This document shows positions 1 through 64,000 of a stretch of DNA of 64,000 nucleotides, one piece after another. The stretch covers positions 1 to 64,000 of the forward strand of contig NZ_JAGGOF010000045.1 of the NCBI RefSeq assembly GCF_018614775.1, read 5' to 3'. How positions within the stretch are numbered: position 1 is the stretch's first letter; every line of letters starts with the position of its first letter. The notes under the pieces were generated by a model, which saw only the letters and a list, made by a program, of their open reading frames with translations, made no database searches and had not been told where the DNA came from. The stretch comes from Pseudomonas fluorescens. Lineage in GTDB: Bacteria > Pseudomonadota > Gammaproteobacteria > Pseudomonadales > Pseudomonadaceae. The translations under genes and the position numbers were made by a program.

Positions 1-77
1 TTCGACAAAAGAGCGGCATAGTTAGGCGACGCGACAACTACCTTGAAAAACGCCGATGTATCAGGGGAGAGAGGCAT
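1..77 (-). CDS. Possible 5' fragment of a gene running off the left edge
   Basis: An ATG at 77 on the minus strand opens a frame that stays open for 25 codons to the window edge (begins MPLSPDTSAFFKVVV). The upstream Shine-Dalgarno is weak. No domain can be recognised from so short a piece. It would be co-directional with, and about 95 bp downstream of, the hvfC remnant, so it could be the next gene of that group or chance. Bases 78-170 hold nothing else I can identify. Confidence 0.2.
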   Translation of the reverse strand, partial: MPLSPDTSAFFKVVVASPNYAALLS

Positions 78-170
78 TTGTAAGCCAATCCCAAGACTTC
101 GCATGCGGATACATAGAGATACAAAAACTGACCTCGGCTTTTGATCGTCAGTCAGGACAACAGCCTTAAA

Positions 171-851
171 TCAGTGTGTCGCTGACACGCCGACTGCAGC
201 TTGTTCATGCAGCTGGCGCAGAAGAACGTGGGCGTCAGCAACGAAGCTGGTCACATCTGATGCACCAGCCTCTGCAGCCAAAGCGTGCAACTGCGCTCGA
301 CCGTCCATGTCCGGGAACTGCTCGATCCGCTGCAACAAACGGAATGCCAGCGGGCTGACCTCGGAGAACTGCACTTGACCACTCGGCACACGGCTGATCA
401 GCAGCAACTTCGGTTGCTCTGGCGGCTCAAAAGGCAGGTGGCCTGGCCCGAGACGATTTACGTCCCAGGTGTAAGCCAGCGGCCAGACGAGCGGGGATAG
501 CCGAAGGGGGCGGTCGAGTAACTGCGCCGCATCACTGGCCGTTAGCGGCGCAGCGTCCAATTGCTGCAGCGCCATCTCCACCCACTCGTAATGGGCCAAT
601 TCAGGTAAGAACGCGTACCAGGAATGTTCGTGACCAGGCGAGTCCTCCAGGCTCGCTACGAAGTCTACAAACTCGCGTGCAATTTCTCCGAAACGTGGCG
701 TTTGCGCGCGGTAGTCACGCAAAAAACGTCGAACCAGCGCACGCCAACCAGTATCGCCCAGCACGGCCACCAGTACCGGAAACGTTCCACCCAACAAACT
801 CAGGAGATTATTGAACACCAGGTTCAGATAGATCTCAAACTTGCAGTGGAG
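171..851 (-). pseudogene. hvfC: HvfC-like (DUF2063) protein, 5' end deleted
   Basis: The readable protein matches the HvfC/DUF2063 family, the partner of DUF692 proteins in maturing small peptide natural products (oxazolone-thioamide copper or bufferin peptides). The family signature around the first helix ([21 protein letters not shown], shown here as IYLNLVFNN then LLSLLGGTFPVL) is present, but the 20-30 residues that should precede it are missing. The frame upstream hits a stop at 852-854, after the codons LHCKFE. The only starts inside are a GTG at 818 or later. The upstream sequence belongs to the damaged hvfB, so a deletion has removed the end of hvfB and the start of hvfC. Family membership is fairly sure. 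Whether the GTG-initiated 215-residue remnant is made is unknown. Confidence 0.7.
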
Positions 852-1516
852 TCAGCCATCGACGGCCACACGCACCAAAGCACGCGTTCAGGTTCCAGGC
901 CGGCCAGGAAAACTGCTGGATCAAACCGATGATTCACTGAGTTGACGTACACATTGTTGACGTCGAGCAAAAGGTCGCAATCAGCCTCGCGAAGTACTGC
1001 ATTGGTGAAAGCAAGTTCGTCCATATCCTGATGAGCAGCGGCGTAGTAAGAGACGTTCTCTACAGCAAGACGGCGGCCGAGAATGTCCTGTGCACGACGG
1101 ATACGCGCAGCAACGTGATGAACTGCCTCCTCAGTAAATGGCAACGGCAGCAGGTCATATAGGTGGCCGTCGTCACTGCAGTAACTCAGGTGTTCGCTAT
1201 AAAACGGCACGTCGTAGCGATCGAGAAACCCGCGTACTTGCTCAAGAAAAGACTCGTCCAACGGCGCACTACCACCCAGCGAGAGTGACAGGCCATGGCA
1301 TGACAGCGGGTAGCGTTCAGCTAGCAACTGCAAGGCCTCGCCATGAGCGCCGCCGATGCCAATCCAATTCTCCGGAGCAACTTCCAGAAAATCGAAATCC
1401 CCGACGGGAGCGTCACGAAGTGTTTTGAGAAGCGCACGGCGCAATCCGAGCCCAACGGTCGGCTTAAGCGGGGGCTGTGGGGCTGAACGTTCTGATGATG
1501 AAGTATTCGTTTGCAT
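824..1516 (-). pseudogene. hvfB: HvfB-like (DUF692) protein, 3' end deleted
   Basis: This is a DUF692 (MbnB/HvfB) triosephosphate-isomerase-barrel protein. The family binds iron and, with a DUF2063 partner, modifies cysteines of a precursor peptide. Expected segments are visible: FLEVAPENW near residue 43, [11 protein letters not shown] near 74, YSEHLSY near 104, AVENVSYY near 151 and [10 protein letters not shown] near 183. Family members run to about 280 residues. This one stops at 230, and its last 18 residues (after GLEPERV) no longer resemble the family, so the usual C-terminal AGH and ERD metal-ligand segments are absent. It lies 46 bp downstream of the DoxX gene and overlaps the hvfC remnant. 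Almost certainly non-functional. Confidence 0.75.
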
Positions 1517-1562
1517 GAGCTTAATTCTCTTACTCGATGTATCTGACGAAAGCCATAACCAT

Positions 1563-2078
1563 TCAGCGCCTATTCAAACGCTTGATACACCGATCGATGA
1601 ATGCATCCAGGCTCAGCTTGCCGGCGCCCGTGAACAGCAGCGGCACAAGTGCTACGAGATAGATCAAAGGAAGTTTGAAATTGCCGTAGCCGTTGTTGCT
1701 GATGGAGTAGCCTCTGGCCAGTTCGCTCAATGTCGACCAGTCTGCTGGCCAGTGAACTGCAGCAGTTGCCACGACGGTGACCACTATGAGGATAAGTGCA
1801 GAGAGGCGTGTTCCCAGACCGACAAGCAAAGCAATCGAACAGAGCAGTTCTGCCCACATTGATAACTGCCAATTGAACGTAGCGGGCAGCTGATTAAAGG
1901 GAAAAGGAAAGGCACCTTGAATGCTTGGGAACCAGTTCTCACCGTTCCACTTTTCCCACCCCGCTTCAAAAAACTCCCACGCCAGAAAAACGCGCAGGCT
2001 TAAAGGGGCGATCCAGGCGCCAACGCCATCAAGATTAAGGTGCAGCCGCTTCAAGACCGATGACATAGTTGCTTGCAT
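1563..2078 (-). CDS. DoxX-family membrane protein (HvfX-like)
   Basis: A 171-residue integral membrane protein of the DoxX family with four hydrophobic segments. Recognisable stretches are [19 protein letters not shown] near the first helix, [25 protein letters not shown] in the middle and [20 protein letters not shown] at the end. I chose the ATG at 2078 because GGAGG lies 9 bases upstream; a longer frame to 2276 adds about 66 residues without family character. DoxX proteins of this type accompany hvfABC operons, and here the gene directly precedes hvfB and hvfC on the same strand. It appears intact although its partners are broken. Its biochemical role is not established by the sequence. 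Confidence 0.75.
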
Positions 2079-2403
2079 TGGTTTAAGCCTCCGAATTGTG
2101 GTCAAGAAAATGGAAGCACTTGAACTGCTCCCAATGAGAGGTGCCAGGCACGGGACGTACTGCGCTGGCCGTGACCGTAGTTGATCCTGTCGGTGTATCT
2201 CGCTTGTGTCTTGCGCCACAGCAAACTCAATGTTGTGTAACGCGTCCGCCTCCATACACACTTGGATACAGACCAATACCCGGCAATTAATGAGGAGAGG
2301 TTCGATTCATTCGAGATCTCACACCGAGCTGAACACCGTTGTCCGAAATGCGTCAAAGAAGGCTAAGCCACTCCCGTTCCCAGCCATTGAGTTCAACTTC
2401 CTG

Positions 2404-2796
2404 ATGCTCGCAAACCTTTGGTATGTCTTCCTGCCATCCTCACAATTGACCGACGAACTTGCGGCAGTACGCTTGCTTGGCCAGCCGTTCGTTGCCTTTC
2501 GTGATGACAACGGGAAGGCAGATCTTCTATCCGATGTCTGCGCTCATCGTGGGGGCTCGCTTTCGGCCGGCATCAAAGTTGGGGAGAGCGTGCAGTGCCC
2601 TTACCACGGATGGCTGTTTGGAGCGGACGGCATTTGCACACATATCCCGGCACAACCGCATTTGCGCATTCCGGCTAAGGCGCGAGCCGATGCCTATCCC
2701 ACACTTGAGCGCTACGGCTGGATCTGGGCGTTTCTCGGCGATCTGGACGCAAACCTTCTCGCATTACTTCACTGGAAACCGAACAGCCACCCGTAG
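2404..2796 (+). pseudogene. Rieske [2Fe-2S] oxygenase alpha subunit, truncated
   Basis: The N-terminal half of a ring-hydroxylating oxygenase (VanA-like Rieske non-haem iron family). The Rieske cluster ligands are complete: C46-x-H48 (CAHRGG) and C65-x2-H68 (CPYHGW), followed by the usual YPTLERYGWIWAFLGD. Full proteins are about 350 residues. Here the frame ends about 20 residues after the Rieske domain, so the catalytic mononuclear iron domain is missing. The last residues (HWKPNSHP) come from read-through into the antisense of the neighbouring transporter remnant. The start is uncertain: ATG 2404 begins the homologous part (MLANLWYVFLPSSQL), and the same frame is open back to 2206. A deletion relic. 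Confidence 0.75.
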
Positions 2797-3218
2797 GTCT
2801 GCGGGGATACTTGGTAAAAGTCGATATATGCGAAGGGGGGGCGACGATAAAGGCATAGGCACCGCCGTAGAAAAAAACCGCCCGATAATGCATAGCCGAT
2901 TAAATGAGGATGGCGGATCAGTCGCCAATAAGCGACGAATGTATTGCGTCCAACGCGGTCGCTGATCGGCCCCCATATCAACTGGCCGAGGCTGAACCCG
3001 ATCAGGAACGCGGAGAAGGTCAACTCAACGCCCGCTGAATCAGTCTGTAATGCGCGACCAATGGCGGGCAGGGTAGGTAGATACATATCAGTGGAAATCG
3101 AGGCGAACGACATCAACGCACTCAGGTTGAGCATCAACTGCAAGTTGTTGGTTTTGCGCGGCACGTCCGATGAACTGCCAGCGTTGAATTCTGTCTCGGC
3201 AGGACCAAGAGATGGCAC
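2769..3218 (-). pseudogene. Bcr/CflA-type drug exporter, internally deleted and frameshifted
   Basis: The fragment begins like a Bcr/CflA MFS transporter: helix 1 (STDMYLPTLPAIG), helix 2 (AFLIGFSLGQLIWGPISDRVGR) with the loop 2-3 motif. It then jumps straight to the middle of the family (HLIGYALSGGFF) and ends at YGWLFG, so helices 3-6 and the whole C-terminal half are missing. Between FF and PFAYIDFY the family sequence FYGGAYAFIVAPP is read only in a shifted frame. The shifts map to a run of seven A (2871-2877) and a run of seven G (2834-2840), plus-strand reading. The 3' end abuts the Rieske remnant. It cannot encode a transporter. The start codon is GTG at 3218. Confidence 0.75.
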
Positions 3219-3301
3219 GGAGTTCGCCTAGAGCCGGTAAGTAGCTCGCTAGCATAAGTGTTACTGAATGTTTGATTAAGCCTCTAATCCCGCAAGGGGA
3301 A

Positions 3302-3316
3302 ATGAGCACTGCTCAT
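3302..3316. promoter_or_regulatory. 15-bp perfect palindrome, candidate operator
   Basis: ATGAGCA-C-TGCTCAT, two perfect 7-base arms around one base. It lies in the 300-bp gap between the transporter remnant and the aldo/keto reductase genes, about 200 bp upstream of the first reductase start. The size fits a dimeric repressor or LysR half-site pair. No regulator gene adjoins it, so the ligand is unknown. The rest of the gap shows no gene. Confidence 0.35.
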
Positions 3317-3479
3317 GAATGTTGCGGTGAATCAACGGTTGCAGCGACGATGCTTTAGATTGATGAGTTCTCTTCATATGCCCTTGCCGATTTGCCTGGG
3401 TAGTCCGCTTGAACGTCCTCCCTTAACGTCTCCCCATCCAGGATGCAGGCGACTGACTGCAACCTTCCCCCTTTCTTGA

Positions 3480-5572
<2,093 letters not shown>

Positions 5573-5580
5573 CTATACCT

Positions 5581-6060
5581 ATGAATCCCCTGATCGCCCC
5601 GCTGGTTGCCTTTTCTCTGATGGCAGGCGAAGCAACAGCCGAGGAAACCAAGGAAGTGCGCGTCACCCGTATTGGCTCCCAGCCTTCCGTTCAAGGTCCT
5701 GCTGAGAACTTCACAGGCACCGTACGGGTTGATGGCCTGTTCAAGGGCGATACGCCCGCACGCATTGGCGGCGGTACAGTCACCTTTGAGCCTGGCGCAC
5801 GCACCGCTTGGCATACCCACCCGCTGGGCCAGACGCTCATCGTCACCGCTGGCGTGGGCTATGTGCAGGAGGAAGGCGGTGCCCGCCAGGAAATTCGCCC
5901 AGGCGACACCGTATGGATTCCCGCCAACGTGCGTCACTGGCATGGGGCTACCGCCACCACAGCCATGACCCATATCGCGTTGGCGGAATCCCTGGATGGC
6001 AGCGCCGTTACCTGGGGCGCCAAGGTCTCCGATGCCGAGTACGCAGGCGCGCCGAAATGA
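5581..6060 (+). CDS. Exported cupin-domain protein
   Basis: A 159-residue protein with an N-terminal hydrophobic segment ending near ATAEET (residue 20), likely a signal peptide, then one cupin_2 barrel. Metal ligands of cupin motif 1 are visible as H78, H80 and Q84 (WHTHPLGQTL), and motif 2 holds the final histidine at H119 (VRHWHGA). ATG 5581 is preceded by GGGAG at 9 bases. The stop overlaps the next start (ATGA). Such cupins often travel with aldo/keto reductases and carboxymuconolactone-decarboxylase proteins; the reaction is not known. Confidence 0.85.
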   Translation: MNPLIAPLVAFSLMAGEATAEETKEVRVTRIGSQPSVQGPAENFTGTVRVDGLFKGDTPARIGGGTVTFEPGARTAWHTHPLGQTLIVTAGVGYVQEEGGARQEIRPGDTVWIPANVRHWHGATATTAMTHIALAESLDGSAVTWGAKVSDAEYAGAPK

Positions 6061-6827
6061 CTTCGTATCGCGAAACCCGCTCCCTGGCCGCGCTCTTGGC
6101 ATTGTGCCTTGGCTTGGGTGAGGTTCCCGGCGTTATCGCCCAAGACGGCGTGGCACAGCCCGCCACCGCCAACGCAGCACCGCCCTGCGAAGTATTGTCG
6201 AGCAAGCAGCAGGCCATTCCACTGATTGCTGCGTTTATGGCATCCAGCGACATGCCCCGCCTTAATCAGGCGTTGAATCAAGGATTGGATGCGGGCCTGA
6301 CCATCTTTGAAGCCAAGGAAATTCTGGTGCAGCTCTATGCGTACGCCGGGTTCCCACGCAGCCTGAATGCGCTGGGCGAACTGATGAAAGTCGTTGATGC
6401 GCGCAAAGCGCGAGGTATTCAGGATGCCCCAGGTCGCGAACCCAGCCTGCCCATCCCAACGGGCCAGGCGTTGGTTGAGATCGGTACCGTTAACCAGACC
6501 CGCATATCGGGTGGTCCAGTGAAAGGTCCGGTGTTCGACTTTGCGCCGGTCATCAACCAGTACCTGCAGGCCCATCTGTTCGGCGACATCTTCGAGCGCG
6601 ACAACCTGGATTGGCAAGGCCGTGAACTGGCCACCGTCGGCGCTTTGGCAGCGACACCGGGTGCCGAGCCGCAGTTGCGCTCCCATATGCTGGCGAGCAT
6701 GCGGGTCGGCTTGAGTGCTGGCCAACTGCGCCAAGTGACCGAAGTACTCGCCAAACACGCAGGCGAAGCAGTCGCCCAGCGTGCAAGGGCTGCGCTGACT
6801 CAAGCCCTTGCGGCATCGGGCAATTGA
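6057..6827 (+). CDS. Exported carboxymuconolactone-decarboxylase-family protein
   Basis: A 256-residue protein. Residues 1-29 look like a signal peptide (LAALLALCLGLGEVPGVIAQ). Two CMD/AhpD-like helical units follow, around 55-115 (IFEAKEILVQLYAYAGFPRSLNALGEL) and 170-250 (DNLDWQGRELATVGALAATPGAEPQLRSHM). AhpD-type peroxidases have a C-x2-C pair; no such pair is present, so a hydroperoxidase role is unlikely. It overlaps the upstream cupin gene by four bases, and a lipoprotein hydrolase follows. The arrangement suggests joint action on an exported or periplasmic substrate, but the function is unknown. Confidence 0.8.
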   Translation: MTSYRETRSLAALLALCLGLGEVPGVIAQDGVAQPATANAAPPCEVLSSKQQAIPLIAAFMASSDMPRLNQALNQGLDAGLTIFEAKEILVQLYAYAGFPRSLNALGELMKVVDARKARGIQDAPGREPSLPIPTGQALVEIGTVNQTRISGGPVKGPVFDFAPVINQYLQAHLFGDIFERDNLDWQGRELATVGALAATPGAEPQLRSHMLASMRVGLSAGQLRQVTEVLAKHAGEAVAQRARAALTQALAASGN

Positions 6828-6829
6828 AG

Positions 6830-7912
6830 ATGAAGAGCACAGGGAACGTTCTAATCCTCGCTATCACGTGCCTGCTTGCAGCCTGTGCGACGCCTACCCG
6901 CAACCCAGGCAACACTGCCGCGCCGATGCAGATTAAGGAGCAGGGCAGCTTCGCCGCCGGCGGCACCCTGATCACGACACCGGGTACGTTCGACCCGCAC
7001 AAGCCCATGTTGCCCGATGGCCAAACCTACCATGGCGATCACGCCTATGTGTTTTACCAGGTGCCGGTCAACGCGCGAAAACTACCGATCGTCATGTGGC
7101 ACGGCGCCGGCCAGTTTTCCAAAACCTGGGAAACCACAGCCGATGGCCGTGAAGGCTTCCAGAACATTTTCCTGCGCCGTCAGTTCAGCGTGTACCTGGT
7201 CGACCAACCCCGCCGCGGCAATGCCGGTCGCAGCATGGTAGAAGCGACGCTCAAGCCCACGCCGGACGAACAGCTGTGGTTCAACCAGTTCCGCATCGGT
7301 TTGTGGCCCAACTATTTTGACGGCGTGCAGGCCGCACGCGATGAGCAAACGCGCGACCAGTTCTTTCGCGCCATGACCCCCAACACCGGGCCGTTCGATA
7401 TGGGCGTGGTTTCCGATGGCGTATCCGCGGCGTTCAACCGGGTCGGCCCCGGCATCTTGTTCACTCACTCCCAGGGCGGCGGCCCCGGCTGGCTCACCGC
7501 GATCAAGAACGACAAGGTGAGGGCCATCGTCGCGTTCGAGCCGGGGAGCAGCTTCGTCTTTCCTTCAGGAGAAGTCCCGGCACCGATACCCAGTGCCTTC
7601 GACACGGTACAAGGCACCGAGGTGCCGATGAGCCAGTTCATGGCATTGACGCGGATTCCGATCCTGATCCTCTACGGCGACAACATCCCCGATCATGCCA
7701 TCGACCTACCGGCTCAAGACAGCTGGCGAGCCCGGCTCGCGATGGCTCGACTGTGGCGCGACAGCGTTAACAGACATGGCGGTGATGTGAGGCTGATTCA
7801 CCTTCCCGAAGTGGGCATCAAGGGCAACACGCACTTTCTTATGTCAGACCTGAACAACGTCCAGATCGCGGACTTGGTGGCCAAGTTCCTTGCTGAGAAG
7901 CGTCTGGATTGA
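6830..7912 (+). CDS. Alpha/beta hydrolase lipoprotein
   Basis: A 360-residue alpha/beta hydrolase with a lipoprotein signal (LLAAC, lipidated cysteine C19). The oxyanion segment is MWHGAGQ (89-95). The nucleophile is S214 in FTHSQGG (G-x-S-x-G variant with threonine-histidine before the serine). A late PILILYGDNIPDH segment would bear the acidic residue, and TH in NTHFLM near the end is the likely catalytic histidine. The ATG at 6830 lies two bases after the upstream stop; a TTG two codons earlier is possible. It completes the reductase-cupin-CMD run. It probably acts as an esterase or lactonase in the envelope; the substrate is unknown. Confidence 0.85.
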   Translation: MKSTGNVLILAITCLLAACATPTRNPGNTAAPMQIKEQGSFAAGGTLITTPGTFDPHKPMLPDGQTYHGDHAYVFYQVPVNARKLPIVMWHGAGQFSKTWETTADGREGFQNIFLRRQFSVYLVDQPRRGNAGRSMVEATLKPTPDEQLWFNQFRIGLWPNYFDGVQAARDEQTRDQFFRAMTPNTGPFDMGVVSDGVSAAFNRVGPGILFTHSQGGGPGWLTAIKNDKVRAIVAFEPGSSFVFPSGEVPAPIPSAFDTVQGTEVPMSQFMALTRIPILILYGDNIPDHAIDLPAQDSWRARLAMARLWRDSVNRHGGDVRLIHLPEVGIKGNTHFLMSDLNNVQIADLVAKFLAEKRLD

Positions 7913-7980
7913 CCTGGACTGATGGTCTGGCGAATCAGAAAAATCCTGCTGTTCACACTTCAATCGTTTGGAGAAAACGT

Positions 7981-8301
7981 GTGAGAAGCACTGCGCTCAA
8001 AGCCACATTCATGGCCGCGCTGGTCGGCATTTCGGCTGGCAAGAGCATGGCGGCTGACTACAGGAGGAACCCGTTCACGCTGGTCTAGGCCGGTGCGCTT
8101 AGCAAGAATGAGCCGGGCAAGGTCAACATCCATCCGGTGACCTACCAGCTGGGCGACCTGGACATCGTCGCCAACGGCTACACTCCGGCCAGCTACGACC
8201 CGCAAAGGGCCTATCCCACCGTTGTATGCACAGCGCCTGGCCGAACAAATCGCGTGCTTGGGCATCAGCGCCAGCGCGACCGGATTGTCGGCTCGCTGTG
8301 A
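7981..8301 (+). pseudogene. Secreted alpha/beta hydrolase, remnant
   Basis: A GTG at 7981 preceded by GGAG opens an exported protein (ALVGISAGKSMAADY, signal-like), then NPFTLV and an in-frame TAG at 8086-8088. The frame continues beyond the stop with AGALSKNEPGKVNIHPVTYQL and DLDIVANGYTPASYDPQRAYPTVV, which resembles the N-terminus of secreted dienelactone-hydrolase-like enzymes. From about 8225 the next expected segment (YAQRLAEQ) is in a different frame, and nothing of the catalytic region remains. A stop codon plus a deletion make this a dead gene. It probably once closed the upstream operon. Confidence 0.65.
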
Positions 8302-8319
8302 TACCGGGGGCGTCGTCTG

Positions 8320-9153
8320 TCAACCCGGGGTTTGCAGTTTGCCCGCGCGCATCGCAGCGATCACGCCGCCATCGATCAGCAAATCGCTGCCGGTGATGAA
8401 GCCGGCGTCGGGACCCAGCAGGAACGCAGCACTGATGGCGACTTCTTCTGGCGGTGCCATCCGTTTCGCGGGCGAAGCGGTGACCATGGTGCGGTACATG
8501 TCGCCGATGTCGGAGTTCAATTCATGCTGTGCCAGGGGCGTGACGATGATGCCTGGACTGATCGAGTTCACCCGTGCGCCACGCTCACCCCAACGGATAG
8601 CCGAGGCTTGCACGCGAAGATGATTGGCGCGTTTGGCGATCATGTAGGCAACCAGAGAGTTGGGCACGGCGTCCGCTTGCAGGAAGGGCAAGCCGAGCAG
8701 TTCTTCGGTGGGCGTATACGCCAGGGCCCGATCCTGCTCCGGGGGCAACGCCGGCATCATGTGTCCCGCCATGCTGGAAATCACCAGGGCGGATCCGCCT
8801 GGTGCGATGACGTTTTCGAACTCATCGAACACCAACGCCGAACCATAGAGGTCCACTTTCAGGATCTGCTCGACCGACGCCATATTGGGTGAAACGCCAG
8901 CGGTGTTGATGACCTGGACCACGTTACCGAGCGCAGCAGCGGCACGGGCGAGTGCCTGTACCGACTCGCGCGAGGATACGTCGACTGGGTGTGTTGCAAC
9001 GGCATAGCTGGCATTGCGCATGTCCTGGGCGGCGGCGCTCAATGTCTTCTCATTGAAGTCGGCCAGAAGCACGGTTTTGCCGAACCCCTGACGACGGGCG
9101 ATTGCCAGGCCGATCCCGCCGGCGCCAATAACGACAACGACTTCTTTAGTCAT
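8320..9153 (-). CDS. SDR-family oxidoreductase 1
   Basis: A 277-residue short-chain dehydrogenase/reductase. The dinucleotide-binding turn reads VIGAGGIGLAIARR near residue 8. The catalytic serine lies in VISSMAGH and the Tyr-Lys pair in AYMIAKRAN; RVNSISPGIIVTPL and a closing ITGSDLLIDGG complete the fold. I chose ATG 9153 because AAGGA precedes it; the frame is open to 9330 without homologous sequence. It is a paralogue of the next SDR gene, 192 bp upstream on the same strand. The substrate is unknown, though the aldo/keto reductase cluster next door suggests carbonyl chemistry. Confidence 0.88.
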   Translation of the reverse strand: MTKEVVVVIGAGGIGLAIARRQGFGKTVLLADFNEKTLSAAAQDMRNASYAVATHPVDVSSRESVQALARAAAALGNVVQVINTAGVSPNMASVEQILKVDLYGSALVFDEFENVIAPGGSALVISSMAGHMMPALPPEQDRALAYTPTEELLGLPFLQADAVPNSLVAYMIAKRANHLRVQASAIRWGERGARVNSISPGIIVTPLAQHELNSDIGDMYRTMVTASPAKRMAPPEEVAISAAFLLGPDAGFITGSDLLIDGGVIAAMRAGKLQTPG

Positions 9154-9345
9154 TTCCTTTTCCAATGGGGTGATGCGTTGTGTACAAGAGAGAGAAGGGG
9201 GCAGGTGTCTGGTTTTCGATATCCGCAGGTGTGGATGTGGATGTCCACCTGCTTCCAGGCACTGGTCTTCCCGGCGATGACGCGATCCCGCCGAGGGAAT
9301 CGCGTAGGTACCAGACGGTTGAACCGTCAAGGACGACGAGGCTGA

Positions 9346-10182
9346 CTAGCTGGGCGCCAGGTCGCCATACCAGTAAGCTGCCGTCACGCCGCCGTCCATG
9401 AGGAAGTCGCTGCCGGTGATGAAAGTGCCTTCCGGCCCCATGAGCAACGCGCCAACTGCAGCCACCTCGTCCGGGGTGCCACCGCGTCCAGCGGCGCTGC
9501 GATCGATCATGTTCCGGTAACCTTCGCCGCGAGGGCCGCTCAGCTCATCCCGTGCCAGCGGCGTGAAAATAATGCCCGGGCTGATGGTATTGACCCGCGC
9601 GCCTCGTTTACCCCAACGTACCGCCTCAGCCATCACGCGCAATGAGTTGCCACGTTTGGATACCTGATAGGCGTGCAGAGGATCGGTAATCTGGTCGGGT
9701 TGCAACATAGGCAGGGTTAGCAGATCGTCCACGGGTGTTATCGCCAGTGCCTTGTTCTGTTCCGCCGTCAACGCAGGCAAGCGGTGGCCGGCTTGTGAAG
9801 CGATGACCACGGCCGAGCCGCCTTCGGCGATGACGGTGCCGAACTCTTCCAGCACCACCGCGGTGCCGTAGAGATCGACCCGCAGGATGGTGGCGACCGG
9901 GGCCTGGGAAGGGGAAACACCAGCGGCATGAATGACCCCGGTGACCTCTCCGATTGCGGTAGCTGTACGCACCAGCGCTTGTACGGACTGGCGAGAAGAG
10001 ATGTCCACTGTCGTGGTGGTGACCTCAAATCCGGCATCGAGCAAGACCTTTGCAGCCGCATCGGCGTTCTCCTGCTTCAGATCTGCCAACACCACATGTT
10101 TTCCGGCACTGACTCGCCGGGCAATGGCTTGGCCGATCGAGCCCGGGCCGATGACAACGACGACGTTCTTGCTGTTCTTCAT
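9346..10182 (-). CDS. SDR-family oxidoreductase 2
   Basis: A 278-residue SDR with VIGPGSIGQAIARR at the N-terminal cofactor loop, VIASQAGH bearing the active serine, Y-x3-K in AYQVSKRGN, RVNTISPGIIFTPLARDEL, and ITGSDFLMDGG at the end. It is collinear throughout with the downstream SDR and shares its long insert between serine and tyrosine (LPALTAEQNKALAITPVDDLL). ATG 10182 has AGGAA upstream. The two genes look like a tandem duplication. They follow the broken LysR gene on the same strand. Confidence 0.88.
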   Translation of the reverse strand: MKNSKNVVVVIGPGSIGQAIARRVSAGKHVVLADLKQENADAAAKVLLDAGFEVTTTTVDISSRQSVQALVRTATAIGEVTGVIHAAGVSPSQAPVATILRVDLYGTAVVLEEFGTVIAEGGSAVVIASQAGHRLPALTAEQNKALAITPVDDLLTLPMLQPDQITDPLHAYQVSKRGNSLRVMAEAVRWGKRGARVNTISPGIIFTPLARDELSGPRGEGYRNMIDRSAAGRGGTPDEVAAVGALLMGPEGTFITGSDFLMDGGVTAAYWYGDLAPS

Positions 10183-10455
10183 GAACTCATTCCTGAAGGT
10201 GAGACTTGGATGGTTGGCCAAGAGCGCCTCTTGTGGGTTGTATCACCTTATATCGCTGTCCATGGCGCAACAATACGGCCCCTGGTGCATAGCTTGATGA
10301 GGAGAATTCATTAATGATGCGTGCGGATGTGCCTGGTCGCAGGTATCCACCTCATTGATGACGTCCAGTCTGCGCGGGCGGCGCGCGATGAGTCCGGGGA
10401 GAACGTTGCTCTGGGCTGCTTCATCGCGCCGTGCCGCGCGGAAACGGCGCGGCAA

Positions 10456-11349
10456 TCAGCCTCGATAACGCAAGGCATCCAGCAACAGCGCGAACGCAGG
10501 GGATGTCTGGCGACGGTTGGGGTAATAGAGATGGAAGCCCACGAAAGGTGCACACCAGTCGTCCAGTACCTGCACCAGATCTCCCGCGGCAATATGCGGC
10601 GCGACCATGTCCTCGGGAATGTAGCTCAGGCCGAAGCCGTCAAGTGCGGCATCGAGCAGTTGGTAAGCGCCGTTGTAGGTCACTTGGCCCGACACTCGAA
10701 CATTGAGGCTTTCCTCGCCTTTTTTGAACTCCCAGGCGTACAAGCCGCCATTGGTAGGAAGGCGCAGGTTATTGCAACGATGCTGTGTCAGGTCGCGGGG
10801 TGTCGAGGGTACTGGGCAATTGGCAAAGTAGGCGGGGGATCCGACGACCAACATGCGCATGTCTGGCCCGATTCGAGTGGCGATCATGCCCTGAGCCACA
10901 TCTTCACCCAAGCGCACCCCCGCATCGAAACCCTATGCGGCAATATCGACAAAACTGTAGTCACAACAAACCTCGACCGAAATGTCGGGGTACTTGGGCA
11001 GGAATGTTTTCAGTACGGGCCTGAGGATAAATTCCAGCGCGTGGTCCATCGCGTTGATACGGATTGTCCCCGTGGGTTTGTCCCGCAGATCGCTCAGCGC
11101 CGCCAGTTGGATCTCCACCTGGTCGAAGTGCGGCCCAATCGTCTCAACCAGATGCCGACCGGCTTCAGTCGGTGAAACGCTGCGGGTCGTGCGCGTCAGC
11201 AAGCGCAACCCCAGGCGTGCTTCGAGGCTGCGAATCGTGTGGCTCAGCGCTGACTGGGAAACCCCTAGCTTGGCGGCCGCCTTGGTAAAGCTGCGTTCCC
11301 GCGCCACAGCCAGGAAGGCGAGCAGGTCATTGGCATTTTCTCGCAGCAT
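10456..11349 (-). pseudogene. LysR-family regulator interrupted by one amber stop
   Basis: A LysR regulator of normal length (about 297 codons) with the N-terminal winged helix (FTKAAAKLGVSQSALSHTIRSLE near residue 20) and the full effector domain through ALLLDALRYRG. A single TAG at 10933-10935 interrupts it between VDIAA and GFDAGVRLGED, where the family has a sense codon (commonly in an IVAEGFDAG context). Upstream and downstream parts are in the same frame and no other lesion is visible. It could be a young pseudogene, a strain polymorphism or a sequencing error. It sits upstream of the SDR pair. Confidence 0.8.
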
Positions 11350-11630
11350 TAATGAGCGTTCCGCATAAGTTTTCCTGATTCTAGTGACTAATTTTAATAG
11401 CGCACGGCGGATAGAGTGAGCGGTATCTATCGCTGCAAACGCCGTGCGTGTCGATGCGCCCTTCAAGGGGCGGAGCAGGACTGGCACACCCATCCGCATC
11501 GCCATTGCCGAAGTACTGGACCGAAAAGTGGTGGACTGGATGGAGCAGATCAGGGCCGGGACGACCCCGACGGGCAATGACGCGAGGCTGGAACGACCCT
11601 GATCGCCATGATCGTTCCAGGCTGTATCGA

Positions 11631-13829
11631 TCAGATCATCGGCGGTAACTTATCCAGCAATTTGTCCAGGGTGATCGGGTATTCCCGGACCCGCACGCCG
11701 GTGGCGTTGTACACCGCGTTGGCAATTGCCGCACTCACGCCACACAAGCCCAGCTCACCGACCCCCTTGGCTTTCATTGGAGAGGAATACTCGTCGGTTT
11801 CGTCGAGGAAAATCACTTCCTGATGGGGGATGTCTGCATGGACCGGTACTTCATACCCGGCCAGATCGTGATTGACGAAAAAACCCTGGCGTTTGTCCAC
11901 CGCCAACTCTTCCATCAACGCCGCGCCTACTCCCATGGTCATGGCGCCGATCACTTGGCTGCGGGCTGAGGTCGGGTTGAGTATTCGACCCGCCGCGCAC
12001 ACGGCCAACATGCGCCGTACACGGACTTCGCCGGTGGCACTGTCGACCGCGACTTCAACGAAGTGGGCGCCAAAGGTTGACTGTACGTATTGCTTGTTGA
12101 GCCCACCGAACTCGATGGAATCCTCGGCGACCAGCTCACCAGTGCGTGCGGCGGCGCCCAGGGGCAGATGCTGGTCGCCGACGCTCACCTGTCCGTCACG
12201 GAACTGCGCCTGTAGCACGTCCATGCCCAGGCGTTGCGCAACGGCTTCGCGCAGTTTCACGCAGGCGGCGTAGACGCCAGCTGTCGAGCAATTGGCGCCG
12301 AACTGGCCACCGGAACCGGCGGATACCGGAAAGCTCGAATCCCCCAGACGCACGACTACCTTGTCGAGGGGCAAGCCCATCATCTCGGCAGCGGTCTGGG
12401 CAATGATCGTGTAGCTGCCCGTGCCGATGTCGGTCATGTCGGTTTCCACGGTAACGATGCCCTGGTCATTGAGCCGGACCCGTGCCCCGGACTTCACCAA
12501 TTGATTGGCGCGAATGGCGGCACCGACGCCCATGCCGATGAACCAGCGTCCATCGCGTTGCGCCCCTGGTTGCCGATGTCGCTGGCTCCAGCCGAATCGC
12601 TCGGCCCCGGTTCTAAGGCATTCAACCAGTTGCCGCTGGGAGAAGCGTCGTTCGGGTTTGACCGGATCGACCTGGGTGTCGTTGAGAGTGCGGAACTCGA
12701 TGGGGTCGATGCTGAGCTTTTCGGCCATCTCGTCCATGGCTATTTCCAAGGCCATCAGGCCAGGGGTTTCTCCCGGTGCGCGCATGGCGTTGCCTTCCGG
12801 CAGATCGAGGACGGACAGGCGCGCCGTGACGCGTCGGTTGGCGCCGGCATACAGCAACTGACTGGGCTGCGCAGCCCGTTCGACCTTGCCGCCAGGCAGG
12901 TCCCCGGACCAGCTTTCATGGCCCATGGCGGTGATTTTACCGTCACGGTTGGCGCCAATCCGAATGCGCTGGATAGTCGCCGGGCGATGGGTGCTGTTGT
13001 TGATCATAAGCGGCCGACTCAGCGCGACTTTCACCGGCCGACCTGACAGGCGTGAGCCAATAGCGGCGAGCACCGCGTCCGATCGGATGAACAGCTTGCC
13101 GCCGAAGCCGCCACCAATGTAAGGCGAGATCAGGCGTACGTTTTGCTTGGGCAGGCCGAGGGTGGCCGCGAGGTCGGTGACGGACCAGTCGATCATTTGG
13201 TTGGAGGTCCAGACCGTCACCCGATCACCTTTCCAACTGGCCATCGAGGCAAAGGGTTCCATCATGGCGTGGGTTTGATCGGGCGTGGTGTAGGTCGCGT
13301 CCAGTTGTACGGGCGCGGCGGCAAATGCACCGTCGAAATCGCCATGCAGGCTGTCGGCCAATTGTTCCTTGGACTCGACTCCCAAGTCGCGAACGCTGGC
13401 CAGATCAAACACGCCGTCGTGGCGTGAATAGCTGACCTTCACCCGTTGGGCGGCACCGCGTGCTTGCTCGAAGGTCTCCGCCACCACCATGGCCACGGCC
13501 TGATGATAGTGCTGGATCTCAGGCCCACCCAGCAGCCTGGCAGTGTTGAATTTGCCTTTGCCCAGCTTGCCCGCGTTGGCGGCGGTGACGATGACGATGA
13601 CCCCCGGTGCCGACTCGGCATCCGACAGGTCCATGGAAGTAATGCGACCCTTGGCGATGGCTGAGCCGATGACATAGCCATAGGCCTGGTTTGCCACGGC
13701 GTCATGATGCTCGTAGGCGTAAGGGGCCCGCCCGCAGGTCTTCAGGGAGCCTTCGATCCGGACTGTTGGCTTGCCGACCACTTTCATCTGGTCGATGGGG
13801 TTGGTCGCGGCAGGGGTATCGAATTTCAT
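11631..13829 (-). CDS. paoC: Periplasmic aldehyde oxidoreductase, molybdopterin subunit
   Basis: The 732-residue large subunit of a xanthine-oxidase-family enzyme, the same length as E. coli PaoC. It binds the molybdenum cofactor and oxidises aldehydes. The catalytic glutamate is in [10 protein letters not shown] at residue 692, counted from the C-terminus and matching the PaoC active-site position. Cofactor segments [11 protein letters not shown] and [19 protein letters not shown] are present. It is the last gene of the paoABC operon and overlaps paoB by four bases. No dedicated XdhC/PaoD maturation factor follows; the next gene downstream on this strand is the broken LysR. Confidence 0.9.
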
Positions 13830-14782
13830 GCCTGGGTCCTCGCTTGCGCTATCACCGAGGCGAGTGTTCGTTCCACCAGGGTCAGCTTGAATGCGTTTTC
13901 ATGGGTGGGGGTGGCGTCGGCCAGTAATCGTTGGGTCACCGCTTTCGCCCCGCTGGGCAGCACCGATTCGGCCGCTTCCACGCGCCATGGCTTATGCGCG
14001 ACGCCGCCCAGCGCGACGCGCCCGGTGCCGTCCGATTGAATCACCGCACCAACCGAAACCAGCGCGAACGCATAGGAGGAGCGGTCACGTACCTTCTGGT
14101 AAATATGCGTGCCCCCAATGGGCGCCGGCAGGGTAACGGCGGTGATCAGCTCATTGGGCGCCAGGGCGGTTTCGATATTGGGGGTATTGCCGGGCAAGCG
14201 ATGGAAGTCCGCCATGGCAATGACCCGCGTCGTACCGTCCGGGCGCACGGTTTCAACCTGGGCATCGAGGGCGCGCAGGGCGATGGCCATGTCGCTGGGG
14301 TGGGTCGCGATGCAGGCGTCGCTGACCCCGATGATCGCCGATTGCCGACTGAAGCCTCCGATGGCCGCGCAACCACTGCCAGGTTGGCGTTTGTTGCACG
14401 CTTGGTAGGTGTCGTAGAAGTAAGGGCAGCGGGTACGTTGCAGCAGGTTGCCGGCGGTGGTGGCCGCGTTGCGCAACTGGCCTGACGCTCCGGCGAGCAA
14501 CGCCCGGGACAGCAGGCCGTAGTCCTTTCTGATCCGCGCATCGGCGGCCAGGTCGGTGTTGCGCACCAGTGCGCCAATCCTCAGGCCGCCCTCGGATGTG
14601 GCCTCGATGCGGTCCAGCTCCAGTCCGTTGACGTCGATTACGTGCGTGGGCGTCTCGATCTCCAGCTTCATCAAGTCCAGCAGGTTGGTGCCGCCGGCAA
14701 TGAACCGCGAACCACTGACCTGGGCCGCCAACGCAGCGGCTTCCGCCGGGGATTTGGCACGTAGATATGTAAAAGGTCTCAT
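13826..14782 (-). CDS. paoB: Aldehyde oxidoreductase FAD-binding subunit
   Basis: The 318-residue FAD subunit, identical in length to E. coli PaoB. The FAD phosphate loop is [13 protein letters not shown] (27-39). A cysteine-rich insert, C119 ([11 protein letters not shown]), C129 (CNKR) and C138 (GSGC), matches the region that holds the extra [4Fe-4S] cluster in PaoB and is lacking in most xanthine dehydrogenases. It passes electrons from the paoA iron-sulfur clusters to the acceptor. It overlaps paoA by four bases and paoC by four, so translation is coupled. Confidence 0.9.
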
Positions 14783-15414
14783 ACGTTGACCTCCGCGACT
14801 TCGCTGATCGCCTCGATGATGTTGGAGTACGCCCCGCAGCGGCAGATATTGCCGCTCATGCGTTCCTGGAATTCGCTGGCGATCAGTTGGGGGGCAGCGG
14901 TGAGGCTGGCGCTGGCGTGGCTGGGAATGCCCTGACGAATTTCATCGAGCATCGCCACGGCGGAACAGATCTGTCCTGGCGTGCAATAGCCACATTGATA
15001 GCCATCGTGTTTGACGAACGCCGCTTGCATCGCATGCAGTTTGTCCGGCGTGCCGAGGCCTTCAATGGTGATGATCTTCGAGCCTTCGTGCATAACCGCA
15101 AGGGTCAAGCAGGAATTGACACGCCGACCGTCGACGATGACTGTACAGGCACCGCACTGGCCATGGTCACAACCTTTCTTGGTGCCGGTCAGCTTGAGAT
15201 TTTCCCGCAAGACGTCGAGCAGGGTGGTGCGGGTATCCACGTCCATCGCCCGGGGCTGACCATTGACGGTCAGCCCCACCATGGCCTGGATCGGTCGCGT
15301 CAGGTTCGCCGCAGAGGCTTTGGCGCTGATGAAGGGTGGAAGGGCCACCGTCGCGGCCGTCACCGCGCCGACGATCATAAAGGTGCGTCGGGATATGTTC
15401 AGCAGGTCGTCCAT
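14779..15414 (-). CDS. paoA: Aldehyde oxidoreductase [2Fe-2S] subunit with Tat signal
   Basis: A 211-residue iron-sulfur subunit. A twin-arginine signal ([17 protein letters not shown], residues 8-24) sends the folded complex to the periplasm. Plant-type cluster ligands are C82, C87, C90 and C102 (CDHGQCGAC), and the second cluster uses C141, C144, C191 and C193 (CGYC, CRC). I chose ATG 15414; a TTG 14 codons earlier is possible. It is the first gene of paoABC, so a promoter should lie in the gap above 15414. The enzyme probably detoxifies aromatic or aliphatic aldehydes. Confidence 0.9.
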
Positions 15415-15824
15415 TGATTCTATTCCCGGTTTCGGCAGCGGTTTAGGGGTGGACAAGGCAGGCGGTGCGGGTCTTTGTCGCCCGATACGCTAGTCCTGGC
15501 CACTACTCATCAGAAAAAGTGACTCCCATGCTCGCAGATTGTTTTTGCGTTATCCGGGTATAGAGCTATGCGTCGATTTCATGAATGGGCGGGGAGTACG
15601 GCTGGCTTGGCCTGTAGGGGAGAATGGCGGAATCAGCAGAACGGATGGAGGTGTTTCAGAATGTATCTTCAAGGCAACGTGCTATGGAATCGCTGCCGGG
15701 TGGGCGGGGGACGTTAGAAGGTCTTTTCGAGAAGGATGTATACGCTGTTGATCTGTGAGAATGGCCCTTTGGGTAAATCCAGGACACAAAAAATCGCTTA
15801 GATTGCTGCGCAGGCGTTAGACGT
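15415..15824. other. Non-coding gap between paoA and the four-gene operon
   Basis: About 410 bases with no convincing gene, repeat or tRNA. It must hold the paoABC promoter (minus strand, proximal to 15414) and the end of the operon that finishes at 15825. I see no strong T-tailed terminator and no direct repeats that would mark an insertion boundary. Confidence 0.6.
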
Positions 15825-17183
15825 TCATTTATGAAGAGTCTTTTGCTGACCAACGATTGCCTCTACACCAGGTCCGGAAATGCTCGTTTCTTTAAGCGGG
15901 ACTTCACCCACCGAAAGTGCCCGCTCGATCAGTAACTCGCCACCCTTGTCTTTCAATAAGGCCTGCAACCGCTGGAACTCGCCGCACCAGATGGTTTCAA
16001 TGTCGCGATCTCGCGTCCTGTCGCGGTCGCTGCTGAGGGCGACCGCGCGGACTTGCAGGCGGCCGTTGTCGGCTTTGCCACCCACCTCCACGCCATACCC
16101 CGGAGTGGCGGTTTTGCGCAGCACGACCCGGCCGGTTTCTGCCCAGGCGGTCGCCATGCCTTCGCGCACTTCGTAGCCGAGGCTGGCCAAGCCGCCGAGC
16201 ACGGCTTCGCGACGGGCGAGGGCGGCCTGGTCTTGCAAGTGGGCAGCGATGAGCGTTTTACACTGTTCGATCAGTCCGGCCATTGCCGAGAGCTCGGTGT
16301 CGGTTGTGCAGGCGCCGATGTGACCAAGCAAGGTTGCGTGTTCGATGCCCGTGTAGGTTTCGATTTCGCTGGCCAGATCCCGTAGTTGTTCCAGGCATTC
16401 GCGCTGGCTCTGGAAGTTTCGGGTGGACGCGGCGAGGTCAAGCACCAGGCTGTCGAGCAGCAGGTTACGCCGCTTGGCATCGGTTTGCGTTTCAGCTTTT
16501 TCCAGTGCCAGGAGGAACGGCGCGGCACGCTCGGCGCCTTGCAGCAGTTGCAGCTCAACGATGTGGCGGTCAATGCGCAGCAGCCGTACGTCGCGCGTCG
16601 CATCCGGTTCCCGGGCCGCGATCCATTCGCGCAGGGAAACCTCGGGTTCGTCGACCTTGAGTTGCTGCACCAGGGCGCGTTGGGTATCGCTCAGGGTTGG
16701 CTCCTCGCTTGCCTTGCTCAAGCGGGCGAAACCCTCGGCCAGCAGACGTTCGGCATCTTCCCGACTGGCACCGCTGGCCAATCGTGAGAGGGACTCCAGC
16801 AAGGCTTGATCGACGCTTTCGGGTTTGGCTTGCAAGGCATCAAGCAGGGTCGCGGCGTTTTCCTGGACGCGTCGGTCACGTTGACGGCGCTCGGCGGCAC
16901 GGAGGATCGCGCGTTCCTCGCGATCTTCCAGGTCACGGCGCAGGTGCTCGATCTCCACTGGCACGGCCTTCTGCAGTTCCGCCAATCGGTCTTCTGCCAG
17001 CAGAGCGCGCAGGCGAGCGTGTCGCGCCAGGGCGGCGGCGCGCTCCTGTTCGCTTAACTCGCCAAGCCTGGTGGCCTGTGTCTGCCAACGCTCCACGGCG
17101 CGCTCCAGGCGTTGCAAGTGGCCTTCACAGATGGAGATGATTTCTTCGCGAGTGACAATGCGAACGACCTTGGGACCACTCAT
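15825..17183 (-). CDS. Coiled-coil protein of the AAA+/radical SAM/helicase operon
   Basis: A 452-residue cytosolic protein that I do not recognise. Residues 1-130 are charged and helical with heptad-like patterns (EEIISICEGHLQRLERAVERWQ; LRRDLEDREERAILRAAERRQRDRR), indicating a long coiled coil. Residues 130-330 are helical and acidic. Residues 340-430 look like a compact beta-containing domain (GYEVREGMATAWAETGRVVLRKT; PGYGVEVGGKADNGRLQVRAVAL). No signal peptide or membrane segment. Its ATG overlaps the stop of the 2102-residue helicase gene by four bases, so it is the last gene of the four-gene operon and is probably made in proportion to it. A structural or adaptor role is plausible, but nothing in the sequence proves it. 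Confidence 0.75.
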   Translation of the reverse strand: MSGPKVVRIVTREEIISICEGHLQRLERAVERWQTQATRLGELSEQERAAALARHARLRALLAEDRLAELQKAVPVEIEHLRRDLEDREERAILRAAERRQRDRRVQENAATLLDALQAKPESVDQALLESLSRLASGASREDAERLLAEGFARLSKASEEPTLSDTQRALVQQLKVDEPEVSLREWIAAREPDATRDVRLLRIDRHIVELQLLQGAERAAPFLLALEKAETQTDAKRRNLLLDSLVLDLAASTRNFQSQRECLEQLRDLASEIETYTGIEHATLLGHIGACTTDTELSAMAGLIEQCKTLIAAHLQDQAALARREAVLGGLASLGYEVREGMATAWAETGRVVLRKTATPGYGVEVGGKADNGRLQVRAVALSSDRDRTRDRDIETIWCGEFQRLQALLKDKGGELLIERALSVGEVPLKETSISGPGVEAIVGQQKTLHK

Positions 17184-20100
17184 TGGCAGATTTCCGTATC
17201 AACTGAAGTAGGGCTGGGTTGCGGTGGCGGTTCGACCTTCATGGCTTGTTCGATGGCTTCACGCAGGCGTGCACGCTCGCTGTCGCCATTGTGATACCAG
17301 GCTTGCGATGACACTCGGTGGATGTGCGGGATGGCGCGGTGCAGCACGGATGGGCGCCAGATTTCCCGGGCGCGGGCGCGCTCGAGCAGATTGTGGCAAG
17401 GCGCATCGCACTCGATGCCGATGGCGTACAGGCCCGTACCTGGATTTTCGATGGCGAAGTCGAGACCGAAAGCGTCGCCTTCACTGGCGGGAGCGGCTTG
17501 CCATCCCAGGGAATGAATGAACTCACCGACCAGCCTGACAAAACCATCACGCTGCTGCCCCTGCTCACGCTGCTGGCTGCTGCGGTCGGTCTGCAGGCGC
17601 TCCAGCAGCTTACCGCTGCTGCTGAATTCGCCCGAGGACAGCGCGCGAGCGTACTCCAGATAGCCTTGCAGATAGTCACGGGGGCTGCTGGGGGCACGGT
17701 GCGTGTTGAGCATGTCGGAGATATCGGCGATCGGCATCGACGTGATCATCACCACCTTGCGCCGCGCGCGGGTCACCGCCACGTTCAGGCGCCGTTCGCC
17801 ACCCGTCTGCCCGAGCACGCCGAAGCTGCGGCGGAATGTGCCTTGGCTGTTGCGGCCGAAAGTGGAGGAGAAGACGATGATGTCGCGTTCATCCCCCTGC
17901 ACGTTCTCCACGTTCTTGACGAACACCGACATGTCCTCGCCGTCTTCGCTGCGCTCGCGCTCCTGGGCATAGGCAGCGCGGAACAGTTCATCCTGCTCAG
18001 CGCGCTGCTCCAGGTGCTCTTCGATGAGGTCGGCCTGCTTGCGGTTGAAGGTGACGACACCCACTGAGGGGCGCTGGTCGTAGGGCTCCTGCCACAACTC
18101 GTTGAGGTACTCGACGACCCGTTCGGCTTCCTGGGCGTTGCTCTGGTTCTGATACAGCCCACCGACCTGGATCAGCTCCACGGGCTTGATGCGCTGAATG
18201 CTCGCCTGCGGGTGGCGGACCGGAACGTTAAGGCGATTGCCATAGAACGAGGCGTTGGAAAAGCCGATCAGTTCACGGTAGGCCGAACGGTAGTGGATCT
18301 GCAATGTGGTGCTGGGCAGAGCGTTACGCGCCAGTTGCAGTAGGTCAGGGCAGTCCTTGATTTCACGACGGTTCCAAGTGTCTTCGAACGCTTCGCGCTG
18401 TTCCTCATCCGCGTCTTGGTCAGGCTCGTCGCCGTCGAACATTTCGGCTTCGTCGCTTTCGATACGACTGGAAAAGAAAGCCGTCGGCGGCATTTGCTTT
18501 TCATCGCCGCTGACCACAGTGACCTGACCGCGGAACAGAGTAGGCAGGGCGAACTCAACCGGCATCTGCGAGGCTTCGTCATAGATGACAGTATCGAACA
18601 GGCCTGCCTTGAGTGGCAGTACACGGCTGGCGACGTCGGGGTTCATCAGCCACACCGGACGCAGGCTCATCAAGCCAAGGTTACTGCCCAGTTCGATGAA
18701 TTCGCGCAGGCGCCGCGAGCGTTTGCCCGTCAGGCGGGTGACGTCCTCCCATTGCTTGCGATTGCCCAGGTGATCGAGGTTTATGCCGTTGGCCAGCAGC
18801 TCACGATTGAGCAGCCGCATCTGTGCATCGGCTTGTGCGAGGCTGGCGACTTTGGCGCGGGCTTCGTCCTGGCTGAACAGCAGCTCGGGATGGGTTTGCT
18901 CGATGCGGTGTTTCCAACCCAACCGCGCTTCGCGGTTGAGCAAGCGTCGTACTGCGGCTTCGAGTTGGTCGGGCGCAATGCTGTCCAACTGCTCCTGGCG
19001 TTGGCGCAACAGTGCGAGCAACTCCAGGTCGGCTGTCGTTAACTGACCGGCGCGCCCGCGGAATGTCTGGTAGGCGGCCAGGAAGGGCAGCGCCTGATGC
19101 AGACGATCCAGGCTCAGTTGATTGCTCAGGTTGTGTTCGATGGCGTGCTGCAATTGCTGCACCAGCTCTTCGCCCAGCCAATCGCCGAGTACCTTGAGTT
19201 GCTCGAGGCTGGATTGGCGAACGCCGTGGCGCATCAACGAAGCATCGAGATCGCTGAGCAGCGCCTCGAGATGTTGTTTGTCGCCGGCGAGGGCGGCCTC
19301 GTCTGCTTGTCGGGCGCGAGGCGATTGCGCCAAGGCCAGGGCCAGCGCCTGGATTTCCAGCAGGTGGCGGATGTCGCTCTTCACGAAGCTGGTCAGTTCC
19401 AGGCAGGCTTGCCTGCTCACCGTTTCCAGTTCCAATGCCTGATGCAGGGTACTCAGCTCGGCGCGCAATGGCCGCCACTGGCTTTCCAGTCGGATGGCTG
19501 CCTGCAGGGTTGGCAGCGCTTCAATAACACGGCTTTCCCCTTGGCCTTGAAGGAAGTTGCGCAGTCGCCTGCGCCGCAGCAGATGCAGGGGGTTGATGTT
19601 CGCCATCCAGGAGCGGGCAGCCATGACCTTGGCGCAGTCCTGATCCAGATGCCTGAGGGCTTTGTTTTCGAGCAGGCAGAGGACCGGTGACAAGGCGGGG
19701 GCGTAGTGGTCCTGATCGAGTTGGCCAAGTTGCTGGTCCAGTTGCTGCAGTTCGCCGAGAATCGACTCACCCCGTGGGAGCCGACCCTCTTCGCGGCTGC
19801 GGAACAGCGGCAGCCAGCGCGCAAGACGCAGTCGTTGCTCTTGCTTCAGGTCAAGCAGGGCAGCGACATGGGCCGCTATCCAGTGACGGTACGGCGCCGG
19901 GTCGTCGATCTCGAAGCTGGCAGGGTGTGCCTGCAACGTGGCCTGACGGTTGTTTTCAGCCTGGGTGAAACTGTGCAAATTGTCGGTGAAGGCCTGCAGG
20001 GTCGCCCGGTCGGCGGCGAATGACTGCAACTGCCCCAATGGGCTGCCTTCGTAGCGTGCGGGTAACCACAGGCGAATCAGCGGCGCGCAGCTTTCTTCCA

Positions 20101-23100
20101 GGCGGGTCAGGCTGGCGAGGTCCAGGGAGGCCAGGCGTTGGCGCAAGGCCGGAAACTCGAGCGGAGCGGGGCCGGACTCCAGTTCGATCAGTTCGCCAAG
20201 CAGCCTGCGATAGCTCAGGCCGGTATTTTCATCCAGGCGATGCAGGCTCTGGTGGAAGCGGTCGAGCTCGCCCTCCAGGGCCTCGATGCGGGCCGCGACC
20301 TGTTCGCGCTGGCGCTGGCAACCCTGCGCCTGACTGCCGTTCGTGAACAGGCTTTCCAGCTGTTCGCGGATACCGCGAATGACGGGCTCGCGGTCACGGT
20401 TGACGTCATTGAGCATGACGATGCGTTGACCGAGGCCTTCGGCGACCAGACGTTTGTACACCACCTCCAGCGCCGCATGCTTCTGACAGACAATAAGCAA
20501 GCTGCGCTGGCGGCCGATAGCATCGGCGACCATGTTGACGATGGTCTGGCTCTTGCCGGTTCCGGGAGGCCCCTCGACCAGCAGTCCCGGGCTCTGCCGG
20601 GCCTGGATCACGGCCGCTTCCTGGGACGGATCGCTGGCCACGGTGAAGTAGCGTTGCAGCTCGCCAGGCGGTGCCTCGTGCCCGGTTTCGTCGGCAGTCT
20701 TGAGGCGCAACGCCGTTTCCAGGCCGGTGCCAGCGGGTGACAAGGTCTTCAGTTGGCGCAGGTCCTCACCGATGGCTTGTCCCATGAACGTCACGTGAAA
20801 CAGCACTGCCGCGCAGTCCAGTTCATCTTGGTAGGGAGCAATCTCTACCGTGCTGGCGGGCAGGTTGCCTAGGGCGCGTGAGCGGATGCTGGCGAGCATG
20901 CCGAAGGCGTCCATCACATCCGTCGCACGAATTGACGAGCGCCCTAGCAGTTCATCGGCGGTCTTGCGCCAGCGCTTGCAGGTTTCGGCGCCGAGTACGC
21001 TTTCCAGTGCAGGGTTGAGCCGCACTTCCTCTCGTTCACTGTCAAACGCCAGGGCGACATGACCACGTGAACCCAGCTCCAGCAGCAGTCTCACTGGCCA
21101 CAGCAGCAGCGGGATGATCCGCGTACGCGTGGTGCCGCGAGGGTCGCGGTTGAGCAGGAAAGGGAAGCCCAGGTAGAGCCCGTCGATGCCGGTGTCGCGT
21201 TTGTACAGTGCGCTTTGCCGGTACAGGGCCTGCAAGCGCGATTCAAGTTGGCCGTTGAGCTGAAAACTCTCCGGATCGAGGTTTACTGCTCGGGCATTGC
21301 GTTGCAGTAAATGGTCGAGCAAAGCCGTGGCCGGACTGCGCTGGCTGTTCAGTTCGTTGAGGTCGATCCGTGCGGTGGTCTTGCCGATGCTCATACGCAC
21401 CAGCGGCCCGCGCATCACGGCGGTCACCACCTTCTTCTCGAAGAAGTCGAGGATCTGTGAGACGTACTGCTGTTTCTGTGGTTCCAGCCAATGACTGGTC
21501 GGAATGGCCAGCAACACCAGTGCCTGGGCCAACGGCATACGTCGCTCCAGACGGAACTGCTCGGCCCACTCATCCACTGCCGGCACGCCACAACGAGCAA
21601 ACCCTTGGATGCGCTCGTCGACGCTGCGGTACAGCTCAAGTCGCGAATGCAGCAGCAGTTGGGTCGCCGCTTCGGCGTCGAACCAGCCAACGTCAGCATT
21701 GCTGGCCAGCTCGGCGGCGGCCTCTATGATCGAGGATGCCGAACGGAACTGACTGATCGCGGCGCTGAGCAGCACGATCAGGTCTTCTTCGGCGATCACC
21801 CGGCGCTCCGACAGTGAACTCAGTCCTGGGTGGTCGGTGTCTGGAAACAGGCGTTGGCGCTCCTGCCACTGCGTGGCCAGCTTGGCTCGCGAGGTCGACA
21901 GCAGGAGTATCCGTAGCTGCTCTTCAACCAACTCGATGTGCTGGTGCAAGGCGCGCTGACGAACGTTTTCGGCGCGGGATTTGAGGCGCGACAGCCAGTT
22001 GTCGGTTTGCAATTGCTCGAGCAGGTCCGGGACCGACCCGCTGATCAGGCGATAGCCTTCCAGCGGATGCTCCAGCAGCCACCCTGGCGTGACGATGTCG
22101 CCACGATGGATCAACGGGATTTCCGGGTTGAGGATTCTCAAGGCCAGCATGAGACGGAAGTCGTCCTCGATCCCTTCGTGCTGGACGACCTGACGCAAGC
22201 CAGCGACCAGGGAAGGGGCGAGACCGACCTGCTCGGCCCATGTCACGATCACACCGCGCAGCAAATGGTCCAGGGCCTGTTGCCAGTTATCTGCCTGGGC
22301 TGCCGCCAGGGCGAATACGCCGGGCTTATGGAAGCGACGCTCACCCAGCAGAAGGGTGGCACCTTCACCTTCGTCCGTTTGCTGGACGGAAGAGGCCGGC
22401 GCCTCGACCGCACTACCCTTGAGCCAGCCTTCGACCTGCGGCCATTGCCAGCGCTGATGACGGTCGCGTGCCAGCAGACCTCGCAGCAGCAGGTTCAGAC
22501 GTGGATCGAGATCGTCGGGGATTGGCACGCCGTTGGCCAGTACGTGAATGAGAAACGCATTGGCGTTGATGCCGTCGAAGCAGGCGCCCTGGGTCAGTTG
22601 TTCGAGCAGGATCATGCCCAGGCTCCACCAGTCCGAGGCGGCCGCAACGCCGCCTGCGATGGCTTCTGGCGCCATGTAGCGACTGGTTTCCAGAGGCGAA
22701 ACGATGTCCAGGTCGAACTCGGACAGGCGTGCCGAACCGAAACCGCTGATGACCAGGTCCAGTGGTTCGCGAGAACGTACCAGCAGGCTGGCTGGGCGCA
22801 GGTCACGATGGCGCAGGCCAGCCTCGTTGAACGCATGCAGCGCCAGGCCTAGTTCGTTGACCACATGATGCACGCTGTCGCTGTCGCGAATCACGCTGCC
22901 GAGGTCTGCCAGGGTTCCGCCGGTGAGTTCCTCAATGACCTCGTAGGCACGATCATCCCAGCGGCCGGTGGCGATGATTTCAGGTACGTGCTCGCGTGGC
23001 AGTCGGCGAATCACGTCATAGATCGCCGGGTCCGGTTCGGCACCGGGTCGATACAAGGTCAAGACTGCTCGTTGCGCGGTTTCATCGTGCTCGGCGAGGT

Positions 23101-23488
23101 ATCGCTCACGTACGCCGTCGGTGCTGCTGATCTGGCGGATCAGGCGCCAGCCATCGATCAGCGTCTGGGTGATGCCTTCTGTTTCATTGCTGTCCCGAAG
23201 CGCCCCAGAGGACGTTGCTTGCGCAGGTGAGCTGCCACATTCAAGGCACATCAGATCACCATCGGCCATCGGATGGCCATTTTCGCAGAGCAAGGCCGGT
23301 GCATTTTCCTGGGCCGGGCTGGCTGGCGGGAGGGTTTCTTCGGTAAAGATGGCTTGCGGCCGCCAACCTTCGGCATGGATGGGTTCGCCGGCGAGGTCCC
23401 AGCCGCAGGGTTGTTCCTGAATGAGCCCTTCGCAGAACATTTCCTGGAGGGCGCGCTCGGTTTTGCAGTTGGGGCAGAAACGTATCAT
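17180..23488 (-). CDS. Zn-ribbon/pseudokinase/SF1 helicase/nuclease fusion
   Basis: A 2102-residue protein. Residues 1-85 hold two cysteine clusters (C5, C8, C19, C28; C68, C81, C84), zinc-ribbon-like. Residues 110-355 are a Ser/Thr kinase fold: HRD at 227-229 and APE-type YMAPEA at 271-276 remain, but the lysine strand reads AVLTLYR and the DFG site reads SGFG (248-251), so it is probably a pseudokinase. A UPF1/Dna2-like SF1 helicase has Walker A GPPGTGKS (973-980), motif II DEAS (1637-1640), GDEKQMPP (1661-1668), NVQGDERD near 1862-1869 and NVAVTRARR (1902-1910), with a helical insert of about 600 residues. Residues 1980-2075 match an MTES-type restriction-endonuclease fold (D2010, then IECD 2025-2028). 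It starts 11 bases after the radical SAM gene. Domain calls are firm; the biological role is inferred. Confidence 0.88.
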   Translation of the reverse strand: MIRFCPNCKTERALQEMFCEGLIQEQPCGWDLAGEPIHAEGWRPQAIFTEETLPPASPAQENAPALLCENGHPMADGDLMCLECGSSPAQATSSGALRDSNETEGITQTLIDGWRLIRQISSTDGVRERYLAEHDETAQRAVLTLYRPGAEPDPAIYDVIRRLPREHVPEIIATGRWDDRAYEVIEELTGGTLADLGSVIRDSDSVHHVVNELGLALHAFNEAGLRHRDLRPASLLVRSREPLDLVISGFGSARLSEFDLDIVSPLETSRYMAPEAIAGGVAAASDWWSLGMILLEQLTQGACFDGINANAFLIHVLANGVPIPDDLDPRLNLLLRGLLARDRHQRWQWPQVEGWLKGSAVEAPASSVQQTDEGEGATLLLGERRFHKPGVFALAAAQADNWQQALDHLLRGVIVTWAEQVGLAPSLVAGLRQVVQHEGIEDDFRLMLALRILNPEIPLIHRGDIVTPGWLLEHPLEGYRLISGSVPDLLEQLQTDNWLSRLKSRAENVRQRALHQHIELVEEQLRILLLSTSRAKLATQWQERQRLFPDTDHPGLSSLSERRVIAEEDLIVLLSAAISQFRSASSIIEAAAELASNADVGWFDAEAATQLLLHSRLELYRSVDERIQGFARCGVPAVDEWAEQFRLERRMPLAQALVLLAIPTSHWLEPQKQQYVSQILDFFEKKVVTAVMRGPLVRMSIGKTTARIDLNELNSQRSPATALLDHLLQRNARAVNLDPESFQLNGQLESRLQALYRQSALYKRDTGIDGLYLGFPFLLNRDPRGTTRTRIIPLLLWPVRLLLELGSRGHVALAFDSEREEVRLNPALESVLGAETCKRWRKTADELLGRSSIRATDVMDAFGMLASIRSRALGNLPASTVEIAPYQDELDCAAVLFHVTFMGQAIGEDLRQLKTLSPAGTGLETALRLKTADETGHEAPPGELQRYFTVASDPSQEAAVIQARQSPGLLVEGPPGTGKSQTIVNMVADAIGRQRSLLIVCQKHAALEVVYKRLVAEGLGQRIVMLNDVNRDREPVIRGIREQLESLFTNGSQAQGCQRQREQVAARIEALEGELDRFHQSLHRLDENTGLSYRRLLGELIELESGPAPLEFPALRQRLASLDLASLTRLEESCAPLIRLWLPARYEGSPLGQLQSFAADRATLQAFTDNLHSFTQAENNRQATLQAHPASFEIDDPAPYRHWIAAHVAALLDLKQEQRLRLARWLPLFRSREEGRLPRGESILGELQQLDQQLGQLDQDHYAPALSPVLCLLENKALRHLDQDCAKVMAARSWMANINPLHLLRRRRLRNFLQGQGESRVIEALPTLQAAIRLESQWRPLRAELSTLHQALELETVSRQACLELTSFVKSDIRHLLEIQALALALAQSPRARQADEAALAGDKQHLEALLSDLDASLMRHGVRQSSLEQLKVLGDWLGEELVQQLQHAIEHNLSNQLSLDRLHQALPFLAAYQTFRGRAGQLTTADLELLALLRQRQEQLDSIAPDQLEAAVRRLLNREARLGWKHRIEQTHPELLFSQDEARAKVASLAQADAQMRLLNRELLANGINLDHLGNRKQWEDVTRLTGKRSRRLREFIELGSNLGLMSLRPVWLMNPDVASRVLPLKAGLFDTVIYDEASQMPVEFALPTLFRGQVTVVSGDEKQMPPTAFFSSRIESDEAEMFDGDEPDQDADEEQREAFEDTWNRREIKDCPDLLQLARNALPSTTLQIHYRSAYRELIGFSNASFYGNRLNVPVRHPQASIQRIKPVELIQVGGLYQNQSNAQEAERVVEYLNELWQEPYDQRPSVGVVTFNRKQADLIEEHLEQRAEQDELFRAAYAQERERSEDGEDMSVFVKNVENVQGDERDIIVFSSTFGRNSQGTFRRSFGVLGQTGGERRLNVAVTRARRKVVMITSMPIADISDMLNTHRAPSSPRDYLQGYLEYARALSSGEFSSSGKLLERLQTDRSSQQREQGQQRDGFVRLVGEFIHSLGWQAAPASEGDAFGLDFAIENPGTGLYAIGIECDAPCHNLLERARAREIWRPSVLHRAIPHIHRVSSQAWYHNGDSERARLREAIEQAMKVEPPPQPSPTSVDTEICQ

Positions 23489-23499
23489 GGGTGCTCCAC

Positions 23500-24144
23500 T
23501 CAGCGGCGTCGCGACGCGTGTGCGCTGATCTGTAAATGGTGGCCTTGTTCATGCAACAGATCGCGCAAGCGCAACAGGTCGCCACGTCGTGGGATGCCGG
23601 CCATCCAGACGCTGCCACTTTCGTCAAACATCAGGTCGAGCGCCTTGTCGGCGGGTTCGAGCGAGCGTTCATAGTGGCCAAGGCGTGCCCGGCCCAGTGG
23701 CGTGAGCAGGTTCAGGCGTTGATTGTCACTGCCGCGCAAGGCCATGGTCTGGCTGAGTGCTTCGATATAGGGGTCGCTGATCAAGGCGTCTATCAAGCCT
23801 TTGGTCTGAAGCAAGGGCTCGTCGAGTTGCTCAAGGGAGTAGCCGCTGTAGATCAGGATGTCGAGATCGGTCAGCCGTCGTAGGCCTTCGAGCAGCGCAC
23901 GCAGGGCGTCGAGCTGGTCGAACGGCTCCCCTCCGGAAATCGTGATCCCTTCTGCCTGGCGCAGCCAGGGAGTTATCTGTTCAAGCAGTTGCTCCAGCGA
24001 CAGGCGCCGATGCCCTGGCCCCCAGGTATCGGCAGAGATGCAGCCCGGACAGCGGATGCTGCAGCCTTGAAACCAGATACCCAGGCGCCGCCCCGGACCG
24101 AGGGTGGTGACCGGAAAATGTATGCGCGACAGACTGAGGTCCAT
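23500..24144 (-). CDS. Small radical SAM protein (activase-like)
   Basis: A 214-residue radical SAM protein of the NrdG/activase size class. The cluster-binding motif is C28-x3-C32-x2-C35 (GCSIRCPGC), preceded by IWFQG; the SAM-binding GGEP is at 71-74 (TISGGEPFDQ). Such enzymes use a [4Fe-4S] cluster and S-adenosylmethionine to make a 5'-deoxyadenosyl radical, and close relatives activate glycyl-radical enzymes. No glycyl-radical enzyme is encoded nearby. It starts two bases after the AAA+ gene and precedes the helicase fusion by 11 bases, so it is an integral part of the operon. The target is unknown; it may modify a partner protein or a nucleic acid. Confidence 0.85.
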   Translation of the reverse strand: MDLSLSRIHFPVTTLGPGRRLGIWFQGCSIRCPGCISADTWGPGHRRLSLEQLLEQITPWLRQAEGITISGGEPFDQLDALRALLEGLRRLTDLDILIYSGYSLEQLDEPLLQTKGLIDALISDPYIEALSQTMALRGSDNQRLNLLTPLGRARLGHYERSLEPADKALDLMFDESGSVWMAGIPRRGDLLRLRDLLHEQGHHLQISAHASRRR

Positions 24145-24146
24145 GT

Positions 24147-25979
24147 TCAGCGACGTTCCATCTTCAGTCCGGTGATGTCCAACTCGGTAATGGTCAAGTG
24201 CTCGCCCGGTTGCGCGTCCTGATCGAACAGTGCCCGCGACAGGGGATTGAGCAGGCGGGCTTCCAACTGGTTACGGATGCCCCTGCCACCGTTGGACAGA
24301 TCCTGCAGGCAGAGGCTGTGCAGTGCCTGACGTGCCTGGGGAGCCAATTCGATGAATAGGCTTTGTCCCTGCAGGTCGCTGAAGGTGGCGTTGACCATCT
24401 GTTCGAAGATCTGCACGGCAACGTCTTCGCGGATGAAGTCGAAGACGATGATGTTCTCGCCGATTCGATTGAGGATTTCCGGTCGGTTGAGCACCAGCTT
24501 GAAATAGCGGTCGATCTCGCTGTGCACCTTGTCCTGGACCTGCTCGAAGGCTTCGCCCGGCAGGACGTTGGCGACGCGTTCGCCATTGTCGCCCTGGCGA
24601 TAGATGCCCAGGTTGGAGGTGAATACGATCAGGGCCTCTGAAAAGTACACCCGATCACCGCGTCCTGAGGTCAGCACGCCGTCGTCTAGGATCTGCAGAA
24701 ACTTGTCGAGGATTCGCGGGTGGGCTTTTTCGATTTCATCGAAGAGCACCACGCTGAATGGCTTCTCGCGGATGGCATTGGTCAGCTCGCCGCCGACGTC
24801 ATAGCCGACGTAGCCGGGCGGTGCGCCGATCAGGCGTTGATCGGCATGCTCGGCGCTGAATTCCGACATGTCGAAGCGGATGTACGCGCTTTCGTCGCCG
24901 AACAGCAGGCTGGTGATGGTTTTGGCGAGTTCGGTCTTGCCCACGCCGGTCGGTCCCGCGAGAAAGGCTACGCCCCGTGGGCGGTTGCCTTTGCGACTGG
25001 CGCCGACGCCTGTCATCGCGCGCTTCACGATATCGAGCATGTGCGTCACTGCATGCGCCTGGCCTTTGACCCGTTGGTGGACGAGCGCGTCCGCCTGGCG
25101 GATACGCTGGCGATCGATCTTCAGCCACGGATCCTCAGTGACACCGATCTTGTAGCGGCGCACTGCATCGGCAATCTGCGGCATGGATACGCCCTCGACC
25201 CGCGCCAGTTGCGCAATGGCACTGAGATCGAGCAGCAGCAATCCTTCGGTGTTCTGTACGAAGGCATCCACGGCTTGATTCATGATCTCTTCGCTGGCGC
25301 CCTGGCTGCCACTGAGCCCTTTGAGCAGCGCCGGCGCCAATGCGCGGCGGGCCAGTTGATCGGGTTTGGACACGGGAATGTGGCGCAGGCGCGGGTTATC
25401 GACCAACAACCAGTCGGGCAAATCACCTTCTTTTTCCACCAGCCACAGCAGGGTATTAAAGAACGGTTTGCGCTGCTCCGTGGCCGGACGGCTGCGAGCC
25501 TGATGGGATTGCACCAGGGCCTGGGTGAAGAGCTGGTGTTCAGTTGCGCTGAGGGAGTCGTTGCGAACCACCAGCCGCGAGGCAAAGTCAATGATCAGTG
25601 CGACAGGTTCGCCAGCACGACCCACCAGCCGCGACAGGGTGGCGCCCAGCAGGTCGATACCGGCCGGCGCGATGCCGTTCACCGGCGTCAGGCCAAGTTC
25701 CTGAAGCAACGTCTGGCCGGCCTCCGGGTCGGAGCCAGGTTTGCCGACTGTGCGAAAACCGGCCACCGGATCCCAGGCGATGACCTGGGCATAGCCGGCA
25801 TCGAGCAAGGCATTACAAAGGGTCTGGTTGATGCTCTGCGCGGTCACCGTGCCGGGCGCCACTTCGCTGGCCTGCAGGTCGCGGATGTTGCCTGACAGGA
25901 CGAATTGGCTCTTCAGCGGCAGAAAGCGCAGAAGGTCTCGTAGCCAACGTGGGCTTTCAAATATGGCAATCCCTGACAT
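24147..25979 (-). CDS. Clp/Hsp100-like AAA+ ATPase with degenerate first domain
   Basis: A 610-residue protein, first gene of the four-gene operon. The C-terminal half is a ClpA/ClpB second-domain ATPase: Walker A GPTGVGKT (342-349), pore loop GAPPGYVGYD (385-394), Walker B VLFDEIEKAH (411-420), sensor 1 TSN (454-456), arginine-finger region NRPEILNRI and sensor 2 GGRGIRNQ. The N-terminal half (about 20-260) follows the order of an AAA+ fold (FVLSGNIRD; VALIIDFAS; WLLVDNPRLRHIPVSKPDQLARRAL) but has no Walker A, so it seems to be an inactive first ring. There is no ClpS/N-domain and no ClpP-docking loop that I can recognise. A threading or remodelling machine for a partner protein is likely. 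Confidence 0.85.
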   Translation of the reverse strand: MSGIAIFESPRWLRDLLRFLPLKSQFVLSGNIRDLQASEVAPGTVTAQSINQTLCNALLDAGYAQVIAWDPVAGFRTVGKPGSDPEAGQTLLQELGLTPVNGIAPAGIDLLGATLSRLVGRAGEPVALIIDFASRLVVRNDSLSATEHQLFTQALVQSHQARSRPATEQRKPFFNTLLWLVEKEGDLPDWLLVDNPRLRHIPVSKPDQLARRALAPALLKGLSGSQGASEEIMNQAVDAFVQNTEGLLLLDLSAIAQLARVEGVSMPQIADAVRRYKIGVTEDPWLKIDRQRIRQADALVHQRVKGQAHAVTHMLDIVKRAMTGVGASRKGNRPRGVAFLAGPTGVGKTELAKTITSLLFGDESAYIRFDMSEFSAEHADQRLIGAPPGYVGYDVGGELTNAIREKPFSVVLFDEIEKAHPRILDKFLQILDDGVLTSGRGDRVYFSEALIVFTSNLGIYRQGDNGERVANVLPGEAFEQVQDKVHSEIDRYFKLVLNRPEILNRIGENIIVFDFIREDVAVQIFEQMVNATFSDLQGQSLFIELAPQARQALHSLCLQDLSNGGRGIRNQLEARLLNPLSRALFDQDAQPGEHLTITELDITGLKMERR

Positions 25980-26071
25980 GTTTCAGCTCGTAACGTTGGG
26001 TCGATACGGGCAGGGTATTGCTCAATGCGCTCATTTGCCAGTGCGCTGCTACGAAAAGTTTTGTTGAGAGC

Positions 26072-26093
26072 CTGGACGCCTGGAAGCGTCCAG
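26072..26093. repeat. Inverted repeat upstream of the four-gene operon
   Basis: CTGGACGC (26072-26079), six-base loop, GCGTCCAG (26086-26093): a perfect 8-base stem about 93 bases upstream of the AAA+ start and about 97 bases below the end of the ABC ATPase gene. No T-run follows the stem in the minus direction, so it is not a clear terminator for the ABC operon. An operator for the downstream system is equally possible. Confidence 0.35.
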
Positions 26094-26189
26094 AAAAATC
26101 ACTGCGCTCTTCGAGAATGGAAAGGCGAGTTTCCCATCCCGCTGGTGCTTGAGCGCCCGGAGCGCAGGATGCAGGGCTCCTTGGCGGGA

Positions 26190-27029
26190 TCAATCAGCAT
26201 GATCCTGCGGCCCATCATGAAGCAGATGAAAAATGTTGCGCTTCATGCGAATGAATTCCGGGTCCATGACCATGTCGAGATTACGCGGACGACCGATGGG
26301 CACGTCGAGCACTTCCTTGATCCGGCCAGGGCGGGCGCCCATCACGAATATCCGATCGCCGAGCAGGATCGCCTCATCGATGTCATGGGTGACGAACAGC
26401 ACGGTCTTCTTGCTGTGCTCCCAGACCTTGAGCAGCAGTTGCTGCATGTGCAGGCGGGTCTGGCTGTCGAGTGCACCGAACGGTTCGTCCATCAGCAGGA
26501 TCTGCGGGTCATTGGCCAGGGCCCGAGCGATCGCCACGCGTTGCATCATCCCGCCGGACAGCTGTTTGGAATAGTTGTCCGCAAAGCGCCGCAGGCCGAC
26601 CTCGTTCAGGTAGAACTCGACGATGTCCTTGCGCTCGGCGGCGGGCATGCCCCGGCGCTTGAGGCCGAACTCGATGTTCTGGCGCACGCTCAGCCACGGG
26701 AACAAGGTGTAGCCCTGGAACACCATGCCGCGATCGGCACCAGGGCCGTCGACTTGCTGGCCGCCGACGTAGATATCACCCGCGGTCGGCTCAGCCAGGC
26801 CGGCGGTCAGGTACAGCAGGCTGGATTTGCCACAACCCGACGGGCCGACCAGCACCGCGAACTGCTGGTCGGGAACATCGAATGAGACCTTGTCCAGCGC
26901 CGTGAACGTACCGCCTGCTGGCGTCTTGTATTGCAGGGTAACGTTGTCGACCCGCAGGCGCGGTGTGGCTGGCGCACTCACTGGCATCGGTCGAAGCGGG
27001 ATCGGAGAGGTTGCGGTTACTGAGCCCAT
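26190..27029 (-). CDS. ABC transporter ATP-binding protein (TauB/SsuB-like)
   Basis: A 279-residue ATPase of the nitrate/sulfonate/taurine importer class. Walker A is GPSGCGKSS (62-70); the Q-loop follows VFQGYTLFPW; the signature is QLSGGMMQR; Walker B is ILLMDEPFGALD; the switch histidine is in VTHDIDEA. I chose ATG 27029. The same frame is open much further upstream, but that part runs antisense-like through the permease gene in another frame. It overlaps the permease gene by 13 bases and is the last gene of the importer operon. The substrate class (organosulfonate, other small organic acid or amine) is not determined by sequence. Confidence 0.92.
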   Translation of the reverse strand: MGSVTATSPIPLRPMPVSAPATPRLRVDNVTLQYKTPAGGTFTALDKVSFDVPDQQFAVLVGPSGCGKSSLLYLTAGLAEPTAGDIYVGGQQVDGPGADRGMVFQGYTLFPWLSVRQNIEFGLKRRGMPAAERKDIVEFYLNEVGLRRFADNYSKQLSGGMMQRVAIARALANDPQILLMDEPFGALDSQTRLHMQQLLLKVWEHSKKTVLFVTHDIDEAILLGDRIFVMGARPGRIKEVLDVPIGRPRNLDMVMDPEFIRMKRNIFHLLHDGPQDHAD

Positions 27030-27820
27030 GCGGCCACCTTCAAGCGAAGAAGTCGGAAAAGTTGATCGGTGATCAGGCCCAACAGGCCGATGACGGCGAT
27101 CGCCAGGAAAATCACGTCGACCTGGAACCCGCGCATGGCCTTGAGGCTCAGGTAGCCCAGGCCACTGGAGGCCGCGACCAGTTCGGCCACCACCAGGTAG
27201 GTCCAGGCCCAGCCCATGGTCACGCGCAGGGTGTCCAGCACGCCGGGCAGCGAGGCGGGCGCGATGACGTGCAGCACCGCGTCCGTGCGGCTGGAACCAA
27301 GGGTGTACGAGGCGTTGATCAGGTCTTTGGAGATCCCTTTGGAGACGTCGGCGATCATCACCAGTTGCTGGAAAAACACGCCGAAAATGATGATCGACAC
27401 GCGTTGTTCCAGGCCGATGCCGATCCACAGGATGAACAGCGGCACGAACGAGGTCACCGGCAGGTAGCGGATGAAGTTGACCAGCGGTTCGAGAAACGCT
27501 TGCACGACCCGGAAGCTGCCCATCATCAGGCCGATCGGCACCGCGACCACCGATGAAACGATGAAACCGACCATCACCACTTCCACGCTGGCCCAGACAT
27601 GCGGCCCCAGGGTGCCGTCGCGGGCCAGGCGCATCGCTGCCTCGAAGACTGCGCCCGGTGTCGGCAGGAACATCGCGGGCACCACGTCGCCATAGGAAAG
27701 ACAGGCCCACAGGCCGATCAACAGGGCCCAGGCCAGACCGCTGGCGCTCCAGATCACCTGCACCGGCAGGCTGGTCTTGGGCGTCAGGCAGCGGTTGAGC
27801 CACGAATTACGCTTGGACAT
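27017..27820 (-). CDS. ABC transporter permease (TauC/SsuC-like)
   Basis: A 267-residue inner-membrane permease with about six hydrophobic segments. The coupling loop (EAA-type) is visible in DLINASYTLGSSRTDAVLHVIAPASLPGVLDTLR. The segments around VEVVMVGFIVSSVVAVPIGLMMG and IRYLPVTSFVPLFILWIGIG are typical of the family. It lies 14 bases downstream of the binding-protein gene and overlaps the ATPase gene, so all three are one transcription unit. Confidence 0.92.
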   Translation of the reverse strand: MSKRNSWLNRCLTPKTSLPVQVIWSASGLAWALLIGLWACLSYGDVVPAMFLPTPGAVFEAAMRLARDGTLGPHVWASVEVVMVGFIVSSVVAVPIGLMMGSFRVVQAFLEPLVNFIRYLPVTSFVPLFILWIGIGLEQRVSIIIFGVFFQQLVMIADVSKGISKDLINASYTLGSSRTDAVLHVIAPASLPGVLDTLRVTMGWAWTYLVVAELVAASSGLGYLSLKAMRGFQVDVIFLAIAVIGLLGLITDQLFRLLRLKVAAWAQ

Positions 27821-27834
27821 GAGGTGCTCCTGGT

Positions 27835-28821
27835 TTATTTCGGGCTGATGAAACGGTTGTCGATCAGATCGCTGTAGCTCACGTTGTATGGCTTGCCCTG
27901 CAACTCGCTGGCGGTTTCGTTGGCCAGCTTGATGACCGTGGCGGCGTCACCCTGGCTGCCGTTACTGCCTAGCAGCTTTTCGCTCATGGCCTGGTCGTAG
28001 AAACGCACGCCCTTGGCGGCGGCTTCCAGTTCAACCGGGTCTGCGAGGTAGCCACCGACCCCTTTGGCCATGATTGCGTAGGCCTCTTTCGGATGGTCCT
28101 TGGTGTATTGCACGGCCTTGTAGAGACCGCTGACCAGCGCCTTGACGTCGGCCGGTTGCTTGTCGATCACCTCACAGCTCAGTGCCACGACGTCGACGAT
28201 CACCCCAGGCGTCGTGCTGCTGTCCACCAGCACCTTGCCTTGCTGCTTGTTGCGCACGGTGGTCAGGTGCGGTTCCCAGGTCACCGCGGCCGGTACGCGG
28301 CCAGCGATGAAAGCGGTGGCCGCGTCGTCGGCGGTCATGTTCTGGATGGTCAGGTCACTCATCTTCATGCCGGCGTTCTTCAGCAGGTAGTTGAGCCAGA
28401 ACTGCGATACCGAACCTTCGTTGACCGCAACGGCCTTGCCCTTGAGGTCCTGCAGGCTGTTGACGTCCTTGCCCACCAGCACGCCGTCGCCGCCGTGGCT
28501 GTCATCCAGCGCGGCCACGGCCTTGAAGCAGAATTGCGGACGGTACTTGAGGATTTCATCGAGGGTCGAGGCCGAGCCGGACAATTTGCCCGAGGCCTGG
28601 GCTGCCATGTACATCGAGGCTTCCTCGATGGTTGGCAACTCGACGGTCAGGCCCTGGTCCTTGAAATAGCCCAGGTCCTTGGCCAGGTACAGGGTGCCGT
28701 AACCCACCCAGGTGGTGTGTCCGATGGACAGCGTGCCGGCTTGAGCACCACTGGCAACGCCGGCGGCGATTACAGTCAGGGCCAGCGGACGCACGCAACG
28801 CGATACGAAAGACTTGATCAT
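27835..28821 (-). CDS. ABC transporter substrate-binding protein (TauA/SsuA-like)
   Basis: A 328-residue periplasmic binding protein. The signal peptide is residues 1-28 (LALTVIAAGVASGAQA, cleavage after AQA). The mature part begins GTLSIGHTTWVGYGTLYLAKDLGYF, typical of the NitT/Tau family, with DLKGKAVAVNEGSVSQFWL and VPAAVTWEPHL as ligand-lobe landmarks. ATG 28821 is preceded by GGGAG. It is the first gene of the importer operon; about 130 bases upstream lies an AT-rich element that recurs before the aldehyde dehydrogenase gene. Confidence 0.92.
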   Translation of the reverse strand: MIKSFVSRCVRPLALTVIAAGVASGAQAGTLSIGHTTWVGYGTLYLAKDLGYFKDQGLTVELPTIEEASMYMAAQASGKLSGSASTLDEILKYRPQFCFKAVAALDDSHGGDGVLVGKDVNSLQDLKGKAVAVNEGSVSQFWLNYLLKNAGMKMSDLTIQNMTADDAATAFIAGRVPAAVTWEPHLTTVRNKQQGKVLVDSSTTPGVIVDVVALSCEVIDKQPADVKALVSGLYKAVQYTKDHPKEAYAIMAKGVGGYLADPVELEAAAKGVRFYDQAMSEKLLGSNGSQGDAATVIKLANETASELQGKPYNVSYSDLIDNRFISPK

Positions 28822-28950
28822 TTGACACTCCCGGAATCGTGGTTTTAGTTCGTTATTTCTCGGGGCAGTGGGGCTAGGTAAAACAGAATGCTTATGGCCT
28901 CTTGCGGACCTTTTCGCCTCTAGGGGCAGGGTTGATGGTGGCCGATGTCG

Positions 28951-28998
28951 GGGGATAGGAAAATTAGTAAATATGTGGTTGCTGATGAGGAAAAAACT
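28951..28998. promoter_or_regulatory. AT-rich element, copy 1 (importer operon)
   Basis: In the 283-bp gap upstream of the binding-protein gene lies GGAAAATTAGTAAATATGTG followed by GTTGCT and an A-run before ACTGGGG. It closely matches 32288-32335 upstream of the aldehyde dehydrogenase. Two near-copies in front of two operons suggest a common regulator site, perhaps for the LysR gene at 32489. The rest of the gap shows no gene. Confidence 0.5.
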
Positions 28999-29104
28999 GG
29001 GGTGGGAGAGGGGCTGTGAATCGCGTTCCAACCTGGGGCGCGCGCGCTGGATAGTGCCGCTTCCTGGTGCAGCAAGCGGCGCTTCCTCCCGTCATTTCAG
29101 GTCT

Positions 29105-30703
29105 TCAACCGCCGATGTTTCGGCCGAGGATCAGGTCCGCCGCTTTCTCGCCGATCATGATGCAGGGCGCGTTGGTGTTGCCGCTGATCAGCGTCGGCAT
29201 GATCGAGGCATCGACCACGCGCAGGCCCTGGATGCCGTGCACCTTCAGGTCCGGCCCGACCACACTCATGGCGTCGTTGCCCATTTTGCAGGTGCCCACC
29301 GGGTGGAACACCGTCGCCGCATACTCACGCACATAGCTCATCAGCTGTTCATCCGTCTGTACATGGGCGCCGGGCAGCATCTCCTTTCCACGAATACCAT
29401 CGAACGATTGATCGAAGAGGATCCGGCGTGCCAGTTTCAGGCCTTCGATCAGTACCCTGGCGTCCTCGGGGTCGGAGAGAAAGTTGAAGTCGATGACCGG
29501 CCTGGCCTCTCGGTCCAGGCGTATCTCGCCGATACTCCTGGGGCGCAGCACGCAGGTGTGCACCGCATAGCCGTGGCCCCATTCGAACAGCCGTCCGCGG
29601 TGGCTGCGATAGCCCGGCACGAAGTGAAACTGCACGTCCGGCAGCGCGTCGGCCAGCGCTGTGCGGGCGAAGCCTCCAGCCTCTACGTAGTTGGTCGTCA
29701 GCCAGCCTTTTTTACCCAACAGATAACGCAGCGGTGAGAGGACAATGCTCGGCAAGGCGCCCAGTGAAAAACCCAGTGTCAGCGGGCTTTTCGAGCGAAC
29801 GGTGATGAGCCCGTCGAGGTGATCCTGAAGATTCTTGCCGACACCGGGCAGGTGATGTTCAACCCTGATCCCGGCTTGTTCCAGCTCGTTCGCGGGCCCG
29901 ATACCTGACGCCAGCAACAGGCTCGGGCTGCCCAGTGAGCCTGCCGACAGGATGACTTCGCGACTGGCCCCCAAGACGAGGTTCTTGCCGTCCGCGACCA
30001 CCTTCACACCTTTGGCCACTCGCTGTTGCAGCACCAACGCCTGCACCGAGCAATCGGTGATCACGGTGAGGTTGGGGCGATCGAGCACGGGGGCGACAAA
30101 CGCGCGATAGCTCGACAGCCGCCGGGCGTTTTTCTGCGTCAGGTTGTAAAGGCCGCAGCCTTCGAGGGTGTCGCCATTGAAGTCATCGTTGGGACGGATG
30201 CCCACGCGCTGCGCGGCCTTGATGAACAGTCGCGACACCGGGTTGGGATCGCGCGCCGCCTCGACGTTCAATTCGCCTGCCGTGCCATGCAGGCGTGGGT
30301 CCTGGCCGAGCCGGTTGTTCTCCGATTTCTTGAAGTAGGGCAGCACGCTGTCCCAGTCCCACCCCGGGCAACCGGCTTGCGCCCAGCGATCGTAATCGCT
30401 GGCGTGACCGCGAATGTAGATCATGCTGTTCATCGAACTGGAGCCGCCCAGCGCCTTGCCGCGCGGCGTGTGCAGCGTTCGGCCGTTGAGGTGCGGTTGC
30501 GGCGCGGAAAAGAAATTCCAGCTGTACTTTTTGCTTTTGTACAGCGTGATGGTCCCGGCGGGCGTCTGGATACGCAGGCTGTTGTCGTGGCCGCCGGCCT
30601 CGATCAGGCAGACGCTGACGCCGGGATCGGCGCTCAATCGGTTCGCCAGCACGCAACCGGACGAACCGGCGCCGACAATGATGTAGTCATATTCGGTTTT
30701 CAT
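29105..30703 (-). CDS. GMC-family oxidoreductase (choline dehydrogenase-like)
   Basis: A 532-residue FAD alcohol dehydrogenase of the GMC family. The ADP-binding loop is IIVGAGSSGCVLANRLS (8-24). GMC signature 1 is visible as RGKALGGSSSMNSMIYIRGHASDYD, and the catalytic histidine region near the C-terminus is FHPVGTCKMGND. I chose ATG 30703; a TTG four codons earlier is possible. It lies 28 bases downstream of the aldehyde dehydrogenase gene on the same strand. The pair would oxidise an alcohol to an aldehyde and then an acid, and the importer operon follows in the same direction. Confidence 0.9.
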   Translation of the reverse strand: MKTEYDYIIVGAGSSGCVLANRLSADPGVSVCLIEAGGHDNSLRIQTPAGTITLYKSKKYSWNFFSAPQPHLNGRTLHTPRGKALGGSSSMNSMIYIRGHASDYDRWAQAGCPGWDWDSVLPYFKKSENNRLGQDPRLHGTAGELNVEAARDPNPVSRLFIKAAQRVGIRPNDDFNGDTLEGCGLYNLTQKNARRLSSYRAFVAPVLDRPNLTVITDCSVQALVLQQRVAKGVKVVADGKNLVLGASREVILSAGSLGSPSLLLASGIGPANELEQAGIRVEHHLPGVGKNLQDHLDGLITVRSKSPLTLGFSLGALPSIVLSPLRYLLGKKGWLTTNYVEAGGFARTALADALPDVQFHFVPGYRSHRGRLFEWGHGYAVHTCVLRPRSIGEIRLDREARPVIDFNFLSDPEDARVLIEGLKLARRILFDQSFDGIRGKEMLPGAHVQTDEQLMSYVREYAATVFHPVGTCKMGNDAMSVVGPDLKVHGIQGLRVVDASIMPTLISGNTNAPCIMIGEKAADLILGRNIGG

Positions 30704-30731
30704 GAGAGCGCCCAAGTGCTATGTCCATGGT

Positions 30732-32219
30732 TCAACGCAGTTGAAACCAGGTGGTCTTCAGTTGCGTGTATTTGTCGAAGGAATGCAGTGACAGGTCGCG
30801 ACCGAAACCGGACTGCTTGCCGCCACCAAACGGCACGCTGACGTCCAGCGCATCGACGGTGTTGACCGAAACCGTTCCGGCGTTCAGGCGGCTGGCGACC
30901 CGGTGCGCGCGATTGAGGTCGTCGCTCCACACCGATGCCGCCAGGCCATAGATGTGTTCGTTGGCCATTTGCACGGCCTGGTCTTCATCGTCGAACCGGG
31001 TGATCGCCAGCACCGGGCCGAACACTTCTTCGCGGGACAAACGCATGTCCGGTGTGACGTTGGTGAACAGCGTTGGCTGGATGAAGTTGTCCGAGCCGTT
31101 GATGACGACTCGTTCACCGCCTGCCACCCGTCGTGCGCCGCTGTCGCTCGCCTCGCCGATGTAATCCATGACGCGGGCAGCCTGGGTGGCATCGACGATG
31201 GCGCCCATCTTGCTGGCGGGATTCAGTGGGTCGCCGGGCTGCCAGTGCCGCGTTTTCTCGATCAGCCGTTCGACGAACTCATCGTGGATCGAGCGTTGCA
31301 CCAGCAGCCGCGAATTGGCCGAGCAGACTTCCCCTTGGTTGAAGAAGATCCCGAACGCGGTTTTTTCCGCCGCCAGGTCCAGGTCCTGGCAATCGGCGAA
31401 CACCAGGTTCGGGCTCTTGCCGCCGCACTCCAGCCACACCTGCTTGAGGTTGGACTGGGCGGCATACTGCATGAAGTATTTGCCCACCTGGGTCGAGCCG
31501 GTGAAGGCCAGCGCGTCGACATCCGGGTGCAGGCCCAGCGCGCGTCCCGCCTGTTCACCGAGGCCGGTGACGACATTGAACACACCCTCCGGCACGCCCG
31601 CTTCCAGCGCCAGGTCAGCCAGGCGCAACGCCGAGAAGGGTGATTGTTCGGCGGGCTTGAGGATCACGCTGTTGCCGGCGGCGAGCGCCGGCGCGAGTTT
31701 CCAGGCCGCCATGTCCAGCGGGAAGTTCCACGGCACCACGGCGGCGATCACCCCCAGCGGTACGCGGGTGATGGTTGCCAGCGTGCCGGGCCCTGTCGGT
31801 GCGACCTGGTCGTACAATTTGTCCAGGCTTTCGGCGTACCAGGCGAAGACATGGGCAGCACCCGGCACGTCGATGTTGTAGGCGTCCATCACCGGCTTGC
31901 CCATGCTCATGGAGTCGAGCAGCGCGAGTTCTTCGCGATGGGCCAGGATCGATTCGGACAGGCGCAGCAGGATGGCCTTGCGTTCCTTGGGGTGCATGCG
32001 CGCCCAGGGCCCGGTTTCGAAGCACTGGCGAGCGCTCTGGACAGCCTCGTCGACCTCCGTGTCCGAGCATGCGGCCACGTTGGCCAGCAAGGTGTTGGTG
32101 GCCGGGTTGATCACGGCGAAGGTCTCGCCACTGTGTGCCTGGCGCAGCTTGCCCGTGATCAGGGCCATGCTGTTAAAGCGTTGGTTCTCAGCCAGGCGTT
32201 GCCAGCTTTTCAAATCCAT
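30732..32219 (-). CDS. NAD-dependent aldehyde dehydrogenase (PuuC-like)
   Basis: A 495-residue aldehyde dehydrogenase. The general base is E264 (WLECGGKSPN) and the nucleophile C299 (FNQGEVCSANSR); the N-terminal half has VVPWNFPLDMAAWK. The start region (WQRLAENQRFNSMALITGKLRQAHSGETF) and overall pattern resemble gamma-glutamyl-aminobutyraldehyde dehydrogenase PuuC. ATG 32219 follows CAGGAG; a GTG sits just before it. It is upstream of the GMC gene. An aminoaldehyde or betaine-aldehyde type substrate is an inference from the family. Confidence 0.9.
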   Translation of the reverse strand: MDLKSWQRLAENQRFNSMALITGKLRQAHSGETFAVINPATNTLLANVAACSDTEVDEAVQSARQCFETGPWARMHPKERKAILLRLSESILAHREELALLDSMSMGKPVMDAYNIDVPGAAHVFAWYAESLDKLYDQVAPTGPGTLATITRVPLGVIAAVVPWNFPLDMAAWKLAPALAAGNSVILKPAEQSPFSALRLADLALEAGVPEGVFNVVTGLGEQAGRALGLHPDVDALAFTGSTQVGKYFMQYAAQSNLKQVWLECGGKSPNLVFADCQDLDLAAEKTAFGIFFNQGEVCSANSRLLVQRSIHDEFVERLIEKTRHWQPGDPLNPASKMGAIVDATQAARVMDYIGEASDSGARRVAGGERVVINGSDNFIQPTLFTNVTPDMRLSREEVFGPVLAITRFDDEDQAVQMANEHIYGLAASVWSDDLNRAHRVASRLNAGTVSVNTVDALDVSVPFGGGKQSGFGRDLSLHSFDKYTQLKTTWFQLR

Positions 32220-32287
32220 CACCGCACACTCCTGATTGGCCTGCGGGCCATGTTCAAAATCAGTGGTGCCAATAGTGGGGGAACGGT

Positions 32288-32335
32288 GGGTGACGGGAAA
32301 TTATTAAAAATGTCGTTGCTACTGATAAAAAAACT
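32288..32335. promoter_or_regulatory. AT-rich element, copy 2 (dehydrogenase operon)
   Basis: GGGAAATTATTAAAAATGTC followed by GTTGCT and an A-run before ACTCGCC, about 70 bases upstream of the aldehyde dehydrogenase start and about 155 bases upstream of the divergent LysR gene. It aligns with 28951-28998 over about 45 bases with few differences. Position between a LysR gene and its divergent target fits a LysR binding region. Confidence 0.5.
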
Positions 32336-32488
32336 CGCCTGAGACGCCCCGGGTGGCGCTCCATGCCGTGCTTGAGGATAGGCTTTTTAGCTTCACTGGC
32401 GAGCAATTTGCTTGTTTGTTCGCTGCTGTGAACATCGCAGAATAACCCGCAGGATCCGGTATCCCGGTTCACTCAGTTCGAGGTAGCT

Positions 32489-33397
32489 ATGGCCGCTTAC
32501 AATCTGCGACAACTCAGGTACTTCGTTACCACCGTGGAGTGCGGCAGCGTGGCCGAGGCCTCGCGCAAGCTCTACATCGCGCAGCCTTCGGTCTCGACCG
32601 CCATCAAGCACCTGGAAGAGAGTTTCGCCGTGCAGCTGTTCATCAGGCACCACGCCCAGGGTGTGTCGCTGACCCCGGGTGGCGCGCGTTTCTATCGCAA
32701 GGCTCAGGAGCTGCTGCGCGTGGCCCATGAATTCGAGCAGAACGCCCTGGCAGACAACGACATCGTCGCGGGCCAGATTGATATCGGCTGTTTCGAAACC
32801 GTCGCACCGTTGTACCTGCCGCGGCTGATTGCCGGCTTCCGCGACCGTTGGCCGGGGGTGGAAATCCGCATACGCGATGGTGAGCAACAGGAACTGGTGC
32901 AGGCGTTGACCTCGGGCAGCATCGACCTGGCGATTCTTTATGAGCACGATCTGGACAGCACCATCGAAACCGCGCCGCTGATGGCGCCGCAGCAGCCCTA
33001 TGCGTTGTTGCCCGAAGGCCATCGCTTCGCCAACCAGGCGAAGGTTTCGCTCAACGATCTGGTGCTTGAGCCCATGGTGCTGCTGGATGTACAGCCGAGC
33101 CGGACCTACTTCGTCAGCATTTTCGAAGAGCGCGGCCTGAGCCCGCATATCCAGTTCAGCTCACCGTCGATCGAGATGGTCCGGGGCATGGTGGGGCGTG
33201 GGTTCGGCTTCTCGATATTGGTCACCCGGCCCAAGTCCGATTACACCTACGACGGGCAAAAGGTCGTGTGTGTGCCGCTGGCCGAACAGGTCACCGGCTC
33301 GGGACTGTCAGCCGCCTGGCTTCGCCGCGCGTCATTGACCAAGCCGGCGCAGCTGTTTGTGGATCATTGTCGGCAGGAGTTGGCGCCCAGGACCTGA
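32489..33397 (+). CDS. LysR-family transcriptional regulator
   Basis: A 302-residue regulator. The winged helix-turn-helix is residues 5-62 (SVAEASRKLYIAQPSVSTAIKHLEESF). The effector domain starts near residue 90 (GQIDIGCFETVAPLYLPRLIAGF). It is divergent from the aldehyde dehydrogenase gene, the usual layout for a LysR activator and its target. Its 3' end overlaps the converging M20 hydrolase gene by 34 bases. The inducer is unknown; the family resemblance is to GcvA/CysB-type small-molecule sensors. Confidence 0.9.
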   Translation: MAAYNLRQLRYFVTTVECGSVAEASRKLYIAQPSVSTAIKHLEESFAVQLFIRHHAQGVSLTPGGARFYRKAQELLRVAHEFEQNALADNDIVAGQIDIGCFETVAPLYLPRLIAGFRDRWPGVEIRIRDGEQQELVQALTSGSIDLAILYEHDLDSTIETAPLMAPQQPYALLPEGHRFANQAKVSLNDLVLEPMVLLDVQPSRTYFVSIFEERGLSPHIQFSSPSIEMVRGMVGRGFGFSILVTRPKSDYTYDGQKVVCVPLAEQVTGSGLSAAWLRRASLTKPAQLFVDHCRQELAPRT

Positions 33398-34557
33398 GTC
33401 ATCCGGCGCAACATCTCATCGCACCCTTCAAGCTGTTCGAGGCTGACGAATTCGTCCGGCTTATGGCCCTGGTCCATGCTGCCCGGGCCGCACACCACGG
33501 TAGGAATACCGATGGCGTCGAACAGCCCGCCCTCCGTGCCGAACGCAACGGTCGTGAACGCGTCTGACCCACAGAACCGGGCAATCAGCTGCGCGGCCTC
33601 GCTCCTTGCATCGGTGGCGAGACCGGGGTACGCCGACAGCTCCCGAAAGTGAATGTCACTGCCCGGATTGACTTCGCGCATGCGCGGCAGCAGTTGCTCC
33701 CTTGCGTACTGCTGCAACTGCTCTGCGACCTTGAGCGGATCCTGGGCCGGCAGGGCACGCACTTCAAAATCGAACCGGCAATCGGCAGGCACGATGTTCA
33801 ACGCTTTGCCGCCGGAGATCATGCCGGCTTGCACGGTGGTGAAAGGAGGGTCGAAGCGCGTGTCATGCAGATGTCTGGCGCGCAGGCTCGAACCGATGCG
33901 GCCCAGTTCCGCAATCAACTCGGCGGCGTACTCGATGGCGTTGACGCCCCGGGGCGCGTAGGCCGAATGGCAGGCCGCGCCCGCCACGTCGCAGCGCATC
34001 GCCAACTTGCCCTTGTGCCCGAGCACCGGCTGGAGTTCGGTGGGTTCGCCGATGATGCACAGCAGCGGTTTGACCGGGCGCTGCGCAAGTTCGGCCAATA
34101 ACGAACGCACGCCAAGGCAGCCGACTTCTTCGTCATAGGACAGCGCGATGTGCACCGGCATCCGCAAGGGCGCTGCCAGCAACCCCGGCACCGCCGCCAG
34201 GACACAGGCGATGTAGGCTTTCATGTCTGCCGTGCCGCGCCCGAACAGCTTGCCGTCGTTCTCACTCAGCTCGAACGGCGCCACGGTCCAGGATTGGCCG
34301 TCCACCGGCACGACATCGGTGTGACCGGACAGTACGATGCCTGGCCGATCAGCTGGACCGATGGTCGCGAACAGGTTGGCCTTGCTGCGCTGCTCGTTGT
34401 AGATGAGTTCGCAGGGCACATTGAACTGCGCCAGGTAATCGCGGACGAACTCGATCAGGTGCAGGTTCGATTCGCGGCTGGTGGTGTCGAAGCCCACCAG
34501 GGCGGCCAACAGGTCACGGCTACTGGACCCTGCGTCGCTCATCGGTGCTTTATTCAT
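33364..34557 (-). CDS. M20-family amidohydrolase (ArgE-like)
   Basis: A 397-residue zinc-dependent deacylase resembling acetylornithine deacetylase ArgE. Metal ligands and catalytic residues are visible as H79 and D81 (LSGHTDVVP), D111 (GTADMKAY) and E143/E144 (SYDEEVGCLG). It would remove an acyl group from an N-acyl amino acid or similar. The ATG at 34557 overlaps the DUF1028 gene stop by eight bases, implying coupled translation. In this context, next to an aminotransferase and a DUF1028 hydrolase, a catabolic role is more likely than arginine synthesis. Confidence 0.88.
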   Translation of the reverse strand: MNKAPMSDAGSSSRDLLAALVGFDTTSRESNLHLIEFVRDYLAQFNVPCELIYNEQRSKANLFATIGPADRPGIVLSGHTDVVPVDGQSWTVAPFELSENDGKLFGRGTADMKAYIACVLAAVPGLLAAPLRMPVHIALSYDEEVGCLGVRSLLAELAQRPVKPLLCIIGEPTELQPVLGHKGKLAMRCDVAGAACHSAYAPRGVNAIEYAAELIAELGRIGSSLRARHLHDTRFDPPFTTVQAGMISGGKALNIVPADCRFDFEVRALPAQDPLKVAEQLQQYAREQLLPRMREVNPGSDIHFRELSAYPGLATDARSEAAQLIARFCGSDAFTTVAFGTEGGLFDAIGIPTVVCGPGSMDQGHKPDEFVSLEQLEGCDEMLRRMTQVLGANSCRQ

Positions 34558-35224
34558 CACCGGGCACGCCGTAACGGGGGGCTTTGGTCGGGTCGAGGGC
34601 GCGGGTGAGGTAATCCTGCATCTGTGGGCTGTAGTCGGCCCATAGTTGGGCCAGCTTGCCGATCGGGTCTTCGTCAGCCCAATCCACGCGCAGATCGACG
34701 ATCGGCCAGGTCAGCTCACCCACCACCACCAGTGCCGCCGAGTGTACCGGGCCGGCTTCACCCCCGGTTGCCACGGCGGCCTGCATCGCTGCAATCAATC
34801 GATCGGCCAACTGGCCGCCGCTGGTTTCAAAGGTCTGCACCAGCGTCTCGACGACCGCGCGATCGGCCAGCATGTTGCCCGCACCGACGCATTGCTCACC
34901 GGAGAGCGCATTGTGTATGCCCAAGGTTTCGCTGCCGCTGAAGTGGGCGGTCTGGCCCAGGTGATCGATGGCGGTCAATTGGCGAAACTGGCTATAGCCG
35001 TTGCTGGTCAGCGCCTTGTCCAGCGCCTGGGACACGGACAGGCCGTTTTCCAATTGATCGAGCACGTGGGGGCCGAGGGCGGGGAGGGTGATGTTCTGCG
35101 TGGCAACCGCCCCAACCCCCGGGCGCAACCACGGGCAACGAGCGCCCACGGCAATGCTGGAAGAGCTGATCGCGATGCCCAACTGCCCGGTTTCGGCGCA
35201 ACGGCCGACGATGGAAAACGTCAT
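34550..35224 (-). CDS. DUF1028 Ntn-hydrolase-like protein
   Basis: A 224-residue member of the DUF1028 family, predicted to adopt an N-terminal-nucleophile hydrolase fold. It starts MTFSIVGRCAETGQLGIAISSSSIAVGARCPW, the family signature; internal landmarks are GAVATQNIT and CVGAGNMLA. The enzymatic function of DUF1028 is not established. It overlaps the M20 hydrolase gene and lies about 180 bases downstream of the aminotransferase. RidA, which often accompanies DUF1028, is encoded at 39043. Confidence 0.85.
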   Translation of the reverse strand: MTFSIVGRCAETGQLGIAISSSSIAVGARCPWLRPGVGAVATQNITLPALGPHVLDQLENGLSVSQALDKALTSNGYSQFRQLTAIDHLGQTAHFSGSETLGIHNALSGEQCVGAGNMLADRAVVETLVQTFETSGGQLADRLIAAMQAAVATGGEAGPVHSAALVVVGELTWPIVDLRVDWADEDPIGKLAQLWADYSPQMQDYLTRALDPTKAPRYGVPGDE

Positions 35225-35406
35225 GGTGTGTTCGTCCTGTTTCGTCCTGAGCCTCTATCCGCTGTCCGGGCAGCGATGCGACGCTGCCCGGACGGGACGG
35301 TACATGAGGGCATTGTGTCGATGCGCTGCAGTGGGCGAAACGAGGTTTTTTGTGGAGCCTGACGACGTAAAAACTTCTCAACCTGCGGATGAGACAGCGG
35401 TGCTGC

Positions 35407-36789
35407 CTACAGACGCCCGTATTCTCGCGCCGTGCGATCCACCGCGATGCGGGTCTTGTCGACCAGTTCGTCCAGTTCCGCGCGGGTCGCGACCAGTGCC
35501 GGGGCCATGATCATGCGACCCAGTGTCGAGCGGATGATCACGCCTCCCTCGAAGCCGAGCGTGCGGCAGCGCCAGGCGATGTCATTCTCGTTGGCGAAGC
35601 GTTTGCGCGTAGCCTTGTCTTCGGCGAACTGCAACGCCGCCACCAGGCCCATGCCTTGGATTTCACCCACCAGCGGGTGATGGTCGAACACCTCCCGCAG
35701 GCATTTCTGCAAGTAAGGCCCGGTGTCGGATTTCACCTGGGTCACTACGCCCTCGTCGCGCAAGGCCTTGAGGTTGGCGATTGCCACCGCGGCGGCCACC
35801 GGGTGGCCGGAGTACGTCAGGCCGTGGGCGAATACGCCGCCTTTTTCCACCAGTGCTTCGGCCATGCGCCGCGACAGGATCAACCCGCCCATGGGGATAT
35901 AACCCGAGGTCAGGCCCTTGGCGATGGACAGGGTATCCGGCTCGAAGCCCAGCGCCTGATGGGCAAACCATTCGCCGGTGCGGCCAAAGCCACCGATCAC
36001 TTCGTCGGCGCACAGCAGCACGTCGTACTGGCGGCAGACGCGCTGGATCTCCGGCCAGTAGGTCTGCGGTGGAATGATCATCCCGCCCGCGCCCTGGAAC
36101 GGTTCGGCGACGAACGCCGCCACCTTGTCGGCGCCCAGTTCGAGAATCCTTTCCTCCAGTTGACGCGCCGCACGCAGGCCGAATTCTTCGGGGCTCAGAT
36201 GACCTTCGTGAGCGAACCAGTACGGTTCGTCGATGTGGACAACATCAGGAATCGTGCCGCCCATTTCGTGCATGAATTTCATGCCGCCCAGCGCCGTCGC
36301 CGCCAGGGTCGAGCCGTGGTAACCGTTCCAGCGGCCGATCATGACCTTCTTCTCCGGCTTGCCCATCACTTGCCAGAACTTGCGTACGGTGCGGATCAGC
36401 ACCTCGTTGGCCTCGGAGCCGGAGTTGGTGTAGATCGCATGGCTGTAGTGCGCGGGCAACAGGCTGAACAGCAGCTCAGACAGCTCGATCACCGCCGGGT
36501 GGGTCGTGTGGAAGAACATGTTGTAGTAAGGCAGTTGCGCCAGTTGTGCGCTGGCAGCAGCGGCCAGGTCCTTGCGTCCATAGCCAAGATTGGTGCACCA
36601 CAGGCCCGACATGCCATCCAGGTAACGATTGCCGTCGTTGTCCCACAGCGACAGTCGATCCCCCCTGACCATCACCCGCGGGCCTTCTTCGTTCAGCGCC
36701 TTCTGATCGACGAAGGCGTGAATGTGATGGGCGGCATCGGACGCCTGGTAATCACGCGTGGTGCGGGTTGGATCGAGTTCGGTGGACAT
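35407..36789 (-). CDS. Class III aminotransferase (PLP-dependent)
   Basis: A 460-residue omega-aminotransferase. The PLP lysine is K291 in LSIAKGLTSGYIPMGG and the PLP nitrogen ligand is D262 in LCADEVIGGFGRTG; the phosphate-binding SGSEANE is at 123-129. I chose ATG 36789 because GGAGAAG precedes it; the frame is open 13 codons further. It resembles putrescine or beta-alanine:pyruvate aminotransferases. It is divergent from a TetR gene with an inverted repeat between them. It probably feeds an amine or amino acid into central metabolism with the M20 and DUF1028 enzymes. Confidence 0.9.
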   Translation of the reverse strand: MSTELDPTRTTRDYQASDAAHHIHAFVDQKALNEEGPRVMVRGDRLSLWDNDGNRYLDGMSGLWCTNLGYGRKDLAAAASAQLAQLPYYNMFFHTTHPAVIELSELLFSLLPAHYSHAIYTNSGSEANEVLIRTVRKFWQVMGKPEKKVMIGRWNGYHGSTLAATALGGMKFMHEMGGTIPDVVHIDEPYWFAHEGHLSPEEFGLRAARQLEERILELGADKVAAFVAEPFQGAGGMIIPPQTYWPEIQRVCRQYDVLLCADEVIGGFGRTGEWFAHQALGFEPDTLSIAKGLTSGYIPMGGLILSRRMAEALVEKGGVFAHGLTYSGHPVAAAVAIANLKALRDEGVVTQVKSDTGPYLQKCLREVFDHHPLVGEIQGMGLVAALQFAEDKATRKRFANENDIAWRCRTLGFEGGVIIRSTLGRMIMAPALVATRAELDELVDKTRIAVDRTAREYGRL

Positions 36790-36877
36790 TGCACTTCTCC
36801 GGGGTGATGGCGCCGCGTCCGCGTTCACGGTTGGTGCCAGGTCGGGGTGGGGATGTGGAATAAGTTTTGCCAGCTAA

Positions 36878-36902
36878 AAATATTTTTGTAAAGAAAATAT
36901 TT
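36878..36902. promoter_or_regulatory. AT-rich inverted repeat, candidate TetR operator
   Basis: AAATATTTT (36878-36886), seven-base spacer, AAAATATTT (36894-36902): perfect 9-base arms between the aminotransferase start and the divergent TetR start. The position suits repression of both genes by the TetR protein. Confidence 0.45.
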
Positions 36903-36961
36903 GTTGATGGAAATCCTTTTCCGTAACCTGCGCATCACTCAAAAAACACGCCTGGGGCGCC

Positions 36962-37567
36962 ATGACCGGACTCAGAGAACGACAAAAAGAGCAGCGCCGA
37001 CAGAGCATCGCCGAGGCGGCGCTGGCGTTGTTCAAAGCCAATGGTTTCGGCGCCACCACGTTGGAGCAGATCGCCCATCAGGCCGGGGTCTCATCGCCCA
37101 CGGTGGTCAATTATTTCGGTGGCAAGCAGGAAATTCTGCTGGCCCTGTTGAAGGCGCCGGATGAACAGGCGATGGGCGAGGCGAGGGCGAATCTGGACGA
37201 ACACTCCGATCCGCTCGACGCCCTCTGTGAACTCGAAGGCTTGATGACCCGTTATCAGCTGCGTGCGATGCCGGCCTCGCTGTGGCGTGAGCTGGCGCCG
37301 TTTCTGTTCACGGGGGATCTGGCCCAGGCGTTCCAACCCTGGAATGCCGCCGTCGTTGAAGAAGCCAAGGCGCTGCTGGTGCATTTCCAGAAACAAGGCA
37401 AGGTGCGCGAGTCAGTCGATATCGACGTGGCCGCGACCCTGTTCAACCAGTACGCGAACCTGGCGTTCATTCGGCTGGCGACCGAAGCGGTGCCAGATCG
37501 CGAGGCCCATGCGGCGCACATGCGCAGTGTGCTGGGGTTGATGTGTCATGGGATGCTGAGCGAGTGA
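36962..37567 (+). CDS. TetR-family transcriptional regulator
   Basis: A 201-residue regulator. The N-terminal helix-turn-helix is residues 10-55 (SIAEAALALFKANGFGATTLEQIAHQAGVSSPTVVNYFGGKQEIL). The C-terminal ligand domain is helical with no known signature. It is divergent from the aminotransferase gene and probably represses it, and perhaps the monooxygenase gene 100 bp downstream. Confidence 0.9.
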   Translation: MTGLRERQKEQRRQSIAEAALALFKANGFGATTLEQIAHQAGVSSPTVVNYFGGKQEILLALLKAPDEQAMGEARANLDEHSDPLDALCELEGLMTRYQLRAMPASLWRELAPFLFTGDLAQAFQPWNAAVVEEAKALLVHFQKQGKVRESVDIDVAATLFNQYANLAFIRLATEAVPDREAHAAHMRSVLGLMCHGMLSE

Positions 37568-37667
37568 GCTAGTTTTTTCCTGCTCTGCGACGACAAAAAA
37601 CATAATTTCGCTCTCTCCCGATCCTGCACAGAATGCGTCCAAACCCGCCTTCGTGAAGGACACCGGT

Positions 37668-38990
37668 ATGACAGCTGGAAACATTGAAATCGATACGCTC
37701 GTGGTTGGCGCAGGCCAGGCTGGCATTGCCATGAGCGAGCACCTGAGCAAACTGGGTATCGCTCACCTGGTCCTCGAGCGCAATCGGATTGCCGAAGCAT
37801 GGCGCACCGGGCGCTGGGATTCGCTGGTCGCCAACGGGCCGGCCTGGCACGATCGTTTTCCGGGGCTCGAGTTCGACGACCTGAGCCCCGACAGCTTCGC
37901 CCCGAAAGAGCGGGTCGCCGACTATTTCGAAGCCTATGCGCGCAAATTCAAGGCGCCGATTCGCACCGGCGTCGAGGTGCGCAGGGTCGAGCGCAATGTC
38001 GGTCGTCCGGGCTTTACTGTCCAGACATCCGAGGGTGTGATCCAGGCCAATCGAGTGGTCGTGGCCACGGGGCCTTTCCAGCGTCCGGTGATCCCGGCCA
38101 TCGCCCCGAAAGACGAGCGTCTCACGCAGATTCACTCCGCCCACTACCGCAATCCCCAACAGTTGCCTGAAGGCGCCATCCTGGTGATAGGCGCCGGGTC
38201 CTCCGGTACCCAGATCGCGGATGAACTGCAACGTGCCGGTCGCCAGGTCTATCTCTCGGTGGGCCAGCATGACCGGCCGCCGCGTGCGTACCGCAATCGG
38301 GATTTCTGTTGGTGGCTGGGGGTACTGGGGGAGTGGGACCAGGCGACGATGAAGCCGGGCCGCGAGCATGTCACGATCGCCGTCAGCGGCGCCCAGGGTG
38401 GGCGAACCGTGGACTTTCGCGAACTGGCCGGACGCGGCATGAAGCTGGTAGGTGTGACAAGCTCGTTCGACAAGGGCCTCGTGACGTTCCAACCGGACCT
38501 GGCCGACAATCTGGCGCGGGGCGACGAAAACTACCTGGCGGTGCTCGATGCGGCCGATGCGTACATCGAGCGCAACGGACTGCAACTGCCGCTCGAACCC
38601 GAAGCACGTCGCGTATTTCCCGATCCTGAGTGCGTCAGTAACCCGATCCTTGAGCTGGATCTGGTCGAGGCGGGCATCACCACGATCATCTGGGCCACCG
38701 GCTATGCCACCGATTACAGCTGGATGAACGTCGATGCATTCGATGCCAAGGGCAAGCCTGTCCACCAGCGCGGCGTTTGCAGCGAGTCAGGCATCTATTT
38801 CCTGGGGCTGCCATGGCAGTCGCGGCGCGGGTCTTCATTCATCTGGGGCGTTTGGCACGATGCCAAGTACGTCGCCGACCACATCGCGACCCAACGGACC
38901 TACCTCGAATATCGCGACGCAGCGCAGCGCGAGGATGAACAGTGCGCAGCGGTGATCGCGCCGATCCTGGACCGCCCCGTCGGCGCCTGA
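37668..38990 (+). CDS. Flavin-containing monooxygenase (CzcO-like)
   Basis: A 440-residue FAD/NADPH oxidoreductase. The FAD loop is VVGAGQAGIAM (12-22), and the NADPH loop is LVIGAGSSGTQIADEL near residue 170. The WHDRFPGLEFDD stretch and late ATGYATDYSW are typical of the CzcO/FMO family. ATG 37668 follows AAGGA. Such enzymes hydroxylate nitrogen or sulfur, or perform Baeyer-Villiger oxidation. It is followed after 52 bases by a RidA gene; imine by-products of an amine oxygenase would be hydrolysed by RidA. Confidence 0.88.
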   Translation: MTAGNIEIDTLVVGAGQAGIAMSEHLSKLGIAHLVLERNRIAEAWRTGRWDSLVANGPAWHDRFPGLEFDDLSPDSFAPKERVADYFEAYARKFKAPIRTGVEVRRVERNVGRPGFTVQTSEGVIQANRVVVATGPFQRPVIPAIAPKDERLTQIHSAHYRNPQQLPEGAILVIGAGSSGTQIADELQRAGRQVYLSVGQHDRPPRAYRNRDFCWWLGVLGEWDQATMKPGREHVTIAVSGAQGGRTVDFRELAGRGMKLVGVTSSFDKGLVTFQPDLADNLARGDENYLAVLDAADAYIERNGLQLPLEPEARRVFPDPECVSNPILELDLVEAGITTIIWATGYATDYSWMNVDAFDAKGKPVHQRGVCSESGIYFLGLPWQSRRGSSFIWGVWHDAKYVADHIATQRTYLEYRDAAQREDEQCAAVIAPILDRPVGA

Positions 38991-39042
38991 CACACCGCGC
39001 TGAACACCGGCGCGGCCAACCTTCCGTTTGGAGCAAGCTCAC

Positions 39043-39498
39043 ATGGCACAACCGACCCACACCCGTATTCGCATGTTCAACACCAAAGAGACCTATCCGA
39101 ACCAGTCCTTGGATAACGACCTGTGCCAGGCGGTTCGCGCGGGTAATACGATTTACGTGCGGGGCCAGATCGGCACCGACTTCGACGGCAATCTGGTCGG
39201 GCTGGGCGATCCGCGAGCCCAGGCCGAGCAGGCGATGAAGAACGTCAAGCAACTGCTCGAAGAAGCCGGCTCGGACCTGTCACACATCGTCAAGACCACC
39301 ACCTACATCATCGACCCACGCTATCGCGAGCCGGTGTATCAGGAGATCGGCAAGTGGCTCAAAGGCGTATTCCCGATTTCAACGGGACTGGTGATTTCCG
39401 GCCTGGGCCAGCCTCAATGGCTGATGGAGATCGACGTGATTGCGGTGGTGCCTGACGACTGGCAGCCGATCACCAGTGATGAACGCCAGCGACGTTGA
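39043..39498 (+). CDS. RidA-family (YjgF) protein
   Basis: A 151-residue RidA/YjgF/UK114 protein; members of the RidA subgroup hydrolyse reactive enamines and imines released by PLP enzymes. Landmarks: YVRGQIGTDFDGNLVGLGDPRAQAEQAMKNVKQLLEEAG and HIVKTTTYI. The invariant arginine of the active RidA subgroup (in an R-P-x-R context) is not evident in the C-terminal part, so it may belong to another subgroup. ATG 39043 is preceded by GGAG. It is downstream of the monooxygenase gene. Confidence 0.88.
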   Translation: MAQPTHTRIRMFNTKETYPNQSLDNDLCQAVRAGNTIYVRGQIGTDFDGNLVGLGDPRAQAEQAMKNVKQLLEEAGSDLSHIVKTTTYIIDPRYREPVYQEIGKWLKGVFPISTGLVISGLGQPQWLMEIDVIAVVPDDWQPITSDERQRR

Positions 39499-39701
39499 CA
39501 GTGTACGTGGCACCTGCGGCAAGGAATCAACACGTCCGTAAGGCGCTGGCAAAAGCGTTGGTTGCACAGACCGCCCTTCATGTTCAGAGCGTGCGTCTTT
39601 CCACCGATACTTCTGGAGGCGATGCGTTTTACCTGCGCTGCGGCTTCGTGCGAATAGAAGATGTCCATGCCACCCACATCATGGAACTGGTCAACGCGTG
39701 A
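39495..39701 (+). pseudogene. GNAT acetyltransferase C-terminal fragment
   Basis: Sixty-eight codons reading VYVAPAARNQHVRKALAKALVAQ, then VQSVRLSTDTSGGDAFYLRCGFVRIED. This is the acetyl-CoA loop and C-terminal strand of a GNAT N-acetyltransferase (usual length about 150 residues). The N-terminal half is absent; upstream is the intact RidA gene, whose stop overlaps it. No proper start codon or ribosome site is present. A deletion relic. Confidence 0.6.
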
Positions 39702-39786
39702 TCAGACAGCTTTGGCCGAAAGCTGCCTGACGCTCACGACCGTGCAAAGCCGCTCCCTATGGTTCCTCCGCGACTCCCGCTCGGCT

Positions 39787-40755
39787 TCAGGAAACAGCGA
39801 ACTGCCTCGACTGGCGACTTAATCCAGGCGTCTTGCCTGTAATGCGTTTGAATGCGCGACTGAAGGCCGCCTGAGAGGTATAGCCCAGGCGCTGCGCTAC
39901 CTCTTCAATCGGTAGCCTTTCAAGCGTCAACCACTGGCTCGCAAGCCGCATCCGCAACTCAGTGACGTAACGCAGCGGGGCCATGCCAATCGTCGCTTGG
40001 AAACGGTCCGCGAAGACCGAGCGCGAGGTGTTGCATTGCTCCGCCAACTGCGCAACGGTCCAGTCGCGCCCCGGCTGTTGATGGAGCGCGAGTAGCGCAC
40101 CCGCCAGGCGCGGATCGCGCAATGCTGCGACCAGGCCGGAGGCATTACCGCAGGCGCACTCCACCCAACCGCGAACGACCATGGCGGCCACCACGTCGGC
40201 CAAACGCGCGAGGATACCGGCGAAGCCGACACGCGCGGCACTGACCTCGCGTTCCATGGTGGTCAGGATAGGCACCAGTCCGGGGTAACGTTGGCCGCCG
40301 GCATCAATCAACATCAGGCCCGGCATCAGCCTGCCAAGGCCATGGATACTGCCCAGTTCAAACTCCATGCAGCCACTGAACAATAGGGTGGTCGGCGTGG
40401 GGCTGGCATCGGTTCCGGTATCCACCGCGCTGACCGTATCACCGAGTGGGGCGCCGTCCAGGCGGTCGATGTCCTGAACAGGCACGTCCGTATGGGAAAG
40501 CAGTTGATGGGCCGCGCCATGGGAGATGAATACGGCGTTGCCGGCGGACAGCGCATACGTAGTCCCGTCCTCCATCCGCAACACCGCATTGCCGACCGCG
40601 AGGAAGTGAAACCAGGCATGCCCAGGTTTTTCAGCGAAGCCCAGGCCGAAGGCTGGACCGGCTTGGATACGTCGGTACTCGACGCCGCGCAGACGCATGC
40701 CGCGCAACAGTTCGTTGATGAGATCCGAGGAGAGGGCAAACTGATTGGTCGGCAT
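39787..40755 (-). CDS. AraC-family regulator with cupin sensor
   Basis: A 322-residue regulator. The N-terminal half (residues 1-190) is a cupin_6-type sensor (GLGFAEKPGHAWFHFLAVGNAVLRMEDG). The C-terminal double helix-turn-helix is at 220-320 (WTVAQLAEQCNTSRSVFADRF; PIEEVAQRLGYTSQAAFSRAFKRITGKTPG). It is divergent from the MFS gene 102 bases away and probably controls it. Confidence 0.9.
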   Translation of the reverse strand: MPTNQFALSSDLINELLRGMRLRGVEYRRIQAGPAFGLGFAEKPGHAWFHFLAVGNAVLRMEDGTTYALSAGNAVFISHGAAHQLLSHTDVPVQDIDRLDGAPLGDTVSAVDTGTDASPTPTTLLFSGCMEFELGSIHGLGRLMPGLMLIDAGGQRYPGLVPILTTMEREVSAARVGFAGILARLADVVAAMVVRGWVECACGNASGLVAALRDPRLAGALLALHQQPGRDWTVAQLAEQCNTSRSVFADRFQATIGMAPLRYVTELRMRLASQWLTLERLPIEEVAQRLGYTSQAAFSRAFKRITGKTPGLSRQSRQFAVS

Positions 40756-40857
40756 GATTCAGGCGTTTCAGTCAAAAAAACGAGGTTTTCGATCATAGAT
40801 CATCCAGTTTCCTCCGCCTAGACTGCGGGTCGCGATTAAATTTGGGAGATCCGTGCA

Positions 40858-42108
40858 ATGACTGACTGTGTGTGTAATGCCGTATCCGACAGCCGTCCTG
40901 GCGCCGGGCTGGATGTAGAACCTGCAACCCCTGCGTGGATGGCTGTTTTCTCGTTGGCCATGGGCGTGTTCGGATTGCTCACCGCTGAGTACCTGCCGGC
41001 CAGCCTGTTGACGCCGATGGCTACCGATTTGGCTGTGTCCGAAGCGCTGGCTGGCCAGGCGGTAACGGTAACAGCGGTGGTTGCGCTGTTCGCTGGCTTG
41101 TTGGTGCCAGGCCTGACTCGCGGTATCGACCGCCGCTGGGTGCTGCTGGGGTTTTCCCTGTTGATGATCGCATCCAATCTTCTGGTCGCCGTTTCCTCCA
41201 GCTTCGCGGTGCTGTTGGTGATGCGTATCTTGCTGGGTATTGCCCTTGGCGGGTTCTGGAGCATGGCGGCAGCGGTGGCGATGCGCTTGGTACCGGGGGC
41301 TTTGTTGCCCCGAGCGCTCTCGATCATTTTCAGCGGCATTGCCGTCGGGACGGTGGTTGCGGTCCCGCTGGGCAGCTACCTGGGCGGGCTATATGGCTGG
41401 CGCAGCGCGTTCTTTGCAGCGGCGGCGGTAGGTCTGGTGACCCTGGCTTTCCAGTCGTTCACGCTGCCGCGCCTTGCGCCGCGCACGCCGGCACGTCTGC
41501 GCACCGTACTCGAGGTTTTGCGGCGCCCGGGCATCGCCATGGGGATGTTCGGGTGTGTGCTGGTGCACAGCGGTCACTTCGCGATGTTCACCTATGTTCG
41601 GCCATTCCTCGAGGGCACCACCGGCATCGGCCCGCAAGGGTTGTCGCTGATGCTGCTGGGATTCGGTGTGGCGAACTTCGGCGGCACGCTGTTGGCCGGG
41701 TGGCTGCTTGAGCGTCATCCACTGGCCACCTTGGTGTTGATGCCTGCGCTGGTGGGCGTCGCAGCACTGGCGTTGGTTCTGTTGCCGGCCTCGGTGCCGG
41801 GGCAGGCGATGCTGCTGGCGATCTGGGGCCTGGCCTTTGGCGGTGTGCCGGTGGCGTGGTCGAACTGGGTCGCCAGCGCAATACCTGATCAGGCGGAAAG
41901 CGCGGGAGGCATGGTGGTGGCTTCTGTGCAGTCGGCCATCGCAACGGGCGCCGCCGCTGGCGGTGCGATGTTCAGTCTCGGTGGCAGCGCAGGCGTATTC
42001 GTAGCGGCGGCCGTGCTGATGCTGCTGGCCGCGCTGCTGATTGCGTTGCGTGTCCGAGTCCCTTCTGCCCATGGCGGTGCCCAGGCCAGGCCGGCGCTGC
42101 ACCTTTGA
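40858..42108 (+). CDS. MFS transporter (DHA1 sugar/drug efflux-like)
   Basis: A 416-residue membrane protein with about 12 hydrophobic segments. The N-terminal helix region MAVFSLAMGVFGLLTAEYLPASLLTPMATDL is typical of the AraJ/YdhP-like DHA1 efflux group, and TRGIDRRWVLL marks loop 2-3. GGGAG precedes the ATG. It pairs with the divergent AraC regulator, an arrangement common for inducible efflux pumps. The substrate is unknown. Confidence 0.9.
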   Translation: MTDCVCNAVSDSRPGAGLDVEPATPAWMAVFSLAMGVFGLLTAEYLPASLLTPMATDLAVSEALAGQAVTVTAVVALFAGLLVPGLTRGIDRRWVLLGFSLLMIASNLLVAVSSSFAVLLVMRILLGIALGGFWSMAAAVAMRLVPGALLPRALSIIFSGIAVGTVVAVPLGSYLGGLYGWRSAFFAAAAVGLVTLAFQSFTLPRLAPRTPARLRTVLEVLRRPGIAMGMFGCVLVHSGHFAMFTYVRPFLEGTTGIGPQGLSLMLLGFGVANFGGTLLAGWLLERHPLATLVLMPALVGVAALALVLLPASVPGQAMLLAIWGLAFGGVPVAWSNWVASAIPDQAESAGGMVVASVQSAIATGAAAGGAMFSLGGSAGVFVAAAVLMLLAALLIALRVRVPSAHGGAQARPALHL

Positions 42109-42126
42109 CCCGGCTCCCCAGCCGCC

Positions 42127-42172
42127 CCGATTCCTCGTGCCAGAGCATCTCGGATGAGCGATGAGGAATCGG
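42127..42172. terminator. Inverted repeat between convergent genes
   Basis: CCGATTCCTC (42127-42136) and GAGGAATCGG (42163-42172) form a perfect 10-base stem with a 26-base loop, between the 3' ends of the MFS gene and the lipoprotein gene. There is no clear T-run, so a bidirectional terminator is possible but unproven. Confidence 0.35.
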
Positions 42173-42210
42173 ACGCCGGGGGCCGATTTTCAAAGGTGCT
42201 CGGGATGCCG

Positions 42211-42480
42211 CTACTCGTCGGCACTTTTCATATGAAAAATCGTGTACGGCAGGATCAGCGTATCGGCGACAAAACTGAATGGCAGGTCAATGACTGCAAA
42301 CGGAGCCAGGGCACTCATGGCTCCGGCGTCGTCGTCCGCCGCGCCTTTGATGATCTCCAGATCGACAGTCACGCCGCAGTAAGGATGGAGGCCGCACATG
42401 TGCCCGTAGCTGGAGCTTTCGTTGACAGTCGCGCACCCTGTCAGCAGCGCCATGATCATAGCCGTTAGCATGAGCCGCAT
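42211..42480 (-). CDS. Small YceK-like lipoprotein (DUF1375)
   Basis: An 89-residue lipoprotein. The signal ends LLTGC with the lipidated cysteine at residue 16. The mature part has HMCGLHPYCGVTVDLEIIKG and FAVIDLPFSFVADTLILPYTIF, the YceK/YidQ family pattern. GAGGG precedes the ATG. The family has no established function. It converges on the MFS gene. Confidence 0.8.
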   Translation of the reverse strand: MRLMLTAMIMALLTGCATVNESSSYGHMCGLHPYCGVTVDLEIIKGAADDDAGAMSALAPFAVIDLPFSFVADTLILPYTIFHMKSADE

Positions 42481-42567
42481 GATGTACCCTCGCCCTGAAA
42501 GAGCAAGACTGTAGCACTGAAACCGGCCGCCCCCTGTCGTTACGCGGAAAGTTTTGCAGTGCGTCTT

Positions 42568-43215
42568 CTACAGCGCAGGACGTTGCAATTTGACCCATTC
42601 CTGTACCGTGGGTCGTTGCCATTGGCGCTCTGCGTATTCCACCAGCGCGCTGGGCACGGAGTCGCCGTTGAGTATCAGTCTGTTGAGCATCAACGCCAGG
42701 TCAACGTCGGCGATCGACCACTGGCCGAACAGGTACTCCGGACTGTTGGCCAGCAGCGATTGTGCGGCGCTGACCAGCTTGCGCGCCGCCGACTGTGCCG
42801 TTGGCGACAAGGGCGCTGATTTGACTCCATAGAACACCACCAATGTGGAACGCTCCTGCCGAATTGGCAGCAGGTCACTGCGCAACCATGCCTGCACCTG
42901 GCGTGCCTTGGCGCGTTGGAATCGATCCTGCGGATACACCGGCGTCAACGGGAAGGCCTCTTCCAGGTACTCGGTGATTGCCGACGATTCAGACAGGGCG
43001 AAATCGCCCTGGACGAGCGTGGGCACCCGTTGGGTCAGCGAAAGGCTGGCATAGTTCTGTGCCAGGTTTTCGGACGCATCGAGGTCTATCGGGCTCATCT
43101 CAAATTCGATGTCCTTTTCGCGAAGTGTCACGAAAACCGACATGGCATAGGGACTGCTGAATTGAGCGTCAACGTACAGGCGCAGGCGGGAATCGGTCAC
43201 GGGGGGCATCTCCAT
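42568..43215 (-). CDS. yfcF: Glutathione S-transferase, YfcF type
   Basis: About 215 residues with an N-terminal thioredoxin-like domain (LRLYVDAQFSSPYAMSVFVTLREKDIEFEM; cis-proline region QRVPTLVQGDFALSESSAITEYLE) and a C-terminal helical domain (QAWLRSDLLPIRQERSTLVVF; WSIADVDLALMLNRLILNGD). The order and phrases match E. coli YfcF, which has glutathione transferase and peroxidase activity. ATG 43215 or 43209 are both possible starts. It is a single gene with no operon partner. Confidence 0.85.
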   Translation of the reverse strand: MEMPPVTDSRLRLYVDAQFSSPYAMSVFVTLREKDIEFEMSPIDLDASENLAQNYASLSLTQRVPTLVQGDFALSESSAITEYLEEAFPLTPVYPQDRFQRAKARQVQAWLRSDLLPIRQERSTLVVFYGVKSAPLSPTAQSAARKLVSAAQSLLANSPEYLFGQWSIADVDLALMLNRLILNGDSVPSALVEYAERQWQRPTVQEWVKLQRPAL

Positions 43216-43602
43216 CTGTATGAAGGGCACACGCTACGAGTTCGAGCGCGATAAATACAATCCAGATTTTTCATGGGCGTATTCCTCGCCGGAATAGCGT
43301 GCAGCCTGCATCGCTCTTACGCTTGCCAAAACTGCGACTACACTCGGTCTTGCCGGCCCAGAAGGATCGACGGTTGCCACAGGTCTTCGTTGGGTCGTTT
43401 GAAAATCGGGATCGATGGCTCTCATGGGGGCAGTCTACTCAAGACGCCCCCCCCCCGATCGCCTCGAAAGCCACGTCCCATTGAATTTATGCCCCCATGA
43501 TCGAGTCATTGACTGAGAGGGGGGCGAAGCGCCTCATACCAACCATTGAAATCACCCGCCTGGCTGCTTACCTAGGTAACGGGTCTGCCCTAAGGATAGA
43601 CA
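43216..43602. other. Gap between yfcF and tspO with a C10 tract
   Basis: About 390 bases without a convincing gene. It must hold the divergent promoters for yfcF (minus) and tspO (plus). A run of ten C at 43447-43456 is the most striking feature. Short open frames here have no start signals or family character. Confidence 0.5.
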
Positions 43603-44043
43603 ATGACCTTTTTCATTTTTCTCTTGGCCTGTGCTGCCGCGGCGAGTACGGGGATCATCTTCAAGCCCGGTTCATGGTACGCGTCCCTCGTGAAACCTGG
43701 CTTCACGCCCCCTGACTGGCTGTTCCCGGTGGCCTGGACCGTGATCTATCTGTCGCTGGCCTGGGCAGGCTACCGCTTGACGCTGATTCCGGGGAGCCAG
43801 GCGGTGATCGCATTATGGGCGGCGCAGATCGCGCTCAACACGCTGTGGACGCCCGTGTTTTTTGGCGCGCACCAGATGTTCGCCGGCATGGTGATCATCA
43901 CGTTGCTCTGGCTTGTCGTGGCTGCCCTGGTGGTACTGTCATTGCGCCTGGACGTGATCACCGGGCTGATTCTGTTTCCGTATCTGGCATGGCTGTGCGT
44001 GGCGGCCGCGTTGAATTTTTCCATCTGGCGCAATAACCGTTAG
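43603..44043 (+). CDS. tspO: TspO/MBR-family membrane protein
   Basis: A 146-residue membrane protein with five hydrophobic helices. Family landmarks: WYASLVKPGFTPPDWLFPVAWTVIYLSLAWAGYRL and QIALNTLWTPVFFGAHQMFAGMVIITLLW. TspO proteins bind porphyrins and are linked to tetrapyrrole and oxygen or light responses. AAGGAT precedes the ATG. It converges on the end of the phl cluster with 72 bases between. Confidence 0.92.
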   Translation: MTFFIFLLACAAAASTGIIFKPGSWYASLVKPGFTPPDWLFPVAWTVIYLSLAWAGYRLTLIPGSQAVIALWAAQIALNTLWTPVFFGAHQMFAGMVIITLLWLVVAALVVLSLRLDVITGLILFPYLAWLCVAAALNFSIWRNNR

Positions 44044-44115
44044 AGACCCGATTTGCAGGGCGGCCCTAACGGTTTCAGCTCGGCCGGTGCACGCACGACC
44101 TGACCCATTCCATCC

Positions 44116-45039
44116 TCAGGATTTTCTGGGAGGCGACAAGGGGAGGTCAATGCACGGGCTATGCCGTGCGCGTCTTGCGGGCAAGGGAAACAGCGACACG
44201 AGCTCCTCTTCGACGATCTGATTGCTCATGGTCAGTTCCAGTTCGGGGCAGTCGATGCTGAGCCAGTCACCGTGTTGAAGCGGCACGTGGGTGGTGCGGT
44301 GGCTCAGGCTGTGGAAGACATAGTGAACGAGCCCGGGTTCGAGAAACTGCTCATGTTTCTCCAGGAATTCCTGCGAATATCGACGCAGGCTCTGCCAGCC
44401 ATGCAAACTCATTCGATGGTGGCTGGCGGCCAATGGCTGGCCCTCGCGTTCCACCTGCACGTTGATGGCCAGGTCGGCCTGCATTTCCCCCAGTATCAAG
44501 GCCGGGGCTACGGCGCAGGTGCGCAAGCGGGCTTGTGCGGAAGAAATGGCGTCACGGCCGTGCAGCACATGATCGTGGATGTCATTGCCCAGGGTGAAGC
44601 CAATGAAGCGCAGCGCGCCAAAATGGTCGACCCAGTAGAGGCAGACGATGCACGGTTCGCTGCTGATGCTTTGTGAATGGTAGGGAACCTGGAGAGGCTC
44701 GCCGTCCGTCGTGAGCAGTCGTCCGTTGCCTTTGTAATACCAGGCTTGTTCTGTCTTGGCGGTGCACAGTGTGATTTCGCTGATCTGGACCGATAAGTTG
44801 TTATCAGGCTTGAGCGGTGGCCGGTATTTCACTGCAGTGGACGTGAGTGGGTAGGGGGTGGACGGCAGGCCCTTGAGATAGGTTTCCCAGTCCAGGTTTG
44901 CCTGGGCGCAATAGACAAGCGCTTCGTACAGGTTTTGCTGCGATGGGCGCACTTCCAGGCTGTGACCGGATTTGAAGTCGAACACGCCTAGGCCGCGTTG
45001 CGGCTCCGCAGCGTCCAACAACATCACGTAATGCGTCAT
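44116..45039 (-). CDS. phlI: PhlI, FAH-like hydrolase of the DAPG cluster
   Basis: A 307-residue protein, last gene of the phl biosynthetic strand. It resembles fumarylacetoacetate-hydrolase-superfamily proteins of the GguC kind: RPPLKPDNN early, SSEPCIVCLYWVDHFGALRFIGFTLGNDI with the typical GNDI turn, then CAVAPALILGE. The usual E-P-E metal-ligand motif is altered to SEPC, so activity is uncertain. Its ATG overlaps the phlE stop by four bases. The position matches the gene called phlI in other DAPG producers. The role in DAPG biology is not established. Confidence 0.75.
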   Translation of the reverse strand: MTHYVMLLDAAEPQRGLGVFDFKSGHSLEVRPSQQNLYEALVYCAQANLDWETYLKGLPSTPYPLTSTAVKYRPPLKPDNNLSVQISEITLCTAKTEQAWYYKGNGRLLTTDGEPLQVPYHSQSISSEPCIVCLYWVDHFGALRFIGFTLGNDIHDHVLHGRDAISSAQARLRTCAVAPALILGEMQADLAINVQVEREGQPLAASHHRMSLHGWQSLRRYSQEFLEKHEQFLEPGLVHYVFHSLSHRTTHVPLQHGDWLSIDCPELELTMSNQIVEEELVSLFPLPARRARHSPCIDLPLSPPRKS

Positions 45040-46310
45040 GACTTATCCTCCAGGATCAAGTGGGTGGGTAGGGGGCTGCGGTCGTTAAGCCTGTTGAAAG
45101 TGGGGTTGGCTTCCTTGAGCCGCAAGGACAGCAACCCACCCGTCAAGCTGCCCGCCAGCGCCAGGAACAGGATGGCTGTCAGTCCCCAGGTCATCGCGAT
45201 GTAGCCGGCGACCACGGGCGCGACGCCACCGCCCAGAATCTCTCCGCACCCCACCACCAGGCCTGTCGCGGTGGCCAACAGGCTGGGCGGCACCGATTCG
45301 CTGGTCAGTGGCCCGACGGTGATGCAGATCAGGCTGAAGTTGATGAATGACAAAAAGAACAATTGAAGGAACAGCAGCCAGGGCAATGGCGGGCTGACGA
45401 TGAGCAGGCCCACCAACAGTGCGCTGATCATGAAGCAGACGGAAACGACGGGCTTGCGACCCAACTGGTCGGAGAGGCCGGGGATGACGAGTTGACCAAA
45501 AAAGCCACCCAGGCCGATCGCGGAAATGACCATGGCCATGGAGAAATTGCTCAGGTGCAGAATATCGGTGAGGTAGCTGGGGAGCAGGGCGCACAGAACG
45601 AATTGACACGTCAGTATGCAGAGCATCAAGGCAATGTTGAGTCGCACGTTACCGCTGCCCAGGGCCGTTCGCCACTGGCTGTCGGAGGGTTGACCAATGG
45701 GCTCCGCGTGCGCCCTCTTGGCAGGTTGATAACTCTTATAGAGATACCAGGCCACCAGCAGTCCCGGTAACGAGATGATGGCAAATACCGCGCGCCACGA
45801 TCCGAAAAACTCAAGCAACATCCCTGCTAACAGCGGGCCCAGGCACAAGCCAATGATGGGAAACAACGCCTGCTGGATCCCCAGGTTGAGTCCCCGTCGG
45901 CAGGGTTGTGACACTTCATCGGTGACAATGATACTGACGGGTGTGAACGCGCCTTCACAGACGCCCATCAATGCGCGCAGGAGCACCAGGCCCACCAGAC
46001 TGGTGATCAATGCAGAAGCGCCGGCCAGAAGCGACAGCAGGGTGATCGACAGTACCAGCAGTTTCTTGCTGCCCAATAGCCTGATGGCCGAGCCCATGAA
46101 TAGCGCCGAGCCGCCCCACGCGAATGCCAGGATCGCCGACAACAGGCTCAGGTCCTGATAGTCCAGGGCCAGGTCATGCATGATCACCGGGAACAGCGGC
46201 ATGATGATGAATCGGTCCAGTCCTACCAGCCCGAAGCTCAGTGATAAAAGAACGATCATGCGTCTTTCATATCCCCCCCAAGGTCGGGTGGCCAGATACT
46301 TTCTCTCCAT
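45036..46310 (-). CDS. phlE: PhlE, DAPG efflux MFS transporter
   Basis: A 424-residue MFS permease with about 12 helices. The N-terminus is MIVLLSLSFGLVGLDRFIIMPLFPVIMHDL, typical of PhlE. ATG 46310 is preceded by AAGGA. In DAPG producers PhlE exports DAPG or its precursors and aids self-protection. It lies 123 bases downstream of phlD, with a strong hairpin in the gap, and overlaps phlI. Confidence 0.9.
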   Translation of the reverse strand: MERKYLATRPWGGYERRMIVLLSLSFGLVGLDRFIIMPLFPVIMHDLALDYQDLSLLSAILAFAWGGSALFMGSAIRLLGSKKLLVLSITLLSLLAGASALITSLVGLVLLRALMGVCEGAFTPVSIIVTDEVSQPCRRGLNLGIQQALFPIIGLCLGPLLAGMLLEFFGSWRAVFAIISLPGLLVAWYLYKSYQPAKRAHAEPIGQPSDSQWRTALGSGNVRLNIALMLCILTCQFVLCALLPSYLTDILHLSNFSMAMVISAIGLGGFFGQLVIPGLSDQLGRKPVVSVCFMISALLVGLLIVSPPLPWLLFLQLFFLSFINFSLICITVGPLTSESVPPSLLATATGLVVGCGEILGGGVAPVVAGYIAMTWGLTAILFLALAGSLTGGLLSLRLKEANPTFNRLNDRSPLPTHLILEDKS

Positions 46311-46386
46311 GTTCCTTTCCTTCCTATCCGTGGTCCTTTGGAAGTCCTTTCGAACGAGCTGGACGCTTGCGACCACAACGGCTGTA

Positions 46387-46411
46387 GCCGAGGGGCACGT
46401 GTGCCCCCGGC
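46387..46411. repeat. Strong hairpin between phlD and phlE
   Basis: GCCG-A-GGGGCAC, a two-base loop GT, GTGCCCC-C-GGC: eleven paired bases with near-perfect symmetry on either strand. It sits in the phlD-phlE gap, 77 bases above the phlE start. No T-run follows on the minus strand, so it may stall or stabilise the transcript rather than terminate it. Confidence 0.5.
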
Positions 46412-46433
46412 TTGGTGCTTGTGGTTCGGCCCG

Positions 46434-47483
46434 TCAGGCGACCCACTTGCCCACGGCCATTTCGGCTGTGAAACCCGGTCCGAAGGCGGCCAGCATGCCT
46501 GTCGCGCCTGCATCAGGTCCGCTGTCGAACTGGCGCTTGAGCACGTCGAAGACCACCACGCTGGCGATGTTCCCGGCTTCGCTCAAGCTGTCCCGCGACT
46601 GCGCGACCCTGCCAGGATCCAGATCCAACTGCAGTACCAGCTCATCAAGGATTTTCCGCCCGCCCGTATGGAAGATGAAAAAGTCATTTTGCGCGCAGTG
46701 CTGATTGAACGTTTCGTAGTTCAACTCTTCCATCATCGGTGCCACATCTTTGATGGAGTTCATCACGGCCTTGTCCAGGGTGAAGTGGAAGCCGCTGTCC
46801 TTGACGTCGTATTTAATGTAATGCTCGCTGTTGGGCAGGAAATAAGAGCCGGTTTTGGCAATCTTGAATCCAGGCGCCTTATCATCGGCTCGCATCACAC
46901 AGGCTGATACGGCATCACCGAACAGTGCAGCAGAGATGAACGCGTGCAACTTGGTGTCGTCGGGTTGATAGCAAAGTGACGAAAACTCCAGGGAAACGAT
47001 GAGCACATGGTTTTCTGGCGACAGGCTGGCAAAGTCATTTGCTCGATTAATGGCCGCCGCACCTGCCACGCAGCCCAATTGGGCAATTGGCAGTTGTACG
47101 GTGGATGTCCTTAACCCAAGGTCGTTGATCAAGTGAGCCGTCAGCGAGGGCATCATGAAGCCGGTGCACGAGGTCACGGCAACCATCCGGATATCGTCGG
47201 TGGTCAGCCCCGCATTCTCGATGGCCTGGCGCGCCGCGATGGACGACATGCGACGGGCCTCGCGTTCATAGATGATGCTGCGGTGGGTGAAGCCGGTGTG
47301 CACCGCCAGTTCATCGATCGGCAGCACCAGGTGACGCTCATTGACCTGGGTGTTCTGGATCATTCGTTTTGCAAGGGCCATTCGGGGATGGTCATCGTGC
47401 AACTGTTCCAGGTGATCAATCATTTGTTGTTGAGTGATCTTGTGTTGCGGGAACAGCAAGCTGGGTTTGCAAAGAGTAGACAT
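46434..47483 (-). CDS. phlD: PhlD, type III polyketide synthase (phloroglucinol synthase)
   Basis: A 349-residue type III polyketide synthase, the exact length of PhlD. It condenses three malonyl-CoA to phloroglucinol. The catalytic cysteine is C138 ([11 protein letters not shown]); the His and Asn of the triad lie in [14 protein letters not shown] and [11 protein letters not shown]. Start at 47483, with GAGGA upstream. It follows phlB after a 157-base gap that shows no gene. This is the diagnostic gene for DAPG production in Pseudomonas. Confidence 0.97.
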
Positions 47484-47640
47484 GACAAGTCCTCGGCTTA
47501 ACGCCAATAAAGAGTTGGATAACACGTTTAAGGCAATGGCAAAGCAGGACTCTGAAAAACAGAATCAAAGCAACGGCGGGCCGGCCGTATAGATCGAATG
47601 TTGTTATGAATGGCGCGGGGTCAGGCGGACAATTCGCTTG

Positions 47641-48081
47641 TTATTTCACCAATACGAACTTATAGGCATATTGCCAGGCGAGGTTGCTTTCCCGGACATG
47701 TTTACGAATAACCATGCGTACGGGCGCGCCGCTGACAACCTGGCGTGGATCGACGACGTCAACGATTTCCGATGCAATCACCAAACCGTCATCCAGACGC
47801 ACCATCGCCATGAAGCGCGGTACGGTTTCGCCATACCCCATGGCGGCGAGGACAGGGTTTTCAGCGTGGGCGCTGACTTGGATAGTGCCGGTGCGTGCAC
47901 AGCGATACGGTTCCACGTTCATTGAGTTGCAGGCGCCGCAGACCGTACGCCGAGGAAAGAAGATCTCCTTGCAATCCTGACACCGGCTGCCTTCGAGGCG
48001 ATATTTGCCGCCGTGTTCGCGCCATTCCCGCAACATGCTGGCAGTGGTCATGCGGTGGATTTGTTCTGGGTAAAGGGACAT
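47641..48081 (-). CDS. phlB: PhlB, zinc-ribbon OB-fold subunit of MAPG acetyltransferase
   Basis: A 146-residue DUF35/OB-fold protein. The zinc ribbon cysteines are C34, C37, C48 and C51 ([18 protein letters not shown]). PhlB bridges PhlA and PhlC in the acetyltransferase complex that converts monoacetylphloroglucinol to DAPG. AAGGAG precedes the ATG at 48081, ten bases after the phlC stop. Confidence 0.95.
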
Positions 48082-48091
48082 GGTCGGCTCC

Positions 48092-49288
48092 TTAATCGTT
48101 GGAAAGCACAATGACGCTGTTATGCGCGGCGTAACCGCCCAGGTTCTGCGAGACGCCAATACGAGCGTCCTTGACCTGGTTGTTGGATTCGCCACGAAGC
48201 TGTCGGAAGAGTTCGGTGATGTGCAGGATGCCGTCGCAACCGGAAGCGTGACCGCGTCCGATGTTGCCGCCGTCCGTGTTCAGTGGCAGTTGCCCGTCCA
48301 GGGCTATGCCGCCTTCCAATACAAAATCGCCAGCCTGGCCTAAACCGCATACGCCCATGGACTCCATCTGAATCAGGCCAGCCCCCAGCAAGTCGTAGAC
48401 CTGTGCCACGTCAATGTCTTTAGCCGTGATGCCGGCCTTTTTGTAGGCGATTTCGGCACAGGCTATCGAGTTGGCGGAAACCGCCATGCCCACGTCTTTC
48501 GGCAGACCCGCATGTTTCAAGGTCGGGTTGTGATAACGCGTCCCGAAGTAGTGCGACACGCCGGTATAGGCGCAGCCTCGGACGAACACCGGCTGAGTCG
48601 TGTAATGATGGGCGAGATGCTCTGCAACCAGGATCGCGCAACCGCTGGCTTCGCCCCAGGCCAACATCGAACCACACGCCTCACTGTTCTTGAGGGTTTC
48701 CAAGGACGGAATCGGCACGCCAAAGCGGGTCGCGCTCGGGGTGTTGTGGGCGTAGATGCGCATCTGCCGACCAAACGTCGCCAGGACATCCGCTTCGCGT
48801 CCCGCATAGCCGAACTTTTCAAAGTATTCGGCCGTTGCCAGGGCGAAGGCGTCAGTGTGTGAGATCCCCAGGAAATAGTCGTACTCACATTCAGTGCTGG
48901 AGCCGATGTATTCGGCGTAGTTGAAGTGATCGGTCATCTTTTCAAAGCCGCCGCACAGGACGATGTCGTATTCACCTGAGGCAACCATCTGGTGGGCCAT
49001 CTGGAACGACACCGAGCTGCTGGTGCAGTTGGCAGTGCTCATGAAAGTAGGGGCAGGGCTGATGCCCAGAGCATCGGAAATGGTGGGCCCCAGGCCGCCA
49101 TATTCGGAAATGCCTTCGCCATGGTAACCATAGGCGACCGCCTGAAGCTCGCGGGGGTGCATCTTGATGGCGTTGAGTGCCTGATAGGCAGACTCGACGA
49201 TCATCTCTTTAAAGGTTTGACGAACTCGGGAGCTGCCAGGCTTGGGGGTATAGGCAGCCGAAACGATAGCAACGCGTCGTGCGCACAT
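48092..49288 (-). CDS. phlC: PhlC, thiolase-like catalytic subunit of MAPG acetyltransferase
   Basis: A 398-residue SCP-x-thiolase-like protein. The reactive cysteine is C88 (STANCTSSS), the known PhlC nucleophile position; the C-terminal active-site stretch is [18 protein letters not shown]. With PhlA and PhlB it moves acetyl groups between phloroglucinol derivatives without CoA. It lies between phlA (31-base gap) and phlB (10-base gap). Confidence 0.95.
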
Positions 49289-49319
49289 GGAAAGTGCTCC
49301 TTGCTGGGTAGATAGAAAA

Positions 49320-50402
49320 TCAGAGGTAGGCGGTCAGGGCATAGTCGGGCCGCAAGTATTTGAACTCGTACTTGATCGACGTCCCGTAATCTACGTAATA
49401 CTTATCATCCAGCAGGGTGCGCAGCGGGACATTGGTCTTTTGATAGGCGTCGATGGCAGGGGTCACCGTCAAGGCAATCGCATCGCTGCCCGCGCCAAAC
49501 CCGTAGGACACCATCAGGATTTTTTCACCGGGACGTGCTCGGTCCAGTATGTTCACCAGACCCAGCAATGGGCTCGCAGCCCCCGTATCGCCGACGCTCT
49601 GGGCATAGATGCCCGGTTCGATCTGTGCTCTCGTGAAGCCCAGGCCTTTGCCGAGGGAGAAGGGGGTCGACACCAGGTTCTGCTGGAAGACGACATAGTG
49701 GAAGTCGCTGGCCTGCAGGTTCATCTTGGCCATCAATCCTGATGCAGCACGGTGGGTCTGCTCTTCAAGGCCAATGCTGTTCTTGTCGGAACCCAGTCCC
49801 ATCCCCGAGCGAATATAGCGATCACCCTGGGGACGGATGTTGTCCGCGACATCCGCCGCGCAGGAAAAACTGGCGTCGAATTGCGCAATCACATTTTCAG
49901 TCCCTAACAGCAGGGCGGCCGCTCCTGCTCCCGCGTAGGATTCCGTCAGGTCGCCGGGCGCGGTGTTGCGGTTGATCGTATCCGCGCCGATGGCCAAGGC
50001 GTTGCCGCTCAGACCGGATGCCACCAGGGCATAGGCGATCTGAAGGGCGCTGGTGCCTGATTTGCCGGCGAACTGCACGTCGGCACAGAAGGCGTCATAA
50101 CCGCAGCCGAGCATTTCCAGGATGACCGAGGCCGAAGCGCGGGAGTCATAAGGGTTGGTGCACGTGCCGAGGTAAAGGGCATTCAGATCACAGGGGGGCG
50201 CTTTGTCCAGCGCCCGCTGGGCGGCCAGTACGCCCAAGGTGATGACGTCTTCGTCGGGTTGAAGGACGGCTCTTTCAGTGACTCCAAGCTGGTTCGTGAC
50301 CAGGTTCAGGTCGGTGTTCTTCCAAACGTGGATCACCTCTTCCACCTTCAGACGGCACACCGGAATGCCGGCGCCATAGCTCACAATTCCTACTTTATTC
50401 AC
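49320..50402 (-). CDS. phlA: PhlA, KASIII-like subunit of MAPG acetyltransferase
   Basis: A 360-residue ketoacyl-synthase-III-like protein and first gene of the phlACBDE operon. The N-terminus [23 protein letters not shown] and [21 protein letters not shown] match PhlA. Where KASIII enzymes have a catalytic cysteine, this reads [11 protein letters not shown], so it is probably a structural rather than catalytic partner, as in the known complex. I chose GTG 50402 because a perfect GGAGG lies 8 bases upstream; no ATG is placed well. Expression is expected to be controlled by PhlF at the operator about 200 bases upstream. Confidence 0.95.
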
Positions 50403-50420
50403 GTGTACTTCCTCCAGATT
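50403..50420 (-). promoter_or_regulatory. phlA ribosome site overlapping a GGA (Rsm-type) motif
   Basis: On the minus strand CTGGAGGAAG precedes the phlA GTG. The GGA lies within the Shine-Dalgarno (complement of 50411-50415). phlA leaders in DAPG producers are post-transcriptionally repressed by RsmA/RsmE, which bind A-N-GGA-type motifs at the ribosome site. The match here is only the GGA core. Confidence 0.4.
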
Positions 50421-50597
50421 CCTTTCTCCATCGGCCAGTGGCTTTTGCCGTGGCTGATGCATGAAATATTTAGAAACTATCTAATGGTGCCCGCAAAGTT
50501 TCATTGGCAGTCCTATGCCCGTAAATCGGGGGCCTCAGCGGAAAAAACTTGTATCCCGCAGGGGACCAGTGGGTTTATTACCGCTCTATTGTTATGT

Positions 50598-50627
50598 ATG
50601 ATACGAAACGTGCCGTATCGTTAAGGT
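50598..50627. promoter_or_regulatory. phlO, PhlF operator upstream of phlA
   Basis: Core GATACG (50600-50605), eight bases, CGTATC (50614-50619), inside a 30-base block that matches the known PhlF operator at all but one central base as I recall it (G at 50612). PhlF bound here represses phlA; DAPG releases it. It lies 196 bases upstream of the phlA start. The surrounding phlA-phlF gap (50403-50817, 415 bases) holds both divergent promoters and no gene. Confidence 0.88.
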
Positions 50628-50735
50628 TGCGCTAAAGTTTTATGACTTTTCTTTTAATCTCCGTTTATATAGCGGTCCATATCGCTTGCGAGGTGCGCGA
50701 TAAGCAGAAGTCGAGATCAAATAACAATACAAAAC

Positions 50736-50750
50736 GAAACGATCCGTTTC
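50736..50750. promoter_or_regulatory. Second PhlF-like operator upstream of phlF
   Basis: GAAACG-ATC-CGTTTC, a perfect 15-base palindrome 68 bases upstream of the phlF start. It shares ACGAAACG..CCGT.TC with the main PhlF operator at 50598-50627. An autoregulatory PhlF site or a site for PhlH is inferred. Confidence 0.5.
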
Positions 50751-50817
50751 ATTGCTTTTCGAGAGAATCCTATACCTGCTTCTCTTTTGTCAAGCACCAT
50801 ATTGGAGATTTTGAATC

Positions 50818-51423
50818 ATGGCCCGTAAACCGTCTCGGAGCTCCATCGGCTCATTGAGGAGCCCACACACGCATAAAGCGATCATCATCTCTGCTATAGA
50901 AACGCTCAAGGAGTGCGGTTATTCAGGGTTGAGTATCGAGGCTGTGGCTCGGCGTGCCGGAGCGAGCAAGCCAACCATCTATCGATGGTGGGGCAACAAG
51001 GCGGCCTTGATAGCCGAGGTCTACGAGAGCGAAAGCGAGCAGATTCGCAAAGAGCCGGATAAAGGTTCCTTCAAGGAAAACCTCAATTTCCTGCTGCTCA
51101 ATCTTTGGAAGGTCTGGCGGGAAACGATCTGCGGGGAGGCATTTCGGTGTGTCATTGCTGAAGCCCAACTCGACCCCACCACGCTGCCCAAGCTTAAAGA
51201 TGAATTCATGGAGCGCCGCAGGGAGCTGCCTCGCAAGCTGGTGGAAAACGCTATACAGCAAGGTGAGCTGCCCAAGGACACGTCGCGTGAATTGCTGTTG
51301 GACATGATCTTCGGGTTTTGCTGGTACAGGTTGTTGACCGAGCAGTTGGACGTGGAGGGAGACATCAACGAGTTCACCACGTTGCTGATGAACGGTGTGT
51401 TGCGTACTTCGGCGGCGGTGTAA
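50818..51423 (+). CDS. phlF: PhlF, TetR repressor of phlACBD
   Basis: A 201-residue TetR regulator. The N-terminus SRSSIGSLRSPHTHKAI and helix-turn-helix YSGLSIEAVARRAGASKPTIYRWWGNKAALIAEVYE, then WRETICGEAFRCVIAEAQLDP, are diagnostic of PhlF. It binds the operator between phlF and phlA, and 2,4-DAPG dissociates it, giving autoinduction. GGAG precedes the ATG. It is divergent from phlA and convergent with phlG (18 bases apart). Confidence 0.97.
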   Translation: MARKPSRSSIGSLRSPHTHKAIIISAIETLKECGYSGLSIEAVARRAGASKPTIYRWWGNKAALIAEVYESESEQIRKEPDKGSFKENLNFLLLNLWKVWRETICGEAFRCVIAEAQLDPTTLPKLKDEFMERRRELPRKLVENAIQQGELPKDTSRELLLDMIFGFCWYRLLTEQLDVEGDINEFTTLLMNGVLRTSAAV

Positions 51424-51441
51424 GGCGCCGCCGGAGCCTGA

Positions 51442-52341
51442 TCAGAGAGGGGAGGATTTTCGCGCGGCGCCACTGAACTGTGCATGAAGGCTTGGCAGGA
51501 TGCTGGCCAGGTGGTTGAACTCACACAAATCATGCACAGCAAATTCATAAGCCAGCGTTTCCAGCTCGGCTTCGCCCAAACCGTTTTTTTCCAGCAGTTG
51601 CGCAGCTTGATCGGCGCCCGGAAAACGCTGCATGGCTGGGTGGCTGCCCACCCAGTAACGGCTGGTCAGGTACAAGCCTTCGGGGCATTCCTTGAACAGG
51701 TGGACCATCAGCGATACAGGCACTTGCGGCTGGTCTGCCAGGCTCATCAAAGCGCTGACACTGCCATCGATTTTTGATTCACGGTACATGTCCGGGCAGA
51801 AGCCCAGCTCGCACGGGTCTCTGAAATGAATGTGCAGATGCATGAGGCGATCGCCAACGTACTCGGATGCGCAGAAGGTGTTTCCGTAGAGGCTGTCTTC
51901 AAAGCTCAGGTTGTCATCGACCAGGCGCTCGTGATGCACGCAGGGGTTTTCAACATGCGCGTAGGGAAACCACAAGGTGTAGCGCTCAGCTTCCAACGGG
52001 TGCCACATGAACCACCACTTGAGCATCTGCGCCGTGCAGTTTGGGAAGAACTTGCGGCTTTGCACGTAGGCCATCGGGCCGGGCAGCAGGGCGTACCCTG
52101 CTTCCTCGCTGACAAAATCCGCCGCCAGCATGCTGTTGAGGTCTTCGATGCTGGGTGTCAACGTCTCAGCCAAGGGCATCGGGCCTTGTTGGATTTTCTC
52201 GACGGCACTGAGCGGTACGTTGATTTGCGAACGGAAAAATTCGGCGTACGGCTTACCCTGAATGGCTTTCTGGTTGACCAGGAACTGCTTCTGCATAGGC
52301 AATGAGAAGTAGGTGAACGGTGTCATTACGCGCGCTTCCAT
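51442..52341 (-). CDS. phlG: PhlG, 2,4-DAPG hydrolase
   Basis: A 299-residue hydrolase that cleaves DAPG to monoacetylphloroglucinol and acetate. The zinc ligands known for PhlG are conserved at the same numbers: H129 (YAHVENP), E160 (FCASEYVGD), H270 and E274 ([11 protein letters not shown]). ATG 52341 is preceded by AAGGA; the frame is open 19 codons further. It is divergent from phlH with a short gap carrying a palindrome. It adjusts DAPG levels after production. Confidence 0.96.
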
Positions 52342-52453
52342 GACGGTGATTCCTTGATGTGGCGAGAAAGCCTGCAGACATCGGGGCAGAGCCTTCACGC
52401 GGGGTTGTAAAGGGGCAGTGACGGGATCAAAATAGGTACGCCTTAATAAAAAG

Positions 52454-52463
52454 TCAAATTTGA
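52454..52463. promoter_or_regulatory. Palindrome in the phlG-phlH gap
   Basis: TCAAATTTGA, a perfect 10-base palindrome within an AT-rich stretch about 113 bases upstream of phlG and 29 bases upstream of phlH. PhlH is known to repress phlG, so this is a candidate PhlH operator that could also give autoregulation. Confidence 0.45.
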
Positions 52464-52491
52464 ATTAGAACTCTCGAGAAGTGAGCTGCTC

Positions 52492-53169
52492 ATGGACAAT
52501 GCTTCTGGCAAGCCTTCCCCCTCCCGCGCCTCACGACTTGATGGGCGGGCAACACGGCTGCAGATTCTGGAAAAAGCCGGCGAGTTGTTCGCCGAACAGG
52601 GGTTGGCCAACACCACCAGTAAACAGATCTGCGAGCATTCGCGGGCCAACAGTGCGGCGGTGAATTATCACTTCGTCAACAAGGAAGGCTTGTACAGGGC
52701 GGTATTGCTTGAAGCCCACGCTCGGTTCTTGCAGCTGCAAACGCTGATTTCACTCAGCGAACAGCCGGGCTCGCCACAGGACAAGTTGCGTGCGCTCATC
52801 ACCCTGCTCGTCGAGCGCATACACAATCATCCGGATGGTTGGGCACTGAAAGTGCTGACACGCGAGCTGCTTTCGCCTTCCCCCGAGTTCGAGGCTGTCC
52901 TCAGGGAGCAGTCCTTTCCCAAGGCGCACATACTGCGTAGCCTGCTTGGCCAAATCATGAACCTGCCGGCCGATCATCCCACTACGTTGCGCAGCGCGAT
53001 CAGCGTTTTCGCACCCTGTCTGTTCTTGCTTATCGCTTATCAGCCTTTGACCCGGCATGTACTGCAAGGGCTCAGCATCGAGCCGCAGGGTCTGATCGAG
53101 CACATGGTCAGTTATGCGCTCGGTGGCCTCCAGGCCGTGGCGGCCATGGCGCATGAGGCGCCAAGCTGA
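52492..53169 (+). CDS. phlH: PhlH, TetR repressor of phlG
   Basis: A 225-residue TetR regulator. The helix-turn-helix is around residues 22-66 (QILEKAGELFAEQGLANTTSKQICEHSRANSAAVNYHFVNKEGLYRAVL). It lies divergent from phlG as in other DAPG producers, where PhlH represses phlG and responds to DAPG or MAPG. The C-terminal domain (VFAPCLFLLIAYQPLTRHVLQGL) is long and hydrophobic. It ends the phl cluster. Confidence 0.92.
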   Translation: MDNASGKPSPSRASRLDGRATRLQILEKAGELFAEQGLANTTSKQICEHSRANSAAVNYHFVNKEGLYRAVLLEAHARFLQLQTLISLSEQPGSPQDKLRALITLLVERIHNHPDGWALKVLTRELLSPSPEFEAVLREQSFPKAHILRSLLGQIMNLPADHPTTLRSAISVFAPCLFLLIAYQPLTRHVLQGLSIEPQGLIEHMVSYALGGLQAVAAMAHEAPS

Positions 53170-53274
53170 GGGGGGAGTCATGATGCGTCAGAGCACTGTG
53201 ATCGCGTCGCCGCTCCACTTCGAGTCGAGGCAGCTTCCAGGCTGTTGCACACGCAGCGTCGTTAACGAACCAGC

Positions 53275-54273
53275 TCAACCCACGCTCAAGACAATCTTAC
53301 CGATATGATCACCACCCTCCATCCGCGCATGGGCCTGGGCGGCGTCGGTGTAGTCGTACACCTTGTCGATGATCGGCAGGCAACGTCCAGCGGCCAGCAC
53401 TGGCCACACATGCTCGCGCAACTGTTCGGCAATCGCGGCCTTTTCATCCTGGGTGCGCGCGCGCAGCAGTGAGCCGGTGACCACCGCGCGTTTACCGAGG
53501 ATGGTCAGCAAGTCGACATCATGGGCCTTGCCGCCACCGAGGAATCCCAGCATCACCAGGTGACCGTCCATGCCCAGGGCCTTGAGGTTGTTGTTCAGAT
53601 ACGAAGCACCCATGATGTCGAGGATCACGTTGACGCCCTTGTCGCCGGTCTTTTGCGCAATGACTTCGGCAAAATCCTGCTCGCGGTAATTGATCGGCTC
53701 GGCGCCCAGCTTGGCGATGGCGGCGCATTTGTCGGCACTGCCGGCGGTGGCGAAGGCCTGGATGCCGAATTCCTGGCAAAGCATCAAGGCGGTGGTACCG
53801 ATGCCGCTGGTGCCGCCGTGGATCAAGGCGCGCTGGCCTTTGCGCGCGCCGCCGAGGCCGAACAGGTTGGCCCACACGGTGAAGAAGGTTTCCGGCACGG
53901 CCGCGGCTTGAATCCAGTCCATGCCTTCGGGGATCGGCAGCGCCTGGCTGGCGGGCACCGCGCAAAACTGCGCATAGCCGCCGCCATTGGTCAGGGCACA
54001 GACCTTTTCGCCGATGCGGTACTCACTGACGCCGTCGCCCAGCGCTACCACTTCGCCAGCCACTTCCAGCCCTGGAATCGGGTTCATGCCGGGTTTCATC
54101 GGGTACTTGCCGGCACGTTGCAGGGCATCGGGGCGATTGACCCCGGCAGCGTGCACCCGAATCAGGATCTCGCCAGGGCCAGCCACCGGTATATCGGCCC
54201 GGCGCGGTTGCAGGACATCGGGGCCACCAGGTGTGGTGATTTCGATCAGGGTCATTTCTTCAGGAAGCGTCAT
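53275..54273 (-). CDS. NAD(P)H quinone oxidoreductase (zeta-crystallin/PIG3 type)
   Basis: A 332-residue medium-chain reductase. The N-terminal GroES-like part has VHAAGVNRPDALQRAGKYPMKPG, and the cofactor part LIHGGTSGIGTTALMLCQEFG carries the AxxGxxG-type NADPH loop. Zinc ligands of alcohol dehydrogenases are absent, as expected. It reduces quinones or enones. ATG 54273 or 54255 are both possible. It stands alone between phlH and a repeat element. Confidence 0.9.
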   Translation of the reverse strand: MTLPEEMTLIEITTPGGPDVLQPRRADIPVAGPGEILIRVHAAGVNRPDALQRAGKYPMKPGMNPIPGLEVAGEVVALGDGVSEYRIGEKVCALTNGGGYAQFCAVPASQALPIPEGMDWIQAAAVPETFFTVWANLFGLGGARKGQRALIHGGTSGIGTTALMLCQEFGIQAFATAGSADKCAAIAKLGAEPINYREQDFAEVIAQKTGDKGVNVILDIMGASYLNNNLKALGMDGHLVMLGFLGGGKAHDVDLLTILGKRAVVTGSLLRARTQDEKAAIAEQLREHVWPVLAAGRCLPIIDKVYDYTDAAQAHARMEGGDHIGKIVLSVG

Positions 54274-54363
54274 TTGAGAATACCTGCAACGATGAGCGTA
54301 TGGGGTGGGACCGCGTCGAGCGACCGACGGTTCACCAGCAGCATACCCGGGTCCGCCTCGGAG

Positions 54364-54524
54364 CCAGAGTGTGTAAAAACGCTCGTCAAAATTTTAAGTG
54401 TGCGCTTCTACGTTAAATCTGAAATCTATCGGCGGGTGTGCAGATGCAGATTTTGCGTAGGCGCACGATTTTTAGCTCGATTTTTGATGACTATCGCGCT
54501 GAAAATCGTTTTTACACACTCTGG
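54364..54524. mobile_element. 161-bp MITE-like element with perfect 18-bp terminal inverted repeats
   Basis: CCAGAGTGTGTAAAAACG (54364-54381) is repeated as its exact reverse complement at 54507-54524. The interior is also partly self-complementary: GTGCGC, CTACG and AAATCTG blocks on the left pair with CAGATTT, CGTAG and GCGCAC on the right, so the whole can fold into one long hairpin. GGAGCCAG occurs at both borders (54360-54367 and 54523-54530), overlapping the termini, and may be a target duplication. No coding capacity. It lies in the 383-bp gap between the quinone oxidoreductase and ROK regulator genes; the rest of the gap shows no gene. Confidence 0.75.
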
Positions 54525-54656
54525 AGCCAGCGGGGCTGCCAGCGGATCGTGTCGGTCCTGAGTTCAGAAATTATCTTCCTATCGAGAGCCAGAGGGGTTG
54601 CGCGTATTCTCCGGGCGGCGGCGGTTGGTTTCCGCCGGGCCGCCATTCCACTCTCT

Positions 54657-55859
54657 CTACAGCGGCCCCTTCAGCAGCGCCTCATAATCAGGGCTGATCT
54701 CCGCCAGGATCATCAAGGCGGCGGCGCCGACCGCCACGGCATCGTGGCCCGCGGAGCCCAGTTGTACGCGCGGGTATTGGCGGTCCGCCCGGCTGCTGAT
54801 CGAGCGACTTAGCGGTTCGAGTCGGCTGATCAGTTCGTTCAGCACGGCTTCGGGGAGGAAGCCGCTGATCAGGATGGTCTGCGGGTCGAGCAGTGACTCC
54901 AGGATGTTGATGGCCTGACGCAAGGCCGGGGCCGCTTCGTCGAGCCAGGCGTCGATGGCGGCGCGGACGTGAGGGTCCTCCATGTCTTGCGCCGACAGGC
55001 TCTGGTCCGTGTCGCGGCCCAGGTGTTCCATTAACGCGGCGATGGAAATGTAGCGCTCCAGGCAGCCGTGGTTGCCGCAGGAGCAGGCCTTGCCATTGGC
55101 GATCACGGTCATGTGCCCGATCTCGCCGGCGTTGTGCCAGTGGCCGGCGTACAGGCGATTGCCCAGGTACATGCCAGCCCCCAGGCCACTGCCGATGAAC
55201 AGGTGGACGAAGTTCTGCACCTCGCTGGCGAGGCCATGAAGGCGTTCGCCCATGGCGGCGCAGGTTGCGTCGTTCTCGATCAATACCGGCATGCCGGCCA
55301 GTGGCTGCAAGCGCTGGGCGATGTCCGGCCCGTCCCAACCCGACAGTGCTGTCGGGCCCACCGAGCTGATGCCTTCGACGTTGAACGGGCCGGGCAGGGC
55401 GATACCCGCGCCAATGAAGCGTCCGCCGGGGCGTTGGCGACGGAAGTCTTCGATGACCTCCAGGATCAGCGGCAACGCCTGGTCGTAGGTCGGGTAGCGG
55501 ACCGGCAGGGTCGTCTGGGCAATGGTCTCGCCGAGCAGGTCGAGCAGCACGCCGATGATGCAGTGTTGCTCAACATGAAAACCGATGGAGAAGCCGCCCT
55601 CGGGGTTGATCGACAGCGGCACCGCCGGCTGCCCGCGGGCGCCTTTTTCAGGCGTATGGGTGAGCAACATGCCTTCGCTTTGCAGCTCGCTGACGATATT
55701 GGACACCGTCTGCGCCGTGAGTGAAGTCAGGCGTGTCAGGTCGGCACGGGTCAGGCGCCCGGCCAGGCGGATGGCTTCCAGGATCACCCGACGGTTGTGC
55801 TGGCGGGAGTGTTCGGCATTGGTGCCGGTGGTGGCCGTTCGGGTGCTTGTCGTTTTCAT
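54657..55859 (-). CDS. ROK-family transcriptional repressor (NagC/Mlc-like)
   Basis: A 400-residue ROK regulator. An N-terminal winged helix (residues 22-66, NRRVILEAIRLAGRLTRADLTRLTSLTAQTVSNIVSELQ) precedes a ROK sugar-binding domain with the zinc motif CSCGNHGCLERY. It is divergent from the APC permease-kinase-SIS operon (199 bases between the starts) and probably represses it in the absence of a sugar phosphate or amino sugar. Confidence 0.9.
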   Translation of the reverse strand: MKTTSTRTATTGTNAEHSRQHNRRVILEAIRLAGRLTRADLTRLTSLTAQTVSNIVSELQSEGMLLTHTPEKGARGQPAVPLSINPEGGFSIGFHVEQHCIIGVLLDLLGETIAQTTLPVRYPTYDQALPLILEVIEDFRRQRPGGRFIGAGIALPGPFNVEGISSVGPTALSGWDGPDIAQRLQPLAGMPVLIENDATCAAMGERLHGLASEVQNFVHLFIGSGLGAGMYLGNRLYAGHWHNAGEIGHMTVIANGKACSCGNHGCLERYISIAALMEHLGRDTDQSLSAQDMEDPHVRAAIDAWLDEAAPALRQAINILESLLDPQTILISGFLPEAVLNELISRLEPLSRSISSRADRQYPRVQLGSAGHDAVAVGAAALMILAEISPDYEALLKGPL

Positions 55860-56057
55860 CCGCCGATCTTCGCGGCTGGCTATTAATTAAATCAAGTTGA
55901 ATTAATCTATGCGCTGTGATTTTCTAGTGCTGCCCGAGCTCATGGCCGGGGCGATGCCCGATAACAATAAGGTCCATGTGACAGACGCCAGTTGCTGGCA
56001 CGCCGTTCTTCCAAGCCTGCCCCAACCGTACTGTCCATCCACAAGAGGTCGCCACTG

Positions 56058-57461
56058 ATGAATGCCCCGATTCCCGCCGAACAAGGTCCTTCGGCTATCC
56101 GTCGCAAAATAGGTTTGTTCCCCGCGATCACGCTCAACATGAGCCAGATGTGCGGCGTCGGTCCGTTCATCACGATCCCGGCGATGATCGTCGCCATGGG
56201 AGGCCCCCAGGCGTATCTGGGCTGGATTCTCGGCGCGTTGCTGGCGCTGTGCGACGGCCTGGTATGGGCTGAACTCGGTGCGTCATTGCCGGGGGCGGGC
56301 GGTACTTACGTGTACCTGCGAGAAGCCTTCGGCAAGCGCACAGGCAAACTGTTTCCGTTTCTGTTCGTGTGGACGGCAATGCTGTTCATCCCGCTGATCA
56401 TGTCCACCGGCATCATCGGGTTCGTCCAATATCTGAGCTGGTTCTGGCCGCAGATGAGCCAGACGGCAGGCAACGTCATTGGCCTGGTATTGATCTGGGC
56501 AATCGTCCTGCTGCTGTGGCGCAAGATCGAGTCGATTGCCCGGCTCAGCATCGTGCTGTGGGTGATCATGCTGGTCAGCATCGGCGCCTTGATCGTGGCC
56601 TCGCTCTCGCACTTTCACGCCGACCTGGCCTTCAGCTTTCCCGAAGGCGCGTTCAACCTGGGCGACAGCAGCTTCTGGTTCGGCATGGCGGGTGGCTTGA
56701 CCATCGGCATCTATGATTACCTGGGCTACAACACCTCGGCGTACCTGGCCGGGGAAGTCGAGCAGCCTGGCCGCGTGATACCGAAATCAATCGTGCTGTC
56801 GATCCTGGGCATCCTGTGCATCTACCTGTTGATGCAAGTGGGCGTACTGGGCGTGGTGGACTGGCACCGCATGCTTGATCCGGACTCGGCCGCGTACAAG
56901 TCGGTGGCCTCGGTGGTGCTGAGCGAAACCTGGGGTGACACAGCGGCGGCGATTGTCACCGTCCTGATACTGATCACCGCGGTGGCGTCGGTGTTCGCCG
57001 GTCTGCTGGGCGGCTCCCGGGTGCCGTTCGAGGCGGCGAATGACAAGGTGTTCTTCGGTGTCTTCAGCAAGACCCACCCCAAGCACCAGTTCCCCACCTA
57101 CGGCATCCTCAGCATGGGCGTGCTGACCTCGGCAGGCTTCATGATCGGTCGCTTGACCGACCTGACCACGCTGATCCAGTTGCTGACCACGGTGATGATC
57201 CTGGTGCAGTCGCTGTCGCAGATCGTGGCGTTGTTCGTGCTGCGCAAAACCAAGCCTCACCTAGCCCGACCTTACAAGATGTGGCTCTACCCGGTACCGG
57301 CGGTGGTCGCCTTGTTGGGCTGGGTCTACATCTACTTTGCATCCAACCACAACGCGCCGGGCGCCTATCCCATTCAATGGTCGCTGGTGTGGGTGATCGT
57401 GGGCGCCGTGGTCTTCCTGTTGTGGGCGCGGATGCAAAAGCTCTGGCCGTTTGAGAAGTGA
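56058..57461 (+). CDS. APC-superfamily permease
   Basis: A 467-residue permease with about 12 helices. The helix 1 motif is ITLNMSQMCGVGPFITIPAMIVAMGGPQAYLGW and helix 6 onwards ITIGIYDYLGYNTSAYLAGEVEQPGRVIPKSI, typical of amino-acid/polyamine transporters. I chose ATG 56058; the frame is open back to 55992. It is first in an operon with a ROK kinase (nine bases downstream) and a SIS enzyme. That company suggests uptake of an amino sugar or a sugar-amine conjugate rather than an ordinary amino acid. Confidence 0.88.
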   Translation: MNAPIPAEQGPSAIRRKIGLFPAITLNMSQMCGVGPFITIPAMIVAMGGPQAYLGWILGALLALCDGLVWAELGASLPGAGGTYVYLREAFGKRTGKLFPFLFVWTAMLFIPLIMSTGIIGFVQYLSWFWPQMSQTAGNVIGLVLIWAIVLLLWRKIESIARLSIVLWVIMLVSIGALIVASLSHFHADLAFSFPEGAFNLGDSSFWFGMAGGLTIGIYDYLGYNTSAYLAGEVEQPGRVIPKSIVLSILGILCIYLLMQVGVLGVVDWHRMLDPDSAAYKSVASVVLSETWGDTAAAIVTVLILITAVASVFAGLLGGSRVPFEAANDKVFFGVFSKTHPKHQFPTYGILSMGVLTSAGFMIGRLTDLTTLIQLLTTVMILVQSLSQIVALFVLRKTKPHLARPYKMWLYPVPAVVALLGWVYIYFASNHNAPGAYPIQWSLVWVIVGAVVFLLWARMQKLWPFEK

Positions 57462-57470
57462 GATTTGTCC

Positions 57471-58478
57471 ATGTACCAGCCGTTTGAATCATCTGGCAGT
57501 CACATACCCCGACACGGGTTGCTGCTGGCTATCGACGTGGGGGGCACCAAGACTCACGTCGCCTGCTACGACATCGCCAGTGGGCAACTGCGCAGCGACA
57601 TCGTCGCGACCCATGCCGAGGGCTTGCAGGGCGTCGCGGCGCTCGAGCGTATCCTGGATGCGGCGCGCGCCTGTGCCGAGGTTTTCCGCGGGGCGCCGTT
57701 GCTGAGCGTCGCCGCCGTATTCCCCGGTGTCATCCAGGGCAACACCTTGCTCATGGCGCCCAATACCCCGGGGCTGGATGGGCTGGACCTGCATGGGCTG
57801 ATCGTTCGTGGGCTCGGATGCCCATCGGTGCTGCTGGACAATGACGTCAAGGCCGGTGCCCTGGCGGAAGCTCGCTGGGGCGCGTTGGTGGGCATCGACG
57901 ACGCCATCTATCTGAACCTGGGCACCGGGTTGTCGGCGGCGGCCATTGTCAATGGACGGTTGCTGCGCGGGCACAACGGTGCGGCCATGGAAATCGGCTA
58001 TCTGTCATCGCCGTTTCTCGACAGCGATGAGCAAGACAGTTGGCGTACCCACGCCGAGGGGGCCGCTCCGCTGGAAGAACTGTTTTCCGGCAATGCACTG
58101 GGTGAGCTTGCTCAGCAAATGCTCGGCGAAGGCCATCAGGCGCTGGATCTTTTTTCCAGCCACGATGCGGCGGTCCGCCGTGCACTGCACGAGCGCATCA
58201 CGGCTTGCGCCGTGCAGGTTGCCAATATCGCCGTGGCTCTGGATGTTGAATGCATCGCCATTGGCGGGGGACTGTTCCGTCAGGCCAGCCTCCTGGAGCC
58301 GATCATCAAGCAGTTGATCGGCCGGATCGTACCTTTTGCGCCGCAGGTGGTGGCCGCGAGGTTTGCCCAGGATGCCCCACTCTGGGGTGCCCTGAGCATG
58401 GCCATGGACGCCGCCAACCTTGACCGGATCGACCTGCGAGCGATCGCTGCCACTGTCGAGCCTGTGGCTGTCCCTTGA
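57471..58478 (+). CDS. ROK-family sugar kinase lacking the zinc motif
   Basis: A 335-residue ROK kinase. The phosphate loop is AIDVGGTKTH (20-29), and the catalytic aspartate is in VLLDNDVKAGALAEARWG. After GAAMEIGYLSS the canonical zinc motif CxCGxxGCxE is replaced by a cysteine-free stretch ending EGAAPLEELFSG. The zinc site of usual ROK kinases is therefore missing. It is between the permease gene (nine bases) and the SIS gene (19 bases). It probably phosphorylates the imported substrate at C6. Confidence 0.88.
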   Translation: MYQPFESSGSHIPRHGLLLAIDVGGTKTHVACYDIASGQLRSDIVATHAEGLQGVAALERILDAARACAEVFRGAPLLSVAAVFPGVIQGNTLLMAPNTPGLDGLDLHGLIVRGLGCPSVLLDNDVKAGALAEARWGALVGIDDAIYLNLGTGLSAAAIVNGRLLRGHNGAAMEIGYLSSPFLDSDEQDSWRTHAEGAAPLEELFSGNALGELAQQMLGEGHQALDLFSSHDAAVRRALHERITACAVQVANIAVALDVECIAIGGGLFRQASLLEPIIKQLIGRIVPFAPQVVAARFAQDAPLWGALSMAMDAANLDRIDLRAIAATVEPVAVP

Positions 58479-58497
58479 GTCACGCCTGGAGAATTTG

Positions 58498-59526
58498 ATG
58501 TCATTGATGCAGATCGAAACCTTGTCCATACCGGACATCTTGCAGCGGATGCTGGCGGATGATCACGCCATCCAGGCGCTCGTGCGGCAAATGGCCGTGG
58601 ACTTGCCGGACCTGATGATCACCGTGGCGCGAGGCAGTTCGGACCATGCCGCGGCTTACTTCGGGCATGCGCTGATGAGCCAGGTGGGCGTGCCCTGTCT
58701 GTCCATCCCGTTGTCGCTGGTGAGCCTGCAGCGCGCGCCGTTACGCCTGAAAAACGCCTGGGTCGCAGCATTCTCGCAATCCGGCAAAAGCCCGGATTTG
58801 ATTGACAGTGTCCAGCACCTCAAGCAGCTGGGCGCGAAGGCGGTGGCTTTCGTCAACACGCCAGCGTCGCCCTTGGCCGCTGTTTGCGACACGCAGATTC
58901 TGCTGCCCGCTGGCCTTGAACAGAGCGTGGCGGCGACGAAAAGCTTCGTCGCCATGCTGATGGCGGGCGTTCAGGTGACGGCGGGCCTGGCGGTGTCCCT
59001 GGGTCTCAATCGCGCCTTGGCGCACGCACTGCCGCAACTGCCGGCCCAGATGCAGGCCGCCGCCGAGCATGACTGGTCCAAGGCGGTCGCCTTGCTGGCA
59101 GGGGCCGACAAAATGCTGGTCATCGGCCGTGGCAGTGCGCTGTCGATCGCCCAGGAGGCCGCGCTCAAACTCAAGGAAACCTCCGGCATCCAGGCGGAAG
59201 CTTTTTCCAGCGCGGAGGTGCGCCACGGGCCGATGGAAATCATCGAGCCGGGTTACCCCGTCCTGGTGTTTGCCCCCAGCGGCCCGGAGCAGGCCGGCAC
59301 GCTGGCGTTCGTCGAAGAGATGCGTCAGCGCGGGGCAAACGTACTGGTGATCGCGCCGGTGGGCACGGCGGGAGCCGATCTGGCGAGTGCCACCACCGGC
59401 CATCCGTTACTGGAGCCGTTCACCATGATCCAGGGGTTCTACCTGATGGCCGCGCAACTGGCTGAAGCCCGGGGCCGTGACCCCGATCAGCCGCGGTTCC
59501 TGAAAAAAGTCACCGAGACTCGGTAA
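58498..59526 (+). CDS. SIS-domain aminosugar deaminase/deglycase (GlmS/NagB-II-like)
   Basis: A 342-residue protein with two SIS domains (about 35-160 and 195-320). Landmarks are ITVARGSSDHAAAYFGH, AFSQSGKSPDLIDSV, VIGRGSALSIAQEAALKLKETSGIQAEAFSSAEVRHGPMEII. It resembles the isomerase half of GlmS and NagB-II glucosamine-6-phosphate deaminases; FrlB-like fructosamine-6-phosphate deglycases share the fold. GGAG precedes ATG 58498. It is last in the permease-kinase operon and would convert the phosphorylated amine to a sugar phosphate. Confidence 0.88.
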   Translation: MSLMQIETLSIPDILQRMLADDHAIQALVRQMAVDLPDLMITVARGSSDHAAAYFGHALMSQVGVPCLSIPLSLVSLQRAPLRLKNAWVAAFSQSGKSPDLIDSVQHLKQLGAKAVAFVNTPASPLAAVCDTQILLPAGLEQSVAATKSFVAMLMAGVQVTAGLAVSLGLNRALAHALPQLPAQMQAAAEHDWSKAVALLAGADKMLVIGRGSALSIAQEAALKLKETSGIQAEAFSSAEVRHGPMEIIEPGYPVLVFAPSGPEQAGTLAFVEEMRQRGANVLVIAPVGTAGADLASATTGHPLLEPFTMIQGFYLMAAQLAEARGRDPDQPRFLKKVTETR

Positions 59527-59621
59527 GGCCGTAATCCGGCCGTTCATCGCTGCTGAAGTGCGCCTCACCCAACGTTGCGATCAAGGAACCATTGTCGTTG
59601 AGCTTCGTGCTCGCCAAGTTA

Positions 59622-60866
59622 TCAGGGTAAGGCAGCAATGGAGTCGGTTTCAATTCGATCAGAACGCCGCATGGTTTCTGGAACACCGACCCATAGCAGC
59701 AAAAACGCCACCCCGGCGACGCCGCTAAGGGTCAGGAATGCCGCATCGTAGCCAGCCAGTCCGACCACATACCCCGCCAGACCGTTGCTCAACGCAGCGC
59801 CCAGGCCAAGCACGGTGGTGAGCGCACCCAGGCTGATATTGAAGTGGCCGGAACCGAGCGTGAGATCCTTGACGATGACCGGGAACAACGCACCGAAAAG
59901 ACCGGCGCCTACGCCGTCGAGCAGTTGTACTGCGACTAGCCAATACGGATCATCCGACAACGTGTAGAGCACACCGCGTATGGGAAGAAACAGAAAGCCT
60001 GCCAATAGCAGGCGCTTTCGGCCCCACTGGTCGGCTTTGGCGCCAGCCAGCAAGGCCATCGGCACCATGACCAGTTGCGCCGCGACGATGCAGGCGGACG
60101 TGAGCGGGGTGGCCATGTGCAAATTGGCCTGGGCGAGCTTCTGGCTGACCAGAGGCAGCATTGCGGCATTCGCCAAATGGAACAAGCCACAGCATATCGC
60201 GAACATCAACAGCGACCGATGGGCCAATAGCACTGAAAACCCAGAGGGCTGGGGCTGGCCGCCGCTGTGGGGGGCGAGACCGCGCGCCAGATCGTGGTCA
60301 ATGGCATCAGCTGAAACGAATCCCACGGCGCATATGCTTGCCAGAGCCATGACCGCCATCAGATAAAACACAGCCACCGGGCCGAACAGATAAGCAACCA
60401 AACCGGCCAGCAAGGCTGCGCAGGCGTTGCCGGCGTGGTTGAAGGTTTCGTTGCGCCCGGTTCGCCGGGTAAATGCTCGTGGGCCGGTCATTCCAAGGGT
60501 AATGGCGGAAATGGCCGGAGCAAAGATCGAGGCCGCCGCGGCACTCAAGGTCTGTGTGAGCGCCACCAGGCTGAATGACGAGACGAAGGGCAGCAGCAGG
60601 CAACTGGCGGTCACCACCAACGCGGCAGCAACAATCAGTGCTCGCTTGCTGCGGCTACTGTCAACCAGTGCTCCGGCGGGCGTTTGAGCAACGAGAGCAG
60701 CGATCCCGGCAAGGGTCATCACCACGCCGATGCTGGCCGGGTCCCAGTGATGCACTGCCAGCAGATAGATCGCCAGGTAGGGCCCGAGGCCGTCGCGCAC
60801 GTCGGCGAGGAAGAAGTTGAGGCTGTCGAGCGACAGATTGATGCGGCGATCCAGGTAGATGCTCAC
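59622..60866 (-). CDS. MFS transporter
   Basis: A 414-residue MFS permease with about 12 helices. The N-terminus LNFFLADVRDGLGPYLAIYLLAVHHWDPASIG and loop AQTPAGALVDSSRSKRALI are typical of the family; the central loop follows LARGLAPHSGGQ. The start is a GTG at 60866 with a weak ribosome site, so it is uncertain. It converges on the SIS gene. There is no operon partner, and the substrate is unknown. Confidence 0.82.
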   Translation of the reverse strand: MSIYLDRRINLSLDSLNFFLADVRDGLGPYLAIYLLAVHHWDPASIGVVMTLAGIAALVAQTPAGALVDSSRSKRALIVAAALVVTASCLLLPFVSSFSLVALTQTLSAAAASIFAPAISAITLGMTGPRAFTRRTGRNETFNHAGNACAALLAGLVAYLFGPVAVFYLMAVMALASICAVGFVSADAIDHDLARGLAPHSGGQPQPSGFSVLLAHRSLLMFAICCGLFHLANAAMLPLVSQKLAQANLHMATPLTSACIVAAQLVMVPMALLAGAKADQWGRKRLLLAGFLFLPIRGVLYTLSDDPYWLVAVQLLDGVGAGLFGALFPVIVKDLTLGSGHFNISLGALTTVLGLGAALSNGLAGYVVGLAGYDAAFLTLSGVAGVAFLLLWVGVPETMRRSDRIETDSIAALP

Positions 60867-61081
60867 GGGGCAGGCTGTTCGATGCTTGAGGTCCGGCGGA
60901 ATGACTCAACCTCGGCCACCCTGATGACCTACGACTTCAATATTAGTTCTGAGATGTGTCGCGACAGAAATTGCGCAGAGCCTGAAGCTACTCCCTGCCG
61001 GCAGGCAGCGTGACAGGGTGGCTTATGTGCGTATTTACCGCAGGGCCACAGCCAACAATTGCAATCAGAAACCCTGCGTCC

Positions 61082-63133
61082 TCAAGTACGAAAATGCCCC
61101 ACTCGTTGCAGTTGGTGGTTGGCCATTTCATAGAGCTGAAGGCTGGCTTGCGATGCGTCCTGCATCCGGTGGGTCAATGTTTCACTGATTGTGCGAATGT
61201 CGCTGACCCGATGGCTGATCTCTTCGACCACTGAGCTTTGTTCCAGGGAGGCGTTGGCGATCTGTTGGTTCATTTGCTCAATCACTTCTATGGCGTCACT
61301 GATGTGCTGCAAGGCCGCGTGGGTTTGTTCGACCTGCGTCACGCTGCCCCGCGCCAGTTCGCGGCTGAGTTGAGTGTTATGCACGACTTCCCGGCTGAGC
61401 TGCTGCAGCGCTTCGATCACCTTGCGGATGTGTTCGACCGAATTCTGGGTATTGCTGGCCAGGTGTCGAACTTCGTCTGCCACCACCGCGAAGCCGCGAC
61501 CTTGTTCACCGGCCCGGGCTGCTTCGATCGCTGCGTTCAAGGCCAGCAGGTTGGTCTGTTGGGCGATGGCGCAGATCACGTCCAGCACCTGGTTGATCTG
61601 TTGGCTGTTGTCAGCGAGTGTCTGCACTTGACCGAGGGTGGTTTCGAGGCTTTGGTCAAGGGTACCGATGCTGGCGACGGCGTTGGCGAACAGCGCGCGC
61701 CCTGATCGGCTTGCGCCTTCGGCGCGGGTTGCCGCATCCGCTGCCTGGTGGGAGTTGCGAGCGACTTCCTGGGCACTGGCGCTCATCTCATGCAGGGCGG
61801 TGGCGGCCAGTTCGACGTCCCGGTACTGCCTGGACATGCCGGTGCTTACTTCCTGGGCCACCTGCGAGGAGGTGTCGGCGGTGTTGCGGGTGTCTTGGGA
61901 CGCTTGCTGGATATCGTGGATGATGGGCTGCAGTTTGGCAAGGAAGCGATTGAAACCGTTGGCCAGCTGGCCCAGCTCATCGCTGCGATCGTCGGGCAGG
62001 CGCCGGGTGAGGTCGCCGTCGCCCTCGACAATGGCATTGAGCATGTCGGCCACGGTTAGCAGCGGCCGGGTCACGCCATAGGCGGTCAGCCAGATGAGTG
62101 ACAACCCGAGGCCACCGGCCAGCAGGCCCAGGCCCAGATTGACCCAGTTGGCGTGTTGCTGTCTGTCATCCAACTGGGCTTGCATCTGCAAGGCCGGTGC
62201 CTGCACCAAGGCTTCGGGAACGCGTATCTGCAACTGCCACGGGGCGCCGGCGGTGACTGTCTGCACGGTCTGGCGCACGTCGACTGAGGTGTCCGATACG
62301 CTGCCGCTGTGGCCGGCAAGCTGCCCCGACGGCGACAGTATGCTGATCTCGCTGTGACCGGGATACAAGTCATCGGCCAGGCTGGTGGCGAGTTTCTGCA
62401 GGGTATCGAGGCTGATGTCCATGCCCACCACGCCGATGGCCTGGCCCTTGTCCATCAGTGGGATCGAGATACTGCTCATGAGGGTTTTCTGGCCCTCGAC
62501 TTCAACCTCGTAGGGTTCTGTCACACACGTGCGCCGCTCCGTCTGCGGGCAGAAGTACCAGGCATTCCCCGGCTCGCTGCCCGGCGGCGCAGTGTTGGCG
62601 ATGATCTGGGCTTCGCTGAGCACGTCCTGGACCAGTTGCCCTGGCTGGCTTTGCGACCAATACAAGGCAAAGCGACCGCTCTCGTTACCCGCCAGGTCCC
62701 GCTGGCCCGAGAAACCGGCATCTTCGCCGGCCAGCGCGTCGGGCAGCAACACGACGTACAGCCCAAGGATCTTCTCGCGCTTGAGCAGGGCCTGGCGGGT
62801 GGTGCCGATCAGCACCTGGCGCAGTTGCGCCGCGGTCAATCGCCCATCCAGGGTCTGGGCGCGCAGTTGAAGAACCTGTTGCGCGAAGCCTTCCCCGTAC
62901 AGCGCTGTTTCATTGAAGAAGCGCTCCACCCGTTGGCCGTGGGCGAGGGCTTGGGCCTGCAAGCGTTCCAGGGCGGATTGGCCGAGAAGCAGACTGCTCT
63001 GCCGTTTCAACAACTTTGCGCCCTGTTGGTTCTGGTACAGGGACGCGCCGGTCAACGCGCCGACGACAGCCAGCAGGGAGAGCCCACTCAGGAGCGTGAT
63101 CCGCCACTGAATAGTGAGACGAGTGAAGAACAT
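61082..63133 (-). CDS. Methyl-accepting chemotaxis protein
   Basis: A 683-residue chemoreceptor. TM1 is residues 12-32; a large periplasmic dCache-like domain follows (about 35-330, with [27 protein letters not shown]). TM2 lies near [24 protein letters not shown], then HAMP ([24 protein letters not shown]) and the signalling tip [36 protein letters not shown] 63133 is preceded by CAGGAAG. It senses an external small molecule, perhaps an amino acid given the cache fold, and reports to CheA. Confidence 0.95.
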
Positions 63134-63493
63134 GCTGAGACTTCCTGCTGGCGGCTTCAGATCGCGTGCAGCCAGGCCTGGGTTGGCGTTGGGAAGGCAC
63201 GGCACACCTGAATTGTTGTTGGATGACCGGCCCTGGATGCAGGGGCGGGCGAGGCTATCTTGCGCGCGGGAGGGAGTCTCCCGTTAGCCCGAATCGGCAG
63301 CCATTGCCGTGTACCCGACACTGGGTTGCCCCACCGTGGGGCGCGACTTCCAATGCTGCCGATTTGGGATAGCGAACGGTTTTGGCGAGGGCATAGCATC
63401 GGCCTCAGCACCCAACCCACAAGGGTGTGCGGAACGGTGAATCTGGCATGCCCCGGTCCTGCAACAGCGGCCTCATACAATAAGGTTAAAAAA
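63134..63493. other. Gap between the chemoreceptor and the second APC permease
   Basis: About 360 bases between divergent genes. It holds the chemoreceptor promoter (minus) and the permease promoter (plus). A short inverted repeat GGGAG...CTCCC lies near 63269-63284. No gene, tRNA or long repeat is visible. Confidence 0.5.
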
Positions 63494-64000
63494 ATGAGCG
63501 TATCTTTCCCGATCAACAGCTCGACGGAGTTGAAGCGAGGCGCCCTAGGCGTCGGCTTCATCATTTTCTTTGTGGTATCGGCTGCAAGCCCGCTGAGCGT
63601 CATCGCCGGGGGCTTTCCCATCGGCATCATGCTGGGTAACGGTGCCGGCACGCCGGCCTTGTTGATCCTGGCCCTGCTGGTATTGCTGGCGTTCTCGGCG
63701 GGATACACCGCCATGTCCCGGCACATGACCAACGCGGGCGGGTTCTATGCCTTCACTGCCCGAGGGCTGGGCGGCCTGGCTGGCGGCGCGGCGGGGGTGT
63801 TGGCGATGTTCGCCTACAACATCCTTCAGGTCGGCTTGTACGGCATGTTCGGTGGCGTCGTCAGCGGCACGATGGCCAGTGTCTTCAATCTGCAATTGCC
63901 CTGGTGGTGCTATTCGCTCCTGGCGATGGCCAGTGTTGCGATCCTGGGCTATCGCAAGATTGACCTCTCTGCGCGAGTGCTCTCGGTGGTGGTCATTGCC
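63494..64000 (+). CDS. APC-superfamily permease, 5' part (runs off the window)
   Basis: An ATG at 63494 preceded by AAGG opens a frame that continues to the window end (169 codons). The protein begins MSVSFPINSSTELKRGALGVG, then FIIFFVVSAASPLSVIAGGFPIGIML as helix 1 and SRHMTNAGGFYAFTARGLGG, the APC-family loop. It is distinct from the permease at 56058. Start and family are clear; the rest of the gene lies beyond the window. Confidence 0.85.
   Translation, partial: MSVSFPINSSTELKRGALGVGFIIFFVVSAASPLSVIAGGFPIGIMLGNGAGTPALLILALLVLLAFSAGYTAMSRHMTNAGGFYAFTARGLGGLAGGAAGVLAMFAYNILQVGLYGMFGGVVSGTMASVFNLQLPWWCYSLLAMASVAILGYRKIDLSARVLSVVVIA

What the first reader, a model, noticed from the sequence alone, without database searches (positions are those of the whole stretch)
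15825..25979. Candidate undescribed four-gene system: AAA+, radical SAM, kinase-like helicase-nuclease, coiled coil
Four genes with overlaps or gaps of at most 11 bases combine a Clp-like ATPase, an activase-sized radical SAM enzyme, a 2102-residue fusion of zinc ribbons, a kinase fold, an SF1 helicase and a restriction-type nuclease, and a coiled-coil partner. The mix of NTP-driven remodelling, nucleic-acid unwinding and cutting, and radical chemistry is typical of conflict systems, but I do not recognise it as a named defence system.
Basis: partly seen in the sequence, partly recalled or inferred. Interest (0 to 1): 0.9.

Follow-up and report, generated by a model that had tools for sequence, protein, structure and literature searches.

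The report
Mobile helicase-nuclease operon with radical enzyme
A four-gene set that moves between bacteria as one block joins a DNA- or RNA-unwinding and cutting protein to a protein-threading motor, a radical enzyme and a coiled-coil partner; it looks like an undescribed defence system against phages or plasmids, but nobody has tested it.

Summary
Four abutting minus-strand genes (15825-25979) encode an AAA+ ATPase, an NrdG-like radical SAM enzyme, a 2102-residue zinc ribbon / kinase-fold / DUF4011 / SF1-helicase / MTES_1575-nuclease protein, and a coiled coil. In 75 of the 80 most similar loci of other genomes the four genes follow in the same order. The set is rare (ATPase in 8 of 398 phylum genomes, own included) and moves as a block: Pseudomonas copies 90-91% identical over about 10.25 kb have unrelated upstream flanks. 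Corrections: the kinase is a pseudokinase; the ATPase has a dead AAA+ domain before its ClpB-D2-like motor; the window's genome shows neither NrdD nor a PF01228 glycyl-radical enzyme for the radical enzyme to serve. Related ATPase-radical enzyme-coiled coil sets occur with other effectors, so they look like a portable control core. Best reading: an anti-phage or anti-plasmid helicase-nuclease licensed by that core. Defence is inferred; flanks are mostly ordinary genes. No NCBIfam model reaches its cut-off, and ten paper searches found no description, though a DUF4011 + radical SAM pair is in print as the edge of a P. aeruginosa defence hotspot.

The parts
24147..25979 (-). Gene 1: 610-aa AAA+ ATPase, dead AAA+ domain plus ClpB-D2-like motor
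   Evidence: Walker A/B, sensor 1, both R of NRPEILNR and the pore-loop Tyr residues identical in 79 of 79 aligned sequences
25125..25979 (-). N-terminal dead AAA+ domain (aa 1-285), no Walker A
   Evidence: AlphaFold2 pLDDT 89.2, pTM 0.86; best VIA-align row p97 D1, Z 13.1, rmsd 3.3, 207 aligned, 14% identity
23500..24144 (-). Gene 2: 214-aa NrdG-like radical SAM enzyme; CxxxCxxC at aa 28, 32, 35
   Evidence: Fer4_12 7e-24, Radical_SAM 3e-7; three Cys in 78 of 78
17180..23488 (-). Gene 3: 2102-aa zinc ribbon - pseudokinase - DUF4011 - SF1 helicase - MTES_1575 nuclease
   Evidence: motifs counted
23237..23476 (-). Zinc-ribbon region of gene 3 (aa 5-84)
   Evidence: seven Cys; six in 74 of 74, one in 73 of 74
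22433..23128 (-). Pseudokinase domain of gene 3 (about aa 121-352)
   Evidence: Pkinase 1.5e-18; VAIK Lys absent in 74 of 74, DFG Asp absent in 73 of 74
20993..21256 (-). DUF4011 segment of gene 3 (aa 745-832)
   Evidence: PF13195 3e-9, 37.5 bits, cut-off 22.2
17723..20653 (-). SF1 helicase of gene 3 (about aa 946-1922)
   Evidence: AAA_11 1.3e-13, AAA_12 5e-23; Walker A, DE and three R residues of GGERRLNVAxTR in 74 of 74
17252..17542 (-). MTES_1575 restriction-type nuclease of gene 3 (aa 1983-2079)
   Evidence: PF18741 4e-17, 62.5 bits vs cut-off 38.2; D2010 74 of 74, E2026 73 of 74, D2028 72 of 74
15825..17183 (-). Gene 4: 452-aa coiled coil starting MSGPKVV, alpha/beta C-terminal domain
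   Evidence: AlphaFold2 pLDDT 87.5, pTM 0.77
15918..16157 (-). C-terminal alpha/beta domain of gene 4 (aa 343-422)
   Evidence: strands 352-357, 363-368, 375-382, 416-422 and helix 389-412 in the model
15984..15986 (-). Codon of invariant Cys400 of gene 4
   Evidence: Cys in 75 of 75
25980..26070 (-). Conserved 91-bp leader upstream of gene 1, a sharp edge of the shared block
   Evidence: alignment (five copies; the script misplaced the sixth, L024); blastn block ends
15793..26070 (.). Block shared with copies at other sites
   Evidence: W15823-26070 with G010 (L020), W15793-26070 with L022, W15816-26070 with L023, W15823-26069 with L029, 90-91% identical

Best explanation
The operon is a mobile anti-phage or anti-plasmid system. 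Gene 3 is the effector: a helicase with a C-terminal restriction-type nuclease that unwinds and cuts invading nucleic acid, held in check or targeted through its zinc-ribbon and pseudokinase end. Genes 1, 2 and 4 are a portable control core. The coiled coil forms a scaffold whose N-terminal strand and C-terminal alpha/beta domain with the invariant Cys400 pack together; the radical SAM enzyme acts on the core itself (most likely on this domain), and the ATPase, which keeps a ClpB-type substrate-threading pore loop, pulls or remodels the scaffold or the effector to switch the nuclease on. Shown here: operon conservation, domain make-up, conserved active sites, mobility, related cores with other effectors. 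Inferred: defence, the order of events, the radical enzyme's target.
For: Same four genes in order in 75 of the 80 loci kept. Patchy: 3 of 57 and 8 of 398 genomes, own included. Block moves: 90-91% identity over about 10.25 kb with no shared upstream flank. On eight Rhizobium and Caballeronia plasmid records. Effector related to named anti-phage proteins: ProA 505 bits, Hhe 322, PDC-S37 490. Catalytic residues kept in all three enzymes. Related cores with other effectors: helicase + PIN in five plasmid loci (helicase families checked only in L017), DUF4011 helicase + kinase + FHA + phosphatase in Aristaeella, kinase + FHA and no recognised helicase in L175; ATPase N-terminal domains of the window type, the PIN type, Aristaeella and Geminocystis align at 98-99.5% probability, L175's whole ATPase by BLAST at 39%. 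In most carriers examined no known glycyl-radical partner: PF01228 in 4 of 43, NRDD in 15 of 43, neither in 28 including the own genome. PADLOC at 1e-20: 46 models hit among 130 flanking ORFs, each by one ORF (the 25 shown include HamA, HamB, JetA, PDC-S46, PD-Lambda-4_B, PDC-S15), against one model in 121 control ORFs.
Against: No phage or plasmid test exists. Flanking genes are mostly metabolic or regulatory (25 of 145 families shown) and the window's own neighbours read as metabolic genes, so it is not a typical defence-island resident. Possibly fixed in P. aeruginosa (identity with this operon not tested). No close relative in phage records: no record covers 80% of the ATPase. Ten of 74 coiled coils, all Enterobacterales, do not start MSGPK, so glycine 3 cannot be a universal radical site. 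Four of twelve plasmid records with a coiled-coil match are not among the close matches for genes 1 and 2; they look like remnants. The link between the coiled-coil domain and DUF2997 is weak (43%, PIN type only).
Confidence: 0.6

Rival explanations
1. A DNA-repair or stress-tolerance accessory operon: the helicase-nuclease processes damaged or stalled host DNA and the ATPase plus radical enzyme reactivate it after oxidative or redox damage.
For: Flanks mostly ordinary chromosomal genes; a DUF4011 + radical SAM pair is core in P. aeruginosa; ClpB-D2-like motor.
Against: Rare and patchy in the phylum, moves as a block, carried on plasmids, effector related to anti-phage proteins.
Confidence: 0.2
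2. The plasmid-only half of the best explanation: an anti-plasmid or anti-conjugation system, the helicase-nuclease destroying incoming plasmid DNA (this overlaps with, and is not additional to, the best explanation).
For: Copies on plasmids and one JetA hit among the flanking ORFs (JetA as part of the anti-plasmid system Wadjet is recalled).
Against: No direct evidence separates plasmid from phage targets.
Confidence: 0.3
3. Gene 2 is an ordinary class III ribonucleotide reductase activase that happens to sit in the operon.
For: The best NCBIfam model is NrdG (74 bits); the others are activase models too.
Against: Below the NrdG cut-off of 126 bits; no NRDD in the own genome and in 27 of the 42 other carriers searched; beside the ATPase in 77 of the 80 loci.
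Confidence: 0.04
4. A phosphorylation-driven switch: the kinase domain signals by phosphorylating the partners.
For: Related separate kinases in Aristaeella and L175 keep HxD and DFG motifs and sit by FHA and (Aristaeella) phosphatase genes.
Against: In this family VAIK Lys is absent in 74 of 74 and DFG Asp in 73 of 74, though HRD Asp is kept in 69 of 74.
Confidence: 0.1

Closest known systems
ProA / PDC-S37 and Hhe (DUF4011 helicase-nuclease anti-phage proteins)
   Same: DUF4011-helicase-nuclease half of gene 3 aligns to ProA (504.8 bits), Hhe (321.5) and PDC-S37 (489.9).
   Different: Far below the ProA (1500) and Hhe (2000) cut-offs; here fused to zinc ribbons and a pseudokinase, with three partner genes in 75 of 80 loci.
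Mokosh (MkoA)
   Same: SF1 helicase (161 bits); a kinase domain in MkoA is recalled.
   Different: No PLD family among the Pfam hits of the four proteins; instead MTES_1575 nuclease, ATPase, radical enzyme and coiled coil.
Dodola DolB and ClpB-type ATPases
   Same: ClpB-D2-like motor (DolB 62.7 bits, PDC-M37B 96.7 bits; ClpB 255.9 bits).
   Different: Below the ClpB cut-off of 1232; dead N-terminal AAA+ domain of its own; different partners.
FtsH ternary conflict systems with radical SAM effector (Kaur 2020, PMC7159879)
   Same: A radical SAM domain beside AAA+ ATPases in a predicted conflict system (passages seen).
   Different: There FtsH and a vWA protein; no vWA hit here.
Right flank of cDHS1 in P. 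aeruginosa (PMC10250203)
   Different: Used there only as hotspot edge markers. Not tested whether they are this operon: P. aeruginosa other than PA7 seems not to be among the 25 genomes, and only PA7 appears in the 80 loci. PAO1 numbers PA2725-PA2728 are recalled.

Membership tests
ProA (NF058533) | score at or above 1500 bits | tested here: not met
   504.8 bits
Hhe (NF042953) | score at or above 2000 bits | tested here: not met
   321.5 bits
PDC-S37 (PADLOC candidate) | full-length match | tested here: inconclusive
   489.9 bits, best stretch profile 289-1345 of 1550 against residues 947-2086 of 2102; no cut-off given
Mokosh | PLD-family domain with the helicase (definition recalled) | tested here: not met
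   no PLD family among Pfam hits at E<=0.1 in any of the four proteins
NrdG, class III RNR activase | TIGR02491 score at or above 126.1 bits | tested here: not met
   74.3 bits
NrdG, class III RNR activase | partner NrdD in the genome | tested here: not met
   none found in the own genome (95% complete); 15 of 43 carriers have one
Radical SAM superfamily | CxxxCxxC cluster motif | tested here: met
   78 of 78
ClpB disaggregase | TIGR03346 score at or above 1232.1 bits | tested here: not met
   255.9 bits over residues 262-599
AAA+ ATPase, ClpB-D2 type | Walker A, Walker B, sensor and arginine residues | tested here: met
   79 of 79 for each
Active Ser/Thr kinase | VAIK Lys and DFG Asp | tested here: not met
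   absent in 74 of 74 and 73 of 74
MTES_1575 nuclease | PF18741 above cut-off with conserved acidic residues | tested here: met
   62.5 bits vs 38.2; D 74, E 73, D 72 of 74
Anti-phage defence system | protects against phage or plasmid | not testable with these tools
   no experiment
Anti-phage defence system | neighbourhood enriched in defence genes | tested here: inconclusive
   46 PADLOC models, each hit by one ORF, among 130 flanking ORFs vs one model among 121 controls; the tool does not give the number of distinct ORFs, and ORFs were called by a longest-frame rule

The most novel reading that the evidence does not exclude
The ATPase, NrdG-like radical enzyme and coiled coil form a previously unrecognised control module of bacterial immunity, in which a radical SAM enzyme installs a radical or modification on an invariant-cysteine domain of the coiled coil, and a ClpB-type motor then threads or releases it to arm interchangeable effectors (helicase-nuclease, helicase-PIN, kinase-FHA-phosphatase). 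It would be a radical-chemistry switch for immunity, unlike the viperin-type radical enzymes that make nucleotide poisons.
Probability: 0.3. Interest if true: 0.9.

Novelty: new variant of a known kind. Interest (0 to 1): 0.72.

Why it matters
If it defends, it is an immune system in which an activase-type radical SAM enzyme and a protein-threading motor control a helicase-nuclease, with a core that recurs with other effector sets. It also gives a testable target for an NrdG-like enzyme in genomes where neither NrdD nor a PF01228 glycyl-radical enzyme was found.

Tried and rejected
Glycyl radical on Gly3 of the MSGPK start: weakened. Of 74 coiled coils listed, 64 start MSGPKVV, eight MSSS, one MSAS and one MNEIRS, whose start may be misplaced; in the alignment of 75, position 3 is G 65, S 8, A 1, gap 1. 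Kinase signalling by gene 3: disfavoured on motifs. DUF1257/Ycf35 as the fold of the coiled-coil C terminus: no support (0.2%); DUF2997: only the PIN-type coiled coils align, at 43%; PF06868 matched 0 of 150 phylum genomes. ATPases of the DUF1257/DUF2997 loci as close kin of gene 1: 0.3% with gene 1, 54% with the PIN type. Known fold for the coiled coil: no Foldseek match at E<=0.001; VIA-align best rows Z 8.1 (EFC domain, 83 aligned, rmsd 2.8) and Z 7.9 (Chk1 KA1 domain, 89 aligned, rmsd 2.8), too low to claim; the KA1 row spans model residues 3-419, in line with the N-terminal strand joining the C-terminal domain. PDB sequence profile: best E 0.1 for the coiled coil, nothing at E<=1 for the dead AAA+ domain. 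P. aeruginosa check: PA7 has one copy (L037; one match); the other 24 genomes of its genus match PA7's flank at 75-83% at their best place, so ordinary P. aeruginosa is probably not held there. PF13195 in that genus hit 5 of 25 genomes; of the six places outside PA7 I fetched four and saw none of genes 1, 2 or 4 beside them. Empty-site test: eight relatives without the coiled coil hold the right-flank transporter, but in the stretches fetched nothing matched the window's left flank next to it (L120 has one 67% match to 3534-5441), so no clean empty site was shown. No shared words of 10-12 bases between 15601-15830 and 25981-26200. Promoter and terminator scans found fewer than shuffles; tRNA and Rfam scans found none. 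Viral contigs: one partial copy (L102: helicase residues 822-2086 and coiled coil beside an integrase-like gene), one ATPase at a contig end (L116), two distant radical enzymes at 31-32%. My first script seemed to show no radical enzyme in G003 (ATG starts only); three-frame reading showed an open frame for it and that the helicase frame is interrupted near its start. A blast of window 42151-42640 against the loci returned nothing, not even itself, so that step failed. Ten paper searches found no description of this operon; most subscription papers and preprints are not held.
Full report
WHAT IS THERE. The window lies in a 5.58-Mb draft genome whose nearest relatives by this operon are Pseudomonas. 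On the minus strand four genes abut: an AAA+ ATPase (24147-25979), a 214-residue radical SAM enzyme (23500-24144), a 2102-residue helicase protein (17180-23488) and a 452-residue coiled coil (15825-17183), with spacings of 2 bp, 11 bp and a 4-bp overlap.

DOMAINS. Pfam gives AAA_2 and ClpB_D2-small for gene 1, Fer4_12 and Radical_SAM for gene 2, and Pkinase, DUF4011, AAA_11, AAA_12 and MTES_1575 for gene 3; gene 4 has no family above cut-off. The N-terminal 285 residues of gene 1 have no Pfam hit, but the AlphaFold2 model (pLDDT 89.2) is an AAA+ domain (p97 D1, Z 13.1, rmsd 3.3, 207 aligned, 14% identity) without a Walker A motif; the P-loop of this ATPase is in its second domain. The motor keeps the GYxGY pore loop (Gly, Tyr, Gly and Tyr in 79 of 79), as protein-threading ClpB-type motors do (established knowledge).

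LIBRARIES OF NAMED SYSTEMS. No NCBIfam model reaches its cut-off for any of the four proteins. In PADLOC gene 3 hits PDC-S37 (490 bits, helicase-nuclease half), Hhe (220), MkoA (161) and, over the kinase, mad6 (76) and PD-T4-6 (66); gene 1 hits PDC-M37B (97) and DolB (63) over the ATPase core; genes 2 and 4 hit nothing at E<=0.1.

ACTIVE SITES ACROSS THE FAMILY (rows are the window plus relatives kept by length). ATPase residues: 79 of 79. Radical SAM cysteines: 78 of 78. Zinc-ribbon cysteines: 74 of 74 for six, 73 of 74 for one. Helicase residues: 74 of 74. Nuclease D2010 74, E2026 73, D2028 72 of 74. Kinase: VAIK Lys 0 of 74, HRD Asp 69 of 74, DFG Asp 1 of 74, so a pseudokinase. Coiled coil: Cys400 75 of 75. 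A published survey of conflict systems also notes that most of its kinase domains are disrupted (PMC7159879, passage).

CONSERVED AS A UNIT. One pattern scan of the species-genome collection with the ATPase N-terminal alignment gave 155 relatives; the best 80 were kept. In 75 of 80 all four genes follow in order. Of the other five, L050, L052 and L078 run off the contig, L044 lacks a radical-enzyme frame, and L089 shows only the ATPase on a 9.5-kb contig. Spacings among the 75: ATPase to radical enzyme -4 to +23 bp in 75; radical enzyme to helicase -11 to +30 in 73; helicase to coiled coil -14 to +62 in 73 (starts chosen by script). Distances of the four proteins correlate (r 0.886-0.955, 71 rows). 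Hosts: Pseudomonas, Stenotrophomonas and relatives, Burkholderiales, Enterobacterales, Sphingomonas and other alphaproteobacteria, one Acidobacteria bin. Separate plasmid searches with genes 1, 2 and 3 have the same eight Rhizobium and Caballeronia records on top; four-gene order was checked in two of them. Against: of twelve plasmid records with a coiled-coil match, four are not among those eight; two of the four keep part of the helicase, so remnants occur.

ACCESSORY AND MOBILE. Coiled coil in 3 of 57 genomes, own included. ATPase N-terminal domain in 8 of 398 phylum genomes, own included, four of them at E below 1e-100. The window block is 90-91% identical to copies in G010, L022, L023 and L029 from 90-91 bp upstream of gene 1 to about the end of gene 4; the rest of those loci does not match the window at 150 bp or more, save window 42209-42602 in L022. 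The edge at the leader is sharp; G010 and L029 share their downstream side. Of 76 upstream flanks, DNA comparison makes 61 groups; many compare distant genera, where no DNA match is expected, so the Pseudomonas cases carry the weight, and eight Pseudomonas loci do share one flank. In the ATPase tree a Stenotrophomonas copy sits inside a Pseudomonas group and an Azoarcus bin beside Achromobacter (bins can hold foreign contigs), otherwise the tree follows host families broadly.

NEIGHBOURS. PADLOC at 1e-20 on 130 ORFs near 54 loci: 46 models hit, each by one ORF; the 25 shown include HamA, HamB, JetA, PDC-S46, PD-Lambda-4_B, PDC-S15 and the regulator RtcR. The 121 control ORFs gave one model, mad3. 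Pfam on the flanks (25 of 145 families shown) is mainly metabolism and regulation, with some integrase and transposase domains. So there is some association with defence genes, but no standing defence island. The window's own neighbours look metabolic: an aldehyde-oxidase-like set (11631-15456) and an ABC transporter (26190-29031), read by eye.

WHAT THE RADICAL ENZYME IS NOT. It scores 74 bits against NrdG (cut-off 126) and lower against other activases. Among 43 carrier genomes (40 of the 80 loci plus G000, G010, G003), PF01228 proteins occur in 4, all Enterobacterales, and NRDD in 15, which include those 4; 28 have neither, the own genome (95% complete) among them. Unless there is an unknown glycyl-radical enzyme, its target is probably in the operon. 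The coiled coil's one invariant cysteine lies in its C-terminal alpha/beta domain. The model also draws a strand at residues 5-10; as its other strands are all in that domain, the N terminus should pair with it. This makes that domain my candidate target; it is inference.

A PORTABLE CORE. Reading 13 annotated plasmid loci picked by hand from 77 records with a radical-enzyme match, each has an AAA-family ATPase near it (in Geminocystis L128 about 9 kb away). Types seen: B, helicase - PIN - coiled coil - ATPase - radical enzyme (Moellerella, Leisingera, Photobacterium, Acinetobacter, Polaromonas; helicase families checked in Moellerella); E, Aristaeella, with DUF4011 helicase, kinases, FHA with zinc ribbons, and a phosphatase; C, ATPase - DUF1257-like - DUF2997 - radical enzyme (Paenibacillus, Arthrobacter, Rhodococcus, Paenarthrobacter; DUF1257 by Pfam only in Paenibacillus). 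ATPase N-terminal domains of A, B, E and Geminocystis are homologous (98-99.5%); type C is not clearly so. A proteobacterial genome (L175) has a putative coiled coil (by place and by eye) - ATPase - radical enzyme - FHA-like - kinase with no helicase recognised. Its kinase keeps HRD and DFG and is 29% identical to the pseudokinase (E 3e-23). Gene 3 thus looks like a fusion of zinc ribbon, kinase and helicase that are separate genes elsewhere. By eye a cysteine stands at the matching place in the type B coiled coils (5 of 5), Aristaeella, L175, L176 and L177, not in Calothrix L015; profile comparison did not confirm the domain across types.

LITERATURE. [quoted passage not shown] aeruginosa isolate. 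That may be this operon (PA2725-PA2728 by recall); not tested, and no P. aeruginosa other than PA7 appears. PMC3697988 and PMC4918941 (passages) list changes in PA2727, called helicase-like or histidine kinase. Ten paper searches showed no functional study of the set.

VERDICT. Real, conserved, mobile, and not a named system in the libraries searched. Most likely an anti-phage or anti-plasmid helicase-nuclease under a radical-enzyme/ATPase/coiled-coil control core (0.6). The function is untested.

Noticed in passing
L017, L019, L129, L130, L131: A sister system on plasmids: helicase, PIN protein, coiled coil, ATPase and radical SAM enzyme as five consecutive genes, including on an Acinetobacter plasmid named pNDM1_010055.
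   Followed up: partly
L016, L018, L127, L134: ATPase, DUF1257-like, DUF2997-like and NrdG-like radical SAM genes close together on Paenibacillus and actinobacterial plasmids; function unknown.
   Followed up: partly
L132:7899-10054: Radical SAM enzyme and AAA ATPase side by side within a contractile injection system cluster of a Treponema succinifaciens plasmid.
   Followed up: no
L175:988-9699: Putative coiled coil, ATPase, radical enzyme, FHA-like protein and a kinase with active motifs in a proteobacterial genome, no helicase recognised beside them.
   Followed up: partly
L053, L068, L073, L085, L091, L092, L094, L097, L099: Enterobacterial coiled coils start with MSSS or MSAS instead of MSGPK (L086 reads MNEIRS, perhaps a misplaced start).
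   Followed up: partly
L102:4783-11350: Viral-collection contig with a truncated copy (second half of helicase plus coiled coil) directly beside an integrase-like gene.
   Followed up: partly
window 42209-42602: 91% identical to L022:20279-20674, just beyond the cassette in Pseudomonas sp. PSB18; nature not settled.
   Followed up: partly
L021:5726-6700: In genome G003 the helicase reading frame is interrupted near its start while the radical enzyme frame looks whole: possible decay or a sequencing error.
   Followed up: partly
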